Below are positions 1 to 64,000 of a stretch of 64,000 nucleotides of DNA, one piece after another; position 1 is the first letter of the stretch; each line of letters starts with the position of its first letter. This DNA is from Arthrobacter sp. MMS18-M83. Lineage in GTDB: Bacteria; Actinomycetota; Actinomycetes; Actinomycetales; Micrococcaceae. The translations under genes were made by a program, and so were the position numbers. A model generated the notes under the pieces. The model saw nothing but the letters and a program-made list of their open reading frames with translations, was not told where the DNA came from and searched no databases. Where the stretch lies: the NCBI RefSeq assembly GCF_026683955.1, contig NZ_CP113343.1, positions 2,852,001 to 2,916,000 on the forward strand. Reading direction: 5' to 3'.

Positions 1-1
1 G

Positions 2-484
2 CCGGCGGCCCCGTCGATTCCCGTCCTGCAAGCCCAGATCGATGCCTTCGACCACTACTACAACACCGAACGCGAACACCAGGCCCTGCCCGGGGCCCTG
101 ACCCCGCAGGAAGCCTGGGACGCGACCCCGAAAACACCCGCACCGGCCCTCCCGGAACCCGCCATGACCGTTCCGGCACCGGCACAGAGCACGCAACGGC
201 TCGTCAGGAACGACGGCCGCGTTACCGTGCTGGGAACCGCGTTCAACATCGGCCAGGACCAGGCCGGGAGCACCGTGCACATCGTTTACGACCACGCCGA
301 GATCATGTTCTTCGACACCCGCGGCACCGAGATCACCACCCACCCCCTGCCTGTCAAAGGCACCCGCTACGTCGGCAACGGCAAACCCTCAGGCATCGCA
401 GCAGACCCCGCCGGAGCACGCCGGAAACGGACACGCTACCCGCGCCTCAAACCACCCACGGACGAAGTGTCCACGAAGTCATGA
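2..484 (+). CDS. IS481-type transposase, C-terminal part (cut by window start)
   Basis: Open from the first bases of the window to a TGA at 482-484, leaving about 160 residues. The N-terminal part carries the end of an integrase-core (rve, DDE) domain: residues reading AFDHYYNTEREHQAL followed by TPQEAW are the usual end of IS481/IS3-type transposases. The following ~110 residues (NDGRVTVLGTAFNIG onward) look like the Mu-transposase-type C-terminal beta domain, and the tail is Lys/Arg rich. The catalytic DDE residues lie outside the window. Three 26-bp repeats follow at once and probably mark the element's right end. Family is confident; intactness cannot be judged. Confidence 0.82.
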   Translation, partial: PAAPSIPVLQAQIDAFDHYYNTEREHQALPGALTPQEAWDATPKTPAPALPEPAMTVPAPAQSTQRLVRNDGRVTVLGTAFNIGQDQAGSTVHIVYDHAEIMFFDTRGTEITTHPLPVKGTRYVGNGKPSGIAADPAGARRKRTRYPRLKPPTDEVSTKS

Positions 485-546
485 GACATCAACCGTCCAC
501 AAGGTCATGAGACATGAACTGTCCACGAGGTCCCGAGACATGACAA
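469..546. repeat. Three tandem 26-bp repeats at the transposase end
   Basis: Near-identical units start at 469, 495 and 521, an exact 26-bp spacing. Each shares the core GTCCAC-A-GGTC-GAGACAT with one to three substitutions. The first unit overlaps the transposase stop codon. Repeats here are probably transposase-binding sites or the right end of the IS element. No target-site duplication can be tested because the left end is outside the window. Confidence 0.8.
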
Positions 547-572
547 GGCCTCATAGCGACAACAACTGCCAG

Positions 573-1106
573 TCAGTTGGGTATTGTCGGGCGGTGGGCC
601 CGCATGAGTGCGCCCGTACCGCCGTCGAACTGGGTTGTGTGAAAGCTCGGCGCCTTGGCGACTTCCACGAACCCCCATCTACGATGCAACTCGATCGACG
701 CCAGGTTGGACGCGTTGACGACATACCAAGCTTCCGACGTGCGGCGCCATATCCAATCAAGTCGGGCTTGGGTCAGTGCTGTGCCGATGCCTCTGCGTCG
801 ATGTTCCGGCTGCACGGTGATCCCGCCCAGATAATGGCCCTTGGGAGCGAGGCCGTCGTCATGGTCCCAGAAGTGGGTCTTCCCCCAACCGGCAAGCTCT
901 CCGACGTCGGACACTCCGCGCACAAAAGCGACCACCACGAGGCGGGTGTCGTCGTCGATTGCTTTTTCCAAGCTGTTGGCGGCTGGAAGGGCGAGGCCAG
1001 CTTTGGCCTGGATGTCGAGAATGCGGGCGATGTCACTGGTTTTGGCCGGGCGGATTTCCGTACCTAGCTCAGGGGACACACAGTTGGAAAAGCCGTTTGC
1101 GCTCAT
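573..1106 (-). CDS. GNAT-family N-acetyltransferase
   Basis: A 177-residue protein of usual single-domain GNAT length. Residues ~98-110 read VQPEHRRRGIGTA, the acetyl-CoA pyrophosphate-binding signature (motif A, Q/R-x-x-G-x-G/A). The later NASNLASIELHRRWGF is the typical motif B region of small-molecule acetyltransferases. The ATG at 1106 is chosen because GGGAGG lies about 12 bases upstream; an in-frame extension to 1220 has no ribosome-binding site. The gene stands alone, divergent from the XRE-MurA gene. The substrate cannot be told from sequence. Confidence 0.85.
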   Translation of the reverse strand: MSANGFSNCVSPELGTEIRPAKTSDIARILDIQAKAGLALPAANSLEKAIDDDTRLVVVAFVRGVSDVGELAGWGKTHFWDHDDGLAPKGHYLGGITVQPEHRRRGIGTALTQARLDWIWRRTSEAWYVVNASNLASIELHRRWGFVEVAKAPSFHTTQFDGGTGALMRAHRPTIPN

Positions 1107-1234
1107 TCGAGTGAGCCTCCCTCCCAGTCGCGGTCGTGTCAATGCATATCGCACCAAACGACTATCTTGACGATAATGCGGCGTGTTGCACCATAAAATG
1201 GGCCCTCGTAGACCATCCATGATATTTATTGGTT

Positions 1235-2758
1235 ATGACGCAACCGACTGCCGAACATGTAGGTCACCTTCTTCGCGACGCCCGCGGCGAAAAGGGCTGG
1301 ACACAGGGACAGCTCGCCTCGGAACTGGGCACCAGCCAAAGCGCCATTGCCCGTATGGAACAGGGCAAGCAGAACCTCAGCCTCCGGATGATCGAACGCC
1401 TCGAGTCCATCTTCGGACGCACCATCGTCAAAGTGGGCAAACGGCAGATGACCCACCTGCGCGTTGAGGGCGGACGCACGCTCTCCGGCTCGGTGGACGT
1501 CAACAGTAGCAAGAATGCCGGCGTCGCGCTGCTTTGCGCGAGCCTCATCAACCGCGGCACCACCACCTTGCGCCGGCTGGCCCGGATCGAAGAAGTCAAC
1601 AGAATCGTCGAGGTCTTGACCTCCATCGGTGTCGAGTGCACCTGGCTGAACGGCAACGATTTGCGTATCCGCCGTCCGAAGACCCTTGACCTCGCCTCAA
1701 TGGACGTGGAGGCGGCGCGCCGCACTCGCAGCGTCATCATGCTGCTAGGTCCCCTCCTGGATGAGGCTGCCTCGTACCAACTGCCTTACGCTGGCGGTTG
1801 CGACCTCGGGACTCGAACTGTGGAACCGCACATGCAGGCGCTGCGGCAATTTGGGCTCTCCGTGGAGGCCAAGTCCGGTTTCTATTCCGTGCAGGCCCCA
1901 CCGGCCGACGGCGATCACCGCACCTTCGTGCTCACGGAACGTGGTGACACGGTGACGGAGAACGCCATCATGGCCGCCGCACACCGCAGCGGTACCACAG
2001 TGATCCGCAACGCCAGCCCCAACTACATGGTGCAGGATCTGTGTTTCTACCTGCAGGGGCTCGGCGTGGTGATTGACGGCATCGGGACAACCACCCTGAA
2101 GATCACGGGCCGCCCGGCGATCGACGTCGACATTGAGTACTTCCCGTCTGAAGACCCGATCGAAGCCATGAGCCTCATCACGGCAGGCATCGTGACCAAC
2201 TCGGAGGTCACCATCTGCCGGGTTCCGATCGAGTTCATGGAGATCGAACTGGCCACGCTTGAGCAGATGGGCCAGCAACTGGATATCTCCGGCGAATACT
2301 TTGCACGCAATCGGCGGACACGCTTGGTGGACGTCACCACCAAGCCATCCCGACTGCGCGCCCCCGAGGACAAGATCCATCCGATGCCGTTCCCCGGGCT
2401 GAACATCGACAACCTGCCTTTCTTCGCGGTCATCGCTGGCAATGCTGAGGGCCAGACCATGATCCACGACTGGGTCTACGAAAACAGGGCCATCTACCTG
2501 ACTGAGCTCAACAAGCTAGGAGCCCAGGTACAGCTCCTCGATCCCCACCGCATCTACGTCAATGGCCCCACCAAGTGGCGTGGGGCGGAAGTGGGATGTC
2601 CACCGGCCCTCCGTCCTGCCGCTTGCCTGCTGTTGGCCATGCTGGCGGCCCGTGGCACATCCGAGTTGCGCAATATCTACGTGATTGAACGCGGATACGA
2701 GGACCTGGCTGAGCGGCTCAACACCATCGGCGCCAAGATCGAGTACTTCCAGGACTGA
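1235..2758 (+). CDS. MurA-like enolpyruvyl transferase with N-terminal XRE HTH domain
   Basis: A 507-residue fusion. Residues ~8-62 form an XRE/Cro helix-turn-helix (QLASELGTSQSAIARMEQGK). From ~75 to the end is an EPSP-synthase-fold domain of the UDP-GlcNAc 1-carboxyvinyltransferase family. Key MurA residues are present: the Lys-Asn pair at 93-94 (SSKNAG), the phosphoenolpyruvate-binding Cys at 189 (YAGGCDLGTR), an Asp at 392 in FPGLNIDNLPF matching E. coli Asp305, and YENRAIYLTEL / RPAACLLLAMLA near the C-terminus. It could therefore make UDP-GlcNAc-enolpyruvate for peptidoglycan, but the DNA-binding head suggests a regulator that senses wall precursors or an autoregulated paralogue. An in-frame TTG at 1229 is an alternative start. 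No clear Shine-Dalgarno is seen, so the mRNA may be leaderless. Confidence 0.85.
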   Translation: MTQPTAEHVGHLLRDARGEKGWTQGQLASELGTSQSAIARMEQGKQNLSLRMIERLESIFGRTIVKVGKRQMTHLRVEGGRTLSGSVDVNSSKNAGVALLCASLINRGTTTLRRLARIEEVNRIVEVLTSIGVECTWLNGNDLRIRRPKTLDLASMDVEAARRTRSVIMLLGPLLDEAASYQLPYAGGCDLGTRTVEPHMQALRQFGLSVEAKSGFYSVQAPPADGDHRTFVLTERGDTVTENAIMAAAHRSGTTVIRNASPNYMVQDLCFYLQGLGVVIDGIGTTTLKITGRPAIDVDIEYFPSEDPIEAMSLITAGIVTNSEVTICRVPIEFMEIELATLEQMGQQLDISGEYFARNRRTRLVDVTTKPSRLRAPEDKIHPMPFPGLNIDNLPFFAVIAGNAEGQTMIHDWVYENRAIYLTELNKLGAQVQLLDPHRIYVNGPTKWRGAEVGCPPALRPAACLLLAMLAARGTSELRNIYVIERGYEDLAERLNTIGAKIEYFQD

Positions 2759-2857
2759 CGGCGTCGGATTTCGCACAATCATTCGCTGTGGCTGGGTAGC
2801 GAACCGCGGACTCGCCGAGCTGGACTATTTGTCCAGCGGAATGATTGTGCAGAATCC
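2759..2857. repeat. 99-bp palindromic repeat, copy 1 (MITE/REP-like)
   Basis: Starts just after the stop codon of the XRE-MurA gene. The ends are imperfect inverted repeats: GGATTTCGCACAATCATT near the left and its near-complement (AATGATTGTGCAGAATCC) at the right. A second copy of exactly the same length lies at 3766-3864 and aligns without gaps, agreeing at roughly four of five positions by eye. There is no coding capacity. It may be a small non-autonomous element or a structured intergenic repeat that also acts as a terminator between convergent genes. Confidence 0.8.
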
Positions 2858-2858
2858 T

Positions 2859-3683
2859 TCACCCGCGAGGGCAGCCGCGTTCCAGCATGGCCCGGATTTC
2901 CCGGAGAACCGCGCCCGGATTGTTCCATATCTGCTCGGGTGGGTAGCTCAAAACTGCGTAACCCTGGGTTTGCGCGATGTTGGACCGGCTCATGTCCCGG
3001 CGCCAAGCTTCGCGTGAACTGTGGAATTGGTAGCCGTTGATCTCAACGACGAGCCAGCTTTCGATCAAGAAGTCCACCCGCCCGACGCCGGCGATCTGGA
3101 CTTGACGGCGGAACTTGAGCCCCGCTGATTCGAACAGGAGCCGCGCGCTGATCTCCGGTACCGACTCTGACAAACCGTCAGCCATTGCCAAGCGCTTTCG
3201 GGCAGTTCCGTAATATTTTGCTGTCATTTCGGACTCAAGGACGAACCTGGGTACACCGTGATGCTGCATGGCAGACTGCGCCATGGCTATGGCATCTACT
3301 TCGCTGAGGCATGTCAGTCCGTGAATTACGGTGTCCTCAAGACTAGCGATCGGCAGGCGTTGGTCCGGCTCGAAGCGAAGGCCACTATGCCTGGCGAAGT
3401 GTCGGCCGCGGTGGTGTTTGCTGACCAGGTGAAGACGCCCCGGCCGGTCCTTGAGCCAAAGCTGGTAACGGGAGCCACTGGATGCGCACGTTAGGAGCGA
3501 ATTGTCGATGATGGCCTCCAAAAATTCGGGGTCCGCGTCCGGTAAAGCCCAGACACCCTTGCGAGGTTGGATAGCCCCGGCGGAGGCCAAGCTCCGCACA
3601 GCACGCTCGGAGTAGCCTTCCCGTCGCAGCAAGCCAACCCGGGCTACCCCGCCGAGCGATTTCAAGAATTCCAACGGGTCCAT
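2859..3683 (-). CDS. DUF559-type PD-(D/E)XK endonuclease-like protein
   Basis: A 274-residue protein. The N-terminal ~60 residues (GVARVGLLRREGYSERAVRS) resemble the winged-helix domain of AbiEi-type proteins. The C-terminal ~75 residues (VGRVDFLIESWLVVEINGYQ, then SRSNIAQTQGYAVLSYPPEQ) match the DUF559 / Vsr-like nuclease fold, with the D...E-x-N core of a PD-(D/E)XK site. Proteins of this layout are common in Micrococcaceae and usually have no known role. The start ATG at 3683 gives the full winged helix. It sits between the two 99-bp repeats. No AbiEii partner or other defence gene is adjacent, so a toxin-antitoxin role is not supported. Confidence 0.7.
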   Translation of the reverse strand: MDPLEFLKSLGGVARVGLLRREGYSERAVRSLASAGAIQPRKGVWALPDADPEFLEAIIDNSLLTCASSGSRYQLWLKDRPGRLHLVSKHHRGRHFARHSGLRFEPDQRLPIASLEDTVIHGLTCLSEVDAIAMAQSAMQHHGVPRFVLESEMTAKYYGTARKRLAMADGLSESVPEISARLLFESAGLKFRRQVQIAGVGRVDFLIESWLVVEINGYQFHSSREAWRRDMSRSNIAQTQGYAVLSYPPEQIWNNPGAVLREIRAMLERGCPRG

Positions 3684-3765
3684 GGATCGAGCTAGCCACG
3701 ATTCCGGCCTTCATTGACTTGGGAAATGGCTCCATGTGGACAGATCGGGCTGTGGAGGAGCGGTC

Positions 3766-3864
3766 CGGCGTCGGATTTCGCACGATCATTCGCCGCAGCT
3801 GGGTGGCAGTCCGCGGAATCGCGGGCATCGGAAGTTCATCCAGCAGAATGATCCAGCAGAATCC
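3766..3864. repeat. 99-bp palindromic repeat, copy 2 (MITE/REP-like)
   Basis: Same length and orientation as the copy at 2759-2857 and aligned without gaps. The outer arms (CGGATTTCGCAC at the left, CAGAATCC at the right) are best conserved and the centre has diverged. It lies in the ~260-bp gap between the DUF559 gene and the carboxylate-amine ligase gene, which otherwise holds nothing recognised. Confidence 0.8.
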
Positions 3865-3943
3865 GTCGGGAGTCAGACTCCGGCGCAGGCCTCCCCTGTC
3901 CCGCCCCTGTTTCCGAAAGGCTGCCATGGCGCACAATTGATCC

Positions 3944-5248
3944 GTGCGCACTTTTGGTGTGGAAGAGGAGTTGCTGATCGTCGATCCCGTGACCGGCGAG
4001 CCCCTTGCCCTTGCCGACGCGCTCCTTTCGGGCATGGCCCCGAACGGCGCACCCCAGAACGGCGCACCCCAGAACGGCGCACCCCGGGACGGCGCACCCC
4101 GGGACGGCCCCACCCCGGACGACCCCGAAACCAGCTTCAACCCTGAGGACATGGACGACCCCGATACCGCCCTCACCCACGAGCTCAAGCTTGAGCAGAT
4201 CGAGACGCAGACCAGGCCATGCCGCAGCTACGCTGAACTGTTGCACCAGATCCGCAAAGGGCGGGGCCTCGCGAGCCACGCGGCACGGCGCCACGGTGCA
4301 AGGATCGCGGCGTTGGCCACGTCACCTGTGGACGCCGCTTTGCACACCACTCCGGATCCCCGGTATGCCGTCATGCTAGAACGCTTCGGCATCACGGCAC
4401 ATGAACAGCTCACCTGTGGATTCCACGTACACACCTCGATCGAGTCCCCGGAAGAAGGCGTGGTAGTCCTGGACCACATCCGCGACAAGCTCGCAGTCCT
4501 CACCGCGATCAGCGCCAATTCGCCCTTTTGGCGGGGGCTGGCGACGGGCTTTGAGAGCTACCGGACGCAAGCCTGGAACCGTTGGCCGTCCTCGGGTCCG
4601 TCGGCCGTCTTCGGTTCCTTGGCCTCCTACCGGCGGGTGGTCGGAAGGCTCATCGAAACGGGTGTCCTGCTGGATGAAGGCATGGTCTACTTCGATGCCC
4701 GGCTATCCCGGCACGTTCCCACGGTGGAAGTTCGCGTTGCCGATGTCTGCCTCCGGGCAGAGGACGCCGCGTTGATCGCGGTGCTCGTCAGGGCCTTGGT
4801 GGAGACCTCTGTGCGTGAATACCATGCCGGCATAGAGCCTGCGGCAGTGCCCACGGTGCTTTTGCGGATGGCGTCGTGGCAGGCGAGCAACTTTGGACTC
4901 CGCGGCGAACTCCTGGACTTTGGAACCTTTCGGCCCGAGCCTGCCGCCGACGTGGTCTGGTCGCTGGTGGAATATCTGGAACCGGTGCTCGCCGAACAGG
5001 GTGAATTCGATTTGGCGAAGGCCGGCGTGGCAGCCATCCTGAGCCGCGGCAACGGCGCCATCGAACAGCGTGGTGTTGCCGATCGCTGGAGCGAGAACAA
5101 CGGCGGGGCGCCCGACGCCTCCGGGCTGGCCGCCGTCGTCGAGCACGCCGTTCAGATCACGATGCGATCAGAGAGGGACGAGAGCGACACGAAGCCGCAG
5201 CCTGTCCTCACCTGGGTGCGCCAGGACTGGCGCGAGGCGCCCGGCTAA
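3944..5248 (+). CDS. YbdK-type carboxylate-amine ligase (glutamate-cysteine ligase 2 family)
   Basis: A 434-residue member of the GCS2 family. It opens with the diagnostic [14 protein letters not shown] and has the CGFHVHTSI signature near residue 165, which in this family lies in the ATP/metal site. Relatives make gamma-glutamylcysteine weakly or ligate other amines; actinobacterial copies have unproven substrates. Residues ~32-57 are a low-complexity insert of repeated NGAPQ/DGAPR units encoded by 15-bp DNA repeats. The GTG at 3944 is chosen because the conserved family N-terminus begins there. A CACAAT hexamer six to seven bases upstream could be a -10 for a leaderless transcript. It is alone in its transcription unit. 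Confidence 0.85.
4043..4117 (+). repeat. Five 15-bp tandem repeats inside the carboxylate-amine ligase gene
   Basis: Units start at 4043, 4058, 4073, 4088 and 4103. The first two (AACGGCGCACCCCAG) are identical and the later ones drift to GACGGCGCACCCCGG. Because the unit is a multiple of three it encodes the pentapeptide NGAPQ/DGAPR and can change copy number without shifting the frame. Confidence 0.9.
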
Positions 5249-5273
5249 CCACGCCGGGGCTAACCCGCACCTG

Positions 5274-6482
5274 CTAGACCTGCTTGAGTGCCCGTTCCAG
5301 GTCCCGGATGAGGTCGTCCACATCCTCCAGTCCCACCGAAAGCCGTACCACACCGTCAGCCAGCCCGATGGCCGCGCGGCCTTCCGGACCCATGGCACGG
5401 TGCGTGGTGGTGGCGGGGTGGGTGATGAGGGACTTGGAGTCGCCCAGGTTGTTTGAGATGTCGATGACGGAGAGCCCGTCCAAAAGCGCGAAGGCGGCCT
5501 CTTTCGCCGAGCGCCCCGCAGAGGCGAGCAGTTCGAAGGTGAGCACCGTGCCGCCGGCCTTCATTTGCTTCGCGGCGAGCTCGTACTGCGGGTGCGACTT
5601 CAAGAGCGGGTACTTGACCCAGCTGATGGCCGGCTGTTGCTCAAGCCATTCCGCGATCCGCAGCGCTGACGCCGAGGAGTGGTTCACGCGCAGCCCCATC
5701 GTTTCGAGGCCCTTGGTCAGGACCCAGGCGTTGAACGCGGAGAGGGATGGCCCGGTGTGTCGCATGAGCTGCTTGACGGGACCGTCGATGAACTCCTTGG
5801 TGCCCATGATCGCTCCGCCCAGGACCCGGCCTTGGCCGTCGATGTGCTTGGTGCCCGAGTAGACGATCACGTCCGCGCCCAGATCGCCGCAGCGCTGCAG
5901 CAGGGGAGTGGCAAAGACATTGTCGACGACGACGGTGGCGCCCGCCGCGTGGGCCAGTTCGCTCACCGCGGCGATGTCGACGATTTCCTGCATGGGGTTC
6001 GACGGCGACTCGAAGAACACTGCCGTAGTCGGCTCGGACAACGCGGCACGCCACTGGCCCAGGTCCGGCCCGTCGACGAAGACGGTCTCGACTCCCCAGC
6101 GCGGCAGGATCTCGTTGAGGATGACGAAGCAGGAACCGAACAGTGAGCGCGCGGCAACCACCCGGTCACCGGCTGCCAGCAACGCACCGAGGGCGGTGAA
6201 GACAGCGGACATGCCCGACGCCGTCGCGAAGCACGCCTCGGTGCCTTCGAGCAGGCGGAGGCGCTCCTGGAAGGTGGCCACGGAGGGGTTGCCGTAACGG
6301 GAGTAGACGAAGCGTTCGTCCTCTCCGGTGAACGCGCGCTCGGCTGCTGCCGCGGACTCGTAGACGAAGCCGGAATTGAGGAAAACGGCCTCGGAAGTCT
6401 CCTGGAAATTGGTACGGTCAAGGCCACCGCGGACTGCCTGGGTGTCAGGGCTCCAGCCGGCGGCGTCAGGATTGAAAGTCAC
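5274..6482 (-). CDS. metZ: O-succinylhomoserine sulfhydrylase
   Basis: A 402-residue PLP enzyme of the Cys/Met metabolism family (gamma family). The Schiff-base lysine is Lys212 in VYSGTKHIDGQGR, and ATASGMSAVF and SRYGNPSVATF are the usual cofactor and substrate segments. The IDGQGR run after the lysine is characteristic of MetZ rather than cystathionine gamma-synthase. It makes homocysteine directly from O-succinylhomoserine and sulfide in the cytosol. The GTG start at 6482 directly follows the rhodanese TAA. It is the last gene of a riboswitch-led operon with DUF1737 and rhodanese genes, which fits repression by S-adenosylmethionine. Confidence 0.9.
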   Translation of the reverse strand: MTFNPDAAGWSPDTQAVRGGLDRTNFQETSEAVFLNSGFVYESAAAAERAFTGEDERFVYSRYGNPSVATFQERLRLLEGTEACFATASGMSAVFTALGALLAAGDRVVAARSLFGSCFVILNEILPRWGVETVFVDGPDLGQWRAALSEPTTAVFFESPSNPMQEIVDIAAVSELAHAAGATVVVDNVFATPLLQRCGDLGADVIVYSGTKHIDGQGRVLGGAIMGTKEFIDGPVKQLMRHTGPSLSAFNAWVLTKGLETMGLRVNHSSASALRIAEWLEQQPAISWVKYPLLKSHPQYELAAKQMKAGGTVLTFELLASAGRSAKEAAFALLDGLSVIDISNNLGDSKSLITHPATTTHRAMGPEGRAAIGLADGVVRLSVGLEDVDDLIRDLERALKQV

Positions 6483-6893
6483 TTAGATGTTCCCCAGGTT
6501 CGTCGGAAGTCCACGGTTTTTCCAGCCGTTGACGGTTCGCTCGCCATAGCGGTCAGGCTCGCCTTCAAAGCCCTCCAACACGTTGTAGGCGGTGTAGCCG
6601 GCCTGTGTTGCGGCGATGGCGGCGGCGATGGAACGCTGGCCGGAACGGCAGAGGAAAACCAGCTCGGTGCCATCAGCCTCCGGGGCCTGCTGCGTCAGCT
6701 CTTCGATGAAACGCGTGTTGGGGATCCCGCCGGCAAGGTTCCACTGGATGAACAGGGGATCGTTTTCGGTGGCCTTGGTGTCTGGAATGCCGATGTGTGC
6801 CCACTCGCCTTCGGTGCGGACGTCCACCAGGATGGCGCCCTGCTCCAGTTTGGCCCAGGCGTCGTGCGGGCTCAGGTCGCCTGCGTAGCTCAT
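6483..6893 (-). CDS. Rhodanese-like sulfurtransferase
   Basis: A 136-residue single rhodanese domain. AILVDVRTEGEW is the CH2A-type strand and LCRSGQRS holds the catalytic Cys82 in a six-residue loop of the sulfurtransferase type. It could carry persulfide sulfur for homocysteine synthesis by the next gene, metZ; that link is inferred from the operon. Its ATG overlaps the upstream DUF1737 stop by 4 bp and its TAA touches the metZ GTG, so the three genes are translationally coupled. Confidence 0.9.
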   Translation of the reverse strand: MSYAGDLSPHDAWAKLEQGAILVDVRTEGEWAHIGIPDTKATENDPLFIQWNLAGGIPNTRFIEELTQQAPEADGTELVFLCRSGQRSIAAAIAATQAGYTAYNVLEGFEGEPDRYGERTVNGWKNRGLPTNLGNI

Positions 6894-7147
6894 GCGTGGC
6901 CCTCGCCGTCGAACTCTTCGTCGAGTGCATCCACTGCAGATGCGACTGCCGCATCCGCGCTGGCGATCGCCGCGGGGAGGACGATGGCCTGCGCCACGAT
7001 CACGTCCGTGCCGTTGAAGGTGGCAGCCGGGCTGCCGTGCAGCACGTAGCCTTCCGAGAGCGCGGTGGAGATCCGCTCGCAGAATTCCTTGGTGTCGGGA
7101 CCCGTGATGAGCCGGTAGGAGAGTTTTTCTTCGGTGGGTTCAGGCAT
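6890..7147 (-). CDS. DUF1737-domain protein
   Basis: An 85-residue protein. The N-terminal ~55 residues (YRLITGPDTKEFCERISTAL, then SEGYVLHGSPAATFNG) are a DUF1737 domain, a small fold of unknown role. The C-terminal ~30 residues are alanine rich. A strong GAGGAGC ribosome-binding site lies just upstream, directly at the 3' end of the riboswitch. First gene of the metZ operon; a role in sulfur metabolism is inferred only from position. Confidence 0.8.
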   Translation of the reverse strand: MPEPTEEKLSYRLITGPDTKEFCERISTALSEGYVLHGSPAATFNGTDVIVAQAIVLPAAIASADAAVASAVDALDEEFDGEGHA

Positions 7148-7154
7148 TGGTGCT

Positions 7155-7272
7155 CCTCAGTCACGCTTGCAGTTCGAAAGTGTCGATACGCCGAGTAGTC
7201 ACCTGAGGCACCCCGCCGGAGAGAGGGTTGCCGACCAGCAAGTCAGGGCTTCGCGCTGGTGCTCATTACTCA
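7155..7272 (-). promoter_or_regulatory. SAM-IV-type S-adenosylmethionine riboswitch
   Basis: The transcript of the minus strand contains the conserved SAM-I-clan core GCAACCCUC...GGGGUGCC. A GAGTA/TACTC closing stem (P1) and ACCAGC/GCTGGT (P2) are present. A pseudoknot pairing, CCTGA in the P2 loop with TCAGG after P3, differs in sequence from the mycobacterial SAM-IV example I recall but keeps the pairing. The 3' CTGCAAGCG segment is the SAM-IV hallmark. The ribosome-binding site GAGGAGC follows at once, so control is probably at translation initiation. The downstream genes DUF1737-rhodanese-metZ fit SAM repression of methionine synthesis. Confidence 0.85.
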
Positions 7273-7276
7273 AGAA

Positions 7277-7319
7277 GAAAATAACATCCACGACGGCGGC
7301 CCGCACCACCGGCCGTCGT
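7277..7319 (-). terminator. Candidate Rho-independent terminator (minus strand)
   Basis: A perfect 8-bp stem ACGACGGC/GCCGTCGT (7290-7297 with 7312-7319) is followed on the minus strand, after five bases, by the T-rich run TTATTTTCTTCTT. It would end transcription of the 119-residue gene upstream and separate it from the riboswitch. With the riboswitch it fills the ~305-bp gap 7148-7452; nothing else is seen there. Confidence 0.5.
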
Positions 7320-7452
7320 CATGTTCCGTAACCGGGGCGGCGGCCTAGCGGATCCGAGCGAAGAGCAGCGCTCGACGTCGGCCCTTGCGGGACCCGAATG
7401 CCCCTGCAAATATGTGGCAGGATCACGCATTTACCCAGCGTGGCTGGCTGAG

Positions 7453-7812
7453 CTAGGCCTCGGTTTCCCTCGGAAGCGGTTCCAGGCTTGCTTGGATCCG
7501 TCGTGGCAATGGTTTGGACTCTTGCACAAAATACGACGGTGAATGATGGAAGGTAGTGCCTTGATGCTTTCGGATTTCGAGCAACTCGTGGACGGATATC
7601 CCGGTGGCCGTGGCCAAGGCATGCAGCGAGAGGCTGTTGTGATGAGCTAAGGCAAAAACCACGCCTGACAGGGCTTCGAAACCTTCTGTCTCGTAGATTT
7701 CCTGTACCAAGTTGGACATGGCATTCGCATCGTCGATTGATCCCGCTGACGCGGCAGTCGCCATGGCAGTCAGCGACCATGCAGCGGAGTCGGGGCTGAT
7801 GTAAATGCTCAT
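7453..7812 (-). CDS. Hypothetical protein, 119 aa
   Basis: I do not recognise the family. The protein is helical in appearance with no signal peptide or membrane segment. Residues ~60-85 (LSLHALATATGISVHELLEI) look like a degenerate helix-turn-helix, so a small regulator is possible. Codon use is like that of its neighbours and the ATG is preceded by a weak GGGTGT. It is divergent from the lipoprotein gene at 8056. Confidence rests on codon pattern and position only. Confidence 0.55.
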   Translation of the reverse strand: MSIYISPDSAAWSLTAMATAASAGSIDDANAMSNLVQEIYETEGFEALSGVVFALAHHNSLSLHALATATGISVHELLEIRKHQGTTFHHSPSYFVQESKPLPRRIQASLEPLPRETEA

Positions 7813-7878
7813 GACGACACCCTACGGACTCAAGCCCACTTGTGGAATGGGCGGAAACGTTTCCTCGCCAACCCAAGC

Positions 7879-7919
7879 CTGATGCGCCGGCCCCAGAACC
7901 GGCGCATCAGACGTTTTTA
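7879..7919 (+). terminator. Strong Rho-independent terminator, plus strand
   Basis: A perfect 12-bp stem CTGATGCGCCGG/CCGGCGCATCAG (7879-7890 and 7899-7910) with an 8-base loop is followed by ACGTTTTT on the plus strand. No plus-strand gene ends nearby: the closest upstream one ends at 5248. On the minus strand it lacks a T tract. It may end an unannotated plus-strand transcript that is antisense to the 119-residue gene. Confidence 0.7.
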
Positions 7920-7980
7920 TCCGGCTGGGTGCCGCTGGCCCTAGAGGCAGATCGCCCTCCCCCAGCAGGGTTCACGAAAC

Positions 7981-7990
7981 TAGTTAACTA
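7981..7990. promoter_or_regulatory. Palindrome TAGTTAACTA in a divergent intergenic region
   Basis: A perfect 10-bp AT-rich palindrome in otherwise GC-rich DNA, between the divergent 119-residue gene and the lipoprotein gene. It could be a regulator site. No regulator is assigned. Confidence 0.3.
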
Positions 7991-8012
7991 CCGCGGCCAT
8001 GGCGGCACAATA

Positions 8013-8049
8013 GAGTGTAGCGAGCCAAATGACCCTGCCCGCTACACTC
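8013..8049. promoter_or_regulatory. Inverted repeat just upstream of the lipoprotein start
   Basis: Perfect 10-bp arms GAGTGTAGCG and CGCTACACTC with a 17-base spacer end six bases before the ATG at 8056. In RNA this hairpin would hide the start region; in DNA it could be an operator. The right arm contains TACACT, a good -10 placed for a leaderless transcript. Confidence 0.5.
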
Positions 8050-8055
8050 GGATTC

Positions 8056-8613
8056 ATGTCGGGTCATGGGGGAACCAGAACGGTAGCGGTATTGCTGGCG
8101 GGGCTGCTGCTCGCCGCCGGGATATCCGGCTGTGAATATACCGACGCCGGTGATCCGCGGCCGGCTGCCGCACCCATGCGGACTTCTCCGCCGCGGGTCC
8201 CGGTGCCCACCAAGGATCAGGCCACAGCCGCCCTTGAAGCCAACAACCTGGTTATCGCTAGACACCTGCTCGGGCAAGCATCCGGGGCAGTGATCCTGGA
8301 GGACTCCGGCGCCGTGGGCGGCGCGGTCAGCGGAGTCAGCAAGAGCACCAAGGTAGAGACCGCCGGCTCGTACACCGTGACGGCGGCCTGCGTTGGTGCT
8401 CCGGAGGTCCAGATGGTCATCGGCCAGGATCCGCGGACCGGGTTGGCCCCACAGGACCAGACGTTCGATTGCTCCGCCCCATACACGGGAGTTGTTCAGC
8501 TGCAGCCGGGGCCGGTCAGCGTCCAGATCCATGTGGCGCGTGCCAACTCGGGCGCCTCCGCCTCTGCCGGAGCTGGAGAAGTCGCCGCGGTGAGGATTAC
8601 GGCCAGTGGCTGA
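8056..8613 (+). CDS. Predicted lipoprotein of unknown function
   Basis: A 185-residue protein with a lipoprotein signal: basic start, hydrophobic run from ~10, then the lipobox ending ISGC at Cys26. The mature part begins with a short Asp/Pro-rich linker and continues as a predicted beta-rich domain with two further cysteines (AACVGAP and FDCSAP) that could form a disulfide. It should be anchored to the outer face of the membrane. No family was recognised. ATG 8056 is preferred to an in-frame start at 8029 because the signal peptide starts there. It is convergent with pabC. Confidence 0.75.
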   Translation: MSGHGGTRTVAVLLAGLLLAAGISGCEYTDAGDPRPAAAPMRTSPPRVPVPTKDQATAALEANNLVIARHLLGQASGAVILEDSGAVGGAVSGVSKSTKVETAGSYTVTAACVGAPEVQMVIGQDPRTGLAPQDQTFDCSAPYTGVVQLQPGPVSVQIHVARANSGASASAGAGEVAAVRITASG

Positions 8614-8654
8614 GAGGCGAGGCAGATCCTGAGTCAGTAGTGCCGCGATGGCGC

Positions 8655-9596
8655 CTATTCAATCCCCGCGAACAGCTCGTTGAGCTCGGCCGTGAGCTGC
8701 TTGCGCATTGCCGGGGTGCCGATCTCCCTGCCATCTATGTGGTTGACCGGCGCGATGAGCCTGATGCTTGAGATCAGCCACACGGCGTCGGCGTCGAACA
8801 GGTCGTTCGGGACCAACGGGCCGTAGCCGAGCTCCCAGCCGGCCGCCTTCGCTTTTGCGAAAAGTGCGTCTTGCGAGGTGCCGGGGAGGATGCCGCTGTC
8901 CAGTTGCGGAGTGATGAGGCGCTTGACCGTGCGCACGGAACCGGCGCCGTCGTCCACCGTTTCAACATGCGCCAGCAAAACGGTGGAGGTCGGGCCTTCT
9001 AGGACTCGGCCGTCTGTTGAGGTGAAGATCGCGTCGTCCGCGCCTTGCTTGTGCGCATAGCGCAGAGCGGCCATGTTCACGGCATAGGACAAAGTCTTGG
9101 CACCGAGCAGCAGCCAGGGGGCGCGCTCGCCCGCATCCGTGTCGAAGCCGCGGTCAAGAAGTACGACGTCGATGCCCGTCTCGCGCTGCCGGCGACTGCC
9201 CGCGGGGGACGGCGAAGCCTGGATCCAGCATGTGGGAGTCGAAGCGCCTTCGACGCCGCGTGTCACCAGAAGCTTGATGACTACTTCGTCCTCGGCCGGG
9301 CTCGGCGCGGGGAACGCGTCGCGGAATTCGGTGATTGCAGTGTTGATCGCCTTGCGCCATACCTCTTGATCGGGAATGTTCAAGTCCAGAGCGCGGGCTG
9401 AGCTCTCGAGCCTGTTCAAATGGGCCTGTACTTTCCGTGCCCGGCCCTCGAGGGCGAGCAGCGATTCGAAGACGCCGTCACCTCGGGTGGCGCCCAGGTC
9501 CGTGGCCATGAGCTGCGGCTGGCTGGAATCGGCGATGCGGCCGTTTTCGAACGCGGGATCCAGGAAAACGAGGACCGTCGAGGCAGGAAAAGTCAT
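8655..9596 (-). CDS. pabC: Aminodeoxychorismate lyase (class IV aminotransferase)
   Basis: A 313-residue fold-type IV PLP enzyme. GDGVFESLLAL near residue 40 and the Schiff-base lysine in AKTLSYAVNMAALRYA are typical, as is DGRVLEGPTSTVLLA. PabC releases pyruvate from 4-amino-4-deoxychorismate to give 4-aminobenzoate for folate. A D-amino-acid aminotransferase or BCAT-like role is the main alternative, but a pabB-like gene 5 kb away supports folate synthesis. ATG at 9596; monocistronic and divergent from the cardiolipin synthase gene. Confidence 0.82.
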   Translation of the reverse strand: MTFPASTVLVFLDPAFENGRIADSSQPQLMATDLGATRGDGVFESLLALEGRARKVQAHLNRLESSARALDLNIPDQEVWRKAINTAITEFRDAFPAPSPAEDEVVIKLLVTRGVEGASTPTCWIQASPSPAGSRRQRETGIDVVLLDRGFDTDAGERAPWLLLGAKTLSYAVNMAALRYAHKQGADDAIFTSTDGRVLEGPTSTVLLAHVETVDDGAGSVRTVKRLITPQLDSGILPGTSQDALFAKAKAAGWELGYGPLVPNDLFDADAVWLISSIRLIAPVNHIDGREIGTPAMRKQLTAELNELFAGIE

Positions 9597-9695
9597 GCTT
9601 CCAGCTTAGTGCTGGCCCGCAGCACGTGAGGTCAGCAGCGGTGCGCCAGATAGGCTGTGCTGACTGCTAGTTCTTTTGACCGTGGGGGTTGTCGA

Positions 9696-11168
9696 GTGCT
9701 GTTTCCTTTTCAGCTCGGGATGGAGTGGACCTGGCTCCTGGGCGCGTGGGCGATCGCTGAAATCATCCTGCGCATCGTGCTGCTTGGGGTCATCCCGGGG
9801 AACCGCCGTCCCACCACGGCCATGGCCTGGCTCCTGGCCGTCTTCCTCGTCCCTTCCGTCGGTTTCGTCCTCTTCCTGTTGTTCGGCAATTTTCGGCTGT
9901 CCCGCCGTCGTCGTGAGCAGCAAGAGGAGGTCAACGAACGGGTGCGTGCCGGCACCTCGGCGATCGCCTCCGCCGTCAGTACATACTCCGGACCCGAATG
10001 GGTGACGTCGGCGGGTGAACTGAACCGGCGGCTCGGCTCGCTGCCGATGGTGGACGGCAACTCCGTGGAGCTGATCCCCGGCTACGAGGAATCACTCAAG
10101 GCCATGGCTGAAGCCGTGCGGGGGGCCAAAAAGTTCGTCAACGCGGAGTTCTACATCATGAGCAGCGACTCCGTCACCGACGAACTCCTCACCGAGTTGG
10201 AAAACGCGGCCGCGCGCGGTGTCAACGTGCGGCTCCTGTTCGACCACATCGGAACGCTGCGGATACCGGGTTACCGAAGGCTGGTACGCAGGCTCAGGGG
10301 TGGCCAGATCCAGTGGCGCCGCATGCTGCCTCTGTTGCCCGTCCTCGGTCAGTGGCGCCGTCCCGATTTGCGGAACCACCGGAAAATCCTGGTGATCGAC
10401 GGCGAAGTTGCCTTCACCGGCTCCCAGAACCTGATTGAGCCCTCCTATAACAACCCCAAGCACCGACGCGCCGGCCGTAAATGGGTGGAGCTCATGGCCC
10501 GCATGGAGGGGCCGATCGTTGCCACCCTCAACGTCGTCTTCGCCACCGACTGGCTCAGCGAAACGGACGAGTCCCTCGAAAACCAATTGCAGGTCTCGGT
10601 CCGAGCGGCGCCCGGCAGGATGACCGCCCAGGTGGTCCCCAGTGGCCCGGGATTTGTCACGGAAAACAACCTGCGCCTCTTCAACACGTTGATCTACTCG
10701 GCCCAGCACCGCATCTCGATTTGCAGCCCTTACTTCGTGCCTGACGATTCGCTCCTGTATGCCATCACGACGGCGGCCCAGCGTGGCGTGGATGTGGAAC
10801 TTTTTGTGTCCGAGAAGGGCGACCAGTTCCTGGTGCATCACGCGCAGCGGTCCTACTACGAAGCGCTCTTGGAAGCCGGAGTGCGGATCTACCTGTACCG
10901 GGCACCGTACGTGCTGCACGCCAAGCACTTCACGATCGACGATGAAGTTGCGGTTCTCGGTTCAAGCAACATGGACATGCGCTCCTTCTCCCTCAACATG
11001 GAGGTCTCCGTGATGCTCCTGGGTGCGGAGGCCGTGGACAGTATGCGCTCCGTGGAGTTTTCGTACCGGGAAATGTGCCGCGAACTGACCCTGGACGATT
11101 GGCTGGACCGGCCGATGCTTGCCAAGTACGTGGACAACGTGGCGCGATTGACGGCGACGCTGCAATAA
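9696..11168 (+). CDS. cls: Cardiolipin synthase (phospholipase D superfamily)
   Basis: About 490 residues. Two N-terminal transmembrane helices (from ~7 and ~40) are followed by two PLD domains, each with an HKD motif: HRKILVIDGEVAFTGSQN and HAKHFTIDDEVAVLGSSN. It joins phosphatidylglycerol molecules to make cardiolipin at the membrane. GTG 9696 is chosen because GGGGG lies seven bases upstream; ATG 9720 and GTG 9657 are in-frame alternatives. Length is as expected for bacterial Cls. Confidence 0.9.
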   Translation: MLFPFQLGMEWTWLLGAWAIAEIILRIVLLGVIPGNRRPTTAMAWLLAVFLVPSVGFVLFLLFGNFRLSRRRREQQEEVNERVRAGTSAIASAVSTYSGPEWVTSAGELNRRLGSLPMVDGNSVELIPGYEESLKAMAEAVRGAKKFVNAEFYIMSSDSVTDELLTELENAAARGVNVRLLFDHIGTLRIPGYRRLVRRLRGGQIQWRRMLPLLPVLGQWRRPDLRNHRKILVIDGEVAFTGSQNLIEPSYNNPKHRRAGRKWVELMARMEGPIVATLNVVFATDWLSETDESLENQLQVSVRAAPGRMTAQVVPSGPGFVTENNLRLFNTLIYSAQHRISICSPYFVPDDSLLYAITTAAQRGVDVELFVSEKGDQFLVHHAQRSYYEALLEAGVRIYLYRAPYVLHAKHFTIDDEVAVLGSSNMDMRSFSLNMEVSVMLLGAEAVDSMRSVEFSYREMCRELTLDDWLDRPMLAKYVDNVARLTATLQ

Positions 11169-11171
11169 GGG

Positions 11172-11657
11172 TCAATCCTCGGCGCAGGCTTCGTCTGCGG
11201 GTTCGGCATGGATCCGCGACAGCAGCCCGTGGAGTTGGAAGAGTTCATTCGCGGAGAATCCGGCAAAGGCCTCGCGTTCGACGTCGGCCACGGCAACTTC
11301 GATCGAACCCACCGCGCGTTTGCCTTCCGCGGTGATTTCCACGATATGGCGGCGGCGGTCCGCTGGATCGCGGCGGCGTTCTGCGAGCCCGTCGCGTTCA
11401 AGATCGTTCAATACGGCCACGAGTGCGCTGGCGTCGATCGAGAGGATATCGATGAGGCCTTGCTGGCTGATGGGCCCCGACTCGTCGAGCCGGCACAAGA
11501 GGACCGCATGCCTCGGACTAAGACCGGAGAAGTCCAGCGCTTGGCGAAGACGAGTGTTCATGATGCGCCCGTGGCGCGCCAAGAGAAACCCCAATTGTTT
11601 GCCCGCTGCTGAAGGACTCATCGAGAAAATCTTATCACTGAGGAAATTATTGTTCAT
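11172..11657 (-). CDS. MarR-family transcriptional regulator
   Basis: 161 residues with a MarR winged helix: LSPRHAVLLCRLDESGPISQ, then the recognition helix and the wing DGLAERRRDPADRRRHIVEI, which has the D-x-R-R basic tip. It ends 3 bp from the convergent cardiolipin synthase stop and is divergent from a flavoprotein gene at 11734, its likely target. ATG 11621 (MSPSAAGK) is a plausible later start, since neither start has a clear ribosome-binding site. Confidence 0.88.
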   Translation of the reverse strand: MNNNFLSDKIFSMSPSAAGKQLGFLLARHGRIMNTRLRQALDFSGLSPRHAVLLCRLDESGPISQQGLIDILSIDASALVAVLNDLERDGLAERRRDPADRRRHIVEITAEGKRAVGSIEVAVADVEREAFAGFSANELFQLHGLLSRIHAEPADEACAED

Positions 11658-11662
11658 TTTAA

Positions 11663-11684
11663 ATCGTTGTGATTCATGAACGAT
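11663..11684. promoter_or_regulatory. Candidate MarR operator
   Basis: Inverted repeat ATCGTT-N10-AACGAT with perfect 6-bp arms, set between the divergent marR-like gene and the flavoprotein gene. Its 22-bp size and position 5 bp from the regulator start suit MarR autoregulation. Confidence 0.45.
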
Positions 11685-11733
11685 CTGAGCGGCACCAGCC
11701 GAGCAGCGTGAGCTTCTTACCTAAGGAGTTGCC

Positions 11734-12831
11734 ATGAATGATCAGGCCCATCGCCCCACTGCGGTGGTTATCGGCGGAGGCTACGGTGGCATCGCGGTAG
11801 CCAAGGCGCTCGACGAACATGCGATCGTCACCTTGGTGGAGCCCAAGGACGCCTTCGTCCACAACATCGCGGCGCTACGCTCCGTGGTCCAGCCCGACTT
11901 CCTGCCGCGCATGTTCCTGCCGTACGACCGGCTGCTGGTGCACGGCGAAGTGTTGCGCGATCGAGCTGTCAGGGTGGACGGACACACGGTCGAGTTGGCT
12001 TCGGGGGCCAATTTGATGCCGGACTATATTGTTCTCGCCAGTGGTTCCAGCTACCCCTTCCCGGCCAAAAGTGATCGGCTGGTCACCACCGACGCCATCG
12101 CCCGCTATCAAGCCGCACATGATGACCTCAAACGGGCCAGCAGGGTGATGCTCCTTGGTGCCGGGGCGGTGGGCCTTGAATTCGCTGGCGAGATCGCGTC
12201 CGCATGGCCGGACAAGGATATTGTGCTGGTGGATCTGGCGCCGGACATCCTTCCCGGACCGTACGATCCACGGCTGCGGGTGGAGGTCAACCGGCAGCTG
12301 GATGGTCTCGGCGTGCGGCGAATCATGGGCAGCGCGTTGGTACAGCTGCCCCCGGTTCCCGCCGGGGAGTTCGGCACTTTCACGGTCAACACCACGGACG
12401 GCACGGCCATCGAGGCGGACATCTGGTTCCGCTGCTACGGGATCGCCCCACAGACCGACTATGCGGCGGGGGACCTCCTTGGCGCACGGACGCCGGAGGG
12501 CTACCTGGAAGTCACCCCGGAACTCCGCGTGGTGGGCTTCGAGAACGTCTATGCCTTAGGCGATATCTCGGCGATCGACGTCAACAAAGCCGGCGTCGCC
12601 GGACGCGAGGCCGCGGTGGTTGCCAAGAACATCCAGGCCCAGATCGACGGCTCAGCCGAGTTGGCCGCTTATCCGCCGTCGCGGCCCGTCATCATTCTTC
12701 CGTTGGGGCCCGCGGGCGGCTCAGGACAACTGCCCGACGGCGAGATCGCCAGCCCGGAGCTGATCTCCCAGATCAAGGGCCAACACATGATGATCGACCG
12801 GTATGCGGAGATGCTAAACCTGACGGCCTGA
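11734..12831 (+). CDS. NADH dehydrogenase-like FAD oxidoreductase (pyridine nucleotide-disulfide family)
   Basis: 365 residues with two dinucleotide-binding folds: AVVIGGGYGGIAVAKALD (FAD) near the start and MLLGAGAVGLEFAGEIAS (NAD(P)H) near 150, and the C-terminal FAD motif NVYALGDIS. The layout is that of the AIF/FSP1/type II NADH dehydrogenase group, which passes electrons from NAD(P)H to quinones. No redox CxxC is present, so it is not a disulfide reductase. TAAGGAG gives a strong ribosome-binding site before ATG 11734. Likely controlled by the divergent MarR protein, perhaps in response to quinone-like compounds. Confidence 0.82.
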   Translation: MNDQAHRPTAVVIGGGYGGIAVAKALDEHAIVTLVEPKDAFVHNIAALRSVVQPDFLPRMFLPYDRLLVHGEVLRDRAVRVDGHTVELASGANLMPDYIVLASGSSYPFPAKSDRLVTTDAIARYQAAHDDLKRASRVMLLGAGAVGLEFAGEIASAWPDKDIVLVDLAPDILPGPYDPRLRVEVNRQLDGLGVRRIMGSALVQLPPVPAGEFGTFTVNTTDGTAIEADIWFRCYGIAPQTDYAAGDLLGARTPEGYLEVTPELRVVGFENVYALGDISAIDVNKAGVAGREAAVVAKNIQAQIDGSAELAAYPPSRPVIILPLGPAGGSGQLPDGEIASPELISQIKGQHMMIDRYAEMLNLTA

Positions 12832-12961
12832 GCGTCCACAAGCAAGTTCATGGACGTCAGGCAAGCTCAGGAGTACGCTGGCCAGTACCCGGCTCTAGCT
12901 GATCCGGGGGTGTTGCTGCGTCGATGCGGACGTTAGTTCAATCACTTCCTGGGGGGATTTG

Positions 12962-13270
12962 ATGACGACACTTGTCCAAGCCGAGGACGAATCGCACCTT
13001 CGCGTGGACGCGGACGCCGTTCCTGCCGTCGAACCGACTGATGGCAATGTGCCGTCAGGTGCGCATAGTGCGAATGTCACGATGGAAGACGCCGGTGATG
13101 GGATCCTCCGGATCACGTTGCGCCCAAAAAGCCGGATCACCGCAGAGGATGGAAACCTGGTCCGGGAGCGGTATCTGGCTCTGACGGGCGGCGCGGGGGC
13201 CGCGGTGTTGCTGCAGATTACGGCCGCAGCCGGGGGCTTTCCTTCCTGCCGCGATGGGGCGATTCTGTAA
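12962..13270 (+). CDS. Small hypothetical protein, possibly 3'-truncated
   Basis: 102 residues from ATG 12962, preceded by a strong GGGGGG at five bases' distance. The N-terminal ~40 residues are acidic; residues ~42-85 (GILRITLRPKSRITAED, then LVRERYLALTGGAGAAVLLQ) look like the first half of a STAS/SpoIIAA-like regulatory domain seen in actinobacteria. The last ~15 residues (AAAGGFPSCRDGAIL) look unlike a native ending, so the 3' part may have been lost. No frame downstream restores it. Function unknown. Confidence 0.5.
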   Translation: MTTLVQAEDESHLRVDADAVPAVEPTDGNVPSGAHSANVTMEDAGDGILRITLRPKSRITAEDGNLVRERYLALTGGAGAAVLLQITAAAGGFPSCRDGAIL

Positions 13271-13288
13271 TTCCAAGCATGTTTGGAA
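13271..13288. promoter_or_regulatory. Inverted repeat TTCCAA-N6-TTGGAA
   Basis: Perfect 6-bp arms directly after the small gene's stop and before the NCS1 transporter start. It could be an operator for the transporter or a short mRNA hairpin. There is no T tract. Confidence 0.3.
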
Positions 13289-13306
13289 GCGTTCTTCGGA
13301 GGCATC

Positions 13307-14887
13307 ATGGTGCGGAAAAATGAAACCCCGGCCGTACAGGCACCACCGGAGCCGAGTGTTGAACACCCGGAGAAGGTTCGGATCCTGGCCGAAGGCCGAG
13401 TGGTCAGCGACCGGCTGTGGAACGAGGACCTCGCCCCGGCCAGGCAACGGAACTGGAGGGTCCGCAGCCTCTTCGCCCTGTGGATGTGCGACGTCCACAG
13501 CATCGCCGGTTACACCTTCGCCGCGGGCCTCTTCATCACTGGATTGGTGGGCTGGCAGGTCTTCCTGGCACTCGTCCTTGGCATCACCCTGGTCTATTTC
13601 CTCATGAACTTCGCGGGGACTGCGGGGCAGAAGACCGGCGTCCCTTATCCGGTCCTGGCACGGATGTCCTTCGGCCTCTTCGGCGCCAACCTCGCGGCCC
13701 TCATCCGGGCGCTCATTGCCATTGCCTGGTACGGCATCCAGACGTGGCTCGCCTCGGAAGCAGTGTTGGTGCTGTTGTTCTCGGTATGGCCGCAACTGAC
13801 CTCCCTCGACGGCCCGGACGTGCCGCGCATCCTTGGCCTGACGCCGCTCGGATGGGCTGCTTTCCTGGTCCTCTGGGCGGTCCAGCTGCTGGTCATCCGC
13901 CGGGGCATGGAGACGGTCCGGAAATTCCAGGATTGGGCCGGCCCTGCCATCTGGGTGGCCATGTTCGCGCTCGCGGTCTACATCCTGACTCAAGCGGGTG
14001 ACAAGTTCAGCCTCTCGATTCCGGGTGTCGCGCCCCTGGACGGCCCCGCGGCGCTTACGCAGTTCTTCTCCGCCATCGCCCTGACGGTCACCTACTTCTC
14101 GGCACTGCTCCTGAACTTCTGCGATTTCTCCCGGTTCTCCCCGGATCGCAGGACCATCCTGCGCGGAAACTTCTGGGGCCTGCCAGTGAACTTCATCGCC
14201 TTCGCCCTTGTCACGGTGGTGGTCACCGCCGGGGCGGCGTCCTACTTCACCGCAGACCAGTACCGCGGCCAGGACATGTTCAAGGTCATCACCGACCCCG
14301 TCGCGATCGTTCAGGCCATCAAGAATCCGTGGATCACCATCATCGCCGCTGTCACGTTTGTGGTGGCCACGATCGGCATCAACGTGGTGGCAAACTTCGT
14401 CTCAGCCTCCTACGACCTCGCCAACGTGGCCCCGCATAGGATCGACTTCCGCCGCGGCGGCCTTATCAGTGCAGTCTTGGCGATCGTGATCCTGCCGTGG
14501 AACCTCTTCAGCAGCCCGGTGGTGATTGTGTACTTCCTGGGCGGCCTGGGCGCGCTGCTTGGCCCGCTGTTCGGGGTCATCTTCACCGACTTCTTCCGCA
14601 TCCGGCACCAGCGCTGCAAGGTCTCGGACCTGTACCACGAGGACGAGAAGGGCCTCTACTTCTATACCAAGGGCTGGAATCTCAAGGCCATCGCCGCGCT
14701 GGTTCCGGCCGCCGTCGTCGCCGGTGTCATGGCGCTGGTCCCGGCACTGCAGGCCTTCCTCCCGGGAGGCTCGGGCCTGGGCCCGTATTCATGGTTCGTA
14801 GGGGCCATCCTCGCCAGCCTCATCTACTACACGATTACCCGCAACGATCCCAGAACGGTCCGCGCCCGCACGGAAGAGCACGACTGA
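13307..14887 (+). CDS. NCS1-family nucleobase/hydantoin:cation symporter
   Basis: 526 residues with about 12 transmembrane segments. It opens with the family pattern SDRLWNEDLAPARQRNW and continues with the characteristic first helix (FALWMCDVHSIAGYTFAAGL). Relatives import uracil, allantoin, hydantoins, cytosine or thiamine precursors with Na+ or H+. The substrate is not settled; no catabolic gene is adjacent. ATG 13307 has CGGAGG upstream, so the in-frame 13283 start is rejected. Confidence 0.88.
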   Translation: MVRKNETPAVQAPPEPSVEHPEKVRILAEGRVVSDRLWNEDLAPARQRNWRVRSLFALWMCDVHSIAGYTFAAGLFITGLVGWQVFLALVLGITLVYFLMNFAGTAGQKTGVPYPVLARMSFGLFGANLAALIRALIAIAWYGIQTWLASEAVLVLLFSVWPQLTSLDGPDVPRILGLTPLGWAAFLVLWAVQLLVIRRGMETVRKFQDWAGPAIWVAMFALAVYILTQAGDKFSLSIPGVAPLDGPAALTQFFSAIALTVTYFSALLLNFCDFSRFSPDRRTILRGNFWGLPVNFIAFALVTVVVTAGAASYFTADQYRGQDMFKVITDPVAIVQAIKNPWITIIAAVTFVVATIGINVVANFVSASYDLANVAPHRIDFRRGGLISAVLAIVILPWNLFSSPVVIVYFLGGLGALLGPLFGVIFTDFFRIRHQRCKVSDLYHEDEKGLYFYTKGWNLKAIAALVPAAVVAGVMALVPALQAFLPGGSGLGPYSWFVGAILASLIYYTITRNDPRTVRARTEEHD

Positions 14888-14888
14888 C

Positions 14889-16915
14889 TCAGCCCTCGGG
14901 GAACTCCGCGCCCAGCGCCGAGAGCACCCCGAATGCCTTGGTCCGGATTTCTTCGTATTCGTCCAAGGGCGTGGAGTCCGCCGTGATGGCTCCACCGACG
15001 CCGAGACTGAGCATCCGTCCGCCGTCGCCGTCCGGACCCATCACCAAAGTCCGGATCACGACGGCGAGGTCCGTCGCCGCGTTGAGCGAAAAGTAGCCGA
15101 TGGCGCCGGAGTAGATCCCGCGAGGGCCGGACTCCAGCTGGTCCAGGATGTCCATGGTGCTGATCTTCGGGGCGCCCGTCATGGACCCAGCGGGGAATGC
15201 GGCGGCCACGGCCTCGGCCCGGGGGTTCCCGGCCGCAACTGGGCGTCGATGGTGCTCACCATCTGGTGCACCGTGGCGTAGCTTTCCACCGCGCATAGCC
15301 GGCTGACAGTCACCGATCCGGGCACAGCAAAATGACTCAAATCATTGCGGAGCAGGTCCACGATCATGATGTTCTCGGCACGGTCTTTGAGGGAGGATTC
15401 GAGGCCACGCCGCAGCGCATCGTCGATGACGGGATCGTTCGCCCGGGCCCTGGTGCCCTTGATCGGCTCGGCCCGCATGCCGCCGTCGGAGGTTATCCGA
15501 AGGAAGCGCTCCGGCGAGGTGCTGGCTACCGTCAGCTCGCCGAACCGCAAGTAGCTCGCGAAAGGCGCGGGGTTGCGGTCACGCAGCGCGAGGTAGCTCT
15601 CCCACGGGTCGAGTCCCGGATCCGCGGCGCTCACGGTGGTGGTCAGGCAGACCTCGTACGTGTTGCCCTCGGCGATCTGGTGCTGGGCGTCAGTGATTTT
15701 GCCTTTGTATTCGTCTTCGGTGTCGCGGCTGGAAAAGCTCGGAACCGGCGGTGTTCCCGGCACCGGCAGCGGCTTCTCCGAGGAGCGCCCGACGGCGCGA
15801 CGCACCCGGGCGAGCCACTCGCCGTCGTCGGGGTCAAGGGTGAGGGCCCAGACGTGGCCGCTCTGGTGGTCGAGGACCACCGCCCGGCCGGCGAAGATCA
15901 GTTGGGCGTCCGGGGTGTGCGATCGTACGTTGGACCCGCCCGTCTCGCGCTTCAACTCGTACCCCAAGTAGCCGAGCCAGCCGAGGGTGAATCCGCATCC
16001 ATAGCCATCGGGGCCTTTGAGCGTTCGGCGACCCCAAACCGAGTTGAGCCAACGGAAGAACAGTCCTTCCGCGGCCACGGATGCCTGGCCGGCCGTAATG
16101 GTGGTGACTCCATCGGAGTGCCGGGCCCATTGTCCGAAGGCTCCCGAATCGTCGGCCATGATGCTGAAGCGGCGGCGATCCGCGCCCGGAGCCGTGCTGT
16201 TGCCGGAAGCGTTGGAGGAATCCAGCCATACTGCCCGCGGCGAATCGCCATACAGCTCGGAAAACAAGGCCGCCGGATCCGGGAGCACGCCCTCATGGCG
16301 CTCGTAGTTCAAACTCAAACCGCGGCGTGCCGAGAGCTCGGGAGCCAACACGGGGGAGAGGGAGGGGAGGTAGTTCAGCGCTTGCAGCACGTCCTCCGGG
16401 GCATTGCCGTCCGCCCGGTTCCGGACCCTGATGTCAAGGTGTTCGAGGACGTCGTCGGTCTCCAGCCACTCGTCTTCCTGGGATGCCCAACTGTCCCAGA
16501 ACTGTTCGTAGCTGCTGCCGTCCCGGGCCAATGCGCGGTGCTTGCGTTCGTCGTCGGGGACGTCTACCCAAACCACGGCGTCCAGCATGGGCCGGGCGGC
16601 GCTGGCGGCCGCCCCGACGCCCTCCACAATGACGATCTCGGCGGGCAAGGTCACGTGGCTGCGGCCGTCGTAGTGTTTCTCCCAGTCCCAACTGACCCAT
16701 TCGGCCGCATCGCCGTTGTGCAGTGGTGCCAGGACGGTGGTGACGTACCGCTCGATGCCCGCGGCGAGGCCGTTCCAGTCCGGATAGATGTCCTCAAGAT
16801 GGAACAGCGACACCTTGTGATGCATGCGGAGACGGGCGGCCAGTTCGACGGCGAGGGTGGTCTTTCCGGCGCCGGAGCGGCCATCGACGGCGATGATCAC
16901 GGGTGCTGGGGTCAT
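14889..16915 (-). pseudogene. pabB: Kinase-like P-loop domain fused to aminodeoxychorismate synthase PabB, with an apparent frameshift
   Basis: ATG 16915 overlaps the phosphatase stop (ATGA). Residues ~1-190 form a uridine-kinase-like P-loop NTPase (Walker A GRSGAGKTTL). The rest is a chorismate-binding enzyme with PIKGTRAR, whose Lys is the PabB nucleophile (TrpE has Ala). Together with PabC it would make 4-aminobenzoate. The frame breaks at a G5 run on the plus strand (15221-15225): one frame ends at 15179 after AQLRPGTP, and the other resumes with [20 protein letters not shown] and runs to 14889. One extra base would restore a ~675-residue protein. It may be a real frameshift, a sequencing error in a homopolymer, or slippage. 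The lost piece (GAPK...GAIGYF) is needed for catalysis. Confidence 0.8.
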
Positions 16916-17487
16916 GAAATAGAGCGTACCTGCTGCGGGTCGAGGTGCTGTGCCTGCTGCCCGGCGCCCGGATGTCCTGCTGCGAGGGCGGCCCGCGTGT
17001 GGGCTACGATCCCGGGGACGGCCGCGCGGATGAGGTTCCACGTGACGTCGAAATCGTGGTGGCCGCCGTACCAAGGATCCTCGATGCCCAGATCCAGGGT
17101 GCTCCGGCCGGCCACCGCGGGGTCGAAACTGCGCAGCATCCGGATTTTGGCGAGCGTTTGTGAGTCCGGGGCGGCCTCGTGCAGCCAGCCGTAGTGGTCC
17201 ACATCGAGGGCCAGGATCAAGTCCCGTTCCCGGAACCATTCCTGCCGCCAACTCCTGGCCACGTGCTTCTCAGAGCGGATGCGGTGCGCCGAAAGGACAC
17301 GGGCGGCGCGTGGGTCGATGGGGTGCCCGGCCTCGTATGACGTGGTCCCAGCGGAGTCCACCACAACCGCCCCACCCAACCCTCCGGCGTCGAACGCTTC
17401 GGTCAACATCAGCTCAGCCATGGGCGAGCGGCAGATGTTCCCCGTGCAGACGGTGATGATGCGGTATGGGCTCGACGCTGAGTACAT
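16912..17487 (-). CDS. Low-molecular-weight protein-tyrosine-phosphatase-like protein
   Basis: 191 residues. The P-loop CTGNICRS (C-x5-R-S) lies at residues 14-21 and the general acid Asp is in EDPWYGG, the complete signature of this phosphatase family. Cytosolic. A ~35-residue extension follows the domain. Its TGA overlaps the ATG of the downstream kinase-PabB gene, so the two are coupled, although no functional link is known. Confidence 0.9.
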   Translation of the reverse strand: MYSASSPYRIITVCTGNICRSPMAELMLTEAFDAGGLGGAVVVDSAGTTSYEAGHPIDPRAARVLSAHRIRSEKHVARSWRQEWFRERDLILALDVDHYGWLHEAAPDSQTLAKIRMLRSFDPAVAGRSTLDLGIEDPWYGGHHDFDVTWNLIRAAVPGIVAHTRAALAAGHPGAGQQAQHLDPQQVRSIS

Positions 17488-17588
17488 GCAGCAAGCATGG
17501 GGGATGCCACCCCGTCTTGGCTAGTCAAAAAGTTGGGAGATTAGAGAATTTGTAAAGTCGCTGTTGTGGGCGTAAAAGTGGCCGTTGC

Positions 17589-19181
17589 CTAGGTGCACAC
17601 CAGATCGCGACGGCGGTAGCCCACCAGCCCGGCAACGGCCAGGATGGCGGCGATCGCCAGGGTCCACCAGGTCGAAAGCCAGTCCGTTCCGGCCGAGAAA
17701 ACGTGAGGAACAACGTGGAAAGGACTCGTATCGAGCAGCCATTCCGGGACCTTCAATATCGGCCCGAAGAACGTGAGCAGCAGCCAGTAAACCAGGAGCA
17801 GCCAGGCGAGCGAACGCAGTTGCGGGGCAAGCCCGATGAGGGCAAGGGCCACCCCCACGGCGAGCCATATCGCTGGAAGCTCGGCGGCGCCCTGCAGCAC
17901 CACCTTGCCCACGTCGAGGGGAGAGCCGGAGACGTTGGACGCGGTGGCCAAAGCGAGGGAGCAAATGCCCATCCCCACCGCGGGAGCAAGGATGGAAAGC
18001 GCCGCAGTCGGTATGACGTGGCGCAACCGTGACAGCGGGGCGGACAATATCCACTCCGCCCTGCGCTCCTCTTCTTCCGCGAAGAAACGCAGGGCGAGCT
18101 GAATGCCCATCACCGCGCCGATGATCCCCAGGATGAGCACCAGGACTTCGACGAACGCGTAGGTTAGTTGTTCTTCCGTTGCGACCCGGAAGGCGATCAT
18201 TTGCCTGACGAAGGGGTTGCCGGCAAAGGCGCTGCTCAGGGTGCCCGTGACCAGACCGAACACCGTGCCCAGAATCAACAGGTTCACCCCCCACGTCCAC
18301 AGCGGCAGGCGGTTCAGCCGCGAGGTCAAGCCCCAGATGCCTGAGCGTCCCCGAGCCGGACCGGGCCTGGTGGGGATCAGTCCGAGACCAAAATCCCGCC
18401 GCGAAGACAACCACGCGGCGAGGATCACCAGTATTCCGCCGGCCCCCACCAGGAGCAGCAGCGGCCCGGCATTGTTTTCCGATGCCGGACGGATGTGCTC
18501 CGCCCAGCCCAGCGGACTGGCCCAGAGCAGCCAATCGGAGTCTTGGAGGGTGTCACCTAGTCCCCGCACGAGGTAGCTGATGCCGAGCACCGTACCTGCA
18601 AGGGTGTTGGCTGTGCGCGCCACGGAGCCCAGTTGCGCGGTCGCGGCTCCTACGCCTGCGAAGGCCACCCCAGTGCCTCCCATAGCGCCCCCCAGCGCAT
18701 AGGCCGACGCGGTCGGCGCTCCAGCCAGCGTCAACGCCGTCCCCACCAACAAGGCCAGTCCGGCGGAGGCCAGCCAGGCGAACAGGACGGCGGACGTCAG
18801 CCTCGCGAGCCTGCCCACGACTCCCGAGTCCAAAAGCTCGGCTTGTCCTGAGTCTTCGGTTGCCCGGGTATGCCGGGTTACTGCGAGAATCGCCATGAGC
18901 GCGGCGAAGAACATGCCGAACATCTGGATCCGCCACGTGGTGAAGCCGATCGCGTTGCTGAGATCCGTTGCGGGGCCTAGGAGCAAAGAGAAGGCCGGGT
19001 TGGTGGAAAGGCTCGATTGGAGAGCCAAGGCGTCCAACGGCGTGGGGAAGAGGGATCCGTAAACCGCGTAGACAACTACCGGAATGACCCCGAAGGCCAG
19101 AAACCAAGGCAGCAACTTCCAACGGTCCAAGCGGACCGCGTGGCGCAGCAGGGGCAGGGTCCCCGTGAACGCGCGGTTCAT
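17589..19181 (-). CDS. ABC exporter permease (tetronasin/antibiotic-efflux type)
   Basis: 530 residues with about 12 transmembrane helices in two similar halves. The N-terminus reads [20 protein letters not shown], as in actinobacterial permeases annotated with tetronasin or polyketide export. The central [17 protein letters not shown] loop is also typical. Its ATG overlaps the ATPase stop by 4 bp, so both are made together. The transported compound is unknown; there is no biosynthetic cluster beside it. Confidence 0.85.
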
Positions 19182-20140
19182 GGTGCGCGCCTACGGCCTC
19201 GCCCGGCGAAGAACGAGGTGTTCAGTTGTTGGTCGTCCTCGTTCCCGGAAGGATCATGTTGCTCGCCGTAGTGCTGGAGGAACAGGTCTTCAAGGCTCGG
19301 CGGTGTCACCGTCAGCGCGGACATCCCGTGGCGGGCAAGCACGCTCATTGCGTCCCCAAGGGTCTCTGCGTCCACGCTGAAATGCACGCGGTTCCCCTCG
19401 ATCCTCAGATCCGCGATTCCAGGCAACGCGGCCAACGCCCCGGGGTCATCATCGAGCGTCGCCGAGACGTTGGTGCGGGTCCGGCTGCGCATCTCTTCAA
19501 GGCTGTTCGTCTCCACGACCTTCCCTTTGCGGATGATGCTGATGCGGTCGGCCAGGGCTTCCACCTCGGCGAGGATGTGGCTGGAGAGCAGCACGGTACG
19601 CCCCAAGGTCCGTTCCCGGAGGATTTCCTCCCGGAAGGTCGCTTCCATCAGTGGATCCAAGCCGGCAGTCGGCTCGTCCAGGATCAACAGCTCGGCGTTG
19701 GAGGACAAGGCAGCCACGATGGCCACTTTTTGCCGGTTGCCCTTCGAGTAGGTGTGCCCCCGCTTGGAAGGATCCAACTCAAGGGTTTCCAGGAGATCTT
19801 TGCGGCGCTTTTCGTCCAATCCACCCCGCAGTCTGCCGAGAAGATCGATGGCCTCGCCTCCGGTCAGGCTGGGCCAGATGCTGACATCCCCTGGGACATA
19901 GGCAATGCGCTTGTGCAGTGGGACCACGTCCCGCCACGGGTCACCGCCAAGAACCTTGACAGTGCCCGAGTCCGCTCTGAGGAGGCCAAGGAGAATACGG
20001 AGGGTTGTCGATTTGCCTGCGCCGTTCGGCCCCAGAAAGCCATGGACTTCGCCTTCGAGGACCTCGAGGTCCAATCCGTCCAGGGCCCTGAACCGCCCGA
20101 ACGATTTCACCAGCCCCGAAATGCTGACCGCGGCAGTCAT
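19178..20140 (-). CDS. ABC transporter ATP-binding protein
   Basis: 320 residues. Walker [12 protein letters not shown]-loop region AYVPGD, signature YSKGNRQKV (a variant of LSGGQ), Walker [13 protein letters not shown] and the H-loop LLSSHIL are all present in order. The C-terminal ~90 residues are the usual regulatory domain of DrrA-type exporters. Partner of the permease that follows with a 4-bp overlap. Confidence 0.92.
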
Positions 20141-20200
20141 GGAGTGAGCATACTCCCGCGCCGAGAGCGCGGACAGTATTCCCTGCGGACGGCCCGCGGA

Positions 20201-20294
20201 CGCCTCAACTTCCTACCGCTTTTGACCTACGTTGACGTCACCGATGGGGTTTTCCGGGGAAACGGAACCGGAAAACTGGTAGGAAGTTGAGGCG
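20201..20294. repeat. 94-bp inverted-repeat element
   Basis: Perfect 17-bp arms (20201-20217 and 20278-20294; arm CGCCTCAACTTCCTACC) enclose a 60-base centre. That centre has further symmetry (GTTTTCCGGGGAAAC) and a TGACGTCA palindrome. It lies between the ribokinase stop and the ABC ATPase start and does not encode protein. A structured transcript end between operons or a small mobile repeat are both possible. Confidence 0.75.
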
Positions 20295-20301
20295 GGCTAA
20301 G

Positions 20302-21246
20302 TTAGGAAATTTGCAAGTGCCCCAGGACTTCCTCGGCCCCGGGGTAGGCGGCTTGGGTGCCTTTCTTGGTGGTGGCGAGCGCCGCGGCAACCGATGCGAA
20401 CGCCGCGGCCTCCGCCAGGGTCTCACCTGCCGCGAGGCGCGCAGCCACTGCACCGGTGAAAGCGTCACCCGCGCCGGTCGTATCCACTGCATTGACCTTT
20501 GTAGGCGCGATCCGGGAGATCTGTTCCCCGGACGCGGCGAGTGAATCCAACACCACCGAGCCGTGGGAACCAAGGGTAACCAGCACACGCTGCAATCCCC
20601 GCTCGGCGAACTGGTTCCGGACCGGCTCCCAGGCGCTTGCGTGCGCGCCGGGGTGGGGCATCTCGGCGTCGCCCAGAAACATGGAGGCTTCATGGGCATT
20701 GACCAGCAGGACATCGCTCAAGTCGGCCAGGCTCTGCGGGATCTCGGCGTATGGCGAGAGGTTGAGCAGAACCGTTGCTCCGGCGTCGTGCGCTGTTTTG
20801 GCGGCGGCCTCAACAGTCTCAAGTCCGACCTCCAGGCAGAGGCAGAGCACCGCGGCGTCGTCGAAGGCGTCGGCCGACACATCCGCAGGGGCGAGCGTTC
20901 CGTTGGCGCCGGCCGAAATGATGATGTTGTTCTCCCCGTTCGCGTCCACCGCGATCACCGCGACGCCTGTGGCCACATCCGCGGAACGGCGGACGCGCGA
21001 CACGTCCACGCCTGCGCCTTCCGTGGAGGCGAGGAGCATGGCGCCGTTGGAGTCATTGCCGACGGCGCCGATCAGGCTTACCGTGCCGCCCAGCTTGCTC
21101 GCCGCGACCGCCTGGTTGGCGCTCTTGCCGCCGGGATTGACCGCGAAACCGTTGCCATGGACGGTTTCGCCCGGGAGCGGGAGCCGCTCGCAATAGATCG
21201 TCAGATCAGCGTTCAAGGACCCGACGACGACGATCCTGCGGATCAC
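20302..21246 (-). CDS. rbsK: Ribokinase
   Basis: 314 residues of the PfkB family. GGKSANQAV near residue 40 binds the sugar; DTTGAGDAFTG near 250 holds the catalytic Asp and anion hole. GTG start overlaps the MFS stop (GTGA). It phosphorylates ribose released from nucleosides. Gene order (hydrolase, transporter, ribokinase with a divergent LacI regulator) corresponds to the uridine operon uriR-rbsK1-uriT-uriH of Corynebacterium glutamicum. Confidence 0.9.
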   Translation of the reverse strand: MIRRIVVVGSLNADLTIYCERLPLPGETVHGNGFAVNPGGKSANQAVAASKLGGTVSLIGAVGNDSNGAMLLASTEGAGVDVSRVRRSADVATGVAVIAVDANGENNIIISAGANGTLAPADVSADAFDDAAVLCLCLEVGLETVEAAAKTAHDAGATVLLNLSPYAEIPQSLADLSDVLLVNAHEASMFLGDAEMPHPGAHASAWEPVRNQFAERGLQRVLVTLGSHGSVVLDSLAASGEQISRIAPTKVNAVDTTGAGDAFTGAVAARLAAGETLAEAAAFASVAAALATTKKGTQAAYPGAEEVLGHLQIS

Positions 21247-22670
21247 TTTTCAACCTCGGCTTCGAGGGGCTTGGGAATGAGCAGCGATGCCGCGAAGGCG
21301 GCAACCGTGATGGCCAGGCCGACGACGACGACCGTCAGGTAGGAGGCCTTGGCGTCGCCGAGCGCCGAGGTCGCCACGAGGACCGCAGGCAACACCAGGA
21401 AGCTCAGGCCAGCGCCGAGGTTGAACGCGCCGGCGTTCATTCCGGGCAGGAAGCCGGGGTTACCAGCCGGGGAGAGGACAACTCCGAGTCCGTTGAGCAT
21501 GATGTTGACCGTACCGGCGTACATGATGCCCAGCAAGGCCGTTCCCACGATCATGAGGGGCAGGCTGCCGAGGCCAAAGAACGCGATGATGGCCAGGGCA
21601 ACGATGCTGCCAAGCATGCCGATGCGCAGGACTTTGGTGTAGCCGAGCACCGGGGCGAGTCGGCCACTGATGGGTCCGAATACCCAGCCGAGGAGGGCAT
21701 ACGGGGTGAGGATCATGAGCGACATCTCGGTGGGGCCGACGCCGAAGCCGGGTGCAGCTGCCTGGACGTAAGCGGGGACGATGCCGTTGATGACTGCGAA
21801 GATGCCGGTCATGGCGAGGGTGGTGGTGAGCAGTGGTGCCCAGGTGGAACGTTGGCGAAGGTGGACGGTTTCCACCATCGGCTCCTTGGAGCGCGTCTCA
21901 ACCGTCCAGAATGCGGCGAATGCGGCAACAGCAACGGCGATCAGCCCGATGGCCAGCATCAGCGTGCCGGAGGAGAAGGCGCCCACTAGCTTGGAGCCCT
22001 CGTTGAGCGCCGTCAGGAGCGCGCCCACGGCGATCACGATGAAGAACACGCCCAGCCAGTCCATGGTGGTGCCGGCGGCTGGCTTGCTCTCACCGGCAAG
22101 GAAAGCGATCAGGGCTGTGGCCACGACTGCGAGGCCGACCATGAGCCAGAAGATGCTGCGGAAACCGAAGTGCTCGGCGAAGTAGCCGCCCACGAAGGAG
22201 TCGACGCCGGCCACGCCGCCGTTGACTGCCGTGATGAGGCCCATCAGGGCTCCGTACTTGCGCGGGTTGTTGACCGCGGAGCGGAGCATGATGAGGCACA
22301 GCGGCACGGTGGGGCCGCTGACTCCCTGGATGATGCGGCCCACGAATAGCCACGTGACATCCGGGGCCGTGGCTGCGACGACAGAGCCAACCGCCATCAG
22401 CAGCATCATGCCGAGGAGGATCTTCTTGCGTCCCACAATGTCGCTCAGGCGCGGCAGGAAGAGCGAGAACAGGGCTGCGGCGGTGAAGAACCAGGTCTGG
22501 GAGAGGCCGATGACTGCCTGGTCCGCGTGCAGTTCGTTGCCCATGGTGACCAGCGCGGGGCTGAGCATGGACGCGTTGAGCTGGAAGGCCACGCAGGCGG
22601 CCAGCAGGGCGACCATGAGGGCGGTGACGTTACCGCGGGTGGTCTTGGTTTCGGTGATCAGGGTGGTCAT
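21243..22670 (-). CDS. MFS transporter, probable uridine/nucleoside importer (UriT-like)
   Basis: 475 residues with ~14 hydrophobic segments. RLSDIVGRKKILL is the major-facilitator motif between helices 2 and 3. Placement between a nucleoside hydrolase and ribokinase genes points to nucleoside uptake; DHA2-type efflux is the family's other common role. The ATG directly follows the hydrolase TAA (TAAATG), indicating coupling. Confidence 0.83.
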   Translation of the reverse strand: MTTLITETKTTRGNVTALMVALLAACVAFQLNASMLSPALVTMGNELHADQAVIGLSQTWFFTAAALFSLFLPRLSDIVGRKKILLGMMLLMAVGSVVAATAPDVTWLFVGRIIQGVSGPTVPLCLIMLRSAVNNPRKYGALMGLITAVNGGVAGVDSFVGGYFAEHFGFRSIFWLMVGLAVVATALIAFLAGESKPAAGTTMDWLGVFFIVIAVGALLTALNEGSKLVGAFSSGTLMLAIGLIAVAVAAFAAFWTVETRSKEPMVETVHLRQRSTWAPLLTTTLAMTGIFAVINGIVPAYVQAAAPGFGVGPTEMSLMILTPYALLGWVFGPISGRLAPVLGYTKVLRIGMLGSIVALAIIAFFGLGSLPLMIVGTALLGIMYAGTVNIMLNGLGVVLSPAGNPGFLPGMNAGAFNLGAGLSFLVLPAVLVATSALGDAKASYLTVVVVGLAITVAAFAASLLIPKPLEAEVEK

Positions 22671-23735
22671 TTACTTGGCCTCTCCGCTTGCTGCAGCGGC
22701 TACTTCGACGGCGACGGCGGTGCTGGCGCCGCCGATGGTGGCGGGAGCGCCGGCGTCGGGCTCTCCGATGCTCGGCTCTCCGATGCGGACGATCGCATCG
22801 GTGACGAGGTTCCAGAACTTCTCGTGGTCGAGGTCGACGGCAACGGAGGTATTGCAATCAGCCGGTGCGGGGCTACGGAAATCGACCACGGTCATGCCAA
22901 GGGTGAGCTTGCCCTGCAGTTCGATGTCCACGGGGACCTTGCGGGTGGTCATCACGGTGGGATCGATGACGTAGGCCACGGCGCAGGGATCGTGGACCGG
23001 TGGATAGTCGAATCCTTGGGCGTCTTTGTAGGTCTTGGTGAAGAACTCCATCAGTTCCATGACGAACTTGGCCGGCCGGGTACCCACTGCGGCGATCTTC
23101 TCGACAACCTCCGGGGTGGCCAGGGCCTGGTGTGTGAGGTCCAGGCCGACCATGACCACGGGCCATTTTTCGTTGAACACGATGTGTGCGGCCTCGGGGT
23201 CGATGATGATGTTGAATTCTGCCACTGCGCTCCAGTTGCCCACGTGGTAGCCGCCGCCCATGAGGACAACTTCCTTGACGCGTTCTACGATGCGCGGCTC
23301 CTTGCGGGCGGCCATGGCGATGTTGGTGAGTCCCGCGGTGGGAACCAGGGTTACGGTGCCCGGCTCGTGCGCCATGATCGTTTCAATGATGAGGTCGACG
23401 GCGTGGCGGGAGTCCAGCTCGATGGTGGACTGGGGCTGCTCGGGGCCGTCCATGCCGGTTTCGCCGTGGATGTCCGGCGCGGTTTCGATGGAGCGAACCA
23501 GCGGGCGGTCACAGCCGGCGGCAAAGGGAACACCCGTGATGCCAGCGATGGTGCCTACCGAAAGGGCGTTGCGGGTGACCTTTTCGAGGGTCTGGTTGCC
23601 AACCACCGTGGTGACGGCGAGCAGTTCGATGTCCGGGTTGCCGTGGGCCAGCAGTAGGGCCACGGCGTCGTCATGCCCGGGGTCGCAGTCCAGGATGATT
23701 TTCTTGCGTTCACGGGTCATGGTGTTGGGGTCCAT
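22671..23735 (-). CDS. Nucleoside hydrolase, probable uridine hydrolase (UriH-like)
   Basis: About 354 residues of the IU-nucleoside hydrolase family. The N-terminal DCDPGHDDA is the Ca2+/ribose site, LMGGGYHVGNWSAVAEFN continues the active site, and HDPCAVAYV gives the C-terminal His-Asp. It splits nucleosides into base and ribose in the cytosol. A ~35-residue Ala/Gly-rich tail with a duplicated IGEP is extra. ATG 23735 is preferred since GGAG lies seven bases upstream; GTG 23747 and ATG 23720 are alternatives. Confidence 0.88.
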   Translation of the reverse strand: MDPNTMTRERKKIILDCDPGHDDAVALLLAHGNPDIELLAVTTVVGNQTLEKVTRNALSVGTIAGITGVPFAAGCDRPLVRSIETAPDIHGETGMDGPEQPQSTIELDSRHAVDLIIETIMAHEPGTVTLVPTAGLTNIAMAARKEPRIVERVKEVVLMGGGYHVGNWSAVAEFNIIIDPEAAHIVFNEKWPVVMVGLDLTHQALATPEVVEKIAAVGTRPAKFVMELMEFFTKTYKDAQGFDYPPVHDPCAVAYVIDPTVMTTRKVPVDIELQGKLTLGMTVVDFRSPAPADCNTSVAVDLDHEKFWNLVTDAIVRIGEPSIGEPDAGAPATIGGASTAVAVEVAAAASGEAK

Positions 23736-23818
23736 GTTCATCTCCACGTCATTGGGGCCTGCGTAAGGCAGGGCGCTAAAGCATTCAAGGGAATTCTGGC
23801 ACCGGCTCGTGCGTCACG

Positions 23819-23853
23819 TCAAGCGCTTAACGCAAATCGCGTCAAGCGCTTGA
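23819..23853. promoter_or_regulatory. Twin LacI-type operators of the uridine operon
   Basis: TCAAGCGCTTAA (23819-23830) and the perfect palindrome TCAAGCGCTTGA (23842-23853) are centred 23 bp apart, about two helical turns, between the divergent nucleoside hydrolase and regulator genes. The central CG and 12-bp symmetry are typical of LacI/GalR sites, so the divergent regulator probably controls both directions. Confidence 0.8.
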
Positions 23854-23898
23854 TGCCTTGCGGGCCGGGAACAGCTGGTTCCCGGCTACGATCGATGT

Positions 23899-24936
23899 AT
23901 GGAATCGGCGGAACGAGTGCAGCAGGCCCTGGTCCGTACGCAGCGCGTGACTGCGGCGATGGTGGCCTCCCTGGCAGGGGTTTCCACCGCCACGGTGTCC
24001 TTGGTTGCCAACGGGAAAACCCAGGGCAGGGTGTCCGAGGAGAACATTTCGCGCGTCCGCCAGGCCATCGCCGAGCTTGGTTACGTGGTGGACGGCATCG
24101 GCAGTTCCTTGGCCAAGGGCGTGAGCTCGATTGTGATCCTTGTGGCGCCGGACATTTCCAACCCCTTTTTCGCGAAGGTCATCGCCGGGGTCCGGGAATC
24201 GCTTGGTTCCGATTATCAACTGTTGCTCTCAGTGACCGACGCCGGTGAATTCCCGCGCGCTGACGACGTCCGGAAGCTCCTTGCCCTTCGCCCTGCGGGA
24301 CTGCTGGTAGATGCACCCAACGCGGCATTCCTGGAGGAGCTGTCCGTTGCCGGGCCGCTTGTCCTTCTCGATGCCCCGGGCCTTGAAACCTACGCCCCGT
24401 CGGTGAACCTCGATGTTGCCCATGGCGCCCGTGAGCTGGCCGCACATCTTGCTGCTTCGGGGCACAAGCGCGCGGCCTACGTGGACAGCGTGACGGGAAC
24501 GGCAACGTTCGAGGTGCGCCGGGCGGCATTCTTGGATGAGGCAAGCGCTCGCGGTATTTCCGTGGCAGACGCGCATATCACCAGTACAACCATCGACGTC
24601 GGGGCTGCCGCGGCTGCCTTCGCTGCCGCCTGGCCGGATTGGCAGCGTGCCGGGGTCACCGCCGTCGTCTGCGGAACGGACACGCACGCCTACGGTGTGT
24701 TGCAAGAGGCCCGTGTGGCTGGTGTCCGGATTCCGGAGGAACTGGCCGTTGCCGGCTTCGACGATCTGCCGTATTCGGCCACGAGCAACCCGAGCTTGAC
24801 CAGTGTGCATTTGCCGGCGACGACACTTGGGCTCAAGGCTGGCGAACAACTCCGCGGTCTCATGGAAGGCCGTGTGCTGGAGCCGCCGCAGCTGACGCTG
24901 GAGAGTTCGTTGGTGGTGCGAGGCTCCACGGCTTAA
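23899..24936 (+). CDS. LacI-family repressor, probable uridine regulator (UriR-like)
   Basis: 345 residues. The helix-turn-helix at ~15-40 (VTAAMVASLAGVSTATVSLV) is followed by the hinge helix and a periplasmic-binding-protein-like effector domain (ILVAPDISNPFFAKVIAGV, GFDDLPYSATSNPSLTSV). The first residues of the recognition helix suit CG-centred operators such as the pair just upstream. The effector is probably uridine or a product such as ribose, by analogy with C. glutamicum. Confidence 0.9.
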   Translation: MESAERVQQALVRTQRVTAAMVASLAGVSTATVSLVANGKTQGRVSEENISRVRQAIAELGYVVDGIGSSLAKGVSSIVILVAPDISNPFFAKVIAGVRESLGSDYQLLLSVTDAGEFPRADDVRKLLALRPAGLLVDAPNAAFLEELSVAGPLVLLDAPGLETYAPSVNLDVAHGARELAAHLAASGHKRAAYVDSVTGTATFEVRRAAFLDEASARGISVADAHITSTTIDVGAAAAAFAAAWPDWQRAGVTAVVCGTDTHAYGVLQEARVAGVRIPEELAVAGFDDLPYSATSNPSLTSVHLPATTLGLKAGEQLRGLMEGRVLEPPQLTLESSLVVRGSTA

Positions 24937-24942
24937 CGCTCC

Positions 24943-25566
24943 CTAGTGGATGACGGCGAGTAGCACGCCCACCGACATGAACAGTATGCCGAAGGTGCGG
25001 TTCAGGACCTTTTGCCCATGTTCATTGTGCGTAAACCGTTGGAATGAACGGGCTGCCAGAGCGAAGAAGAACCACATTACGCAGATGTCAATGAAAACGA
25101 TCGTGGTGCTGAGGACCAGGTATTGCGGAATCAGTGGCTGCCCGGGGCGGATGAATTGCGGCATGAAGGCCAGGAAGAAAACGATCGCCTTGGGATTGAG
25201 CAGATTGACCCACACGCCCCGCTGGAACATGGACCACGCCGGCTCGTTCCTTCGGGCTTCCACCTTCTCTTTGTCCAGGTCCGGCCGGTGCAGGAACTGC
25301 CGGATGCCCATGTACACCAGATAGGCCGCCCCGGTGTAGCGGATCACGTTGAAGACCACGGGCGAGCTCGAGACCAAAACCCCCACCCCGAGGGCCACGA
25401 TCAGGATGTGGATGATCAGTGCCGCCTGTTGACCCAGCACTCCCCAGATGGAGCGGCGGAATCCGGAGTTGAGCGAGTTGCTCATGGTGGAGATGGCGCC
25501 CGCGCCGGGAGTGAAACTGATCAGGGTACCGGCGCCCACCAGGGCCAGCCAAAGCGAAATTTGCAC
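24943..25566 (-). CDS. LysE/RhtB-family amino-acid exporter
   Basis: 207 residues with six hydrophobic segments. The N-terminal GTLISFTPGAGAISTMSNSL is the conserved re-entrant motif (P-G-P/A) and WVNLLNPKAIVFFLAFMPQF is the family signature. It exports amino acids such as homoserine, threonine or their derivatives. Start is a GTG at 25566. It converges with the LacI gene six bases away. Confidence 0.9.
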   Translation of the reverse strand: MQISLWLALVGAGTLISFTPGAGAISTMSNSLNSGFRRSIWGVLGQQAALIIHILIVALGVGVLVSSSPVVFNVIRYTGAAYLVYMGIRQFLHRPDLDKEKVEARRNEPAWSMFQRGVWVNLLNPKAIVFFLAFMPQFIRPGQPLIPQYLVLSTTIVFIDICVMWFFFALAARSFQRFTHNEHGQKVLNRTFGILFMSVGVLLAVIH

Positions 25567-25584
25567 CGATCCAGCTTATGCCCG

Positions 25585-25665
25585 CGGGACGCGGCGCCCG
25601 GACGCGTGGCTACTCGGATGCTGTGGCTACTCGGGACGCGGCGCCCGGACGCGTGGCTACTCGGA
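25585..25665. repeat. Two perfect 34-bp direct repeats
   Basis: Identical 34-bp copies at 25585-25618 and 25632-25665, plus a third partial copy of GTGGCTACTCGG between them. The core GGCGCCCGGACGCGTGGC is GC rich. They lie between the LysE and VapC genes and encode nothing recognised. Confidence 0.85.
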
Positions 25666-25687
25666 GCGCAACTGCCTGAATGCGCCG

Positions 25688-26086
25688 CTACCAGACCGTC
25701 TCGACCAACGGGAACCTATGGAATTCCTGATCGGCCGTGATGACCACCATGGATTCCACGATGGCTTGCGCCGCGATCAGCCTGTCGAAGGGGTCCCGAT
25801 GCTCCCAATCGAGGTGTCCGGCTGCGAGTGCATGCACGCTCTTGATGGACAGTTCCTCGTTGCACAACTCGGCGACGTGGCGCCCATAGCCCAGAAGCAG
25901 GCCATCCAAGCCCGGGAGCTTTCCCAGCTTGTGCTTGTAGCCGAGTTCGTAGGCGCTAGCCGATGACGCAACGAGCGGGTTATCGAAAGATTGAATGACA
26001 CGTCTCGCCTTGGGGGAGAGCTTTCGGGGATCGGTGAGAGCCCAGATCAGGGCGTGGGTGTCGAGGAGGTAAGGGGTGCTTCCCAC
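25688..26086 (-). CDS. vapC: PIN-domain toxin (VapC-like)
   Basis: 132 residues. LLDTHALIWAL gives the first catalytic Asp, SASAYELGYK the Glu, and HRDPFDRLIAAQA plus ITADQEFHRF the C-terminal acidic cluster; together they form a Mg2+-dependent RNase site. The HALIWAL version is the subgroup paired with Phd-type antitoxins. GTG start at 26086 lies inside the antitoxin gene (40-bp overlap), typical for such pairs. Confidence 0.9.
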   Translation of the reverse strand: MGSTPYLLDTHALIWALTDPRKLSPKARRVIQSFDNPLVASSASAYELGYKHKLGKLPGLDGLLLGYGRHVAELCNEELSIKSVHALAAGHLDWEHRDPFDRLIAAQAIVESMVVITADQEFHRFPLVETVW

Positions 26087-26298
26087 AGTGCAAGTTCCTC
26101 CTCGTCCATGGGCTCAAGAAAGTTGTCCGGGAGCTGTCCTTTGACGAATCCAAGGCGGCGCTTCGTGGGAGGCTCGATCATTACCAGCCGGGCGACGGGC
26201 CTGCCGGCCTTGGCGATAACCACTTCTTCGCCCCGTTCAACCATATGGAGAAGTTCGGAAAGGCGGGTTTTTGCTTCCTGGACGTTGTACTGTGCCAT
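26047..26298 (-). CDS. Phd/YefM-family antitoxin
   Basis: About 83 residues from ATG 26298. The N-terminal part (YNVQEAKTRLSELLHMVERG, then EEVVIAKAGRPVARLV) is the Phd DNA-binding and dimer domain. The acidic, aromatic C-terminal tail (EPMDEEELALWEAP) is the toxin-binding segment. It represses its own operon, and a 24-bp palindrome sits directly before the ATG. A longer in-frame start at 26397 runs through the operator and is rejected. Confidence 0.9.
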   Translation of the reverse strand: MAQYNVQEAKTRLSELLHMVERGEEVVIAKAGRPVARLVMIEPPTKRRLGFVKGQLPDNFLEPMDEEELALWEAPLTSSTPTP

Positions 26299-26322
26299 GT
26301 TGACCAAGTCTAGTTGGTCAAC
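26299..26322. promoter_or_regulatory. Operator of the Phd/VapC module
   Basis: Perfect inverted repeat GTTGACCAA-N6-TTGGTCAAC ends one base before the antitoxin ATG. On the minus strand its spacer contains TAGACT, a good -10 that would place transcription start at or next to the ATG. Repressor binding would cover the promoter core and the transcript may be leaderless. Confidence 0.7.
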
Positions 26323-26380
26323 CTCTGCGGCGTAAGGCACAGCGGCTCGATGGGTGTCCGCGACCCCCGGACGGCGACGT

Positions 26381-26842
26381 TCACTCACATCGGCCAAACC
26401 TCGAATGCACCCAGTGAGTCATGGTGCTGGGGAGATCGTCTCCTAATGAATATTGGTCGAAGTAGGAGTGCGGGCCGTTGGACATGTACCCCGTGTCGTC
26501 GAGCCCAAAATGGCCGATCATGTGAAGCCCGCGCTCCTTGGCAATGCCGCTGAGTTGCTTCGCCTCCGCAAGAATTGGCTGTTCATCGAAGTAGTCGTCC
26601 TCGACCCAGATCCCCGCGTGCGCGATAGCAAAATACTTGGTCCCCTCGAGATCCGGATGTTCCAGGATGGCGTCCTGGAAGGGTTTCAGGCTGCCTTCAA
26701 AGGACTCGCTCACAACTCTGATGCTTTCGAGCTGCATCTCGGCGTCGAGGCCGATCACCACGAGTCGTGGGCGGAGCTTTCCTTCTTGGACAATGAGCGG
26801 ACGGGCGAGGAGTTCGAGGTCAAAGCCTGCTTGAATGATCAT
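26381..26842 (-). CDS. Hypothetical protein, 153 aa
   Basis: No confident family. The arrangement of strands (RPRLVVIGLDAEMQLESIRV, then KYFAIAHAGIWVEDDYFDEQ and GLHMIGHFGLDD) recalls a JAB/RadC-like alpha-beta fold, but the metal-binding H-x-H...D signature is not intact. It is therefore either degenerate or unrelated. There is no signal peptide or membrane segment. ATG 26842 follows the sigma-factor gene by 49 bp on the same strand, so the two may be cotranscribed. Confidence 0.6.
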   Translation of the reverse strand: MIIQAGFDLELLARPLIVQEGKLRPRLVVIGLDAEMQLESIRVVSESFEGSLKPFQDAILEHPDLEGTKYFAIAHAGIWVEDDYFDEQPILAEAKQLSGIAKERGLHMIGHFGLDDTGYMSNGPHSYFDQYSLGDDLPSTMTHWVHSRFGRCE

Positions 26843-26890
26843 GATCCGAGGCTATTCGCGGCCGCAAGCCACGGACAGGCGGCATTTTTC

Positions 26891-28144
26891 CTATGTGGAC
26901 AACTGCCCGAGTTTGGCCGCCTTCACCAGGAGAAACTGCCGCTCTTGCAAGCTTCCCGTCATCTTTGCCGCGGCAAGAAAACACTCCCGGGCACCGGCAA
27001 GCTCTCCGGACATTTCGAGCAAATGCCCGCGAACGGCGTCGAGCCTGTGCCACCTTTTAAGCTCCACATCAAGCCCATCCAGTAGCTCAAGGGCCGCGCG
27101 CGGTCCTTCCACCATTGCCACCGCAACGGCGCGGTTGAGCGTCACAACCGGGCTTGGGGCCATGGCTTCGAGAACCTTATACAAAGCGAGGATCTGCGGC
27201 CAATCGGTCTGGTCCGCGGAGGCCGCCTCGGCATGGACCGCCGCGATTGCGGCCTGCAGCTGGTAGGGCCCCGGACGACCAACGCCCAGCACCGTTGACA
27301 AGAGTTCAAGGCCCTCGGCGATCTGCGCCGTGTCCCACAGCCCGCGGTCCTGCTCGGCGAGCGGCACCAGCATGCCGTCCGGCAGTGACCTCGCCCGGCG
27401 CCGCGCATCGGTGAGGAGCATGAGGGCAAGAAGTCCGCCCACCTCGAGCTCGCCCGGGAGTAGCCCCCACAGGAGCCGCGTAAGACGGATGGCCTCCGCG
27501 GTGAGGTCTTCGAGTTGCATGGATGGGCCGGAACCCGCCGCGTAGCCTTCGTTGAAGATCAAGTACAGGACGTGGAGTACGACGCCGAGCCGCGCCTTTC
27601 GCTCGCCAGTTTTCGGGAGCCCGAAATGGGCTCCGGCCTTCTTGATGCCCTGCTTCGCCCGGCTGATCCTCTGGCCCATGGTGCTTTCAGGGACGAGGAA
27701 CGCGCTGGCGATTTCCGCCGTCGTGAGCCCTCCAACTGCCCTCAATGTCAGTGCCAGCTGCGAGGGTGCCGAGAGAGCGGGGTGGCAACAGAGGAAGAGG
27801 AGGGTGAGGGTATCTTCTGCAAATCCGTCCGCGTCGCCAACTGAAGAGGATTCCTCGCCGGGCGGCGGCTCCAACGCTGCGGCGCGTTCTTCGCGAGCCT
27901 GCCGGGCACTTTCACTGCGCCAGTGGTCCACCAGGCGACGCGTGGCGACGGTGAGCAACCACGCCTTGGGGCTGTCCGGGACACCGGACGCGGGCCATTG
28001 CAACGCGGCCTCGAGCAGAGCCTCCTGGACGGCGTCCTCGCACTCTGCAAATTGCCCGTGCCTGCGCACGAGCACGCCAAGGACCTGCGGCGCGAGCGCG
28101 CGCAGCAGGTCCTCGAGAATGGGTTCCCCGGAAGGCCCGGCCAA
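26891..28144 (-). CDS. ECF42-type RNA polymerase sigma factor
   Basis: 417 residues. The N-terminal ~170 hold sigma region 2 (CEDAVQEALLEAALQWPASG) and region 4 (LTTAEIASAFLVPESTMGQR). The C-terminal ~240 residues are the TPR-like DUF6596 extension that defines the ECF42 group. These sigma factors have no classical anti-sigma factor and are coupled to DGPF-domain proteins, as here: a DGPF gene lies directly upstream. The start appears to be TTG 28144, with GGAGG in the end of the DGPF gene eight bases before it. Confidence 0.9.
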   Translation of the reverse strand: MAGPSGEPILEDLLRALAPQVLGVLVRRHGQFAECEDAVQEALLEAALQWPASGVPDSPKAWLLTVATRRLVDHWRSESARQAREERAAALEPPPGEESSSVGDADGFAEDTLTLLFLCCHPALSAPSQLALTLRAVGGLTTAEIASAFLVPESTMGQRISRAKQGIKKAGAHFGLPKTGERKARLGVVLHVLYLIFNEGYAAGSGPSMQLEDLTAEAIRLTRLLWGLLPGELEVGGLLALMLLTDARRRARSLPDGMLVPLAEQDRGLWDTAQIAEGLELLSTVLGVGRPGPYQLQAAIAAVHAEAASADQTDWPQILALYKVLEAMAPSPVVTLNRAVAVAMVEGPRAALELLDGLDVELKRWHRLDAVRGHLLEMSGELAGARECFLAAAKMTGSLQERQFLLVKAAKLGQLST

Positions 28145-28147
28145 ACG

Positions 28148-28507
28148 CTATACCTCCGGCGGCTCGTCCTGGACACGGCGGAGTTCCACGACCGGCGCGT
28201 ATTTCACGATGCTGGAGCAGATTTCCACGGCCCGTTCCTCGCTTGCCACATCCACTACCCAGTAGCCGATCAGCGATTCCTTGGCTTCGGCGAACGGCCC
28301 GTCAGTGGTGATGACCCCGTTGTCCGTCTGCTTGACCAGCTTTGCGGTGCTGGCATCGGCAAGTCCTGCGTTGAAGACCATCTCTCCGGAATCGGTGAGA
28401 TCCTTGTCGATCTGGATCATGAACCCGATCATTTCCTTGATCCATTCGGGATCGGCGGTCTCCATCATGCCTTCGGCAGAGCCAAACATCATGATCATGT
28501 ATTTCAT
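28148..28507 (-). CDS. DGPF-domain (YCII-like) protein
   Basis: 119 residues from ATG 28507, which has AAGGAG seven bases upstream. MKYMIMMFG and TDGPFAEAKESLIGYWVVD are the YCII/DGPF signature; the fold is a ferredoxin-like dimer. In ECF42 systems the sigma factor activates genes for such proteins, and this one probably lies in the sigma factor's own operon. Biochemical role unknown. The in-frame extension to 28549 lacks a ribosome-binding site. Confidence 0.9.
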   Translation of the reverse strand: MKYMIMMFGSAEGMMETADPEWIKEMIGFMIQIDKDLTDSGEMVFNAGLADASTAKLVKQTDNGVITTDGPFAEAKESLIGYWVVDVASEERAVEICSSIVKYAPVVELRRVQDEPPEV

Positions 28508-28620
28508 CTCGAACTCCTTATGAAGGGCGCTCCGTGTGGGCGCTTTCATCCATGGGTCGGAACTGCAGGACGGTTTTCGACATAGCTTGGTGGAAAATCC
28601 TAAGAATCTTTTGGGGGCCG

Positions 28621-29436
28621 CTACGCCCGTGCGATGACCTCCCCGTTCGGGATCAGGAAGAAGCCATCATCAGTGGAGCCCCAACGGTGCCAACCAGCGG
28701 CAATCCGCGCCAGATCGGCCTCGTTGGCCAGCCCGTATTCCAGCGCTTGCTCGGCAAATGCCGAGTGCAGGACGCGCTCGCTCCACACCCGTGACTGCCA
28801 GCGGCGCTGCTGCGCGGTGGCGTAAAGCCAGTTGCTGCTGGAGGGAGCGACGTCGGTGAAGCCCGCCTGCTGCGCCCAGGACACGAGCCGCCGTCCGGCG
28901 TCGGGCTCTGCTCCGTTCCGGCGGGCGATCTTCTGGTAAAGCTCCATCCAATCGTCGAGTTCGCGGACCTCGGGGTACCAGCTCATGCCGTGGAAATCGG
29001 CGTCGCGCACCGCCACGATGGCACCGGGCTTGGCGACCCGCCGCATTTCGCGCAACGCGGCCACGGGGTCGGTCAGGTGTTGCAGGACTTGGTGGGCGTG
29101 GACGAGGTCGAAGGTCTCGTCCTCGAAGTCCAGATCGTAGATGTTGCCGGTCACGAATTCCACGTTTTCCACGCCACGTTCGGCCGCGAGCGAGGCAGCC
29201 TGGGCCACAATCTCGGCGGAACGGTCCAGCCCGACTACCTTCGCAGGAGCCACCAGCTCCGCGAAGTCGCAGGTAATGCTCCCAGGTCCGCATCCGACGT
29301 CGAGCACTGACGTCCCGGGGGTGAGATGCGGGATGACAAACGCGGCAGAGTTCTCGGCTGTCCGGGAGGCATGGGCGCGTACGACGGACTCGTGGTGGCC
29401 GTGTGTGTAGACGTCTTCAGGCTTCTGCTCGTTCAT
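28621..29436 (-). CDS. Class I SAM-dependent methyltransferase
   Basis: 271 residues. Motif I VLDVGCGPGSITCDFAE near residue 45 binds S-adenosylmethionine, with the acidic VGLDRSAE and FDLVHAHQVLQHL motifs following. It resembles the UbiE/Methyltransf_11/25 group acting on small molecules. The substrate is unknown. It is divergent from a membrane-protein gene and is downstream of no recognisable pathway. Confidence 0.88.
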   Translation of the reverse strand: MNEQKPEDVYTHGHHESVVRAHASRTAENSAAFVIPHLTPGTSVLDVGCGPGSITCDFAELVAPAKVVGLDRSAEIVAQAASLAAERGVENVEFVTGNIYDLDFEDETFDLVHAHQVLQHLTDPVAALREMRRVAKPGAIVAVRDADFHGMSWYPEVRELDDWMELYQKIARRNGAEPDAGRRLVSWAQQAGFTDVAPSSSNWLYATAQQRRWQSRVWSERVLHSAFAEQALEYGLANEADLARIAAGWHRWGSTDDGFFLIPNGEVIARA

Positions 29437-29457
29437 AGGGAAACGCTACCCCGATGG

Positions 29458-29516
29458 AGTCGAAAGCGAGCGGAACTTGGGCGAAACCTTGTTTTCGACT
29501 GCCCGCCTGCCACAAT
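29458..29516 (+). promoter_or_regulatory. Inverted repeat and candidate promoter of the membrane-protein gene
   Basis: Perfect 8-bp arms AGTCGAAA and TTTCGACT (29458-29465, 29493-29500) lie between two divergent genes. On the plus strand TTGTTT (29489-29494) and CACAAT (29511-29516), 16 bp apart, could be -35 and -10 elements, with the -10 six bases before ATG 29523 (leaderless). Confidence 0.35.
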
Positions 29517-29522
29517 GGAACC

Positions 29523-30365
29523 ATGGCCGCAGCGAGGTGGGGTCAGGGGTCGCAGCTGGGGCGCGGATCGGGCCTCGGTGGGCTGCGTGACGGACCATCC
29601 CCGGACGCCTTGCGTCGCCCGTTCTTCATTGCGGCAGTGGCCGTCTTCGCCGTCGTCGTCCTGGCTGAAATCGGCCTTTCGATCCTCCTTGGCGGGACCG
29701 CCGCCGAGCCCGTTTCCCCCGACCAAGCGGACAAGCTCGGCGTTCCTATCGACGTCTTCCTCAAAACCCAACGCGCGTCAGCTGCGCCGCCGGGCGCGGG
29801 AATCGGTTTTCTTGCGTTCCTGGACGGGCTGTTGCTGTTCACCGTGGTGATGCTCGGGCTCAGCCTGATCATGGACCTCAGGGTTTACGGGCGGGTTCAA
29901 GGGATCGTCACCTTGATTGTCACGTTTCTCTGGGTGGTGGGCGCGTTCTTCACAGCCCTTTTGGCGTTGGCAAAGCTGTTCCTGATGTTCGGCCTGTTCG
30001 TGGCTGCACCCTTTGGGACCATTGCCTACCTGGCGTTATGGGGGAGTTTTCCCACGAGCCAGGCGGCGGCCATCCTTGCCCTCCTCCTGCTGCTGAAGAT
30101 CGTTTTCGCAGTGTTGCTGGTCCTGAGCCAGCCGAAATTCCTGAAGGTCACCGGGCTTGTGGTGCTGCTTCTAGTATCAGTCCTCCTGCAGCTTATTCTT
30201 GGCCTCATTCACGGATTCCTCCCCGGCCCGCTCGTGTCAATCGGGGATCAGTTCTGGGCGCTCATCACGGTGGTGGTGGCCTTGGTGTGGGCACTCATCA
30301 TGCTCATAGGGTCCGTCCCGGCCATCATCAACGCCCTGCGGGTCAGCGGCTCGGCAGGCGACTGA
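29523..30365 (+). CDS. Hypothetical multi-pass membrane protein
   Basis: About 280 residues with roughly seven transmembrane helices, an N-terminal Gly-rich cytosolic stretch and a short loop after helix 1. No family recognised and no conserved charged residues in the membrane that would suggest a transporter. ATG 29523 avoids the in-frame extension to 29454, which runs through the promoter region. Followed by a repeat-rich gap. Confidence 0.7.
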   Translation: MAAARWGQGSQLGRGSGLGGLRDGPSPDALRRPFFIAAVAVFAVVVLAEIGLSILLGGTAAEPVSPDQADKLGVPIDVFLKTQRASAAPPGAGIGFLAFLDGLLLFTVVMLGLSLIMDLRVYGRVQGIVTLIVTFLWVVGAFFTALLALAKLFLMFGLFVAAPFGTIAYLALWGSFPTSQAAAILALLLLLKIVFAVLLVLSQPKFLKVTGLVVLLLVSVLLQLILGLIHGFLPGPLVSIGDQFWALITVVVALVWALIMLIGSVPAIINALRVSGSAGD

Positions 30366-30422
30366 CATCCCGGACGCTCGCTCACTTTTAGCGACCTTTT
30401 GGCAGATCCTCGCTCACATCAG

Positions 30423-30499
30423 GTGAGTGGGGGTTGGGGGAAACCCGGCTATACGTGAGTGGGGGTTGGGGGAAACCCGGCTATAGGTGAGTGAGGGTT
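30423..30499. repeat. 32-bp tandem repeats in an intergenic gap
   Basis: Two near-identical 32-bp units start at 30423 and 30455, followed by a partial third at 30487. Each begins GTGAGTGGGGGTTGGGGG and ends CGGCTATA. Similar 33-bp units occur at 40299-40390 inside a coding sequence, so this is a dispersed repeat family. Confidence 0.85.
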
Positions 30500-30509
30500 G
30501 TGAGGGGCC

Positions 30510-31751
30510 CTACTCCTCCGGTCGGTTCCGATAGGCGGCCAGGAACGTGGCGATCCTGCGCACGGCCTCTTCGATCTCCCGGACGGACGGCAGGATGACA
30601 AAGCGGAAGTGGTCCGGGGTTGGCCAGTTGAAGGCCGAGCCGTGGGAGACCAGGATCTTCTGGTCCTGCAGGAGTTCCAGGACGAATTTCTCGTCGCTCT
30701 CGATCGGGTAGATCTCAGGATCCAGCCGCGGGAACAAATACATGGCCCCGGCCGCCGGAACGCAACTCACCCCCGGGATGGCCGTCAGCAGCTTCAACGC
30801 CAGATCCCGTTGTTCCCGGAGCCGGCCGCCCGGCCTGATGAGTTCCTCGATGCTCTGGTAGCCGCCCAAGCAGGTTTGGATGGCGTGCTGCGCTGGAACG
30901 TTGGAGCACAATCGGAGGGACGCCAGCAACTCCAACGCTTCACGGTAATCGGCGGTGGCAGCGTGCGGACCGGTCACTGCGACCCATCCCGCACGGTACC
31001 CGGGCATCCGATAGGCCTTGGAGAGGCCGCTGAAGGTCAGGACGCAGATATCGTCGGCCACGGAAGCGGTGTGGATGTGCTGGGCGTCCTCGTAGCGGAT
31101 CTTTTCGTAGATCTCGTCAGAGAAGAGGACCAGATCGTGTTTGCGTGCCAGCGCCGCGAACTGCTCCAGGATGTGGCGAGGGTATACCGCGCCGGTGGGG
31201 TTGTTCGGGTTGATGATGACGATGGCCTTGGTGCGCTTAGTGATCTTGGCCTCGACATCGGACATGTCCGGCCACCAGTTTTGGCCCTCATCACAGAGAT
31301 AGTGCACCGGATTACCGCCAGTGAGGGTCACGGTGGCCGTCCATAGCGGATAGTCCGGCGCGGGGATGAGGACCTCGTCGCCGTTCTCCAAGAAGGCCTG
31401 CAGCGTCATGGAGATCAGTTCGCTCACACCGTTGCCGATGAAGATGTCCTCGACGCCGATATTCATCAGGTTTTTGGTCTGGTAGTACTGCGAAATCGCT
31501 GTCCGCGCCGTGAAAATCCCCTTGGAATCGCTATACCCCTGGGCGCCGCGCAGATGGTGGATCATGTCCACCACAACGGACTCGGGCGCTTCCAGTCCGA
31601 ACGGTGCGGTGTCACCAAGGTTCATCTTGAGGATGCGGTGCCCTTCGGCCTCCATGGTCTTGGCCGCTTGGAGGATGGGGCCACGGAGTTCATAACGGAC
31701 GTTCTGTAGTTTGCTGGAGTGCTGCATCGGACGCATGGTTGATCTTTTCAT
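30510..31751 (-). CDS. AlaA-like pyridoxal-phosphate aminotransferase
   Basis: About 413 residues of class I aminotransferases. INPNNPTGAVY binds cofactor and substrate, and TFSGLSKAYRMPGYRAGW holds the Schiff-base lysine. The N-terminal KLQNVRYELRGPIL is typical of AlaA-type alanine transaminases. It would interconvert pyruvate and alanine using glutamate. GTG 31772 and ATG 31736 are in-frame alternatives; none has a clear ribosome-binding site. It follows the injection-system operon on the same strand but is unlikely to be part of it. Confidence 0.85.
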   Translation of the reverse strand: MKRSTMRPMQHSSKLQNVRYELRGPILQAAKTMEAEGHRILKMNLGDTAPFGLEAPESVVVDMIHHLRGAQGYSDSKGIFTARTAISQYYQTKNLMNIGVEDIFIGNGVSELISMTLQAFLENGDEVLIPAPDYPLWTATVTLTGGNPVHYLCDEGQNWWPDMSDVEAKITKRTKAIVIINPNNPTGAVYPRHILEQFAALARKHDLVLFSDEIYEKIRYEDAQHIHTASVADDICVLTFSGLSKAYRMPGYRAGWVAVTGPHAATADYREALELLASLRLCSNVPAQHAIQTCLGGYQSIEELIRPGGRLREQRDLALKLLTAIPGVSCVPAAGAMYLFPRLDPEIYPIESDEKFVLELLQDQKILVSHGSAFNWPTPDHFRFVILPSVREIEEAVRRIATFLAAYRNRPEE

Positions 31752-31799
31752 GGGCGGCACTGTTTTCGGCACCGGATTACACGCAGCATCAAGTACGCC

Positions 31800-32729
31800 C
31801 TACTGCTTGACCGCGCAGATCTGCGGCTGGACTTTGCAGATGTTGATCGGATTCGGCTCGATGATGATGCCCCGGATTTCTGTGCGGACTAGTACCAAGG
31901 CGTTTTGGTTCACTTTGCTTCCGACATCGGGGTTGACGCCCACCACAACGCAGCTTTGCAGGAATCCTCCGGGTGAGGCCTGGCACATGGAGCCCTGGGT
32001 GAAATCCAGCTGGATTTTCGCATTCTGGAAGGCTGTCCGTGCATCTTCGATGTGCAAGCCCAGGACCGCGGGCACCACCGATTTCACCGGTGTCGCGATC
32101 TCCAGGTTGACCATGGAACCGCGCCCGGCGGACTTGCCGCCGTCGGGCGTTTGCTTCACCACGGTGCCTGCCGTCTGCCCGCTCTCTGTTTCCGTGGTGC
32201 TCACCTTGAACCCGGCGTCCTCAAGCGTTTTTACCGCTTCCGCCTGCGGCCTGCTTTCGACCGAGGGAACCGTTGCGTCCTTGAGAAGGAACCAAATCAC
32301 CCCACCAACCGCCGCCAACAGCACGACGCCGCCGATGATCACCCACAGCCACGGGAATCCAGGCCTCGGCTTGGTCGGTTCGGCGGGCTTGGTGACGGTC
32401 AGCGTGACCACGTGGGCCTGGTCGGCATAGTCCTCAGGGGCGTCGTCGGCAGAATAGGCGATCAGTTTCACGGGATATGAGCCGGGTGCGGCACCGGTGG
32501 TGTCGAAATTGATCAGGTATTGCTCCGTTGCTCCGGCGGCGATGGTCCGCAATGGAGTGGGGATGGTGGTGTACGTCGGCGACGGCGGTGTGCTCTCCAT
32601 GCCGGGGAAGGCCCCCAACACCACGCGTTCGGGGCCGGGAGCTCCGTTGGTCACAGACGCCGTGAGGGAGCCTTTGCAATCCTTGAGTTCCACCGTGGGG
32701 GAACTCAGCGTCATGGTGATGGTGCTCAT
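31800..32729 (-). CDS. Ig-like / transmembrane / two-PASTA protein, last gene of the injection-system operon
   Basis: 309 residues without a signal peptide. Residues ~1-112 look like an Ig/CARDB-like beta domain; 127-149 is one transmembrane helix (WLWVIIGGVVLLAAVGGVIW); 152-213 and 216-290 are PASTA repeats, the fold that binds peptidoglycan and beta-lactams in PknB. By analogy with PknB the N-terminal domain would face the cytosol and the PASTA domains the wall. At the end of a contractile-injection operon it could tether the particle to membrane and wall, a role like the one proposed for CisA in Streptomyces. That is inference; no similarity to CisA was tested. Confidence 0.8.
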   Translation of the reverse strand: MSTITMTLSSPTVELKDCKGSLTASVTNGAPGPERVVLGAFPGMESTPPSPTYTTIPTPLRTIAAGATEQYLINFDTTGAAPGSYPVKLIAYSADDAPEDYADQAHVVTLTVTKPAEPTKPRPGFPWLWVIIGGVVLLAAVGGVIWFLLKDATVPSVESRPQAEAVKTLEDAGFKVSTTETESGQTAGTVVKQTPDGGKSAGRGSMVNLEIATPVKSVVPAVLGLHIEDARTAFQNAKIQLDFTQGSMCQASPGGFLQSCVVVGVNPDVGSKVNQNALVLVRTEIRGIIIEPNPINICKVQPQICAVKQ

Positions 32730-32777
32730 GCGACAACCGCCTTTCGGGCAATGGCAATGGAAAAGGTGACAGCCACT

Positions 32778-33251
32778 TCATCCGCCTGCTTCCAGGAGCT
32801 TCAGCGCACACGTGCCAACAACGCGGCACGTGATCCCGAGCTGACCTCCGGAGGTCCCGAAGGTCAGGCTGGCGGTGTCGCCTGCGGAGATATCCTGCTC
32901 TGTTCGCGTGCCTTCCACGACGAGGGTCACGGTGACTGCTTGCTGGGGAGCCAGCCGGGCACGCTTGGTGGGGCTGCCCAGATCGAACAGGCCCCCGAAT
33001 TTCCTGACCTCGAAGATGCAGCTTCCCGCCACCAGCAGCTGTGTTGCCGCCGCGGAGCATTGGCCGCCCGGGCCCACAAGGTCGGAGGCCTTGAGTGTCC
33101 CCCCTGCAGCAGCCTCCGAGAACCCCGCCTGCCAGCTGGCCGCCGCGTTGTTGTTCCCGCCGCCGCAACTGACGCCGAAAACCAGCACGAGCACGGCGAT
33201 GACGCCACATACGACCACCGCGATAATGGGCTTCCGGTTCTCATCGTTCAC
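32778..33251 (-). CDS. Small membrane-anchored or lipoprotein-like component of the injection-system operon
   Basis: 157 residues from GTG 33251, which overlaps the stop of the gpI-like gene (GTGA). A hydrophobic segment at ~8-27 (IAVVVCGVIAVLVLVFGVSC) ends in Cys, but the positions before it fit a lipobox poorly, so a membrane anchor is equally likely. The outer part has three further Cys (GGQCSAA, GSCIF, ITCRVVGTCAL) and a beta-rich look. No family known. Its place between baseplate and PASTA genes suggests a membrane-side partner of the particle. Confidence 0.7.
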   Translation of the reverse strand: MNDENRKPIIAVVVCGVIAVLVLVFGVSCGGGNNNAAASWQAGFSEAAAGGTLKASDLVGPGGQCSAAATQLLVAGSCIFEVRKFGGLFDLGSPTKRARLAPQQAVTVTLVVEGTRTEQDISAGDTASLTFGTSGGQLGITCRVVGTCALKLLEAGG

Positions 33252-33784
33252 GAGTCCATCACCGCGATCTCGTCCGTGACGTGGGCAGGCTTGATGCCCT
33301 TGACGATTCTGCGAATCAGCTCCACTTGCCCAGCGGCAGCCGCGGGGACCAGAACCTTGATGTGGAACTCGCCCGGGACGGATTCGACCCCGAACCCCGC
33401 GATCCCGGTGGCCAGCTGCAGGAAGCGGGTGAGACCGTCCACGGTGCCCCTGCGCGCGGACAGGGAGGCCGCGCACGCAATCAGGTCCCGTTGCCGTGCC
33501 ACCGGGACTCCTGCCGCCGTGGAGTCCACGGATTCCGGGCCCGGTAGGGTCAGCCAGTCCAGGTCCACCCAGCGCGACAGAAACGGAATGAACGACGACG
33601 GCGAGCGGCCGGGATCCGGAACGGTGTGTATGCGGTCCAAGACGTCCCGGACGGGCTGTTGCATGTCCTCCGCCACGGCGATGAGGGCCTGCAGCGGCGT
33701 GCTGGTTTCAGCCGCCACTTGGTAGATCTCGGGCAGGACCTTCAGCATCGGAGAGTTACGCAGCACGGGTTCAACCATTGCCAT
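33248..33784 (-). CDS. Phage tail protein I-like baseplate component
   Basis: 178 residues. SPMLKVLPEIYQ at the start and the later RQRDLIACAASLSARRGTVD / LTRFLQLATGI are characteristic of gpI-type tail proteins found in eCIS baseplates. The usual partner is baseplate J, encoded directly upstream with a 14-bp overlap. ATG 33778 (MVEPVLRN) is an alternative start. Confidence 0.82.
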   Translation of the reverse strand: MAMVEPVLRNSPMLKVLPEIYQVAAETSTPLQALIAVAEDMQQPVRDVLDRIHTVPDPGRSPSSFIPFLSRWVDLDWLTLPGPESVDSTAAGVPVARQRDLIACAASLSARRGTVDGLTRFLQLATGIAGFGVESVPGEFHIKVLVPAAAAGQVELIRRIVKGIKPAHVTDEIAVMDS

Positions 33785-36398
33785 GCACCACTTCGATCCG
33801 GTGGTCGCCCGAGCAGAACAGCCACGTGTTCGGGAGGGTCACTACGTCGTCAACCATCCGCCGCGTGCAGCTCGCCCAAGAAACGGCGTTGTCCGTGCTC
33901 CGGTAGATCCCCTTGGGGCCGGCTGCGAGCACAAGCTGCGCACCGTCGTCGCGCACTACGCCGGACACCGCGCGGACAGGCTCGAAACGCGTCCTATCCC
34001 GCAAGGGCAGGTTGCAGTTCACGTCGGGCACGCTCCACTGCGCGGAAGCCTGGCCGAGCTGCAGGCGCAGCACGCCTCCGCTCTGGGTGGCGGCATAAGC
34101 GGCATTGCCCATCACATGGACACCCCAACAACTGCCACCGGTCCAACCCGCGTTGAACTGTTCCCAGGAAGCCATCAGGGCGGCGTCGAACTGGGTGCGG
34201 GCGAGTTCGTCGATCTTCAGGCGCAGGCAGCCCGTCCCTGTACCCTCCGGCACGGAACGGCCGAGCCAGACATAGCTTGCGCCGCCGTCGTACTGAATCG
34301 TCATGCAGCGGATGTCCTCGCCCGCAGATTTGATCTGATGGAAGCTGCCGGCCGCTCCCGCGTCGGGGGAGAGCCAAATGCCCGCGGAGGCTTCGGCAGC
34401 CACCACCACACCGGTGCGTCCGCGTACGTCCACGAGTGCGTCCACCGCGTAGAAGCCGCGGTCCGGCTGGCTCGCGTCCACCACGTTCTGGACCGGGATG
34501 GCCCCCTCGCCCATCGGCAGCTCATAGAGCCCGTGCTCTCCAGCGAGCAGCAGCACCGAGACTCCCTGCCGGTCCACCCAGCACAAGTCCGCGACGACGA
34601 AGCCCAGTTCCGCGGCCCGACGCCAGGATTCGCCGAGGTCCTCGCTGACGTAGATGCGCGAGCCCGTGGGGGTCACGGTGCTGACTGCCACCATGCCGGG
34701 ATGGTGTCCGGGACCGAAACCGCCAGGGCCAAATCCACCGGTGCCGAAGCGGCCCGGAGCCGGGGAACGGAAAGGCGCGATGGACCTCACCGTTTCACTG
34801 GCCGCCTCCGAGCCGAATTCGGCGCAGGCCTCCCAGCCTTCGCCCGCGTTGGTAGTGCGGAAAAGCGTGCTGTCCTGGGCGACAAACCAGGTGTTGTCCT
34901 GTCCCTCGGCCTGCACCAGCGCCAAAGCATCGGTGTCCGGAACCTTGTCCACTTCGAGCCGCACCCGGTCCACGTACTGGACTCCGGGTTCCGCTTCCTC
35001 CATCGCACGGTAGAGGTTGGAGACGCGCAACGGCTTGCCGAAGCCCGAACCGTAGTTGGAAGAGCTCGAGCTCAGGGGACTGATTCCTTCCGCGAGCCGG
35101 CCCACGATCCTGGATTTCACGGCCTCGGCGTCCTCATCGGGCCGGACTACGATCCTGGCGTCCACAAGCACTTGTTTATAGAGGCCCCAGCGGACCACGG
35201 GCTCTGCCCCCACGGTGGAGCGGCGGCGCAAGTACTGTTCAACCTCGAGCCGGACGCTTTCACGTGCCTGGGCGTTCAGCTCGGCGGCGCGGACAGGACC
35301 CGGCGCACCCGGCACGAACGGCACCAGCACTACCTCCACCTCGCCGGGTTTGGCGAAAGCCCAGATGTCCCGCCGCGTGAACGCTCGCGCCCTCGCGATG
35401 CCACCATGGCGCATGGCCAGGACCTCGTAGTCGCGGACAGTGACGGCCCTGTCCCTGGCCTGGAAATCCTGCGGTGCCCGGCGGAGCGCATTCTCCAGCG
35501 ATTCACCGTCGCGCCCTCCCGTGGCAGCTTCCGGGTTGCTGACCTTCAGCCCCGGGATCGGGGTGCGCATCATCGTCAGCTGGCCCGCTCCGACGTTGCC
35601 ACGCAGGCCTCCGCCGCCGCGGTACCAAGCGCGCACCTCGGCCCCCGGACCCGGAACAACTGCCGTCCGCGCTACGGACTCCTCGTCCCACCATGCGAAC
35701 ATCACGACGCCGGCACTCCGGTCGATCCGGACCGGCGCCTCATCCGGACCGGCGTCTGCGAAGGCCTCAACTTCGCGGCAAAACCGGAAAGGCTTGCCAT
35801 CTACCATGACGGCTTCGCCGCTGCTCAACTGGGTGCCCGCGGGGACTTCTATGGCGATGGACAGGCCCGCCCCGGAGACGATGGGCGCGTTAGGAATGAC
35901 GAAGCTCTGGCCCGGGCGTCCGGTTCCGACGCCGATGGGGACGGCGTCGTACAAGGTGACATCGGCTGCCGGGACCTGCACACTGGACTCGCCCGCAGCA
36001 AGGACGGCCGCCGTCGTCGTCGTGAATACCGGTTGAGGGGCGCCGGGCACGCCGGGCGGGCAGCTGACCTGAGTCCCGCGGGGGATGCGGATGTCCTGGC
36101 TGCCGGTACTGCTTCCGGCCGACGATCGGGTGAACTCGAGGACGGTTTCGGCAGTGCTGGGCGGGTACAGGCTGGTGCCGAGAAGGTTCAAGTAGACCGC
36201 ATACAGCTTTTCCGGCACCCGGTTGAGCCGATACATCAGGGTGTCCGTGAGGTAAGCGAAAGCCTCGAGGATGGTGATGCCGGGATCATGGACGGAGAGG
36301 TCCGTCCAATCCGGGGTAATCTGCTGGATACGCTCGCGGGCACCGGCCACGAGGTCCGCGAAGCTGCGATCGTCAAGATTCGGCACGGGGATACTCAT
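33771..36398 (-). CDS. Baseplate J-like protein fused to a BNR-type propeller
   Basis: 875 residues. The first ~480 are a baseplate J/Afp11-like protein: DLSVHDPGITILEAFAYLTD at the start is diagnostic of eCIS and T6SS-like baseplate wedges. From ~485 to the end there is a run of BNR/Ycf48-like repeats (TLFRTTNAGEGWEAC, RIYVSEDLGESWRRA, GIYRSTDNAVSWASC), predicting a beta-propeller. The known J family ends without such a domain, so this is an added module, possibly for binding a target surface or decorating the baseplate. ATG 36398 overlaps the gp25 stop by 4 bp. Confidence 0.85.
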   Translation of the reverse strand: MSIPVPNLDDRSFADLVAGARERIQQITPDWTDLSVHDPGITILEAFAYLTDTLMYRLNRVPEKLYAVYLNLLGTSLYPPSTAETVLEFTRSSAGSSTGSQDIRIPRGTQVSCPPGVPGAPQPVFTTTTAAVLAAGESSVQVPAADVTLYDAVPIGVGTGRPGQSFVIPNAPIVSGAGLSIAIEVPAGTQLSSGEAVMVDGKPFRFCREVEAFADAGPDEAPVRIDRSAGVVMFAWWDEESVARTAVVPGPGAEVRAWYRGGGGLRGNVGAGQLTMMRTPIPGLKVSNPEAATGGRDGESLENALRRAPQDFQARDRAVTVRDYEVLAMRHGGIARARAFTRRDIWAFAKPGEVEVVLVPFVPGAPGPVRAAELNAQARESVRLEVEQYLRRRSTVGAEPVVRWGLYKQVLVDARIVVRPDEDAEAVKSRIVGRLAEGISPLSSSSSNYGSGFGKPLRVSNLYRAMEEAEPGVQYVDRVRLEVDKVPDTDALALVQAEGQDNTWFVAQDSTLFRTTNAGEGWEACAEFGSEAASETVRSIAPFRSPAPGRFGTGGFGPGGFGPGHHPGMVAVSTVTPTGSRIYVSEDLGESWRRAAELGFVVADLCWVDRQGVSVLLLAGEHGLYELPMGEGAIPVQNVVDASQPDRGFYAVDALVDVRGRTGVVVAAEASAGIWLSPDAGAAGSFHQIKSAGEDIRCMTIQYDGGASYVWLGRSVPEGTGTGCLRLKIDELARTQFDAALMASWEQFNAGWTGGSCWGVHVMGNAAYAATQSGGVLRLQLGQASAQWSVPDVNCNLPLRDRTRFEPVRAVSGVVRDDGAQLVLAAGPKGIYRSTDNAVSWASCTRRMVDDVVTLPNTWLFCSGDHRIEVVHGNG

Positions 36399-36829
36399 GC
36401 TGCACCTCCGGAATCGACAGGCAGGGCGATGGCGAGCTGGTCTTCGAGCTGGGTGGAACGGACCCGGTATCGCAACCGGACCTCCAGCACTTCAGGACTT
36501 TCGGGGGACCGGGAGGCATCCAAGGACAGGACCGTGATCCGGGGCTCCCATTGCTCCACAGCCCGGGCAACATAATGGATGGCCAAGCCCGCCGTGGTGT
36601 CATCCGCGGGCGCGAACGCGAGCCGGAACAGATGGCAGCCATACGTGGGTCGGTTGACGCGCTCGCCGGGCCTGGTGCTCAGCAGTAGGAGGAGCGCCTG
36701 GCGCACGGAAGTTGCATCCGTGACGGTGGCGAGCCGTCCGTCGGGGGTCAGCCGCAAGCCGGGAAGGCCGGTGGCGGCATCGAAATCCGGGTGGACGAAG
36801 GCCACCGACTTGTATCTGGGGATGCTCAC
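36395..36829 (-). CDS. GPW/gp25-like baseplate wedge protein (Afp9/Pvc9 type)
   Basis: 144 residues with the gp25 lysozyme-like wedge fold. VRQALLLLLSTRPGERVNRP followed by YGCHLFRLAFAP matches the R-P-G-E-R-x-x-x-P-x-x-G motif of the family. It links the baseplate hub to the sheath in contractile tails. Start is a GTG at 36829; it ends in a 4-bp overlap with the J gene. Confidence 0.9.
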   Translation of the reverse strand: MSIPRYKSVAFVHPDFDAATGLPGLRLTPDGRLATVTDATSVRQALLLLLSTRPGERVNRPTYGCHLFRLAFAPADDTTAGLAIHYVARAVEQWEPRITVLSLDASRSPESPEVLEVRLRYRVRSTQLEDQLAIALPVDSGGAA

Positions 36830-36842
36830 GGCTGGCCGCCTC

Positions 36843-37184
36843 TCATGACCCCGCCGCCACGAATTCCTGGCCCGGCCTCCGGACCGTGTACTTCACCGCA
36901 CCGGGCGGAGTGCCGTCCGTGTAGCCCTCCACAGTGTCCAGGCAGACCTTCTTGCCGCCGATCCGGACAAAACTCGAATAGCCCTTGATCACAGGCAGGG
37001 TCTTGGTGCAGGGCTTGATGTTGAGGCCGACGTTCGGGCACATGCTGATGTCGCGTCCCTGGGGATCGTTGTCGACCAAAACCGGCGAATCGGCAACTCG
37101 AACCCACTGCTGGGAAGGCAGGTTTTCCACCTTGCCGTCGTGCCCGCAGCGCAGGATGGCTTCCTTGACCAGGAACTTCGGCAT
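36843..37184 (-). CDS. PAAR-like spike-tip protein (Afp10-like)
   Basis: 113 residues. Cys and His residues (ILRCGHDG, DISMCPN, IKPCTKT, KKVCLDT) and the small beta-rich sequence suggest a DUF4280/PAAR-like cone that caps the spike and may hold a metal. Position directly after the VgrG-like gene, with ATG overlapping its stop by one base (TGATG), supports this. A strict PAAR motif is not obvious, so the assignment rests partly on context. Confidence 0.72.
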   Translation of the reverse strand: MPKFLVKEAILRCGHDGKVENLPSQQWVRVADSPVLVDNDPQGRDISMCPNVGLNIKPCTKTLPVIKGYSSFVRIGGKKVCLDTVEGYTDGTPPGAVKYTVRRPGQEFVAAGS

Positions 37185-38704
37185 CAGGCCTCCTCGAAAT
37201 CGACGGTCTTGGCTCGGATCTTCATGGCCTTGCCCGGCGCCTCCAGGAGCAGGTCCGTAGCCGAGGTGATGCGGAGCTTCTCCGGCCCGAGTTCCACCGT
37301 GGAGCCGTGCCCGTCTGTGAAACTGATGGTGCGGCTACCGCCGTCGAGCACTATCTGCTGGCCGTCAGCGCTCCGGAAGGTGTAGCGGCTGTCCCGCGGT
37401 GTGTTCGCTGTGTTGTCCGGCGTCTGCTCCCTGCCGTAGAGCCCGCCCAGAATGATGGCCTGCGCCGGATCCGTGGCCGGCAGCAGGACCAGCACGGTGT
37501 CCCCCGGGGCGGGTGGCACCACGAAACCTTTCCCCGCTCCGGCTCCCATTGTGAGGACCGGCGCCCAGGCTGATTCCAGCGGCGGATACGCGGGGAGCCG
37601 GACCCGTGCCCGGCCCCGTCCTTCCGGATCCTCGACGTCCAGCACGGTGCCCAAGGTGAAGACGTCGGGCCGCCGGGCGGTCGGGGGTTCCGGGGGCCGT
37701 GTGGTGATGGTGGTTTCGTAGCCCGTGCCGTCCAGCTTGTGAGTGGCGGCGGCAATTGCGTAGGTGCCTTCGAGCGACGTCGCGAGTCCGCGCACGCGAA
37801 CCCGGCGCCCGGCGCGGAGGCGGGGATCGCCGTCGGCCACGAAGACGGCGATGACTTGCCCCGCCATCCGGACGTCCAGTTCCGCCTGGGCCAGGCCATG
37901 GGCCAAGGATTCGGAGGCGAAGGACTCGTTGTCGCGCAGGAGCTCGCCACCAGCGCCAACACTGGCCAGCGCAGGGTCTGCGGAGACATTCGCTTTCGCG
38001 TCGCTGTTCCCTGCGGAGGCCTGCTGCACCGAGGCGTCGTCGGACCGCCAGCCCGAGGTCTTGGCACCGAGATACGCCGGCTCCTGGCTCAACTCCACCT
38101 CGGCCGAATGCAGGCTGCTGCCCAATTCCAACTCAATCGGTTCTCCTTCGCCGGACAAATCGGTCAGCCTCAGGGCATCGCCATCCGCCACTGGATACGC
38201 ACCCACCCGTGCGCTCTGCTCCACCAAGAGACTCAAGTCCGATCGTGCACATTGGTACACCTCACCGAGCCGGGTTGCCCCGCCCACCACTTGCAGACCC
38301 GTGCCCTCCGTGAGCGTTCGGGCCAACCCGGCGAGGTCGACGTCGCTGTGCAGCCGGGTGAACTGGCGTTTCCTCAACCGGTGCAGGGCATCGTAGGCGC
38401 GGACTCGCACTTCCTGTGAAAGATCCGCTCCGTAACTGTGCTCCACCACCGTCACTTCGCCCACGAAGAGCGGAGTGCGTTGGCCCCCCAATTCCACGCG
38501 CAGGGCGTCCCCAGGTGCAGGGTCCACTCCGCCGCGGGCCGTAGCCGAGCGTCCGGGACCGGGGCGCCAGCTAATGAGGCACTGGGCTGGCCTGGCGAGC
38601 GAGCTGAGAACCTGCACGGAGATGATCGCCGCCGTTTCGGCCGCGGAGAGGCGTCGCCGCCCGAGGGTGACGATGAGTTCCGGGAGGCCTTGGAGCTGCC
38701 TCAT
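37184..38704 (-). CDS. VgrG/gp5-like spike protein (Afp8-like)
   Basis: 506 residues. The first ~330 form a phage GPD/VgrG-like hub (LRVELGGQRTPLFVGEVTVV, ATRLGEVYQCARSDLSLLVE). An OB-fold gp5 domain follows (VLDVEDPEGRGRARVRLPAY, PGDTVLVLLP), and the end forms a beta-strand tail (STVELGPEKLRITSATDLLL). It is the piercing spike of a contractile system. ATG 38704 is used; the in-frame extension to 39085 runs through the preceding gene. Confidence 0.88.
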   Translation of the reverse strand: MRQLQGLPELIVTLGRRRLSAAETAAIISVQVLSSLARPAQCLISWRPGPGRSATARGGVDPAPGDALRVELGGQRTPLFVGEVTVVEHSYGADLSQEVRVRAYDALHRLRKRQFTRLHSDVDLAGLARTLTEGTGLQVVGGATRLGEVYQCARSDLSLLVEQSARVGAYPVADGDALRLTDLSGEGEPIELELGSSLHSAEVELSQEPAYLGAKTSGWRSDDASVQQASAGNSDAKANVSADPALASVGAGGELLRDNESFASESLAHGLAQAELDVRMAGQVIAVFVADGDPRLRAGRRVRVRGLATSLEGTYAIAAATHKLDGTGYETTITTRPPEPPTARRPDVFTLGTVLDVEDPEGRGRARVRLPAYPPLESAWAPVLTMGAGAGKGFVVPPAPGDTVLVLLPATDPAQAIILGGLYGREQTPDNTANTPRDSRYTFRSADGQQIVLDGGSRTISFTDGHGSTVELGPEKLRITSATDLLLEAPGKAMKIRAKTVDFEEA

Positions 38705-38729
38705 CGGGCTGAGCCCTTCACGGGGCGCC

Positions 38730-39488
38730 TCATGGGGCCTCGCCAACCGGGGGAACGGCGAGGGGGCCGTTGAAATGGGCGGGATCGTCGATGTTGTTGT
38801 ACTCCAGCAGCAACTTCCACAGCAACGGCGTGCCAAAGGCGGCCAGGCTGAGGCGCCCCAACTCACCCGGCGGGACCTCCGGAAGCAGTTCGCCGCCGTC
38901 GGGCGCTGTTGCGTCCCTGTCCGTGCTGCCGTCGCCGCCCACCGCGAGCGTATCCACGGGCGGCGCCGTGAGATCAACGGCCGGGAGCCGCTGGGCGAGC
39001 TCGTAATTCTCGCCCCCTTCCTCGTCAGCGCTTTGCCCGACCCGCACGAACACCATGCGCATCCACGAGCGCAAGGGGGAGCCATCCGGCGAAAAGCGGT
39101 CGAAGCGCTCCGCCACCTCGGTCACGATCCCGGGCACGTTCCATGCGCGTCCCCACACGAATCGCACTGACGGCGGCCGGCGTTGCCTCTCCACCTCGGC
39201 CGAGTTCTCCGCGAGCGCCCAGATGGGCCGCGTCATCTGGCGCACGTCCTGGACATGGAGCGACGCCGGCGCGAGGTCGACGTCGAACAGGAGATCCAGG
39301 CGAAGCTCGGTGTGTCCGCCTCCCGTGAAGAGCAAGGGATCGTCCGCGAGGCCCGTTCCCGTCAGCTTGCCGCCCGCCGAACGCCGGGGCTCAACACCGG
39401 CCGTCCGTGACATCACCACCGTCTCCGGATTGAGCAGGCAGCCAAGGTGTTCCCCGGTGTCCTCGATCAGGAAAGCGACGCGTTCCAT
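38730..39488 (-). CDS. Contractile-injection tube/adaptor protein with LysM-like C-terminus (Afp7-like)
   Basis: 252 residues. The start (MERVAFLIEDTGEHLGCLLN) and LRLDLLFDVDL are typical of the CIS_tube family that joins the inner tube to the spike. The C-terminal ~50 residues (LGRLSLAAFGTPLLWKLLLE, then YNNIDDPAHF) are a LysM-like segment as in Afp7/Pvc7. It is flanked by the spike gene and the proline-rich gene, both on the same strand. Confidence 0.85.
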   Translation of the reverse strand: MERVAFLIEDTGEHLGCLLNPETVVMSRTAGVEPRRSAGGKLTGTGLADDPLLFTGGGHTELRLDLLFDVDLAPASLHVQDVRQMTRPIWALAENSAEVERQRRPPSVRFVWGRAWNVPGIVTEVAERFDRFSPDGSPLRSWMRMVFVRVGQSADEEGGENYELAQRLPAVDLTAPPVDTLAVGGDGSTDRDATAPDGGELLPEVPPGELGRLSLAAFGTPLLWKLLLEYNNIDDPAHFNGPLAVPPVGEAP

Positions 39489-39489
39489 G

Positions 39490-40674
39490 TCAGATCGCCA
39501 ACTGTTCGCGGTTCAGCCGGACGGCGCGGGCCATCGCTGCTGTTGCTGCCGCCGATGTTTGCTCCGCGGGCTGCGGTGCCGGGCGTGGGGCCAGTTCCGG
39601 CCAGTTTCCGGTTATTGGTGCGGCGGGGATGCGTGCCAGTGTTGCGCTTGGGTGGCCTTGATGTTCCGCGTTCTTGAAGCCGACGACGACGGCGGGAGCC
39701 GCTTCCGATGGCTGGTGCAGGGGTGTTGTGGGCGGCTGAGGGGTGGTTGCGTTTGGTGGGCTTGCGTTTGCTGGGGGAGCCGGGGCTGCGCTCGGTGGGC
39801 TTGTTTCGATGGCCGTGGCTGGGGGTCCTGGGTGATGTGTTGCTTGCCCAGGGGCCGGCCGGGTTGTCGCCTTGGCTGGACGTGTCCCGCGGAGTCTCAG
39901 GATGTGGCGTGGTTGCCGGGCATCCGGGGATGCGGCTTCCGAGGAGGGGATCGCCAGGGTTTCGACCGAATCCTTTGAATCTTTGTCCAGGGGTGTGCGC
40001 ACGGAGGAAAAGGAGGCCGTCGCCGGTTCCGGGGCGCGGACCGGCGGGGAGCTAGCGGCGTCAGCACTCTGGAGGCGTTTGCCCAGCGTTAGCCGGGGGA
40101 GGAAAGACGACTTTGGGGCGGTTGGGGCTTCGGAGACGGTCACGGCGTCGGCGGGAGAGGGAGCGCCAGGCGCCGGACCGTCGTCGGAGACTGGATTTTC
40201 GCGGGTGTACCGCCGGGGCTCGGGCTCAAGGATCCGGTCCTGGATCGAGCCCGGACTACCGGTTTCCCTGACGACACTCGGGTGGTATTCGTCCGGATGT
40301 GAGCGAGCGTTGGGGATGGACGGGGGTATATCTGCGGGAGGGTTGGGGTCGGAGGGGGGTATATGTGAGCGAGGGTCGGGAGGGGACGGGACCAGGCCGG
40401 CGTCGCGCAACAACCGGACCCAATGCTCCGGTGCGCCGGACATGTCCAGTCTCCGTACCGGCGTCGGGCCATCGGTTCCAGCACCGCCCTCGGTTCCAAC
40501 CCCGCGCCGCATTCCAACTATTCCACCAGGCCGACCACCACTCCGGGAGCCGGGCGCGCCGTCAGGGTGCAGCGGCGGTTCCAGCCTCTCCGCGAGTTCC
40601 CGGAGCCGCCGCGCCACCGAACGACGCCACGGGTTCCGGGGCCACCTCCCATCAAGCCACGGGAGCGCGGGCAT
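39490..40674 (-). CDS. Proline-rich hypothetical protein of the injection-system operon
   Basis: About 394 residues from ATG 40674, which overlaps the tube stop by 23 bp. The first ~45 residues are basic and helical (RRSVARRLRELAERLE); the remainder is a low-complexity Pro/Ala/Ser/Thr region with an 11-residue repeat (IPPSDPNPPAD, IPPSIPNARSH) encoded by 33-bp DNA repeats. The last ~30 residues are again helical. In related clusters this position holds the small Afp6-type protein or nothing, so it may be a linker, length-control or cargo-related protein. It lacks the long coiled coil of a tape measure. Confidence 0.65.
   Translation of the reverse strand: MPALPWLDGRWPRNPWRRSVARRLRELAERLEPPLHPDGAPGSRSGGRPGGIVGMRRGVGTEGGAGTDGPTPVRRLDMSGAPEHWVRLLRDAGLVPSPPDPRSHIPPSDPNPPADIPPSIPNARSHPDEYHPSVVRETGSPGSIQDRILEPEPRRYTRENPVSDDGPAPGAPSPADAVTVSEAPTAPKSSFLPRLTLGKRLQSADAASSPPVRAPEPATASFSSVRTPLDKDSKDSVETLAIPSSEAASPDARQPRHILRLRGTRPAKATTRPAPGQATHHPGPPATAIETSPPSAAPAPPANASPPNATTPQPPTTPLHQPSEAAPAVVVGFKNAEHQGHPSATLARIPAAPITGNWPELAPRPAPQPAEQTSAAATAAMARAVRLNREQLAI
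40299..40390. repeat. 33-bp tandem repeats within the proline-rich gene
   Basis: Two full units (40299-40331, 40332-40364) and a partial third (40365-40390). Units begin GTGAGCGAG(C/G)GTTGGGG and end GGGTATAT. On the coding strand they give an 11-residue Pro-rich repeat. They resemble the intergenic 32-bp repeats at 30423-30499. Confidence 0.85.
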
Positions 40675-41143
40675 CGTCGAGCTCCAAGCGGTCGTACGCG
40701 ATGCTGAGGGATTCGATCGCCAAGTCCTTGCCGAGGGCATCCAACGGGGCTCCGAACCAGTCGCACGGCCAGGCGCCCAGCAAGTTCCAGCGGCGGACCT
40801 CCACCGAGCCGGCGTCGTTGAGCATGGCAATGGAGACGTTGCGCCGTTCCACATGCCCATCGACGGCCTTGAACAGCCATTGGAGCATTTCCGTGGAATC
40901 GGTGAGTCCGTAGCGGAGCGTCACCGGGGTGTACTCCACCTGGCCGGGGATGACCCGGACCGTGCTGTTCTCGCCGCCGGAGCGGTACAAGATGCGGTCG
41001 ATTTTCAGCCCGAGCCCTTCAACCTTGGTGAAGTGTCCCTGGACCACGCCTTGGATGACGAGTTTGAAGTTGTAGGCGCGGTACGGATCCACGACGTTCC
41101 CGGGCTGGGCAGCAGGGGCGGGGGTGCTTGGCTGCGTGCTCAT
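40652..41143 (-). CDS. Contractile-tail tube protein (gp19/Afp1-like)
   Basis: 163 residues. AYNFKLVIQGVVQGHFTKVE followed by GLGLKI is the T4 gp19 / Hcp-like tube signature, and VTLRYGLTDSTEMLQWLFKA is its central motif. It stacks as hexamer rings inside the sheath. Only one tube gene is present, while Afp and PVC clusters carry two. ATG 41143 has GGAG six bases upstream and starts one base after the sheath stop. Confidence 0.92.
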   Translation of the reverse strand: MSTQPSTPAPAAQPGNVVDPYRAYNFKLVIQGVVQGHFTKVEGLGLKIDRILYRSGGENSTVRVIPGQVEYTPVTLRYGLTDSTEMLQWLFKAVDGHVERRNVSIAMLNDAGSVEVRRWNLLGAWPCDWFGAPLDALGKDLAIESLSIAYDRLELDDARAPVA

Positions 41144-41144
41144 T

Positions 41145-42434
41145 TCAGGCTCCTGCACTCTCTGTCTCGCTGGTGTTGTCGGCCGATTGCATGAGCTTGA
41201 AGATCACGAATTCGGCGGGTTTGACGGGTGCGATGCCGATCAGGGTGACAACCTGCCCGGCATCGCGGACTTCGGGCGGGTTGGTTTCTTCGTCGCATTT
41301 CACAAAGAAGGCCTGTTGAGGAGTAGTCCCCAACAGCGCCCCGTCCCGCCACACATTGGTCAGGAATGCGCCGATGTCGCGGCGGATGGACTTCCACAAC
41401 GTGTGGTCATTGGGTTCAAAGACCACCCAGCGCGTTCCGTCGGCTACGGATTCCTTGATCATGTTGGTCAGCCGGCGGACGTTGACGTACCGGTATTCGC
41501 TGGCCTCGGGGGCCTTGGTCCGGGCACCCCAGATGCGGATGCCCTCGCCGGGGAAATAGCGGATGCAGTTCACCCCGGCGGGGTTCAGCACTTCCTGTTC
41601 GCCGCGGCTGACGCGCCGGACCAGGTCCAACGCACCTTGGATGGGTTCGTTCGCGGGAGCCTTGTGGACACCGCGCGTCGCGTCGACGCGTGCCCAGACC
41701 CCTGCAACATGGCCCGACGGCGGTTGGGTCACTTTCTTGCCGGAGACCGGATCGATCATGACAATCCAAGGGAAGTACAGGGCGGTGTAGCCGCCGGGGG
41801 ATTGGGGTGCGCCGATCGCGTCCTCGCCAGTTGCCCGCTCGGCGTTCGGCTTGTCGGTGCCGGTCTTGGGGTCGTCAGACTTGTCCGCGTCGCCTCCGTC
41901 GTCCGCTTTCACGCCGGTGGACTTTGGCGCGTCCGGCACGCCGGAAGTCGCCGCCCGGGTGAGGGCTCCGACGTCGTCCACCTTCTCCGGGGTGTCCATG
42001 ATCGCCACGCGGTCCTGCCGCAAGGGATGCTCCACATGGGCCTGCAGCGCCGCGTACGCTTCGGCGTCGGCGTATCCGGGGGCGGCCACCATGGAGATGT
42101 CGTCGATCGCTTCGAACAACGTCACTCCGCTGGGCTTTGCGGCGGTGCCGGTGAGACTGCCGCCGGTACCGATGTTGACCACATAGCAGCGGCTGCCACC
42201 GTTGGCGAAGAATCCGAAGACGGCGTTGGACAGGGGTGTTCCCTGCGTGGACTTGCCGACGTATTGGTCCACGAACTGGGTCCAGTTGTCCAGAACCCTT
42301 GCTTCATCCGGAAAGGCCAGGGGGTCGGGGGAAACTCCTACAAAACCGGCAATGCTGGTACTGACCTGGCCGATCGATCGTGCACCGCTGGGCACTTCCT
42401 GTACATACACTCCCGGCGCTTGGTAATTCGCCAT
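41145..42434 (-). CDS. Contractile-tail sheath protein
   Basis: About 429 residues. The start MANYQAPGVYVQEVPSGARS is the classic tail-sheath N-terminus; the C-terminal half (NPAGVNCIRYFPGEGIRIWG, YRYVNVRRLTNMIKESV, FEPNDHTLWKSIRRDI) is the conserved sheath core. Residues ~150-230 contain an acidic Asp/Lys-rich insert, likely surface exposed. Only one sheath gene is present where Afp has three. ATG 42434 is supported by AAGGGAG upstream; the in-frame extension to 42527 is rejected. Confidence 0.95.
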   Translation of the reverse strand: MANYQAPGVYVQEVPSGARSIGQVSTSIAGFVGVSPDPLAFPDEARVLDNWTQFVDQYVGKSTQGTPLSNAVFGFFANGGSRCYVVNIGTGGSLTGTAAKPSGVTLFEAIDDISMVAAPGYADAEAYAALQAHVEHPLRQDRVAIMDTPEKVDDVGALTRAATSGVPDAPKSTGVKADDGGDADKSDDPKTGTDKPNAERATGEDAIGAPQSPGGYTALYFPWIVMIDPVSGKKVTQPPSGHVAGVWARVDATRGVHKAPANEPIQGALDLVRRVSRGEQEVLNPAGVNCIRYFPGEGIRIWGARTKAPEASEYRYVNVRRLTNMIKESVADGTRWVVFEPNDHTLWKSIRRDIGAFLTNVWRDGALLGTTPQQAFFVKCDEETNPPEVRDAGQVVTLIGIAPVKPAEFVIFKLMQSADNTSETESAGA

Positions 42435-42447
42435 AGTGTGCTCCCTT

Positions 42448-43143
42448 TCACTCCCACCGGATGATGACCGGCAGGCTGCTCGTGTCTGCTGAGACTTCCC
42501 GTTCAGTGCCGCGGACTGCCACGACAAAGTGCTGGAGTTCGTCTGCCGAGGCCAGGACCTCGAAATGGCCGGTGGGATCGCTCACGACGGCGGCGGCGGA
42601 CGAATGCGGGCGGATGTAGGCATCTGGGATGCCTTTGTTGTGGACGTCCACCAGCCGGCCGTGGATCCGGCGGGCCACTGTGGTGGAGGCGATGAGGGGT
42701 TCGGTGACCGGCGGGCCGAGGGGCTCGTCGAGACGTATCCCCACGGGGATGCGCACCAGGAAACCGAGGCCTTGGCGGATACCGGCATCGTATTCGTCCG
42801 GCTGGAATTCGCCACTGGAGACCACCGAGTACTGGGTGTTTTGCTCGAGGGCCAGCAGGAGTTTCTCCATGTTGTCCAGTTGCGTTGGGCCGTGGCACTC
42901 CACGGCCACTTTGAGCTCGAGGTCCAGCAGTGGGCCTTCACGTCGGGAGCGGCCCACCCTGTTCATAGCGACGGCGTGGACCGTGACAGGTGCCTCGGGG
43001 GATTGGCCGGTAGGTGGTTCGGAGCCGTCATCGAAGCGGACACGCTCGGGCGAAACGGCGTCAGAAAGTACCCCGAGGAGCTCGGTCAACGATGATCGCA
43101 CAACACCCACGGTGACACCCCAGTCCACGAAGTGGTCCAGCAC
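42448..43143 (-). CDS. DUF4255 tail-terminator/cap protein (Pvc16/Afp16-like)
   Basis: 231 residues. The N-terminal ~170 (VGVVRSSLTELLGVL, NMEKLLLALEQNTQYSVV, LGFLVRIPVGIRL) match the DUF4255 domain of Afp16/Pvc16, which caps the far end of the particle. The last ~60 residues (RRIHGRLVDVHNKGIPDAYI) form a carboxypeptidase-regulatory-like beta domain. It is the first gene of the operon. GTG 43143 is the longest start; GTG 43110 with GGGG upstream is a good alternative. Confidence 0.88.
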   Translation of the reverse strand: MLDHFVDWGVTVGVVRSSLTELLGVLSDAVSPERVRFDDGSEPPTGQSPEAPVTVHAVAMNRVGRSRREGPLLDLELKVAVECHGPTQLDNMEKLLLALEQNTQYSVVSSGEFQPDEYDAGIRQGLGFLVRIPVGIRLDEPLGPPVTEPLIASTTVARRIHGRLVDVHNKGIPDAYIRPHSSAAAVVSDPTGHFEVLASADELQHFVVAVRGTEREVSADTSSLPVIIRWE

Positions 43144-43236
43144 AGCCGATGTGCTCTACGTTACTCCCGCAGTGGCCTGCGAGTCACTGGGACCTCAGGA
43201 ATAACTCCATTCGATGGTTCGGCTTTGGGGGTGGCA

Positions 43237-44172
43237 TTACCGGGCCGCCACGGGTTCCTGATCCCGCCACCAGGCCACGGTTGCCGTCACCGAGTCCGCA
43301 AGCGGCGTCGGCTCGAGGCCAAGCTTGGCCTGGCTCGCGGTGGAGTCCATCACGAACGGCCGCTCGAACTGGTACAACATTTCGGCCAGCTCCCGCATGT
43401 CCGTGGAAAACAAGCCAAGGGTCCGGAGCAGCCAACCGGGAACAACACTTAGCTTCGGTTCCGGAACGCCGGCCGAGCGTGCGAAGTTTCCTGCGATTTC
43501 CCGCATTGTCATGGCGGGTCCCGTCGGGGCGTGTAGCACCGAGTTCCAGAGCTTGGGCTTTTGGGCGGCGCCGATCATGGCCGCGGCAAGGTCCGGGACG
43601 TAGGTGAAGGAATGGGGCTGATCGGCGTTTCCAAGGACCTGGACCGTTTTGCCTTTGAGGACCAGTGGAACCATGCGCTCGCCGGCATGCGCCAGGCGGG
43701 CCCGTGGCCCGAAGAAATCGCCTGCCACTACGCTGACCGTGTTGGCCGGGTGGGCTTGCCGTGCCTTCAAGAGCGCCGTCCGAATTCCGCGCTTACCGAC
43801 AGCCGCCTCACGCGGGCTGTCCTCGGTGATGGTCTTGTCCGGCTCGCTGTACGAGTAGAGACTTTCCGGGAAGACGACGACGGCGCCTGCCGCCGCTGCG
43901 GCGTCCATCACCACTTTCTCTGCTCCAGGAAGTTCGGCCGCCCAGGCTTTGGCCCGGTAGGCAGAGCCGTGGATGCAGTGGAAGACGGCCGTGGCGCCGT
44001 CGAAGGCTTGTGCCAGCTTGGCCGGGTCCGAGACGTCCACGCGGAGCTTCTCGATCAGTGGATGGTCCGGGCCGCTGCCGGAACGCGTCAGGACGCGAAC
44101 CTGCTCTCCATGGTCCGCGAGTTGCTCAGCAATGGTCCATCCGACAGGGCCTGCTCCAGTGACGACGTACAT
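43237..44172 (-). CDS. NAD(P)-binding epimerase/reductase-like protein
   Basis: 311 residues of the atypical short-chain dehydrogenase group. The N-terminal MYVVTGAGPVGWTIAEQLAD is the Rossmann G-x-x-G-x-x-G loop, and the central SLYSYSEPD stands in place of the Y-x-x-x-K active site, which is not conserved. So it may bind NAD(P) as a regulator or reductase. GTG 44184 is an alternative start. It is divergent from a TetR gene, its likely regulator. Confidence 0.82.
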   Translation of the reverse strand: MYVVTGAGPVGWTIAEQLADHGEQVRVLTRSGSGPDHPLIEKLRVDVSDPAKLAQAFDGATAVFHCIHGSAYRAKAWAAELPGAEKVVMDAAAAAGAVVVFPESLYSYSEPDKTITEDSPREAAVGKRGIRTALLKARQAHPANTVSVVAGDFFGPRARLAHAGERMVPLVLKGKTVQVLGNADQPHSFTYVPDLAAAMIGAAQKPKLWNSVLHAPTGPAMTMREIAGNFARSAGVPEPKLSVVPGWLLRTLGLFSTDMRELAEMLYQFERPFVMDSTASQAKLGLEPTPLADSVTATVAWWRDQEPVAAR

Positions 44173-44204
44173 GGTGGTGCTCACTTTCTGATGGGAAGGG
44201 ATTC

Positions 44205-44266
44205 GAGAGCGGTGCTCTCTGAATCCAGAATGCGTCCTCCTGGATTGCATGTCAAGAGCACTGCTC
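44205..44266. promoter_or_regulatory. Candidate TetR operators
   Basis: The palindrome GAGAGCGGTGCTCTC (44205-44219) and the similar AAGAGCACTGCTCAC (core GAGCACTGCTC at 44256-44266) lie between the divergent epimerase and TetR genes. A half-site GTGCTCTC follows near 44280. A separate inverted repeat AATCCAG-N11-CTGGATT is at 44222-44246. Spacing and repetition suggest cooperative repressor binding. Confidence 0.6.
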
Positions 44267-44307
44267 ACATTTGTTGTCAGTGCTCTCACATGTGGCATGC
44301 TGGATGC

Positions 44308-45033
44308 ATGAACCCCGCTCCCGCCGCAGCAGCCAAGCAATCGACGCCCCGCGAGCGCGCCCGGGCGCAGACTGTGGCGGACATCATCCGGCTTGGCCGC
44401 CAGCACCTTGCGCTGCATGGGGCCGCGGGTCTGTCGCTGCGGGCCGTGGCGCGGGATCTCGGCGTGGTTTCCTCTGCCGTGTACCGCTATGTGGAGAGCC
44501 GGGACGAACTTCTGACTCTTCTGCTGATTGACGCCTACGGTGAGCTGGGCGACGAGGTGGATGCCGCCGTCGACGCCCTCGCCGATGACGACTACCGCGG
44601 AAGGTTCCTGGCGCTCGGACGGGCCGTTCGCCAGTGGGCCCTGCGCGAACCAGCCAGTTATGCCCTGCTGTTCGGCAGCCCGGTGCCCGGGTACCAAGCA
44701 CCGGCCGAGCGCACAACCGAACCCGGAACGCGCGTGATTTACCGGATGGTGGGAATCTTCGACGCCGCCCACCGCGCAGGTTCGCTGGCCGCCGAGGTGG
44801 TGCCCGCCGTCGTCGTTCCTCCTGCTCTTGCCGCAGACCTCCAGGCCATCCGGGCCGAACTGGGCCTCGCCGTTCCTGAGCCGGCCTTGGCCCGGGGTGT
44901 GCTGGTGTGGACATCGGTCTTCGGCGCGGTCAGCTTCGAGGTGTTCGGCCAATACGGGGCGGATACCTTCGCGGCCCGGGACGAACTGTTTGATCACCAG
45001 TTGGAGGTCCTGCTGGGGATCGTGGGGCTGTAG
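44308..45033 (+). CDS. TetR/AcrR-family regulator
   Basis: 241 residues. Residues ~20-65 are the TetR helix-turn-helix (LSLRAVARDLGVVSSAVYRY followed by VESRDELL); the C-terminal domain is the TetR_C_25/WHG type. It probably represses the divergent epimerase gene through the sites between them. Followed at 22 bp by the MpaB-family gene, possibly the same operon. Confidence 0.9.
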   Translation: MNPAPAAAAKQSTPRERARAQTVADIIRLGRQHLALHGAAGLSLRAVARDLGVVSSAVYRYVESRDELLTLLLIDAYGELGDEVDAAVDALADDDYRGRFLALGRAVRQWALREPASYALLFGSPVPGYQAPAERTTEPGTRVIYRMVGIFDAAHRAGSLAAEVVPAVVVPPALAADLQAIRAELGLAVPEPALARGVLVWTSVFGAVSFEVFGQYGADTFAARDELFDHQLEVLLGIVGL

Positions 45034-45055
45034 CCGCCGACGGTAGAGTAACTAG

Positions 45056-45877
45056 ATGGCTCGCGGACTTGCTGACATCGGCGCGGAGGGCGTTTTGCTC
45101 GCCGGGGCGGGCCGCGCCATCCTGATGCAGATCGCCGATCCGGCGGTCGGCCACGGCGTCGCGGAGCACAGCAACTTCGCCGAACAGCCGCTGGACAGGC
45201 TCCGCGCCACTATGACGTACGTCTATGCCGTGGTCTATGGCACCGAGGAGCAATTGGCGGCGGTTCGCCGCGCCGTGAACCGTGCGCACGCACCCGTTCG
45301 GCGGGCGGCGGACGATTCGACCAAGGGGTACAACGCCTTCGACGCGCAATCCCAGTTGTGGGTGGTGGCAACCCTCTATGACACCGCCGTCACCGTGTAC
45401 GAAAAAGTCCACGGAACGCTCGACGACGACACCGCCGATCGTATCTATCGTGAGTACGCGCAGATCGGGACAGCCCTCCAGCTGCCCCCCGAAGTCTGGC
45501 CAGAGGACCGCTCGGCCTTCGCCAGGTACTGGCAAGAATCGTTGGGGAAGCTGGAACCGGACGCGGCCGCTTTGAGGGTTGCCCGCGAACTCCTGTACCC
45601 CGTGAGTGGGCCGCTCTTGTTGCGCCTGAGCATGCCGTTGGCCCGTTTGCTCACCGCGGGACTGCTGCCGGAGCAGCTTCGGGAGGGTTTCGGGCTGCCT
45701 TGGAATGCGTGGCATCGCCGCGGTTTTGATGGCACCATGCGTCTCTTGGCTATGGCCTATCCCAAGCTGCCGGAGAAGGTCAGGCATTGGCCGAAGAACT
45801 ACTATCTTGGCCAACTCGGCCCGGCCGGGAATCGCACGGGCCCGGCGAGGGGCGGCCAGCAGCACTCCGATGCGTGA
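45056..45877 (+). CDS. MpaB-family oxygenase-like protein (DUF2236)
   Basis: 273 residues. Conserved DUF2236 features are visible: LMQIADPAVGHGVAEHSNF, RLRATMTYVYAVVYG and ALQLPPEVWPEDRSAFARYW. The family includes latex-clearing protein and MpaB, haem b-dependent oxygenases, with His and Arg/Lys ligands. The substrate is unknown. Ends with an 8-bp overlap with the DUF817 gene. Confidence 0.85.
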   Translation: MARGLADIGAEGVLLAGAGRAILMQIADPAVGHGVAEHSNFAEQPLDRLRATMTYVYAVVYGTEEQLAAVRRAVNRAHAPVRRAADDSTKGYNAFDAQSQLWVVATLYDTAVTVYEKVHGTLDDDTADRIYREYAQIGTALQLPPEVWPEDRSAFARYWQESLGKLEPDAAALRVARELLYPVSGPLLLRLSMPLARLLTAGLLPEQLREGFGLPWNAWHRRGFDGTMRLLAMAYPKLPEKVRHWPKNYYLGQLGPAGNRTGPARGGQQHSDA

Positions 45878-46889
45878 ACTCACCGCGGTAGAGGAACTTA
45901 TCGATGGGAGTGCAAGCCGCTTCCTGGGCGGCGCTCCTGCCCGGGCCCTTCGGACCAAGCTCACTGAGTTCACTGTGTTCGGGCTCAAGCAAGCATGGGC
46001 TTGCATCTTTGGCGCTTCGCTCCTGGCCGTCATCTTCGGGGCCCACCTTTGGTACCCGGCCGATGCCGGCCTGGCCCGGAACGATTTCCTGACGATCGCC
46101 GCCATCGTCATCCAGATACTCATGGTCGCTACGAAGCTTGAGACCCTCCGGGAGCTGAGAGTGATTGTGCTCTTCCACCTGGTTGGGACGGTCATGGAGC
46201 TTTTCAAGACCGACGTCGGCTCGTGGTCCTATGAGGCCGAGGGCGTCCTTCGGGTCGGCGCTGTTCCGCTCTTCAGCGGCTTCATGTATGCCGCCGTCGG
46301 CTCGTACATGGTGCGCGTCTACCGCGTTTTTGACCTGCGCTTCTCCCGATACCCGAGGCGTTGGATCACTGCGATCCTGGCCATCGCCATCTACGTGAAC
46401 TTCTTTTCGCACCACTACGTTGTTGATGCCCGCTGGGTCCTGCTGGCTGCCGTCGTCGTGATCTATGGCCGGTGCGTCATGTACTTCCGGGTGTTTCGAC
46501 GCCGGTTCCGGATGCCGCTGATCGTGGCATTCCTGCTGGTTGCGCTCTTTATCTGGATTGCCGAAAATATCGCAACGTGGTCGCATGCCTGGCTGTATCC
46601 GAGCCAGTTGGATGGCTGGCACTTGGTGTCACCGGACAAGCTTGTCTCGTGGTTCCTCCTGATGATCATCTCCGTGGTGCTGGTGGCATGGGTCTACGAG
46701 CCGACGCCGCGTGACGGAACACCCGCCGTCGACATCGCCGGAACGCTGCAGAGTCGCCGGAGCGCTCACGCGAACCGGCACTGTTCCCGCGAGTTCGGCG
46801 TCGGCCCTCAACGGGCGTTCTCCCACGGCGAAATCGGCCAAAGATCACTGTGTTTCCGGGGTTCTGCGGCCCCTCGAAAGCAGAGTTGA
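45870..46889 (+). CDS. DUF817 membrane protein
   Basis: About 339 residues with eight or so hydrophobic segments. FGLKQAWACIFGASLLAVIF and GTVMELFKTDVGSWSYEAEG are DUF817 landmarks. The family is usually near 270-280 residues; the last ~60 residues here (GTLQSRRSAHANRHCSREFG onward) are polar, Cys/Arg-rich and look unlike the family, so the native 3' end may be altered. Function unknown. The start ATG 45870 overlaps the MpaB-family stop. Confidence 0.8.
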   Translation: MRELTAVEELIDGSASRFLGGAPARALRTKLTEFTVFGLKQAWACIFGASLLAVIFGAHLWYPADAGLARNDFLTIAAIVIQILMVATKLETLRELRVIVLFHLVGTVMELFKTDVGSWSYEAEGVLRVGAVPLFSGFMYAAVGSYMVRVYRVFDLRFSRYPRRWITAILAIAIYVNFFSHHYVVDARWVLLAAVVVIYGRCVMYFRVFRRRFRMPLIVAFLLVALFIWIAENIATWSHAWLYPSQLDGWHLVSPDKLVSWFLLMIISVVLVAWVYEPTPRDGTPAVDIAGTLQSRRSAHANRHCSREFGVGPQRAFSHGEIGQRSLCFRGSAAPRKQS

Positions 46890-46905
46890 GTGTAGTTGAC
46901 TCAAC
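46885..46905. promoter_or_regulatory. HAIR operator 1 (HspR site)
   Basis: GTTGAGT-N7-ACTCAAC, a perfect match in its symmetry to the actinobacterial HAIR element CTTGAGT-N7-ACTCAAG. It lies just upstream of the dnaK promoter -35. HspR is encoded at the end of the same operon. Confidence 0.9.
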
Positions 46906-46911
46906 TTTGGA

Positions 46912-46939
46912 TTGACTTTGAGTGGGGCCTGAGTACAGT
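46912..46939 (+). promoter_or_regulatory. dnaK promoter
   Basis: TTGACT (46912-46917) and TACAGT (46934-46939), 16 bp apart, form a good vegetative-type promoter. It is flanked by one HAIR element upstream and overlapped at the -10 by another, so HspR binding would block RNA polymerase. Confidence 0.7.
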
Positions 46940-46958
46940 TGAGTGCAGAACGCTCAAC
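46938..46958. promoter_or_regulatory. HAIR operator 2 (HspR site)
   Basis: GTTGAGT-N7-GCTCAAC, one mismatch from perfect symmetry, overlapping the -10 of the dnaK promoter. A further half-site GTTGAGT follows at 46968-46974. Confidence 0.88.
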
Positions 46959-47052
46959 TAGCCGAATGTTGAGTGCTCCCCGGCTCCACACCCTTCGCGG
47001 GTTGAGGAAGCGGGCGAAATCTCGATCGTCGGCCATTGAAAGGAAGCAACAT

Positions 47053-48921
47053 ATGTCACGCGCTGTAGGTATCGACCTCGGAACCACTAACTCCGTCGTC
47101 TCTGTTCTCGAAGGTGGCGAGCCCACCGTCATTGCCAACGCCGAGGGTGGCCGCACCACGCCGTCGGTCGTTGCATTCTCCAAGTCCGGTGAAGTCCTGG
47201 TTGGCGAAATCGCCAAGCGCCAGGCCGTCAACAACATCGACCGGACCATCGCCTCCGTCAAGCGCCACATGGGCACCGACTGGAGCGTTGCCATTGACGA
47301 CAAGAAGTACACGCCGCAGGAAATCTCCGCGCGCATCCTCATGAAGTTGAAGAACGACGCCGAGTCCTACCTCGGCGAGAAGGTCACCGACGCTGTCATC
47401 ACCGTCCCGGCCTACTTCAACGACGCCGAGCGCCAGGCCACCAAGGAAGCCGGAGAAATCGCTGGCCTCAACGTCCTGCGTATTGTCAACGAGCCCACCG
47501 CGGCTGCACTTGCCTACGGCCTGGACAAGGGCAAGGAAGACGAACTCATCCTTGTCTTCGACCTCGGCGGCGGAACGTTCGACGTCTCCCTGCTTGAAGT
47601 CGGCAAGGACGAAGACGGCTTCTCCACCATCCAGGTCCGCGCCACTGCCGGTGACAACCGCCTCGGCGGCGACGACTGGGACCAGCGGGTCGTCAACTAC
47701 CTGCTGAACCAGCTCAAGGTCAAGGGCATCGACCTCTCCAAGGACAAGATCGCCCTGCAGCGCCTCCGCGAAGCCTCGGAGCAGGCCAAGAAGGAACTGT
47801 CCTCCTCCACCAGCACCAACGTTTCCCTCCAGTACCTCTCCGTCACCCCCGACGGCCCGGTCCACCTGGACGAGCAACTGACCCGCGCCAAGTTCCAGGA
47901 CCTCACCAAGGACCTGCTGGAGCGCACCAAGAAGCCGTTCCACGACGTCATCACCGAGACGGGCATCAAGCTCTCCGACATCGACCACATCGTACTGGTG
48001 GGCGGCTCCACCCGCATGCCCGCCGTCTACGACCTCGTCAAGGAGCTCGCTGGCGGCAAGGAGCCCAACAAGGGCGTCAACCCGGACGAAGTTGTTGCCG
48101 TTGGCGCAGCACTCCAGGCCGGCGTGCTGAAGGGCGAGCGCAAGGACGTCCTGCTCATCGACGTCACCCCGCTGTCCCTCGGTATCGAAACCAAGGGTGG
48201 CGTCATGACGCACCTGATCGAGCGCAACACGGCCATCCCCACCAAGCGTTCCGAGACCTTCACCACCGCTGACGACAACCAGCCGTCCGTTGCCATCCAG
48301 GTCTTCCAGGGCGAGCGTGAATTCACCCGCGACAACAAGCCGCTGGGCACGTTCGAATTGACCGGCATCGCCCCTGCACCGCGTGGCGTGCCGCAGGTCG
48401 AGGTCACCTTCGACATCGACGCCAACGGCATTGTCCATGTCTCCGCCAAGGACAAGGGCACCGGCAAGGAGCAGTCGATGACCATCACCGGGGGCACCGC
48501 GCTGTCCAAGGAAGACATCGACCGCATGGTCCGTGAAGCCGAGGAGCACGCAGCCGAGGACAAGGCACGCCGTGAGGCTACCGACACCCGCAACACTGCC
48601 GAGCAGCTCGCCTACTCCGTGGACAAGCTCATCGCCGAAAACGACGACAAGCTGCCTGAAGAGGTCAAGACCGAGGTCAAGGCCGACGTCGACGCCCTCA
48701 AGAAGGCCCTCGAAGGCACCGATGACGCAGCAGTGAAGACCGCTTTCGAGAAGCTGCAGCACTCGCAGTCGAAGCTCGGCGAAGCGATCTACGCGCACGC
48801 CGGTTCCCCGGATGGTGCAAGCAGCGCTGCCGGTGCCGGGGGCGCTCACCCTGGTGCCAAGGCTGCCGACGAGGACATCGTCGACGCCGAGATCATCGAC
48901 GAAGACGAAAAGAAGAAGTAA
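47053..48921 (+). CDS. dnaK: Molecular chaperone DnaK (Hsp70)
   Basis: 622 residues. [19 protein letters not shown] is the N-terminal phosphate loop, [18 protein letters not shown] and [19 protein letters not shown] are the other Hsp70 signatures, followed by the substrate-binding domain and the acidic [10 protein letters not shown] tail. ATP-driven folding of cytosolic proteins with GrpE and DnaJ. AAGGAAG precedes the ATG. First gene of dnaK-grpE-dnaJ-hspR, heat-induced by release of HspR. Confidence 0.98.
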
Positions 48922-48923
48922 CC

Positions 48924-49586
48924 ATGCCCCACCACGGCAACGATGCAGAGCACTCACCTTCCAACAACGAGGGCAACGAGCAGCACAAGCCGGTCATCCG
49001 GGACAACCGCAAGGTTGACCCGGAGACCGGGGCCGCCCGCCACCCCCAGGGATCGGCAGCTGATTCCAACGCCGCTGCCGCCGAGGGCGACGCCCTGTCC
49101 CAGGCTGAGGAAATCCTCAACGGCATCGAGGTTCCGGCTGAAGAGTCGGTGGCCCCAGGTGCCGCAGCAGAAGCAGAGGCCGCGGAACTCCGCAACGACC
49201 TCCTGCGCCTGCAGGCCGAGTACGTCAACTACCGCAAGCGCGTGGAACGCGACCGAGCTGTCGCAGGGGAAATGGCCGTCATCGGCGTCCTGAACTCCCT
49301 GCTGCCGGTGCTCGACGACGTCGACGCCGCCCGCCAGCACGGCGACCTCGTGGACGGCCCTTTCGCCGCGATCGCCGCCAAACTGGAGAACGCGCTGAAG
49401 ACGTACGGACTGGAGCGCATCGCGGAAACCGGTGTCGATTTCGACCCCACGATCCACGAAGCCCTCATCCAGCAGCCGGGCGAGGACATCGAAGTGGACA
49501 CAGTCAGCCAAGTGCTGCGCTCCGGCTACCGCTCCGGCGACCGAGTGCTGCGTGCGGCCCAAGTGATCGTGGCTGTGCCGGCGTAG
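48924..49586 (+). CDS. grpE: Nucleotide exchange factor GrpE
   Basis: 220 residues. The N-terminal ~85 residues are acidic and probably unstructured. The coiled-coil domain LRLQAEYVNYRKRVERDRA starts near 90, and the C-terminal beta-wing shows the signature FDPTIHEALIQQPGED. It releases ADP from DnaK. It starts two bases after the dnaK stop. Confidence 0.96.
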   Translation: MPHHGNDAEHSPSNNEGNEQHKPVIRDNRKVDPETGAARHPQGSAADSNAAAAEGDALSQAEEILNGIEVPAEESVAPGAAAEAEAAELRNDLLRLQAEYVNYRKRVERDRAVAGEMAVIGVLNSLLPVLDDVDAARQHGDLVDGPFAAIAAKLENALKTYGLERIAETGVDFDPTIHEALIQQPGEDIEVDTVSQVLRSGYRSGDRVLRAAQVIVAVPA

Positions 49587-49600
49587 TCACCAAAGCCTTC

Positions 49601-49703
49601 GCGGATGAGGGGGCCCCGCCCCTACGCGTGGCGGCTAGGTCCTGCGGACCCAAGCCGCCAGGCTCCGGCAGGCCCGATGCCACTCCCGGGCCCCCTCATC
49701 CGC
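49601..49703. repeat. 103-bp nested inverted-repeat element between grpE and dnaJ
   Basis: Perfect 16-bp outer arms GCGGATGAGGGGGCCC (49601-49616) and its complement (49688-49703) enclose a second inverted repeat TGGCGGCT/AGCCGCCA. It could form a long hairpin in the operon mRNA and differentially stabilise dnaK-grpE over dnaJ-hspR, or act as a partial terminator. It does not encode protein. Confidence 0.8.
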
Positions 49704-49759
49704 TACGGCTCAGCGGTAATCTCGCCGTAACGCCTTTGTTGATTTGAAAGGAAACGCCC

Positions 49760-50725
49760 TTGGCCAGCCAGGACTGGGTTGAGAAGGATTTTTACGCCAT
49801 CCTTGGTGTCGCCAAGGACGCCTCTGACGTTGACATCAAGAAGGCGTACCGCAAACTTGCGCGGAAGTACCATCCGGATACCAATTCCGGGGATGTTGCT
49901 TCGGAGAAGAAGTTCAAGGACATCTCGGAGGCCTATTCGGTCCTTTCAGATGCCGAGGAACGTCAGCAGTACGATGCCATTCGTGCCATGGGCGGGGCAC
50001 GCTTCGCGCCTGGTGCGGGACGCGGCGGGCCGGCCAATGGCGGCTTCGAGGACCTGTTCGGCGGACTTTTCGGCGGCGGCGCACGTCAGCCAGCCGGTGC
50101 CGGCGGTATCCCTCCCGAGTTCGCTGACCTGTTCGGCGGCGGTTTTGGCGGTGGACAAACCGGTTTCCAGCGCGCCCCGCAGAAGGGCAGCGACCGCACA
50201 GCGTCCACCTCGATTTCCTTTGCCGGCTCGATCCATGGCACCACGGTGAGCCTGCGCGAAAGCAACGGCAACGTCATCGAGGTCAAGATTCCCGCGGGCA
50301 TCAGGGACGGCCAGAAGGTCCGTCAACGGGGCAAAGGCAATCCGGGTGCGGCAGGCAATGGGGACCTCATCATCACGGTGAACGTCAAGCCCCACGATTT
50401 CTTCATTCGCGACGGCGACAACATCCGCATCCACGTGCCGGTCACCTTCGCGGAGGCCGCCTTGGGTTCCAACATCCACGTGCCAACGCTCGACGGCGAC
50501 AACGTCACCGTCCGCGTCCCGGCGGGCAACCCTTCCGGCCGCACGCTCCGGGTCAAGGGTCGCGGCGTCAAGACCCCGAAGGGCACCGGAGACCTGCTGG
50601 TGACAATCGACGTTTCCGTCCCGCACAACCTCAACAAAGAGGCCGAGGAGGCCGTCAAGGCATTCGCCGCGGCCACCGCCGACGCCGATCCGCGCCACGA
50701 CCTGGCCGCCAGGGCCCGCTTGTAG
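49760..50725 (+). CDS. dnaJ: DnaJ-family co-chaperone without zinc finger (CbpA-like)
   Basis: 321 residues. J domain at ~10-75 with the HPD motif ([11 protein letters not shown]), a Gly/Phe-rich linker ([12 protein letters not shown]), then directly the two C-terminal substrate-binding domains. The cysteine-rich zinc finger of classical DnaJ is absent, so it is a type II, CbpA-like J protein. Start is TTG 49760 with AAAGGA eight bases upstream. It stimulates DnaK ATPase. Confidence 0.92.
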
Positions 50726-50754
50726 CGGCAGCGACACACAGGAGGGACGTAGTC

Positions 50755-51177
50755 ATGGGCATCGACATCAACCAGCCGATCTTCGTCATCTCCGTCGCGG
50801 CCGAACTGGCTGACATGCACCCGCAGACCCTGCGCCAGTACGACCGCCTCGGCATCGTGTCGCCGAGCCGTGCACCGGGCAAGTCCCGGCGCTACTCCCA
50901 GCGGGACATCGACCGCTTGCGTGAAGTGCAGCGGCTCTCCCACGAAGGCGTATCCCTCGAGGGCATCAAACGCATCCTCGATCTCGAAAACCAAGTGGCC
51001 GCGCTGCAGTATCGCGTGGCCGAGTTGAGCGAGGAATTGCAACGCCGGCGGGGCCCGGTGGAGGCCCGTATTTTCGCGGCAGGAGCAGCGGGCGACGTCG
51101 TCAGCCTGGCTCGCGGGCAGCGCCCCCGGGCGCGGTCCCAGGCAGTTGTGGTGTGGCGACCGCGTCCGGAGGAGTAG
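50755..51177 (+). CDS. hspR: Heat-shock repressor HspR (MerR family)
   Basis: 140 residues. The MerR winged helix is at ~10-75 (PIFVISVAAELADMHPQTLR, then YDRLGIVSPSRAPGKSRRYS), followed by a coiled coil and a basic tail. It binds HAIR elements with DnaK as co-repressor. Autoregulation is expected through the two HAIR sites upstream of dnaK. Strong GGAGGG ribosome-binding site. Convergent with the next gene, stops 4 bp apart. Confidence 0.95.
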   Translation: MGIDINQPIFVISVAAELADMHPQTLRQYDRLGIVSPSRAPGKSRRYSQRDIDRLREVQRLSHEGVSLEGIKRILDLENQVAALQYRVAELSEELQRRRGPVEARIFAAGAAGDVVSLARGQRPRARSQAVVVWRPRPEE

Positions 51178-51181
51178 CCCT

Positions 51182-51502
51182 CTAGGCCTGGGGGAGGGTC
51201 GCCAGCAGCACGGGGCTGCTTTGATCGGCCCAAGTACCCCTCAGGTCAGCAGCAGCATCCGAACCCTGTGTCCCCAGATCCAGGACACGGTTCACCAGCA
51301 GTGTGAGCTCACCGGCGTCGATGCTTGTGATGGTGTCCTGGGTGATCGGGGCTCCTGGGCTCAGCACGGGGACTTCGCTACCAGGCGTTCCACTGCTGGG
51401 CGGGGCGGAGCCGTCGTTGGTGAACCACGTCTGGGCGGGCAGATACTTTTCAATGAGTTCCAATTTGCTGGGTCGCAGGGTCGCTCTGTGGATGATAGCC
51501 AT
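51182..51502 (-). CDS. Short maltokinase-N-cap-like protein, possibly internally deleted
   Basis: 106 residues from ATG 51502. The start MAIIHRATLRPSKLELIEKY matches the N-terminal cap of maltokinase-like actinobacterial proteins, and the end (LLVNRVLDLGTQ then GTWADQSSPVLLATL) matches their C-terminus. The centre, normally ~90 residues long, is replaced by a Ser/Pro-rich stretch. An internal in-frame loss is likely. The relatives' function is not known. An in-frame ATG at 51523 overlaps the stop region of the upstream hydroxylase gene. Confidence 0.6.
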   Translation of the reverse strand: MAIIHRATLRPSKLELIEKYLPAQTWFTNDGSAPPSSGTPGSEVPVLSPGAPITQDTITSIDAGELTLLVNRVLDLGTQGSDAAADLRGTWADQSSPVLLATLPQA

Positions 51503-51512
51503 GCGGTAGAGC

Positions 51513-53903
51513 CTAGTTGGCAAGTGCGGGTGCGGAGACTGAGCCCGGGGTCCAGCGCAGGTGCGTGTTGCCGGCGTCCGACTCGGGCTCTTTCAAGAGT
51601 GAAAGCCGGGGCCTCACGGCATCTGTGCGGGAGCTCGGCGGTTTCCGTCGGCCCGCCCGGAACTGTGGCACCCATTGCGCTCCGGGGCCCTGGTATTCCT
51701 GCTCGGCCGCGGCGTGGAGTGTCCATTGGGGGTCGAACAGGTGCGTCCGGCCAAGGGCCACGAGGTCTGCCCGTCCTGCAAGGAGGATCGAGTTGACGTC
51801 GTCGAAGCTGGAGATGGCGCCGACGGCGATGACGGCTGCTCCCGCCGGTGCTGCAACTTCCTGCCGGATGCGGTCGGCGAAAGGGGTCTGGTAGCTGCGG
51901 CCGAAAGCCGGTTGTTCTTCCTTGGCGACCTGGCCGGTGGAGACGTCGATGCCCGCTGCGCCGTGGGCCACGAATGCCCGCGCGATGCCGAGCGAGTCAT
52001 CCGAGGTGTTGCCGCCTTCGACCCAGTCCGTCGCGGAGATGCGTACCGTCACCGGCTTGCTGGAAGGCCAGGCCCCGCGGACGGCGTCGAACACTTCCAG
52101 GGGGAACCGCAGGCGGTTCTCCAAGCTGCCGCCGTATTCGTCCGTCCGGAGGTTGGACACCGGCGAAAGGAAAGAGGAGAGCAGGTAGCCGTGCGCGGCG
52201 TGGAGCTCGAGAAGATCAAAGCCTGCCTGCTCGGCCCGGCGGGTCGCATCCACGAACTCGGCTTTGATGGCCTCCATGCCTGCGCCGTCGAGTTCCACAG
52301 GCGTCTGGTTGCGGGGACCGTAAGGCAGGGCCGACGGCCCGACGACGTCCCAGTTGCCGGATGCGAGCGGCTCGTCAATGCCTTCCCACATCAGCCGCGT
52401 GGAGCCCTTGCGGCCGGAGTGTCCAAGTTGCGCGCCGATCTTCGCCGTCGAGTTGGCATGGACGAAGTCCACGATTTCCCTCCAGCTGTCGCGTTGGCCG
52501 TCCGTGTACAGGCCGGTGCAGCCGGGGGTGATCCGCCCGGTCTCGGAAACACACACCATTTCGGTCATGACCAGTCCGGCGCCGCCAAGTGCCTTGGAGC
52601 CGAGGTGGACTTTGTGGAAGTCACCGGGGATTCCGTCGACCGCGGAGTACATGTCCATGGGGGAGACCACAATGCGGTTCTTCAGCTCCAGTCCGCCGAT
52701 CCGGAACGGCTGGAACATGGCCGGGGCGGTCTCTGCCAGTCCTTGGGATTTCGCGAAGTTGCGGTCCACAGTGTCGGCGAATTCCGGGTCGCGCAGCCGC
52801 AGGTTCTCCTGGGTGATGCGGCGGCTCCGCGTGAGGAGGTTGAAAGCGAACTGCGTGGGGTCCTGCTCTTTGTATTGGGCGATCCGCTCGAACCATTCGA
52901 GTGAAGCCTGGGCAGCGCGCTGGGTGGAGGCCACAACCGGACGCCGCTCGGTTTCGTAGGCGGACAGTGCGGATTCCACATCCGGGTGCTCGTGCAGGCA
53001 TGCGGCGAGTGCCAGGGAGTCCTCCATGGCCAGTTTGGTGCCGGAGCCGATGGAGAAGTGTGCGGTGTGGGCCGCATCGCCCAGCAAAACCACGTTGCCG
53101 TGGCGCCAGCTTTGATTGCGCACGGTGGTGAAGTTGAGCCACTTGGAGTTGTTGGACAGGACTTCGTAGCCGTCGAGTTCCTCGGCGAAGATGGAACGGA
53201 TCTTGCTGATCGCCTTCTCATCGGACACGCCTGGCGGGAAGACCTCGGCTGCGGTCTCGTCGAAGCCGGCAGCGCGCCACACGTCCTCGTGCATTTCGAC
53301 AATGAACGTGGATCCTTCGTCGGAATAGGGGTAGCCATGGATCTGCATGACTCCCCATTCGGTCTCTTTGACGAAGAACTTGAAAGCTTCGAAAACCTGG
53401 TCCGTGCCCAGCCACATGAACTTGTTGGGCCGCAGGTCCAGGCTTGGAATGAAGGAGTCCGCGTATTTGGCGCGGATCTGGGAGTTGATGCCGTCCGCTG
53501 CGAGGACCAGGTCATAGCTGGCCTCGAGTTCCTCAACGGGCGGCGCAAGGGTCTGGAAACGCAGGTCGACGCCGAGCTTGGCGCACCGGCGCTGAAGCAG
53601 TTCTAGGAGTTCCTTGCGGCTCATGGCCGCGAAGCCCTGGCCGCCCACCGTCACCGTTTCCCCGCCGAAGTGGATGTCGATGTCGGACCAGCGTGCGAAG
53701 CGCCGGCTCATGTACTCGGCCACGACCGCGTCGGCGTTGCCGATGCCGCCGAGCGTCTCATCGGAAAATACGACGCCGAAACCGAAAGTGTCGCTGGCGG
53801 CGTTGCGTTCCCAGAGGGTGATCTTGTGCGACGGGTCGAGTTGCTTCATCAGTGCCGCGAAGTACAGGCCGCCGGGGCCGCCGCCTACGATTGCGATTTT
53901 CAT
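51513..53903 (-). CDS. Aryl-CoA monooxygenase fused to an OYE-type reductase (salicylyl-CoA 5-hydroxylase / 2-aminobenzoyl-CoA monooxygenase-reductase type)
   Basis: 796 residues. Residues ~1-380 are a class A flavin monooxygenase: IVGGGPGGLYFAALMKQLD at the N-terminus and GNVVLLGDAAHTAHFSIGSG near 280 bind FAD. From ~395 to ~760 is an Old Yellow Enzyme domain (MFQPFRIGGLELKNRIVVSP, ELHAAHGYLLSSFLSP). This fusion is known for 2-aminobenzoyl-CoA monooxygenase/reductase and for enzymes annotated as salicylyl-CoA 5-hydroxylase. It would hydroxylate, and perhaps also reduce, an aryl-CoA made by the ligase upstream. ATG 53903 has AAGGAG. Which substrate is used is unresolved. Confidence 0.85.
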   Translation of the reverse strand: MKIAIVGGGPGGLYFAALMKQLDPSHKITLWERNAASDTFGFGVVFSDETLGGIGNADAVVAEYMSRRFARWSDIDIHFGGETVTVGGQGFAAMSRKELLELLQRRCAKLGVDLRFQTLAPPVEELEASYDLVLAADGINSQIRAKYADSFIPSLDLRPNKFMWLGTDQVFEAFKFFVKETEWGVMQIHGYPYSDEGSTFIVEMHEDVWRAAGFDETAAEVFPPGVSDEKAISKIRSIFAEELDGYEVLSNNSKWLNFTTVRNQSWRHGNVVLLGDAAHTAHFSIGSGTKLAMEDSLALAACLHEHPDVESALSAYETERRPVVASTQRAAQASLEWFERIAQYKEQDPTQFAFNLLTRSRRITQENLRLRDPEFADTVDRNFAKSQGLAETAPAMFQPFRIGGLELKNRIVVSPMDMYSAVDGIPGDFHKVHLGSKALGGAGLVMTEMVCVSETGRITPGCTGLYTDGQRDSWREIVDFVHANSTAKIGAQLGHSGRKGSTRLMWEGIDEPLASGNWDVVGPSALPYGPRNQTPVELDGAGMEAIKAEFVDATRRAEQAGFDLLELHAAHGYLLSSFLSPVSNLRTDEYGGSLENRLRFPLEVFDAVRGAWPSSKPVTVRISATDWVEGGNTSDDSLGIARAFVAHGAAGIDVSTGQVAKEEQPAFGRSYQTPFADRIRQEVAAPAGAAVIAVGAISSFDDVNSILLAGRADLVALGRTHLFDPQWTLHAAAEQEYQGPGAQWVPQFRAGRRKPPSSRTDAVRPRLSLLKEPESDAGNTHLRWTPGSVSAPALAN

Positions 53904-53918
53904 GCTTTTTGCTCCTTC

Positions 53919-55577
53919 TCAGGCCTGGCCCAGGCCTGCGCCGGCAAGCTGTTCGGGGTCGTTGTTGATGCGGTCGCGCAGCTTGAAATGCTGCAGCTTG
54001 CCGCTGGGGTTGCGGGGGAGTTCGTCGACGAACCGGATGTCCCGCGGATACTTGTAGGGGGCGATCGTCCGTTTGACGAAGTCCTGGATTTCCTTGCGCT
54101 TGGCGTCGTCGCCCTTGACGCCTTCGCGCAGCACGATGAAGGCACAGACCACGCTGCCGCGTGCCTCGTCGGGCCGGCCGATAACGGCGTTCTCCACCAC
54201 ATCCGGGTGCAGGTCGATGGCCGTTTCCACCTCAGGGGCACCGATGTTGTAGCCGGAGGAGACGATCATGTTGTCCGATCGGGCCTGATAGGTGAAGTAC
54301 CCGTCCTCGTCTTTCGTGAAGGTGTCGCCGGTGACGTTCCAGCCGTTGACCACATAGTTCGATTGCCGTGGGTCGTCCAGGTAGCGGCATCCGGTGGGGC
54401 CGATGACGGCGAGCCGGCCAATCTGCCCTGGTCCTAGTTCCAGGCCCTCGTCGTCGAGGATGGCTGCCCTGTACCCGGGAACGGCCCGGCCGGTGGTTCC
54501 GGGCCGGATGTCGTCCCCGGACGCGGAAATGAACACGTGCAACAGCTCGGTGGCTCCGATGCCGTTGACGAGCCGGAGGCCTGTGGCCTCCCGGACTGCC
54601 TCCCACGTTTCCTTGGGCAAGTGTTCGCCCGCCGAGACCGCCACACGGAGCCCGCGGAGCAACGATCCGCGGCCCTCCTTGAGGATGGCGCGGTAGGCGG
54701 TGGGTGCGGTGAAGAGGATGGTGGCCCCGGCAGCGGCAGCACTCTCGGCAAGTTCCACGGGGGTGGCCCGTTCGGTCAACAGCGAGGATGCACCGAACCG
54801 CAGCGGGAAGACCACCAGCCCGCCGAGGCCGAACGTGAAGGCGAGGGGCGGTGAACCGGCAAACACGTCGTCGGCCGTTGGCTGCAGAATGTGGCGTGCG
54901 AACGTGTCGGCGTTCGCGAGGATGTCCCGGTGGAAATGCATGGTGATCTTGGGCGTTCCCGTTGTGCCCGACGTCGGGCCGAGCAGCGCGACGTCGTCGG
55001 CTAAGGTGGGCACGGCTGTGAACTCGCCGCTCTTGGCGGCCGCGCGGGACGTGAGGTCGCCGGCGTCGTCGGAGCCGTAGGAGAGGACAACGGTGTCCTC
55101 TCCTGCCGCCGCGAGCAGTTCGTCCATGAACCGGTGGTCCGAGATGGCCACAGTGGGACGCGTGAGGCCGATAAGCGTGCGGACCTCGCTGGAACGCAGC
55201 ATCGGCATGGTGGTGACGACGACGGCTCCGGCTTTGAGTACGCCAAGCCAGGCTGCAACGATCCAGGGATTGTTCGGCCCGCGCAGCATGACGCGGTTGC
55301 CGGGCAGCACTCCGAAGTCCTCGGTGAGGACCTGGGCGACCTGGTTGGCGCGCTGCTGCAGTTCACCGTAAGTCCAGACCGCGCCGTCCGGGGTTCGCAG
55401 GGCGGCCTTCTCGGCACCATGGTTTGCGACGGCGTCGTCGATGAGCACCGCTGCTGCGTTGAGCGTCGCCGGGTACTGGAGTTCCGGCAGGGTGAATTCG
55501 AGGGTCGGCCACGTGCCGGCCGGTGGCAGATGGTCGCGGGTGAAGGTGTCCACGTGGGCTGATCTCAACATTGTCAT
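53919..55577 (-). CDS. Aryl-acid-CoA ligase (AMP-binding)
   Basis: About 552 residues of the ANL superfamily. LLGPTSGTTGTPKITMHFHR is the P-loop, and near the C-terminus YKYPRDIRFVDELPRNPSGK holds the catalytic Lys. Close family members are benzoate- and 2-aminobenzoate-CoA ligases (about 540 residues). It activates the aromatic acid for the monooxygenase encoded 15 bp downstream. ATG 55577 has AAAGGAG upstream; an in-frame GTG at 55583 is possible. Confidence 0.85.
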   Translation of the reverse strand: MTMLRSAHVDTFTRDHLPPAGTWPTLEFTLPELQYPATLNAAAVLIDDAVANHGAEKAALRTPDGAVWTYGELQQRANQVAQVLTEDFGVLPGNRVMLRGPNNPWIVAAWLGVLKAGAVVVTTMPMLRSSEVRTLIGLTRPTVAISDHRFMDELLAAAGEDTVVLSYGSDDAGDLTSRAAAKSGEFTAVPTLADDVALLGPTSGTTGTPKITMHFHRDILANADTFARHILQPTADDVFAGSPPLAFTFGLGGLVVFPLRFGASSLLTERATPVELAESAAAAGATILFTAPTAYRAILKEGRGSLLRGLRVAVSAGEHLPKETWEAVREATGLRLVNGIGATELLHVFISASGDDIRPGTTGRAVPGYRAAILDDEGLELGPGQIGRLAVIGPTGCRYLDDPRQSNYVVNGWNVTGDTFTKDEDGYFTYQARSDNMIVSSGYNIGAPEVETAIDLHPDVVENAVIGRPDEARGSVVCAFIVLREGVKGDDAKRKEIQDFVKRTIAPYKYPRDIRFVDELPRNPSGKLQHFKLRDRINNDPEQLAGAGLGQA

Positions 55578-55618
55578 GGCCACTCCTTTCAGTAATACGG
55601 CGGAAAAGTAGAAAGTGT

Positions 55619-56515
55619 TCAGGAGCCGGCGCGGATCATGCCTTCCTGGGCCACTGTTGCCAGCAGGCGTCCTTGCCTGTCGAAGAAACGGCCCGTGGCC
55701 AGCCCTCTGTTGCTTTGCCCGGACACGGCCTCCTGGGCGTACAAGACCCAGTCGTCAGCGCGGCCGTCCCGATGGAACCACATGGAATGGTCCAGGCTGG
55801 CCGTGGCGAGCCCGGGACTGGACCAGTGGAGCCCGTTCACCCTGAGCAGGGGCTCAAGGATGGTGTAGTCGCAGACGTAAGCCAGTGCCGCCCGGTGCAG
55901 ATCGGCAGTGGCGTGTTCGTCACCAGCGTCGGGAAGTTGCTCGAAAGCCTTCACCCAGATGGCCTGGTGCGGCACGGATTCACCTTCCACCTGCAGATAT
56001 ACCGGCCCGGGAATGTGCCGCATATCGAAGCTGCGCTTCGAGGACCAGTACTCGGCAGCCGGCCCATCGACGCCCTGCAGCACCTCGGCGGCGCTGCGGA
56101 GGGATTCGGGTTCGACGGCGGACGGCGCCTCGGGCTGGAAGTCAGGGCCGTCTTCGGGCACCTGGAAGGAACCCATCGCCGCGTACACGGTCTTGCCGTT
56201 CTGGTATCCACGGACGCTGCGTGTCGAGTATCCACGACCGTCGCGGAGGCGTTCAACTTCGTAGCGGACCGTGGCCCCGATCTCCACGGGGCGCATGAAG
56301 TAGCTGTGCATGGAATGCAGCGAACGGTCGTCGTCGACCGAGCGCATCATCGCTGCCGCGGCCTGGGCCACCATGTCTCCACCGTAGGCTTTGGGCCACG
56401 GAACGTACTGCGAGGTGCCTTCGTAGGCTTCGTCGTGGATCTGGGCCGGGACGGCCGTCAGCGCGATGGCTTTGAGGAACGTCTCCGAGGTCAGGATTCC
56501 CGTGGACATGTCCAT
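55619..56515 (-). CDS. Acyl-CoA thioesterase II (TesB-like)
   Basis: About 298 residues with two hot-dog domains. TSQYVPWPKAYGGDMVAQAA and SLHSMHSYFMRPVEIGATVR in the first, and ATASLDHSMWFHR in the second, are TesB landmarks. In this cluster it may release the hydroxylated aromatic acid from CoA. ATG 56515 overlaps the cupin stop by one base (TGATG). Confidence 0.87.
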   Translation of the reverse strand: MDMSTGILTSETFLKAIALTAVPAQIHDEAYEGTSQYVPWPKAYGGDMVAQAAAAMMRSVDDDRSLHSMHSYFMRPVEIGATVRYEVERLRDGRGYSTRSVRGYQNGKTVYAAMGSFQVPEDGPDFQPEAPSAVEPESLRSAAEVLQGVDGPAAEYWSSKRSFDMRHIPGPVYLQVEGESVPHQAIWVKAFEQLPDAGDEHATADLHRAALAYVCDYTILEPLLRVNGLHWSSPGLATASLDHSMWFHRDGRADDWVLYAQEAVSGQSNRGLATGRFFDRQGRLLATVAQEGMIRAGS

Positions 56516-56997
56516 CAGGCCCTGCGGAAACCGGCGAGGGTCTCGTCCGCAACATCCTCCAGGTTGACCACCAGGTTCTCGGGGGTGCGTGCGGTCAGCC
56601 AAACGAGCTCCTCAGTCACGGACATGTTGGCTTCGACGTGCGGCATGAACGGCGGGACGAACACCCAATCGCCGGTCTTCATGTCCAGGAACTCGGAGTA
56701 GTTCTCGCCGAAGTAGATGCGTCCATTGCCGCGAAGCACGTAGCCGCCGGTTTCCGCTTCGCCGTGGTGGTGCGGCAGGGAGCGGTAGCCGGGGACGTTG
56801 GAGACCTGCCCGAACCAGATCTTGGTGGCCGGCGTGTGCTGGATGCTGACGCCGGAGACGCGGACGCAGTCGCCGGACTGGGCCGTGTTGGTGTCCTCTT
56901 CGCCGGCGCGCGTGACGACGGGAACCACTTTGCCGTCGGGCTGGGCGTAGATGGAGTTGTCGCCTTCGGTACGGTACTCGGTGGTGGTTTCGCTCAT
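56515..56997 (-). CDS. Small cupin-domain protein
   Basis: 160 residues, one cupin. Motif 1 is seen in RSLPHHHGEAETGGYVLRG (three His and a Glu) and motif 2 in GDWVFVPPFMPHVEAN (a fourth His), enough to bind a metal. It is far shorter than gentisate dioxygenase (~350 residues), so a ring-cleaving role is uncertain; an isomerase or auxiliary role is possible. ATG 56997 is chosen because the in-frame 57408 start lies inside the next gene. Confidence 0.8.
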   Translation of the reverse strand: MSETTTEYRTEGDNSIYAQPDGKVVPVVTRAGEEDTNTAQSGDCVRVSGVSIQHTPATKIWFGQVSNVPGYRSLPHHHGEAETGGYVLRGNGRIYFGENYSEFLDMKTGDWVFVPPFMPHVEANMSVTEELVWLTARTPENLVVNLEDVADETLAGFRRA

Positions 56998-57002
56998 GAT
57001 GC

Positions 57003-57890
57003 TCACTCCTTGGAAGTGCTTGTGGATGCGGTTGTCGTCTTGGGTGAGTCGGCTGCGTGGATCCGGACGGTGTTTTCCAAGCGGCCGATGCCGACGATCT
57101 CGGTGGTGAGGACGTCGCCGTCGTTCAGGAACCGTGGGGGAGTCATGCCCATGCCCACTCCGCCCGGGGTTCCGGTGAGGACCAGGTCGCCGGGGCGCAG
57201 GACGGTGAACTGGGAAATGTAAGAGAGCAGGCGGGCCGGGCCGAACACCAAGGTGCTGGTGTTCCCGGACTGCACCGGCTCGCCGTTGACATAACCGCGG
57301 ACCTCGAAATCGCCGTCGACCTCGTCCGCGGTCACCATGACCGGCCCCACTGGGGTGGTTCCGTCGAACGCCTTGCCTTGGAACCACTGGAGGGTCCGGT
57401 TCTGCCAATCGCGCATGGAAACGTCGTTGGCCACCGTGTATCCCGCGATAGCCTTCCGCGCTTCGTCTTCGTCTGCGCGGAACAGTTTGGAGCCGACGAC
57501 GACGGCCAGCTCGGCCTCCCAGTCGACCTTCGCGCTGCCGTGGACATGGATGGTGTCAGCCGGGCCGGTGAGGGTGTCCGCGTACTTCGCGAAAAGCGTG
57601 GGGTATTGAGGCAACTCGCGGCCCATCTCCTGGATGTGGTCGCCGTAGTTCAGCCCGCAGCAAATGACCTTCCCGGCCCGGGGAAGCAGAGGTGCCAGCT
57701 CGCTAGCGGGTGTAGAAACGGCTGCCGCTCCGGAGGTTGCAACGAGGGCGGCTTCGACGAGCGCGCGCCAGTCCCGGACTGCAAGGAGGGCTCCGACGTC
57801 GTTGGCCGGCAGCGGAACGTAACTGTTCCCGCCCGTGGCGAGCGCCGCCGTCGTGCCCCCGTCGGCTGTCCGCAAGGTGGCCAGCTTCAT
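57003..57890 (-). CDS. Fumarylacetoacetate hydrolase-family protein
   Basis: 295 residues. The C-terminal FAH fold is shown by KVICCGLNYGDHIQEMGREL, the metal-binding KVDWEAELAVVVGSKLFR, and GDLVLTGTPGGVGMGMTPPR. Family members open fumarylpyruvate or hydrolyse or decarboxylate ring-cleavage products. In this operon it most likely handles the ring-opened product. First gene of the leftward operon and divergent from the RidA gene. Confidence 0.88.
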   Translation of the reverse strand: MKLATLRTADGGTTAALATGGNSYVPLPANDVGALLAVRDWRALVEAALVATSGAAAVSTPASELAPLLPRAGKVICCGLNYGDHIQEMGRELPQYPTLFAKYADTLTGPADTIHVHGSAKVDWEAELAVVVGSKLFRADEDEARKAIAGYTVANDVSMRDWQNRTLQWFQGKAFDGTTPVGPVMVTADEVDGDFEVRGYVNGEPVQSGNTSTLVFGPARLLSYISQFTVLRPGDLVLTGTPGGVGMGMTPPRFLNDGDVLTTEIVGIGRLENTVRIHAADSPKTTTASTSTSKE

Positions 57891-58045
57891 GGTTTATGTC
57901 CCTTCGTTTCCCAGCAGTTCCTACATTCTTCCCGATGTGTCGACTTTTTTACGATCGTCACATATGCTCAATGTAGCACGGCGGGGAATGATCTGCACAG
58001 GGTTTTTTCGAACATGCCGCAGCTGCCATCACGAGGAGGAACAAC
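57891..58045. promoter_or_regulatory. Divergent promoter region of the aromatic cluster
   Basis: Holds the start regions of the leftward catabolic operon and the rightward RidA-permease pair. An AT-rich stretch (57940-57965) has ATGTG...CACAT half-sites and a perfect ACGATCGT palindrome, plausible as a binding site for the PaaX-type protein at 60957. No exact PaaX consensus match was established. Confidence 0.35.
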
Positions 58046-58444
58046 ATGAGCCATAAGACCGTCAATCCCGGGTCGCTCCCGAAGCCGTCAGGCTTTGCCC
58101 ACGGAATGCTCGCGGGAAACACCTTGTTCCTCGGCGGGCAGACGGCCCTGGACAAGGACATGAACATCGTTCCCGGCGGGATCGTAGAACAGTTCACACA
58201 GGCTTTTTCCAACGTGCTGACCACCCTGCGCGAGGCCGGCGGATTACCCGAGGACCTGGTCAGTGTGACCATCTACCTCACCGACGTGGACGACTACATG
58301 GCCAACGGCCGCGAGATCGGACGAATCTGGCGCGAAATGGCCGGATCCGAGTATCCCGCCATGGCTGGAATCGGCGTCACGCGGCTTTGGCAGAAGGAAG
58401 CCCTCATCGAGATCCAAGGCATCGCCGTCATTCCGGGGCGCTAG
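58046..58444 (+). CDS. RidA-family protein
   Basis: 132 residues with the YjgF/YER057c/UK114 fold. LFLGGQTALDKDMNIVPGGI and VSVTIYLTDVDDYMANGREI are present, but the usual catalytic Arg-containing motif near the C-terminus is replaced by AGIGVTRLWQKEALIEIQGI, so the deaminase site may differ. Relatives deaminate enamine/imine intermediates; 2-aminomuconate deaminases belong here. GAGGAAC upstream of ATG. Fits a nitrogen-containing aromatic substrate. Confidence 0.88.
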   Translation: MSHKTVNPGSLPKPSGFAHGMLAGNTLFLGGQTALDKDMNIVPGGIVEQFTQAFSNVLTTLREAGGLPEDLVSVTIYLTDVDDYMANGREIGRIWREMAGSEYPAMAGIGVTRLWQKEALIEIQGIAVIPGR

Positions 58445-58489
58445 CCCAGGGCGCAACATTCAAGAAAGTTTCGAGCAAAGGAGACAACG

Positions 58490-59968
58490 ATGTCACAAAG
58501 CTTCGACCTGATTAAGAACCGCGAGCGCGGACTCAAACGCGAACTCACCAGTCCCCAGCTGACCATGATCGCGCTGGGCGGCGCGATCGGCACCGGGCTC
58601 TTCCTCGGAAGCAAGTTCGCAATATCCTTCGCCGGGCCCAGCGTCTTGCTGAGCTATGCAATCGGTGGCCTGATCGCCGTGATGCTGATGGGCGCGCTGG
58701 CTGAGATGACCGTGGCGCATTCGACCACGGGGTCCTTCGGGGCTTTCGCCGAGCACTACATTTCGCCCCTCGCGGGATTCCTGGTGAAGTACCTCTACTG
58801 GTCCTGCGTCGTGCTGGCCGTAGGCACTGAGGTCCTCGCGATCGGGGACTACATGAAACTGTGGTTCCCCGGAGTTCCCCCGTTGGTTTGGATCCTGCTG
58901 TTTGCCGGGGTTCTCATCGCCGTCAACATGTTCAACGTCAAGGCCTTCGGCACCCTTGAGTACTGGTTCTCCAGCATCAAGGTGTTCGCCATCCTGGGAT
59001 TCATCCTCCTTGCCGCCATTCTGGTCTTTGGAAAGGGGGAGGCCGGCTACGGCATCCGCAACTACACTGCCGAGGGCGGGTTCTTCCCCAACGGGGTGTC
59101 CGGCATGTGGGTTGCCGTGATCGTCGCGATCTTCAGCTATCTCTCGGTGGAGATGATCGCGATTGCTGCGGGTGAAGCGAAGGATCCGGGAACGGCGGTC
59201 AAGAAGGCGTTCAAGGTCACCGTATTCCGTCTCTTTCTCTTCTACATCCTGACCCTGGCGCTGATCCTGGCCATTGCGCCCGTCAGCCAGATCCTCGCCG
59301 GAAACAGCCCCTTCGTTACCGTCATGCAGGTCATCGGCATTCCGTTCGCAGACTCTGTCATCAACGTCGTGGTGATTGTGGCTGCTCTTTCAGCGATGAA
59401 TTCGCAGCTCTACATCTCCACCCGCATGATGTTCAGCTTGTCCCGGGCAGGCCAGGCGCCCGCCGTGTTCGGACGGCTCCACAAGAACGGATCCCCGGTC
59501 AACGCGCTGATCCTCTGCACAGGTGGAATCGCGGTCGCGGCATGCGTCTACGCCATGAACCCGGACTCGGGCTTCACCTTCATGATGGCGTTGTCGATGT
59601 TCGGGGCCATGGCAACGTGGCTCATGATCTTCGTAACCCACTTGGCATTCCGACGCTCAGTGAAGCGTGACGGGACAGCCCTGTCATACAAGCTTCGGCC
59701 CTACCCGGCGGCGTCCTGGGGCGGAGCCATCCTCATGGTTGCCATCATGGTCACGACGCTCTTCGTCGAGGCCTTCCGGATGACATTGATCTTCGGGGTC
59801 CCGTTCGCCATTTGCATAGTCGTCCTCTACTTCGTCTTGAAGAGGGGCCGCCAGGGCGCCCCTTCGGGAACTGCAGAGTCCGACGTCGCCGGTACCGCAA
59901 CCGGTGACAAAGGCGCCTCCGCCGGGTCCGTCGTCGTCGGGGCCGGCTCCGACGCGACCGGAACCTGA
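58490..59968 (+). CDS. Amino-acid permease (APC superfamily)
   Basis: 492 residues with 12 transmembrane helices. RELTSPQLTMIALGGAIGTG followed by LFLGS is the amino-acid transporter (AAT/GABA permease) signature. The last ~35 residues are a Gly/Ser/Thr-rich tail. It probably imports an amino acid or an amino-aromatic acid used by the cluster. It starts 45 bp after the RidA gene, so probably cotranscribed. Confidence 0.88.
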   Translation: MSQSFDLIKNRERGLKRELTSPQLTMIALGGAIGTGLFLGSKFAISFAGPSVLLSYAIGGLIAVMLMGALAEMTVAHSTTGSFGAFAEHYISPLAGFLVKYLYWSCVVLAVGTEVLAIGDYMKLWFPGVPPLVWILLFAGVLIAVNMFNVKAFGTLEYWFSSIKVFAILGFILLAAILVFGKGEAGYGIRNYTAEGGFFPNGVSGMWVAVIVAIFSYLSVEMIAIAAGEAKDPGTAVKKAFKVTVFRLFLFYILTLALILAIAPVSQILAGNSPFVTVMQVIGIPFADSVINVVVIVAALSAMNSQLYISTRMMFSLSRAGQAPAVFGRLHKNGSPVNALILCTGGIAVAACVYAMNPDSGFTFMMALSMFGAMATWLMIFVTHLAFRRSVKRDGTALSYKLRPYPAASWGGAILMVAIMVTTLFVEAFRMTLIFGVPFAICIVVLYFVLKRGRQGAPSGTAESDVAGTATGDKGASAGSVVVGAGSDATGT

Positions 59969-60017
59969 AAGGGCGGCGCCCTCCTAGGGTAGGGGCGCGC
60001 ACCCCTTTGGGCGTGGG

Positions 60018-60046
60018 GAGGACCGGCCGTATTGCGGCCGGTCCTC
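60018..60046. terminator. Hairpin between convergent genes, possible bidirectional terminator
   Basis: Perfect 12-bp stem GAGGACCGGCCG / CGGCCGGTCCTC with a 5-base loop lies between the convergent permease and PaaX genes. No T tract follows on either strand, so it may depend on other factors or act only to stabilise 3' ends. Confidence 0.5.
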
Positions 60047-60075
60047 TCGTGCTCCGTGGACTCGCGCGCTAGGCG

Positions 60076-60957
60076 CTAAGGCGCCACCAGATCGATGGTG
60101 CCGTGGATGAGCTCGTGCGCATAGGCTGCCGCGAGGGGCGCGGCAAGGCGATGAACCGCCTGGAACGTCTCGCGAACCGCCGGGCCGTGCCAATCCTTCG
60201 GGAGATATTCCATCGGCAGGTTCGGGTCCCGGTATGGGAAGCGCCGCCACAGCGTCAGCATGGGAATGTAGTAGCGGAAAGCATCCCGGCGCAGCTGGGC
60301 CGTCGAGTTGGTCAGGGCGGCCTCGGGATCATCTCCTAGCAGTCCGGCCCAGAGATCTCCGGCCCCTTCGTAGAGATCCAAGAACTCGGCGAATTGCTCG
60401 TCGATGGCCTTCAGATCCCACCATGCGGCCACCTTTGGCCGCATGGGGCCCTCAAACAGGTAGTCGCCGCGGAAGAAGTCCACAAACTGGATGAGACCGC
60501 GCGAAGCAAGCCGCTCCCGGGCCTGGTCAAGGACTTGGGCCGGCGCTATCCATACCCCCGATGCCACGGACCCAAAACCGAGCCCGGACAGCTCGGAACG
60601 CAGTTGGTGCCGGCGGTTCCGCATTGACTCGGGGACGGAGAACACCGCGAGGATCCAGGATTCCAACTGGGGGGAGCGATCGGCGGCGAAGATCCTCCTG
60701 TCGCCCTCGCGGAAGACGTCCAGAACGGTGTCGGACAGTTCGTATTTGGCGACGCCGTCCTGGCGGACACTTTTGAGGACACCCTTGGCCTTCAGCCGCG
60801 AGACTGAGGATCGGACTCCCGGCGCGTCGTAGCCGAGGTCGCCCAGCATGGAAATCAGTACGGAAACAGGGAGGGCATCGCCTGAACTGCGGCCGTAGAG
60901 CCCATAGATGGTGACGATGAGCTGCTGGTGGCGCACCGGAGGAGTGGGCATGTCCAT
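60076..60957 (-). CDS. PaaX-family transcriptional regulator
   Basis: About 293 residues. The N-terminal winged helix (VRSSVSRLKAKGVLKSVRQD) and the central ESWILAVFSVPESMRNRRHQ are PaaX landmarks. In the phenylacetate pathway PaaX is released by phenylacetyl-CoA, so here the effector could be an aryl-CoA formed by the ligase of the adjoining cluster. GTG 60960 is an alternative start. An inverted repeat ATCAAGT-N14-ACTTGAT lies upstream at 61089-61116. Confidence 0.87.
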   Translation of the reverse strand: MDMPTPPVRHQQLIVTIYGLYGRSSGDALPVSVLISMLGDLGYDAPGVRSSVSRLKAKGVLKSVRQDGVAKYELSDTVLDVFREGDRRIFAADRSPQLESWILAVFSVPESMRNRRHQLRSELSGLGFGSVASGVWIAPAQVLDQARERLASRGLIQFVDFFRGDYLFEGPMRPKVAAWWDLKAIDEQFAEFLDLYEGAGDLWAGLLGDDPEAALTNSTAQLRRDAFRYYIPMLTLWRRFPYRDPNLPMEYLPKDWHGPAVRETFQAVHRLAAPLAAAYAHELIHGTIDLVAP

Positions 60958-61088
60958 CACGTTTCAGAGCCCCGATTCCATTCCACAATTCTGTCGATGC
61001 TTGCCTGCATCACTGGCGGCGCTTCCTTGCCCTCCACGGGTCCCCTTTCGGGGACGTTGTAGTGCTCTGGCCGCGTTCAATTGTATAC

Positions 61089-61116
61089 ATCAAGTGACGG
61101 CCGTTCGGAACTTGAT
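61089..61116. promoter_or_regulatory. Inverted repeat ATCAAGT-N14-ACTTGAT
   Basis: Perfect 7-bp arms in the ~200-bp gap between the paaX-like and fic genes. A small hairpin GTCCCC-TTTC-GGGGAC lies nearby at 61040-61055. Both could be autoregulatory or transcript-end signals; nothing else is seen in the gap. Confidence 0.35.
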
Positions 61117-61158
61117 ATGCCGAAGGAGGTGGGCTTGTTTACGTGCGCGCCCAAGGAC

Positions 61159-62343
61159 TCACACGTCGCGTCCAGCCAGGCGACGGTTAAGCCTGTCCAC
61201 TTCGTCCAAGACTTCGGTCGCTGCCCATGCACGATTCCGTTGAGACTGGGTGATCTGCGTCAGAATCCCGGCGTTGGTCAGCCTGTCCAGGACCCTGTAG
61301 ATGGATCGCTCTTCGATGCCTGCGATGTATGCGGCGCTGTGTGCTTCGAACACTGGCCGCTCCAAGAGCCAAGGAATGATCTTCTCGTCTGCGGAGCCCT
61401 TTCGGGGCCGGGCTGCCTCCATCCATGCGGCCGGGAGGGCGTCGAGGGACGCCACTGACTCACGGGCCGCTTTCGCTGCGCGGAGTGAGGATTTGGCCAA
61501 GTACAGCACGAACGGATCTGCGTCGCCATTGCGGTAATTGTTGAGCAAGGAAAAGTAGCTCTCTACGTCCGCAACCATGGCCGAAGCGATTGGTATTACG
61601 GTGTTTTTGGTCAGCCCCCGCCGACGGGAGATGGCTCCGATCAGCGCCCGGCCAATACGACCATTGCCGTCGGTGAACGGGTGGATGGATTCGAAATGTG
61701 CGTGCGCAATAGCGGCTTGCGCCATGATTGGGACGTCTCGCCGGGCGCAGAACGCCATGAGATCGTCCATGAATCCGGGGACGAGCCCTGCGGGCGGTGG
61801 CACATGAATGGCCCCTCGAGGTGAGTAATCGCTTCCGCCGATCCAGTTCTGAACGTCGCGGTACGAACCGGCATGCCTACCGTCCATGGGGTCGTCCTTC
61901 ATGAGCGTTTTGTGCGCGGCAAGTATGGCCTCCAGCCTGACCTCACCAGTGGTGCCGGCATCGTTGATCATGCTCTGGACGGCTTCAGCGGCAGCCACCA
62001 TCGAGTTAGCCTGGTCCGTTGCCTTCAGCCCGATCATGGCGCGTGCGTAGTCATTTCGGTTGGCGTCGACGTGCTCGATCTTGGATGAAGAAACCGCCTC
62101 GCTGCGAAGGAGAAATCCGCTGACGGCCGTCATGCGGGTGCCGGCTGTTACATCCAAAGATGCGATGGCAACTGCAGCCTCTTCGAGCGCCACGATGGTT
62201 TCACGTCCTGGCTCGAACCAGAGATCCGCTATGAGCGGTGGCAGCGACACCTCTACCTCTGTGAACTCCCGATCCTCGCGGGGCGGTCGTCCGGATGACT
62301 TCCATGGCACAATCTTGCTTCCGTGCGCGGGCCAAGTAGCCAT
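61159..62343 (-). CDS. Fic-family protein (AMP transferase-like)
   Basis: 394 residues. The Fic motif HPFTDGNGRIGRALIGA is complete (catalytic His, Gly-x-Gly-Arg). The N-terminal Fic_N region contains SEAVSSSKIEHV, which resembles the inhibitory S-x-x-x-E helix of class II Fic proteins, with His where Gly or Asn is usual. A C-terminal winged helix (YRVLDRLTNAGILTQITQSQ) follows. Such proteins AMPylate or otherwise modify host or own targets. No antitoxin gene is beside it, consistent with self-inhibition. Confidence 0.9.
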   Translation of the reverse strand: MATWPAHGSKIVPWKSSGRPPREDREFTEVEVSLPPLIADLWFEPGRETIVALEEAAVAIASLDVTAGTRMTAVSGFLLRSEAVSSSKIEHVDANRNDYARAMIGLKATDQANSMVAAAEAVQSMINDAGTTGEVRLEAILAAHKTLMKDDPMDGRHAGSYRDVQNWIGGSDYSPRGAIHVPPPAGLVPGFMDDLMAFCARRDVPIMAQAAIAHAHFESIHPFTDGNGRIGRALIGAISRRRGLTKNTVIPIASAMVADVESYFSLLNNYRNGDADPFVLYLAKSSLRAAKAARESVASLDALPAAWMEAARPRKGSADEKIIPWLLERPVFEAHSAAYIAGIEERSIYRVLDRLTNAGILTQITQSQRNRAWAATEVLDEVDRLNRRLAGRDV

Positions 62344-62445
62344 GTAGCCTCCTGAAAACCGTGAATTAGTGGCTCGTTATTCACATTTTATGGCAAAAAA
62401 GTGAGTAATAGCGATCTTGGTCGTCATTTCTCACACGGAGAAGCC

Positions 62446-63999
62446 CTACTCCGCGAACAGCCCCGCCAGGTCCTCCGCCGTCAGAGCACCGCCGGCCAGG
62501 GCATCGCCTTCCATGACATCGGCGAACAGCTGTGACTTCTTGGCCTTGAGCGCCATGACCTTTTCCTCGATGGTGTCCTTTGCCACTAGGCGGTAGACCA
62601 TTACGTTCCTGGCCTGCCCGATCCTGTGGGTCCGGTCCACGGCTTGTGCCTCGGAGGCCGGGTTCCACCATGGATCCAGCAGGAATACGTAGTCGGCCTC
62701 TGTCAGGTTCAGGCCGAACCCGCCGGCTTTCAAGGAAATGAGGAATACGGGCGCTGCGCCGTTCTTGAATTCGCTCACGACGTCGGCCCGGTTCCGGGTG
62801 CTGCCGTCGAGGTAGCAGAACTCCGTACCTTCTTCCTCAAGACGCTGGCGGACCTTGCCCAGGAATCCAGTGAACTGGCTGAAAATGAGCGCCCTGTGCC
62901 CCTCGGCGACGATGTCCTCAAGCTGCTCGAACAGCACGTCCAGCTTGGACGAGCGCACAGCGGACAGGGATTCATCCACCAGGGAAACGTCCAGGCTCAA
63001 CTGCCGGAGCAAGGTGAGCGACTGGAAGATCGTGAAGCGGTTCTTGTTGACGTCGTCGATGAGCCCAAGGATCTTCTGCCGCTCACGCTGCAAGTGGGTC
63101 TGGTACACCTTTTGGTGCCGTGGGTTGAGGACCACTTCCAGCACTTGCTCCTGCTTGGGCGGCAGGTCCTTGATGACCTGCTCTTTGGTGCGGCGCATCA
63201 TGAGCGGACGGACCCGACGGCGGAGCTTGGCGAGCTGGGCTTTGTCGCCGTTCTTTTCGACCGGCTTCTGGTAGTACTCCGCGAAGCGGCGCGGGCTGGA
63301 AAACAGCCCGGGCGCCACGATGGAGGTCAGCGCCCAGAATTCCATGAGGTTGTTTTCCAGCGGCGTTCCCGTGATGGCCAGCTTGAAAGATGCCGGGAGT
63401 TTCCGGGCGCATTGGTAGGCCTTGGACTGGTGGTTCTTCACGAACTGGGCTTCGTCGAGCATGAGCCCGGCCCACGCCTTGGCGGCATAGGCCTCGTAGT
63501 CGATCCGGAACAGCGCGTAGGAAGTGATCACGACGTCGGTTCCGGCCATGGCTTCCTGTGGATCCGTGCCGCTCTTGGCGAAGGTCTCTCCGATGGTCTT
63601 CATGCTTAGACCAGGCGCGAATCGTTGCACCTCGGCGGCCCAGTTGCCTACCACGCTGGTGGGGGCGACTACCAAGAAGGGAGCACCACCCGAACCCGCC
63701 TTGCCGAAGTCGGCGACGCCAACCCCACCGGAAGCAGACGCGGCCTCCTCCTTCGCCGCGCACATCAAGGCGATCGCCTGCACAGTCTTGCCGAGGCCCA
63801 TGTCGTCGGCCAGGACTCCGCCCAGGCTGTGCCGGTACAGGAAACTCAACCAGTTGAAGCCCTCCAGCTGGTATGGACGGAGCTCAGCGTCAAGCGAGCC
63901 CGGCAGCGGTAGCCCGGTCACGCCGTCGTCGAGCAATCCGCCCACGGCCTCGCGCCATGCGGCCGCCTGCTCGTCAACAATCCCTAGCTGCGCGAGCTC
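62446..63999 (-). CDS. SNF2-family DEAD/DEAH-box helicase (C-terminal part, cut by window end)
   Basis: The frame is open to the window edge, leaving ~517 residues. ELRPYQLEGFNWLSFLYRHS, Walker A LADDMGLGKTVQAIA, the DEAQ box GLMLDEAQFVKN, ITGTPLENNLMEFW, and the C-terminal helicase motifs (LISLKAGGFGLNLTEADYVF, DRTHRIGQARNVMVY) are all in order. Bacterial SNF2 proteins of this type (HepA/RapA-like class) move along DNA or act with RNA polymerase. The N-terminal region, often a SWIM zinc finger, is outside the window. Confidence 0.9.
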   Translation of the reverse strand, partial: ELAQLGIVDEQAAAWREAVGGLLDDGVTGLPLPGSLDAELRPYQLEGFNWLSFLYRHSLGGVLADDMGLGKTVQAIALMCAAKEEAASASGGVGVADFGKAGSGGAPFLVVAPTSVVGNWAAEVQRFAPGLSMKTIGETFAKSGTDPQEAMAGTDVVITSYALFRIDYEAYAAKAWAGLMLDEAQFVKNHQSKAYQCARKLPASFKLAITGTPLENNLMEFWALTSIVAPGLFSSPRRFAEYYQKPVEKNGDKAQLAKLRRRVRPLMMRRTKEQVIKDLPPKQEQVLEVVLNPRHQKVYQTHLQRERQKILGLIDDVNKNRFTIFQSLTLLRQLSLDVSLVDESLSAVRSSKLDVLFEQLEDIVAEGHRALIFSQFTGFLGKVRQRLEEEGTEFCYLDGSTRNRADVVSEFKNGAAPVFLISLKAGGFGLNLTEADYVFLLDPWWNPASEAQAVDRTHRIGQARNVMVYRLVAKDTIEEKVMALKAKKSQLFADVMEGDALAGGALTAEDLAGLFAE

Positions 64000-64000
64000 A

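Follow-up and report, generated by a model that had tools for sequence, protein, structure and literature searches.

A compact contractile injection gene cluster in Arthrobacter accompanied by putative membrane- and wall-anchoring proteins

Contractile injection systems (CISs) that lie free in the cytoplasm can also lack fibres, and the CIS clusters of Streptomyces carry an ATPase. Among the open questions in the field are how fibreless CISs contact a membrane and whether a T6SS-like weapon exists in Gram-positive bacteria. The sections of the Streptomyces coelicolor study drawn on here describe a CIS with neither a conventional fibre nor a typical tape measure, report two tube genes in Streptomyces clusters, and term effectors a set of one-helix proteins whose N-terminus is similar and whose C-terminal domains differ, comparable proteins having lowered the viability of E. 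coli (PMC10066040). According to passages of a second report, the same CIS needs the bitopic protein CisA, encoded directly after the baseplate genes (PMC12237407). Archaeal T6SS are accompanied by a putative anchor, and the T6SS-like CIS of Halogeometricum borinquense was seen bound to the cytoplasmic membrane, as set out in excerpts of a third (PMC11566945). The tCIS of Anabaena appears in parts of these last two reports as a membrane-attached intracellular CIS (PMC12237407, PMC11566945), and part of a further account states that no gene for a fibre was identified in some eCIS loci (PMC12923769).

The cluster described here lies within a window of 64,000 nucleotides, the whole stretch of DNA analysed, from Arthrobacter sp. 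MMS18-M83 (NZ_CP113343.1). It consists of g01 to g12, and a thirteenth linked gene, g13, was found beyond it on the opposite strand:

42448..43143, minus strand: g01, cap-like protein of Pvc16_N/DUF4255 type with a C-terminal carboxypeptidase-regulatory-like domain, 231 aa (iterated HMM)
41145..42434, minus strand: g02, contractile sheath, 429 aa (Pfam); the sole sheath gene found in the genome
40652..41143, minus strand: g03, inner tube, 163 aa (PF06841, TIGR02241); the sole tube gene found in the genome
39490..40674, minus strand: g04, proline-rich protein, about 394 aa, start inferred from sequence (frames and relatives)
38730..39488, minus strand: g05, Afp7/CIS_tube tube-to-hub adaptor, 252 aa (PF19266)
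37184..38704, minus strand: g06, VgrG-like spike, 506 aa (PF04717)
36843..37184, minus strand: g07, PAAR-like spike tip, 113 aa (position and lineage conservation)
36395..36829, minus strand: g08, gp25-like baseplate wedge, 144 aa (PF04965)
33771..36398, minus strand: g09, baseplate J (Cis11) with a C-terminal beta-propeller, 875 aa
33248..33784, minus strand: g10, gpI/Cis12-like wedge, 178 aa (PF09684, TIGR02242)
32778..33251, minus strand: g11, small bitopic protein, 157 aa (hydropathy, alignment)
31800..32729, minus strand: g12, PapD-like domain, helix and two PASTA domains, 309 aa (Pfam, PDB, AlphaFold2, fold matches)
30510..31772: aminotransferase gene, between the cluster and g13
29454..30365, plus strand: g13, ORF for a polytopic membrane protein with 7 hydrophobic segments, convergent with the cluster

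Open frames and Pfam matches on the window proteins bore out the same-strand run of twelve genes at 31800-43143 given in a preliminary description. Its sheath, tube, Afp7, VgrG-like, gp25, J and gpI parts matched above curated cut-offs (Phage_sheath_1, Phage_sheath_1C, Phage_T4_gp19, CIS_tube, Phage_base_V, GPW_gp25, Baseplate_J and Tail_P2_I), with an additional VgrG_rel match of g06 under its curated cut-off, and the joint occurrence of sheath, tube, spike, gp25, J and gpI identifies the locus as a CIS in the broad sense. An ORF at 32434-33210 looks spurious, the real gene being g11; the sheath starts near 42434, and g04 occupies the gap between tube and Afp7. The cap assignment (DUF4255) stood in part: the window protein gave no direct family match and its PDB profile search was also empty, but iterated HMM linked the family in 65/65 loci with room, some orthologues passing the Pvc16_N or CarboxypepD_reg cut-offs and 3/8 orthologues from other taxa passing that of Pvc16_N. 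The PAAR-like tip likewise agrees with position and lineage conservation, although neither the window protein nor three orthologues matched a family. The best solved relative of g02 by sequence is chain 8bky_A, which has the same sequence as S. coelicolor entry 9gtp, and PDB matches of g03 include Pvc1, Afp1 and others. The propeller of g09 (about residues 482-847) is probably seven-bladed, the J alignment having included 29 of the 68 named-plus-window J proteins.

A prophage remnant, already doubted in the preliminary description, was rejected given the non-phage neighbours, the conserved flank, the partial J matches in phage records and the lack of a viral Afp7 relative. J gave 11 partial matches to phage records, with 22-30% identity and no more than 46% coverage among the ten matches listed, and a viral contig scan with Afp7 as query confirmed no relative. 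Genes near the cluster in the scan of neighbours include an aminotransferase and an epimerase, the former adjoining the cluster in 15/17 same-genus relatives examined. The phage neighbours, capsid and lysis genes that mark R-tailocins or prophage tails were not found at the locus, and no lysis gene was recognised among the scanned window and neighbour proteins.

The cluster is present in 18 of 150 same-genus genomes. A close sheath, a strong Afp7 match, the N-terminal half of g12 and a strong g13 match coincide in exactly these 18, with one weak match of g05 and 12 weak matches of g13 besides, the latter in other genomes. As far as the contigs extend, 72 named loci, drawn from seven phyla, have the same gene order; it was read directly for 59 of them, with L064-L076 taken from the locus-with-room survey and genus comparison, and several non-actinobacterial loci are MAG contigs. 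In this way, the recurrence of one compact set supports the minimal lineage that had been proposed as one of two options. In a quick tree the lineage sheaths formed one group apart from type B (65 rows, SH-aLRT 99); the tree omits L083, 17 further lineage loci and the 7 named loci in which no sheath was matched, and has no named IId reference row. Decay in one genome was rejected, the cluster genes being open in 17/18 same-genus copies (the window's own and 16/17 fetched; exception G131). Same-genus alignments A1-A4 contained 15, 13, 16 and 13 of the 18 copies, with the broken L044 excluded from all.

The second option, under which the missing parts are encoded at other places in the genome, was not supported for the ATPase, a second sheath or a second tube, none of which was found by whole-genome searches; the search of this genome confirmed one sheath and one tube gene. 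No CIS-type ATPase came up, the query recovering from the window's own genome four AAA proteins, read as a CDC48-like protein, a proteasome ATPase, a GNAT-AAA protein and FtsH. Within the flanks examined, a CIS ATPase was found in 0/90 lineage loci (78 distinct). Among other CIS clusters in the genus it was found in 9/11, the queries coming from two of these; the 11 clusters represent 10 of 13 distant-sheath genomes, with G015, G028 and G105 left out. No fibre family, nor any of the TssJLM, TssK and ClpV families, was matched among the scanned window and neighbour proteins, and the CIS13 fibre profile found nothing in the window's own genome, though its control matched nowhere either.

The reported lack of a tape measure may be incomplete: no cluster protein matched a tape-measure family, yet the conserved g04 is a candidate by position. 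Contractile phages place the tape-measure gene at a position matching the tube-Afp7 gap, and g04 is considered a possible tape measure because it is conserved and lies there. The protein is probably disordered, with ends conserved and a variable middle among relatives, and in other phyla its C-terminal motif recurs, and to some extent a P-x-H-W motif as well. A ruler or tape is one candidate role for g04, and a plug another.

Three membrane proteins accompany the particle genes. A single N-terminal membrane helix was assigned to g11 by hydropathy, and the alignment revealed conserved cysteines beyond it. In g12, a PapD-like domain (about residues 1-115) is followed by a membrane helix (about 127-149) and two PASTA domains, which scored 65.6 bits against a Pfam cut-off of 23.2 and matched PASTA domains of PknB by PDB search and by fold. 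Mean pairwise identity of g12 within the genus is 80% for residues 1-112 and 59% for residues 152-309. Among 43 copies, aligned out of 73 named-plus-window copies, the ectodomains were PASTA in 21, TIG in 4, Big_2 in 1 and META in 1, and KR counts favoured an N-in topology in 29/43, tied in 9/43 and gave the opposite topology in 5/43. We infer that the PapD-like domain is cytosolic and the PASTA domains face outward, and g12 is a candidate CIS-to-cell-wall anchor. Plasmids of Deinococcus and Rhodovulum show the cluster's gene order too, and carry after the baseplate genes an annotated PASTA protein that matches the g12 profile. A literature search pairing contractile injection system with PASTA domain found nothing. 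An anti-phage role of g12 was rejected, the PADLOC PD-T4-6 matches lying mainly over the PASTA region; we take these models to be PASTA kinases.

The polytopic g13 was recognised by similarity to genes located 3' of the clusters of Hamadaea, Myxococcus and Ardenticatenaceae. In 6/13 loci with a match, stops fall among the first 40 aligned positions, which points to a start further along and not to a broken gene; the true start is probably further in, nearer the first helix. Where 4 kb of downstream room was available, the N-terminal half of g12 was found in 60/61 loci, and g11 and g13 in 51/61 each. That g11 and g13 were each not recovered in 10/61 loci counts against a docking role, as does L115, a lineage locus with room that has none of the three genes.

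Because two bitopic and one polytopic conserved protein follow the baseplate genes, in the usual place of fibres, an intracellular membrane-docked machine is proposed. With moderate confidence, we regard the cluster as a member of a separate CIS subfamily, with a wide but sparse distribution, that acts from inside the producer and is docked to the producer's own membrane and wall. The preliminary eCIS-type label is questionable in this respect, although the core families are common with Afp/PVC. By analogy, the best reading is that the system likely works as CisA-dependent Streptomyces CISs or archaeal T6SS do, with different anchors. By homology, sheath, tube and cap together with hub, spike and baseplate make up a short contractile syringe, and the membrane module would take the place of the fibre, the helical tape measure and the CIS ATPase. 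The cytosolic PapD-like domain of g12 would dock the baseplate, most likely via the J propeller; its single helix would span the membrane and its outward PASTA domains, a predicted fold, may hold or read peptidoglycan, with g11 and g13 presumably completing the docking site. The disordered g04 is the best candidate for setting length as a ruler. An envelope signal would then cause sheath contraction and drive the tube out across the membrane and wall of the producer itself. The result would be a strike at a neighbour (T6SS-like) or the death of the producer (Streptomyces-like), and the data fit either outcome.

A Streptomyces-type cytoplasmic CIS, with free particles, stress-induced death of the producer and g12 as only a late trigger like CisA, is rather unlikely. 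By sequence, the solved structures nearest to the sheath and J are those of the S. coelicolor CIS, and that CIS, in the sections cited above, also lacks a conventional fibre and typical tape measure (PMC10066040) and needs a bitopic protein encoded directly after the baseplate (PMC12237407). However, a single tube gene is present here against the two described for Streptomyces clusters, and the three conserved membrane proteins and the PASTA domains suggest a standing attachment. A type B Arthrobacter cluster encodes, at the CisA position, a protein that is only presumed to be CisA-like; kinship between it and g12 was rejected, with no detectable homology (one sequence, a weak negative). The accounts of free and membrane-docked particles overlap in much.

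It is improbable that g12 and its paralogues are cargo, with the PapD-like domain as loading tag and C-terminal payloads. A conserved N-terminus followed by a variable C-terminus would suit cargo, as would the tandem copies at some loci and the effect of comparable S. coelicolor proteins on E. coli in the sections cited (PMC10066040), but the named C-terminal families include no enzyme or toxin (PF26182, PF26918 and the many matchless members aside), the membrane helix lies within the conserved part of g12, and presence in nearly every locus with room would be unusual for cargo. A true extracellular CIS, released by lysis and binding targets through the J propeller instead of fibres, is very improbable: the propeller is a plausible binding domain and some eCIS loci lack a fibre gene, as far as the cited part of that account goes (PMC12923769), yet the constant linkage with membrane proteins and the lack of a recognised lysis gene argue against release.

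For the membrane-docked reading, the same set in distantly related bacteria, with membrane and wall-binding proteins travelling with the cluster, suggests firing from inside the cell and not release. In soil bacteria, the lineage offers a compact, co-conserved gene set that includes a definite candidate for the anchor, with a fold known to bind peptidoglycan as its outer part. It would show that a CIS can dispense with the AAA ATPase, and g04 provides a testable candidate for a non-helical ruler. More tentatively, it is possible that a wall-linked dock, interchangeable outer sensors and a proline-rich ruler replace fibre, ATPase and helical tape in a phylum-crossing CIS class, which would amount, in Gram-positive and Gram-negative bacteria alike, to an independently designed T6SS that is fired across the producer's own wall.

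Compared with known systems, the S. coelicolor CIS (subtype IId) has the closest solved sheath and J by sequence and, as far as its published description was drawn on here, has in common with this lineage no recognised fibre or tape measure and a bitopic membrane protein gene after the baseplate genes. The two tube genes given there for Streptomyces clusters, taken here as a mark of subtype IId, contrast with the single one in this genome. J carries a propeller here, whereas the S. coelicolor J chain has 652 residues; g12 has an ordered PapD-like domain and a PASTA ectodomain, in contrast to the largely unstructured N-terminus given for CisA in the passages used. Two further membrane proteins (g11, g13) are encoded here, and no ATPase was found, unlike in Streptomyces clusters. 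Afp/PVC-type eCISs have the sheath, tube, Afp7, VgrG, gp25, J and cap families in common with the cluster. The cluster differs in its single sheath and tube and its membrane module; neither a fibre nor a tape measure was recognised in it, and no ATPase was found, including the Afp15-type AAA ATPase that characterizes extracellular CISs. In the excerpts cited, the haloarchaeal anchor is predicted to have six helices, and its cytoplasmic domain spans about 150 residues; a figure legend there names an ATPase, implying one in the cluster scheme (PMC11566945), whereas none was found here. The tCIS of Anabaena resembles the arrangement proposed here in being a membrane-attached intracellular CIS; in the parts of the reports cited it attaches via a baseplate extension, whereas the Arthrobacter cluster encodes separate membrane proteins.

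The contractile injection genes laid out in the preliminary description were confirmed in the window, where a family scan placed the sheath, tube, CIS_tube adaptor, spike OB domain, gp25, Baseplate_J and Tail_P2_I proteins above curated cut-offs. A whole-genome search returned one sheath gene and one tube gene. The cap family of g01 is recognisable solely through its orthologues: of eight scanned, three passed the Pvc16_N cut-off of 27 bits (27.5, 28 and 28), three were sub-threshold (26.7, 24.8 and 23.3) and two were unmatched, and iterated HMMs tied g01 to the cap family in all 65 named-plus-window loci with enough sequence. No family match was obtained for the PAAR-like g07, either for the window protein or for the orthologues scanned. 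The window also encodes a sigma-70-family factor with a DUF6596 domain (26891-28144), with no visible tie to the cluster. The earlier description of a compact cluster holds as an observation; the eCIS label given to it is doubtful.

An Afp7 alignment scan of named genomes located 72 loci, among them several MAG contigs, spread over Micrococcaceae, Microbacteriaceae, Propionibacteriaceae, Micromonosporaceae, Chloroflexota, Myxococcota, Thermodesulfobacteriota, Acidobacteriota, Planctomycetota and Pseudomonadota. As far as the contigs reach, the common order is sheath, tube, a variable gene, Afp7, VgrG, PAAR-like, gp25, J and gpI (order checked in 59 of the 72, gene presence in the rest). No PAAR-like gene was detected in L131, and approximately 4 kb separates tube from Afp7 in L130. 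The common arrangement recurs on plasmids of Deinococcus and Rhodovulum, where the baseplate genes are followed by a protein annotated as PASTA; both plasmid loci are matched by g12 and g13 profiles, and the Deinococcus plasmid by g01 and g11 also. In a phylum-wide draw, Afp7 was matched in 12 of 396 genomes, with E below 1e-50 in three including our own, and the lineage is therefore thinly spread. A sheath tree, built by quick search alone with the careful search unfinished and several long branches flagged, set 65 of 65 lineage rows off from the CIS types B and C by a branch with SH-aLRT 99.

Among 150 same-genus genomes, a sheath search matched 31. This cluster is present in 18 of them, and the sheaths of the other 13 are more distant; ten of these 13 were examined and all held another CIS. 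One of the 18 carriers, G131 (probably Arthrobacter sp. Hiyo8), has a frameshifted copy. In the Hiyo8 loci L044 and L083, frameshifts break many cluster genes, a pattern that suggests either decay or errors in sequencing.

Where 4 kb or more of sequence was available downstream of gpI (61 loci), the N-terminal half of g12 was found in 60 loci, and g11 and g13 in 51 each; L115, one of the 61, had none of the three. The polytopic g13 was first noticed beside clusters of Myxococcus, Hamadaea and Ardenticatenaceae, and then located in the window:

29454-30365, plus strand (opposite to the cluster): open reading frame of g13, past an aminotransferase gene, similar to the proteins of those three clusters

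Across the 150 genomes, matches to the g12 N-terminal half fell in 18, a set identical to the cluster carriers, and Afp7 matched these and, weakly, one more. Strong g13 matches were found in the same 18. Because the genomes are related, this co-occurrence represents linkage and not 18 independent events. Twelve cluster-free genomes hold weak g13 relatives (1e-4 to 1e-3, approximately 30% identity; for example G057:C1:2768902-2769321), which may represent a broader family that gave rise to g13. As a genomic unit, a CIS subfamily that has an unusual membrane and cell-wall module is well supported. No earlier description of it was found in a partial literature search, the main eCIS database survey lying outside its reach.

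Within the genus (15 of the 18 copies aligned), mean identity of g12 is 80% over residues 1-112, 78% in the helix region and 59% over residues 152-309. C-terminal domains among 43 members scanned were PASTA (21), TIG (four), Big_2 (one) and META (one), and in the Chloroflexota locus L133 gpI is followed by a g12-like protein (16478-20725) that exceeds 1,400 residues and carries a laminin-G-like domain. Tandem g12-like pairs occur in L035, L036, L037, L039, L069-L071, L078, L082, L098, L128 and L130, and in some loci their C-terminal parts differ. Positive charges favoured an N-in topology for 29 of the 43 members and the reverse for five, with ties for nine; in both g11 and g12 the helix is followed by conserved cysteines, which fit an outside location. 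We infer that this CIS subfamily docks at the membrane and fires outward.

Two ATPase queries matched none of 90 lineage loci (72 named, the window and 17 further; 78 distinct, as 12 pairs are each one and the same locus) within the flanking sequence compared, which reached a median of 6.6 kb beyond sheath and 4.5 kb beyond gpI in the 75 loci with both; other genomes may thus carry an ATPase gene farther away. Of the 11 other CIS clusters examined in the genus, nine gave an ATPase match, two of the nine being the query sources; those without were the pieces L057 and L058. The type B query recovered four AAA proteins from our own genome, aligned over the AAA domain with the long N-terminal part of the query unmatched, and NCBIfam profiles identify these four as a CDC48-like protein, a proteasome ATPase, a GNAT-AAA protein and FtsH. 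Upstream of the Deinococcus plasmid locus lies a small annotated AAA ATPase that neither query matches. A fibre profile search of our own genome gave no match, and its control also matched nowhere.

Phage tape measures and the eCIS plug are encoded between tube and adaptor, the place of g04. This proline-rich protein has conserved ends and a variable middle, and, counted from the stop of the tube gene, is 310 to 434 residues long in 17 of the 18 same-genus copies. Of 58 named-plus-window loci examined, 53 yielded a frame; 44 of these have a loose C-terminal motif and 23 a P-x-H-W motif, counts that lean upward because frames were partly picked by those motifs. That g04 acts as a ruler is a guess.

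Under the sorting rules in PMC12210884, an ATPase without plug, fibre and tape denotes a T6SS, and fibre and tape without an ATPase denote a phage or tailocin; a set without ATPase, plug, fibre and tape falls into neither class. PMC11566945 describes an archaeal CIS that is bound to the membrane and has a putative anchor. Streptomyces clusters, as presented in PMC10066040, have two tubes, no conventional fibre and no typical tape measure, whereas our genome has one tube gene. At the position of CisA, the bitopic protein that S. coelicolor encodes directly behind its baseplate genes (PMC12237407), a type B Arthrobacter cluster encodes a protein (L052:13307-14590) with a zinc-ribbon-like start and a discoid glycan-binding match of 33.9 bits (cut-off 38), which is taken to be CisA-like; g12 showed no homology to this one sequence. 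If the L052 protein is CisA-like, one genus fills the same operon place with two membrane proteins that are unrelated to each other and that both have outer binding domains.
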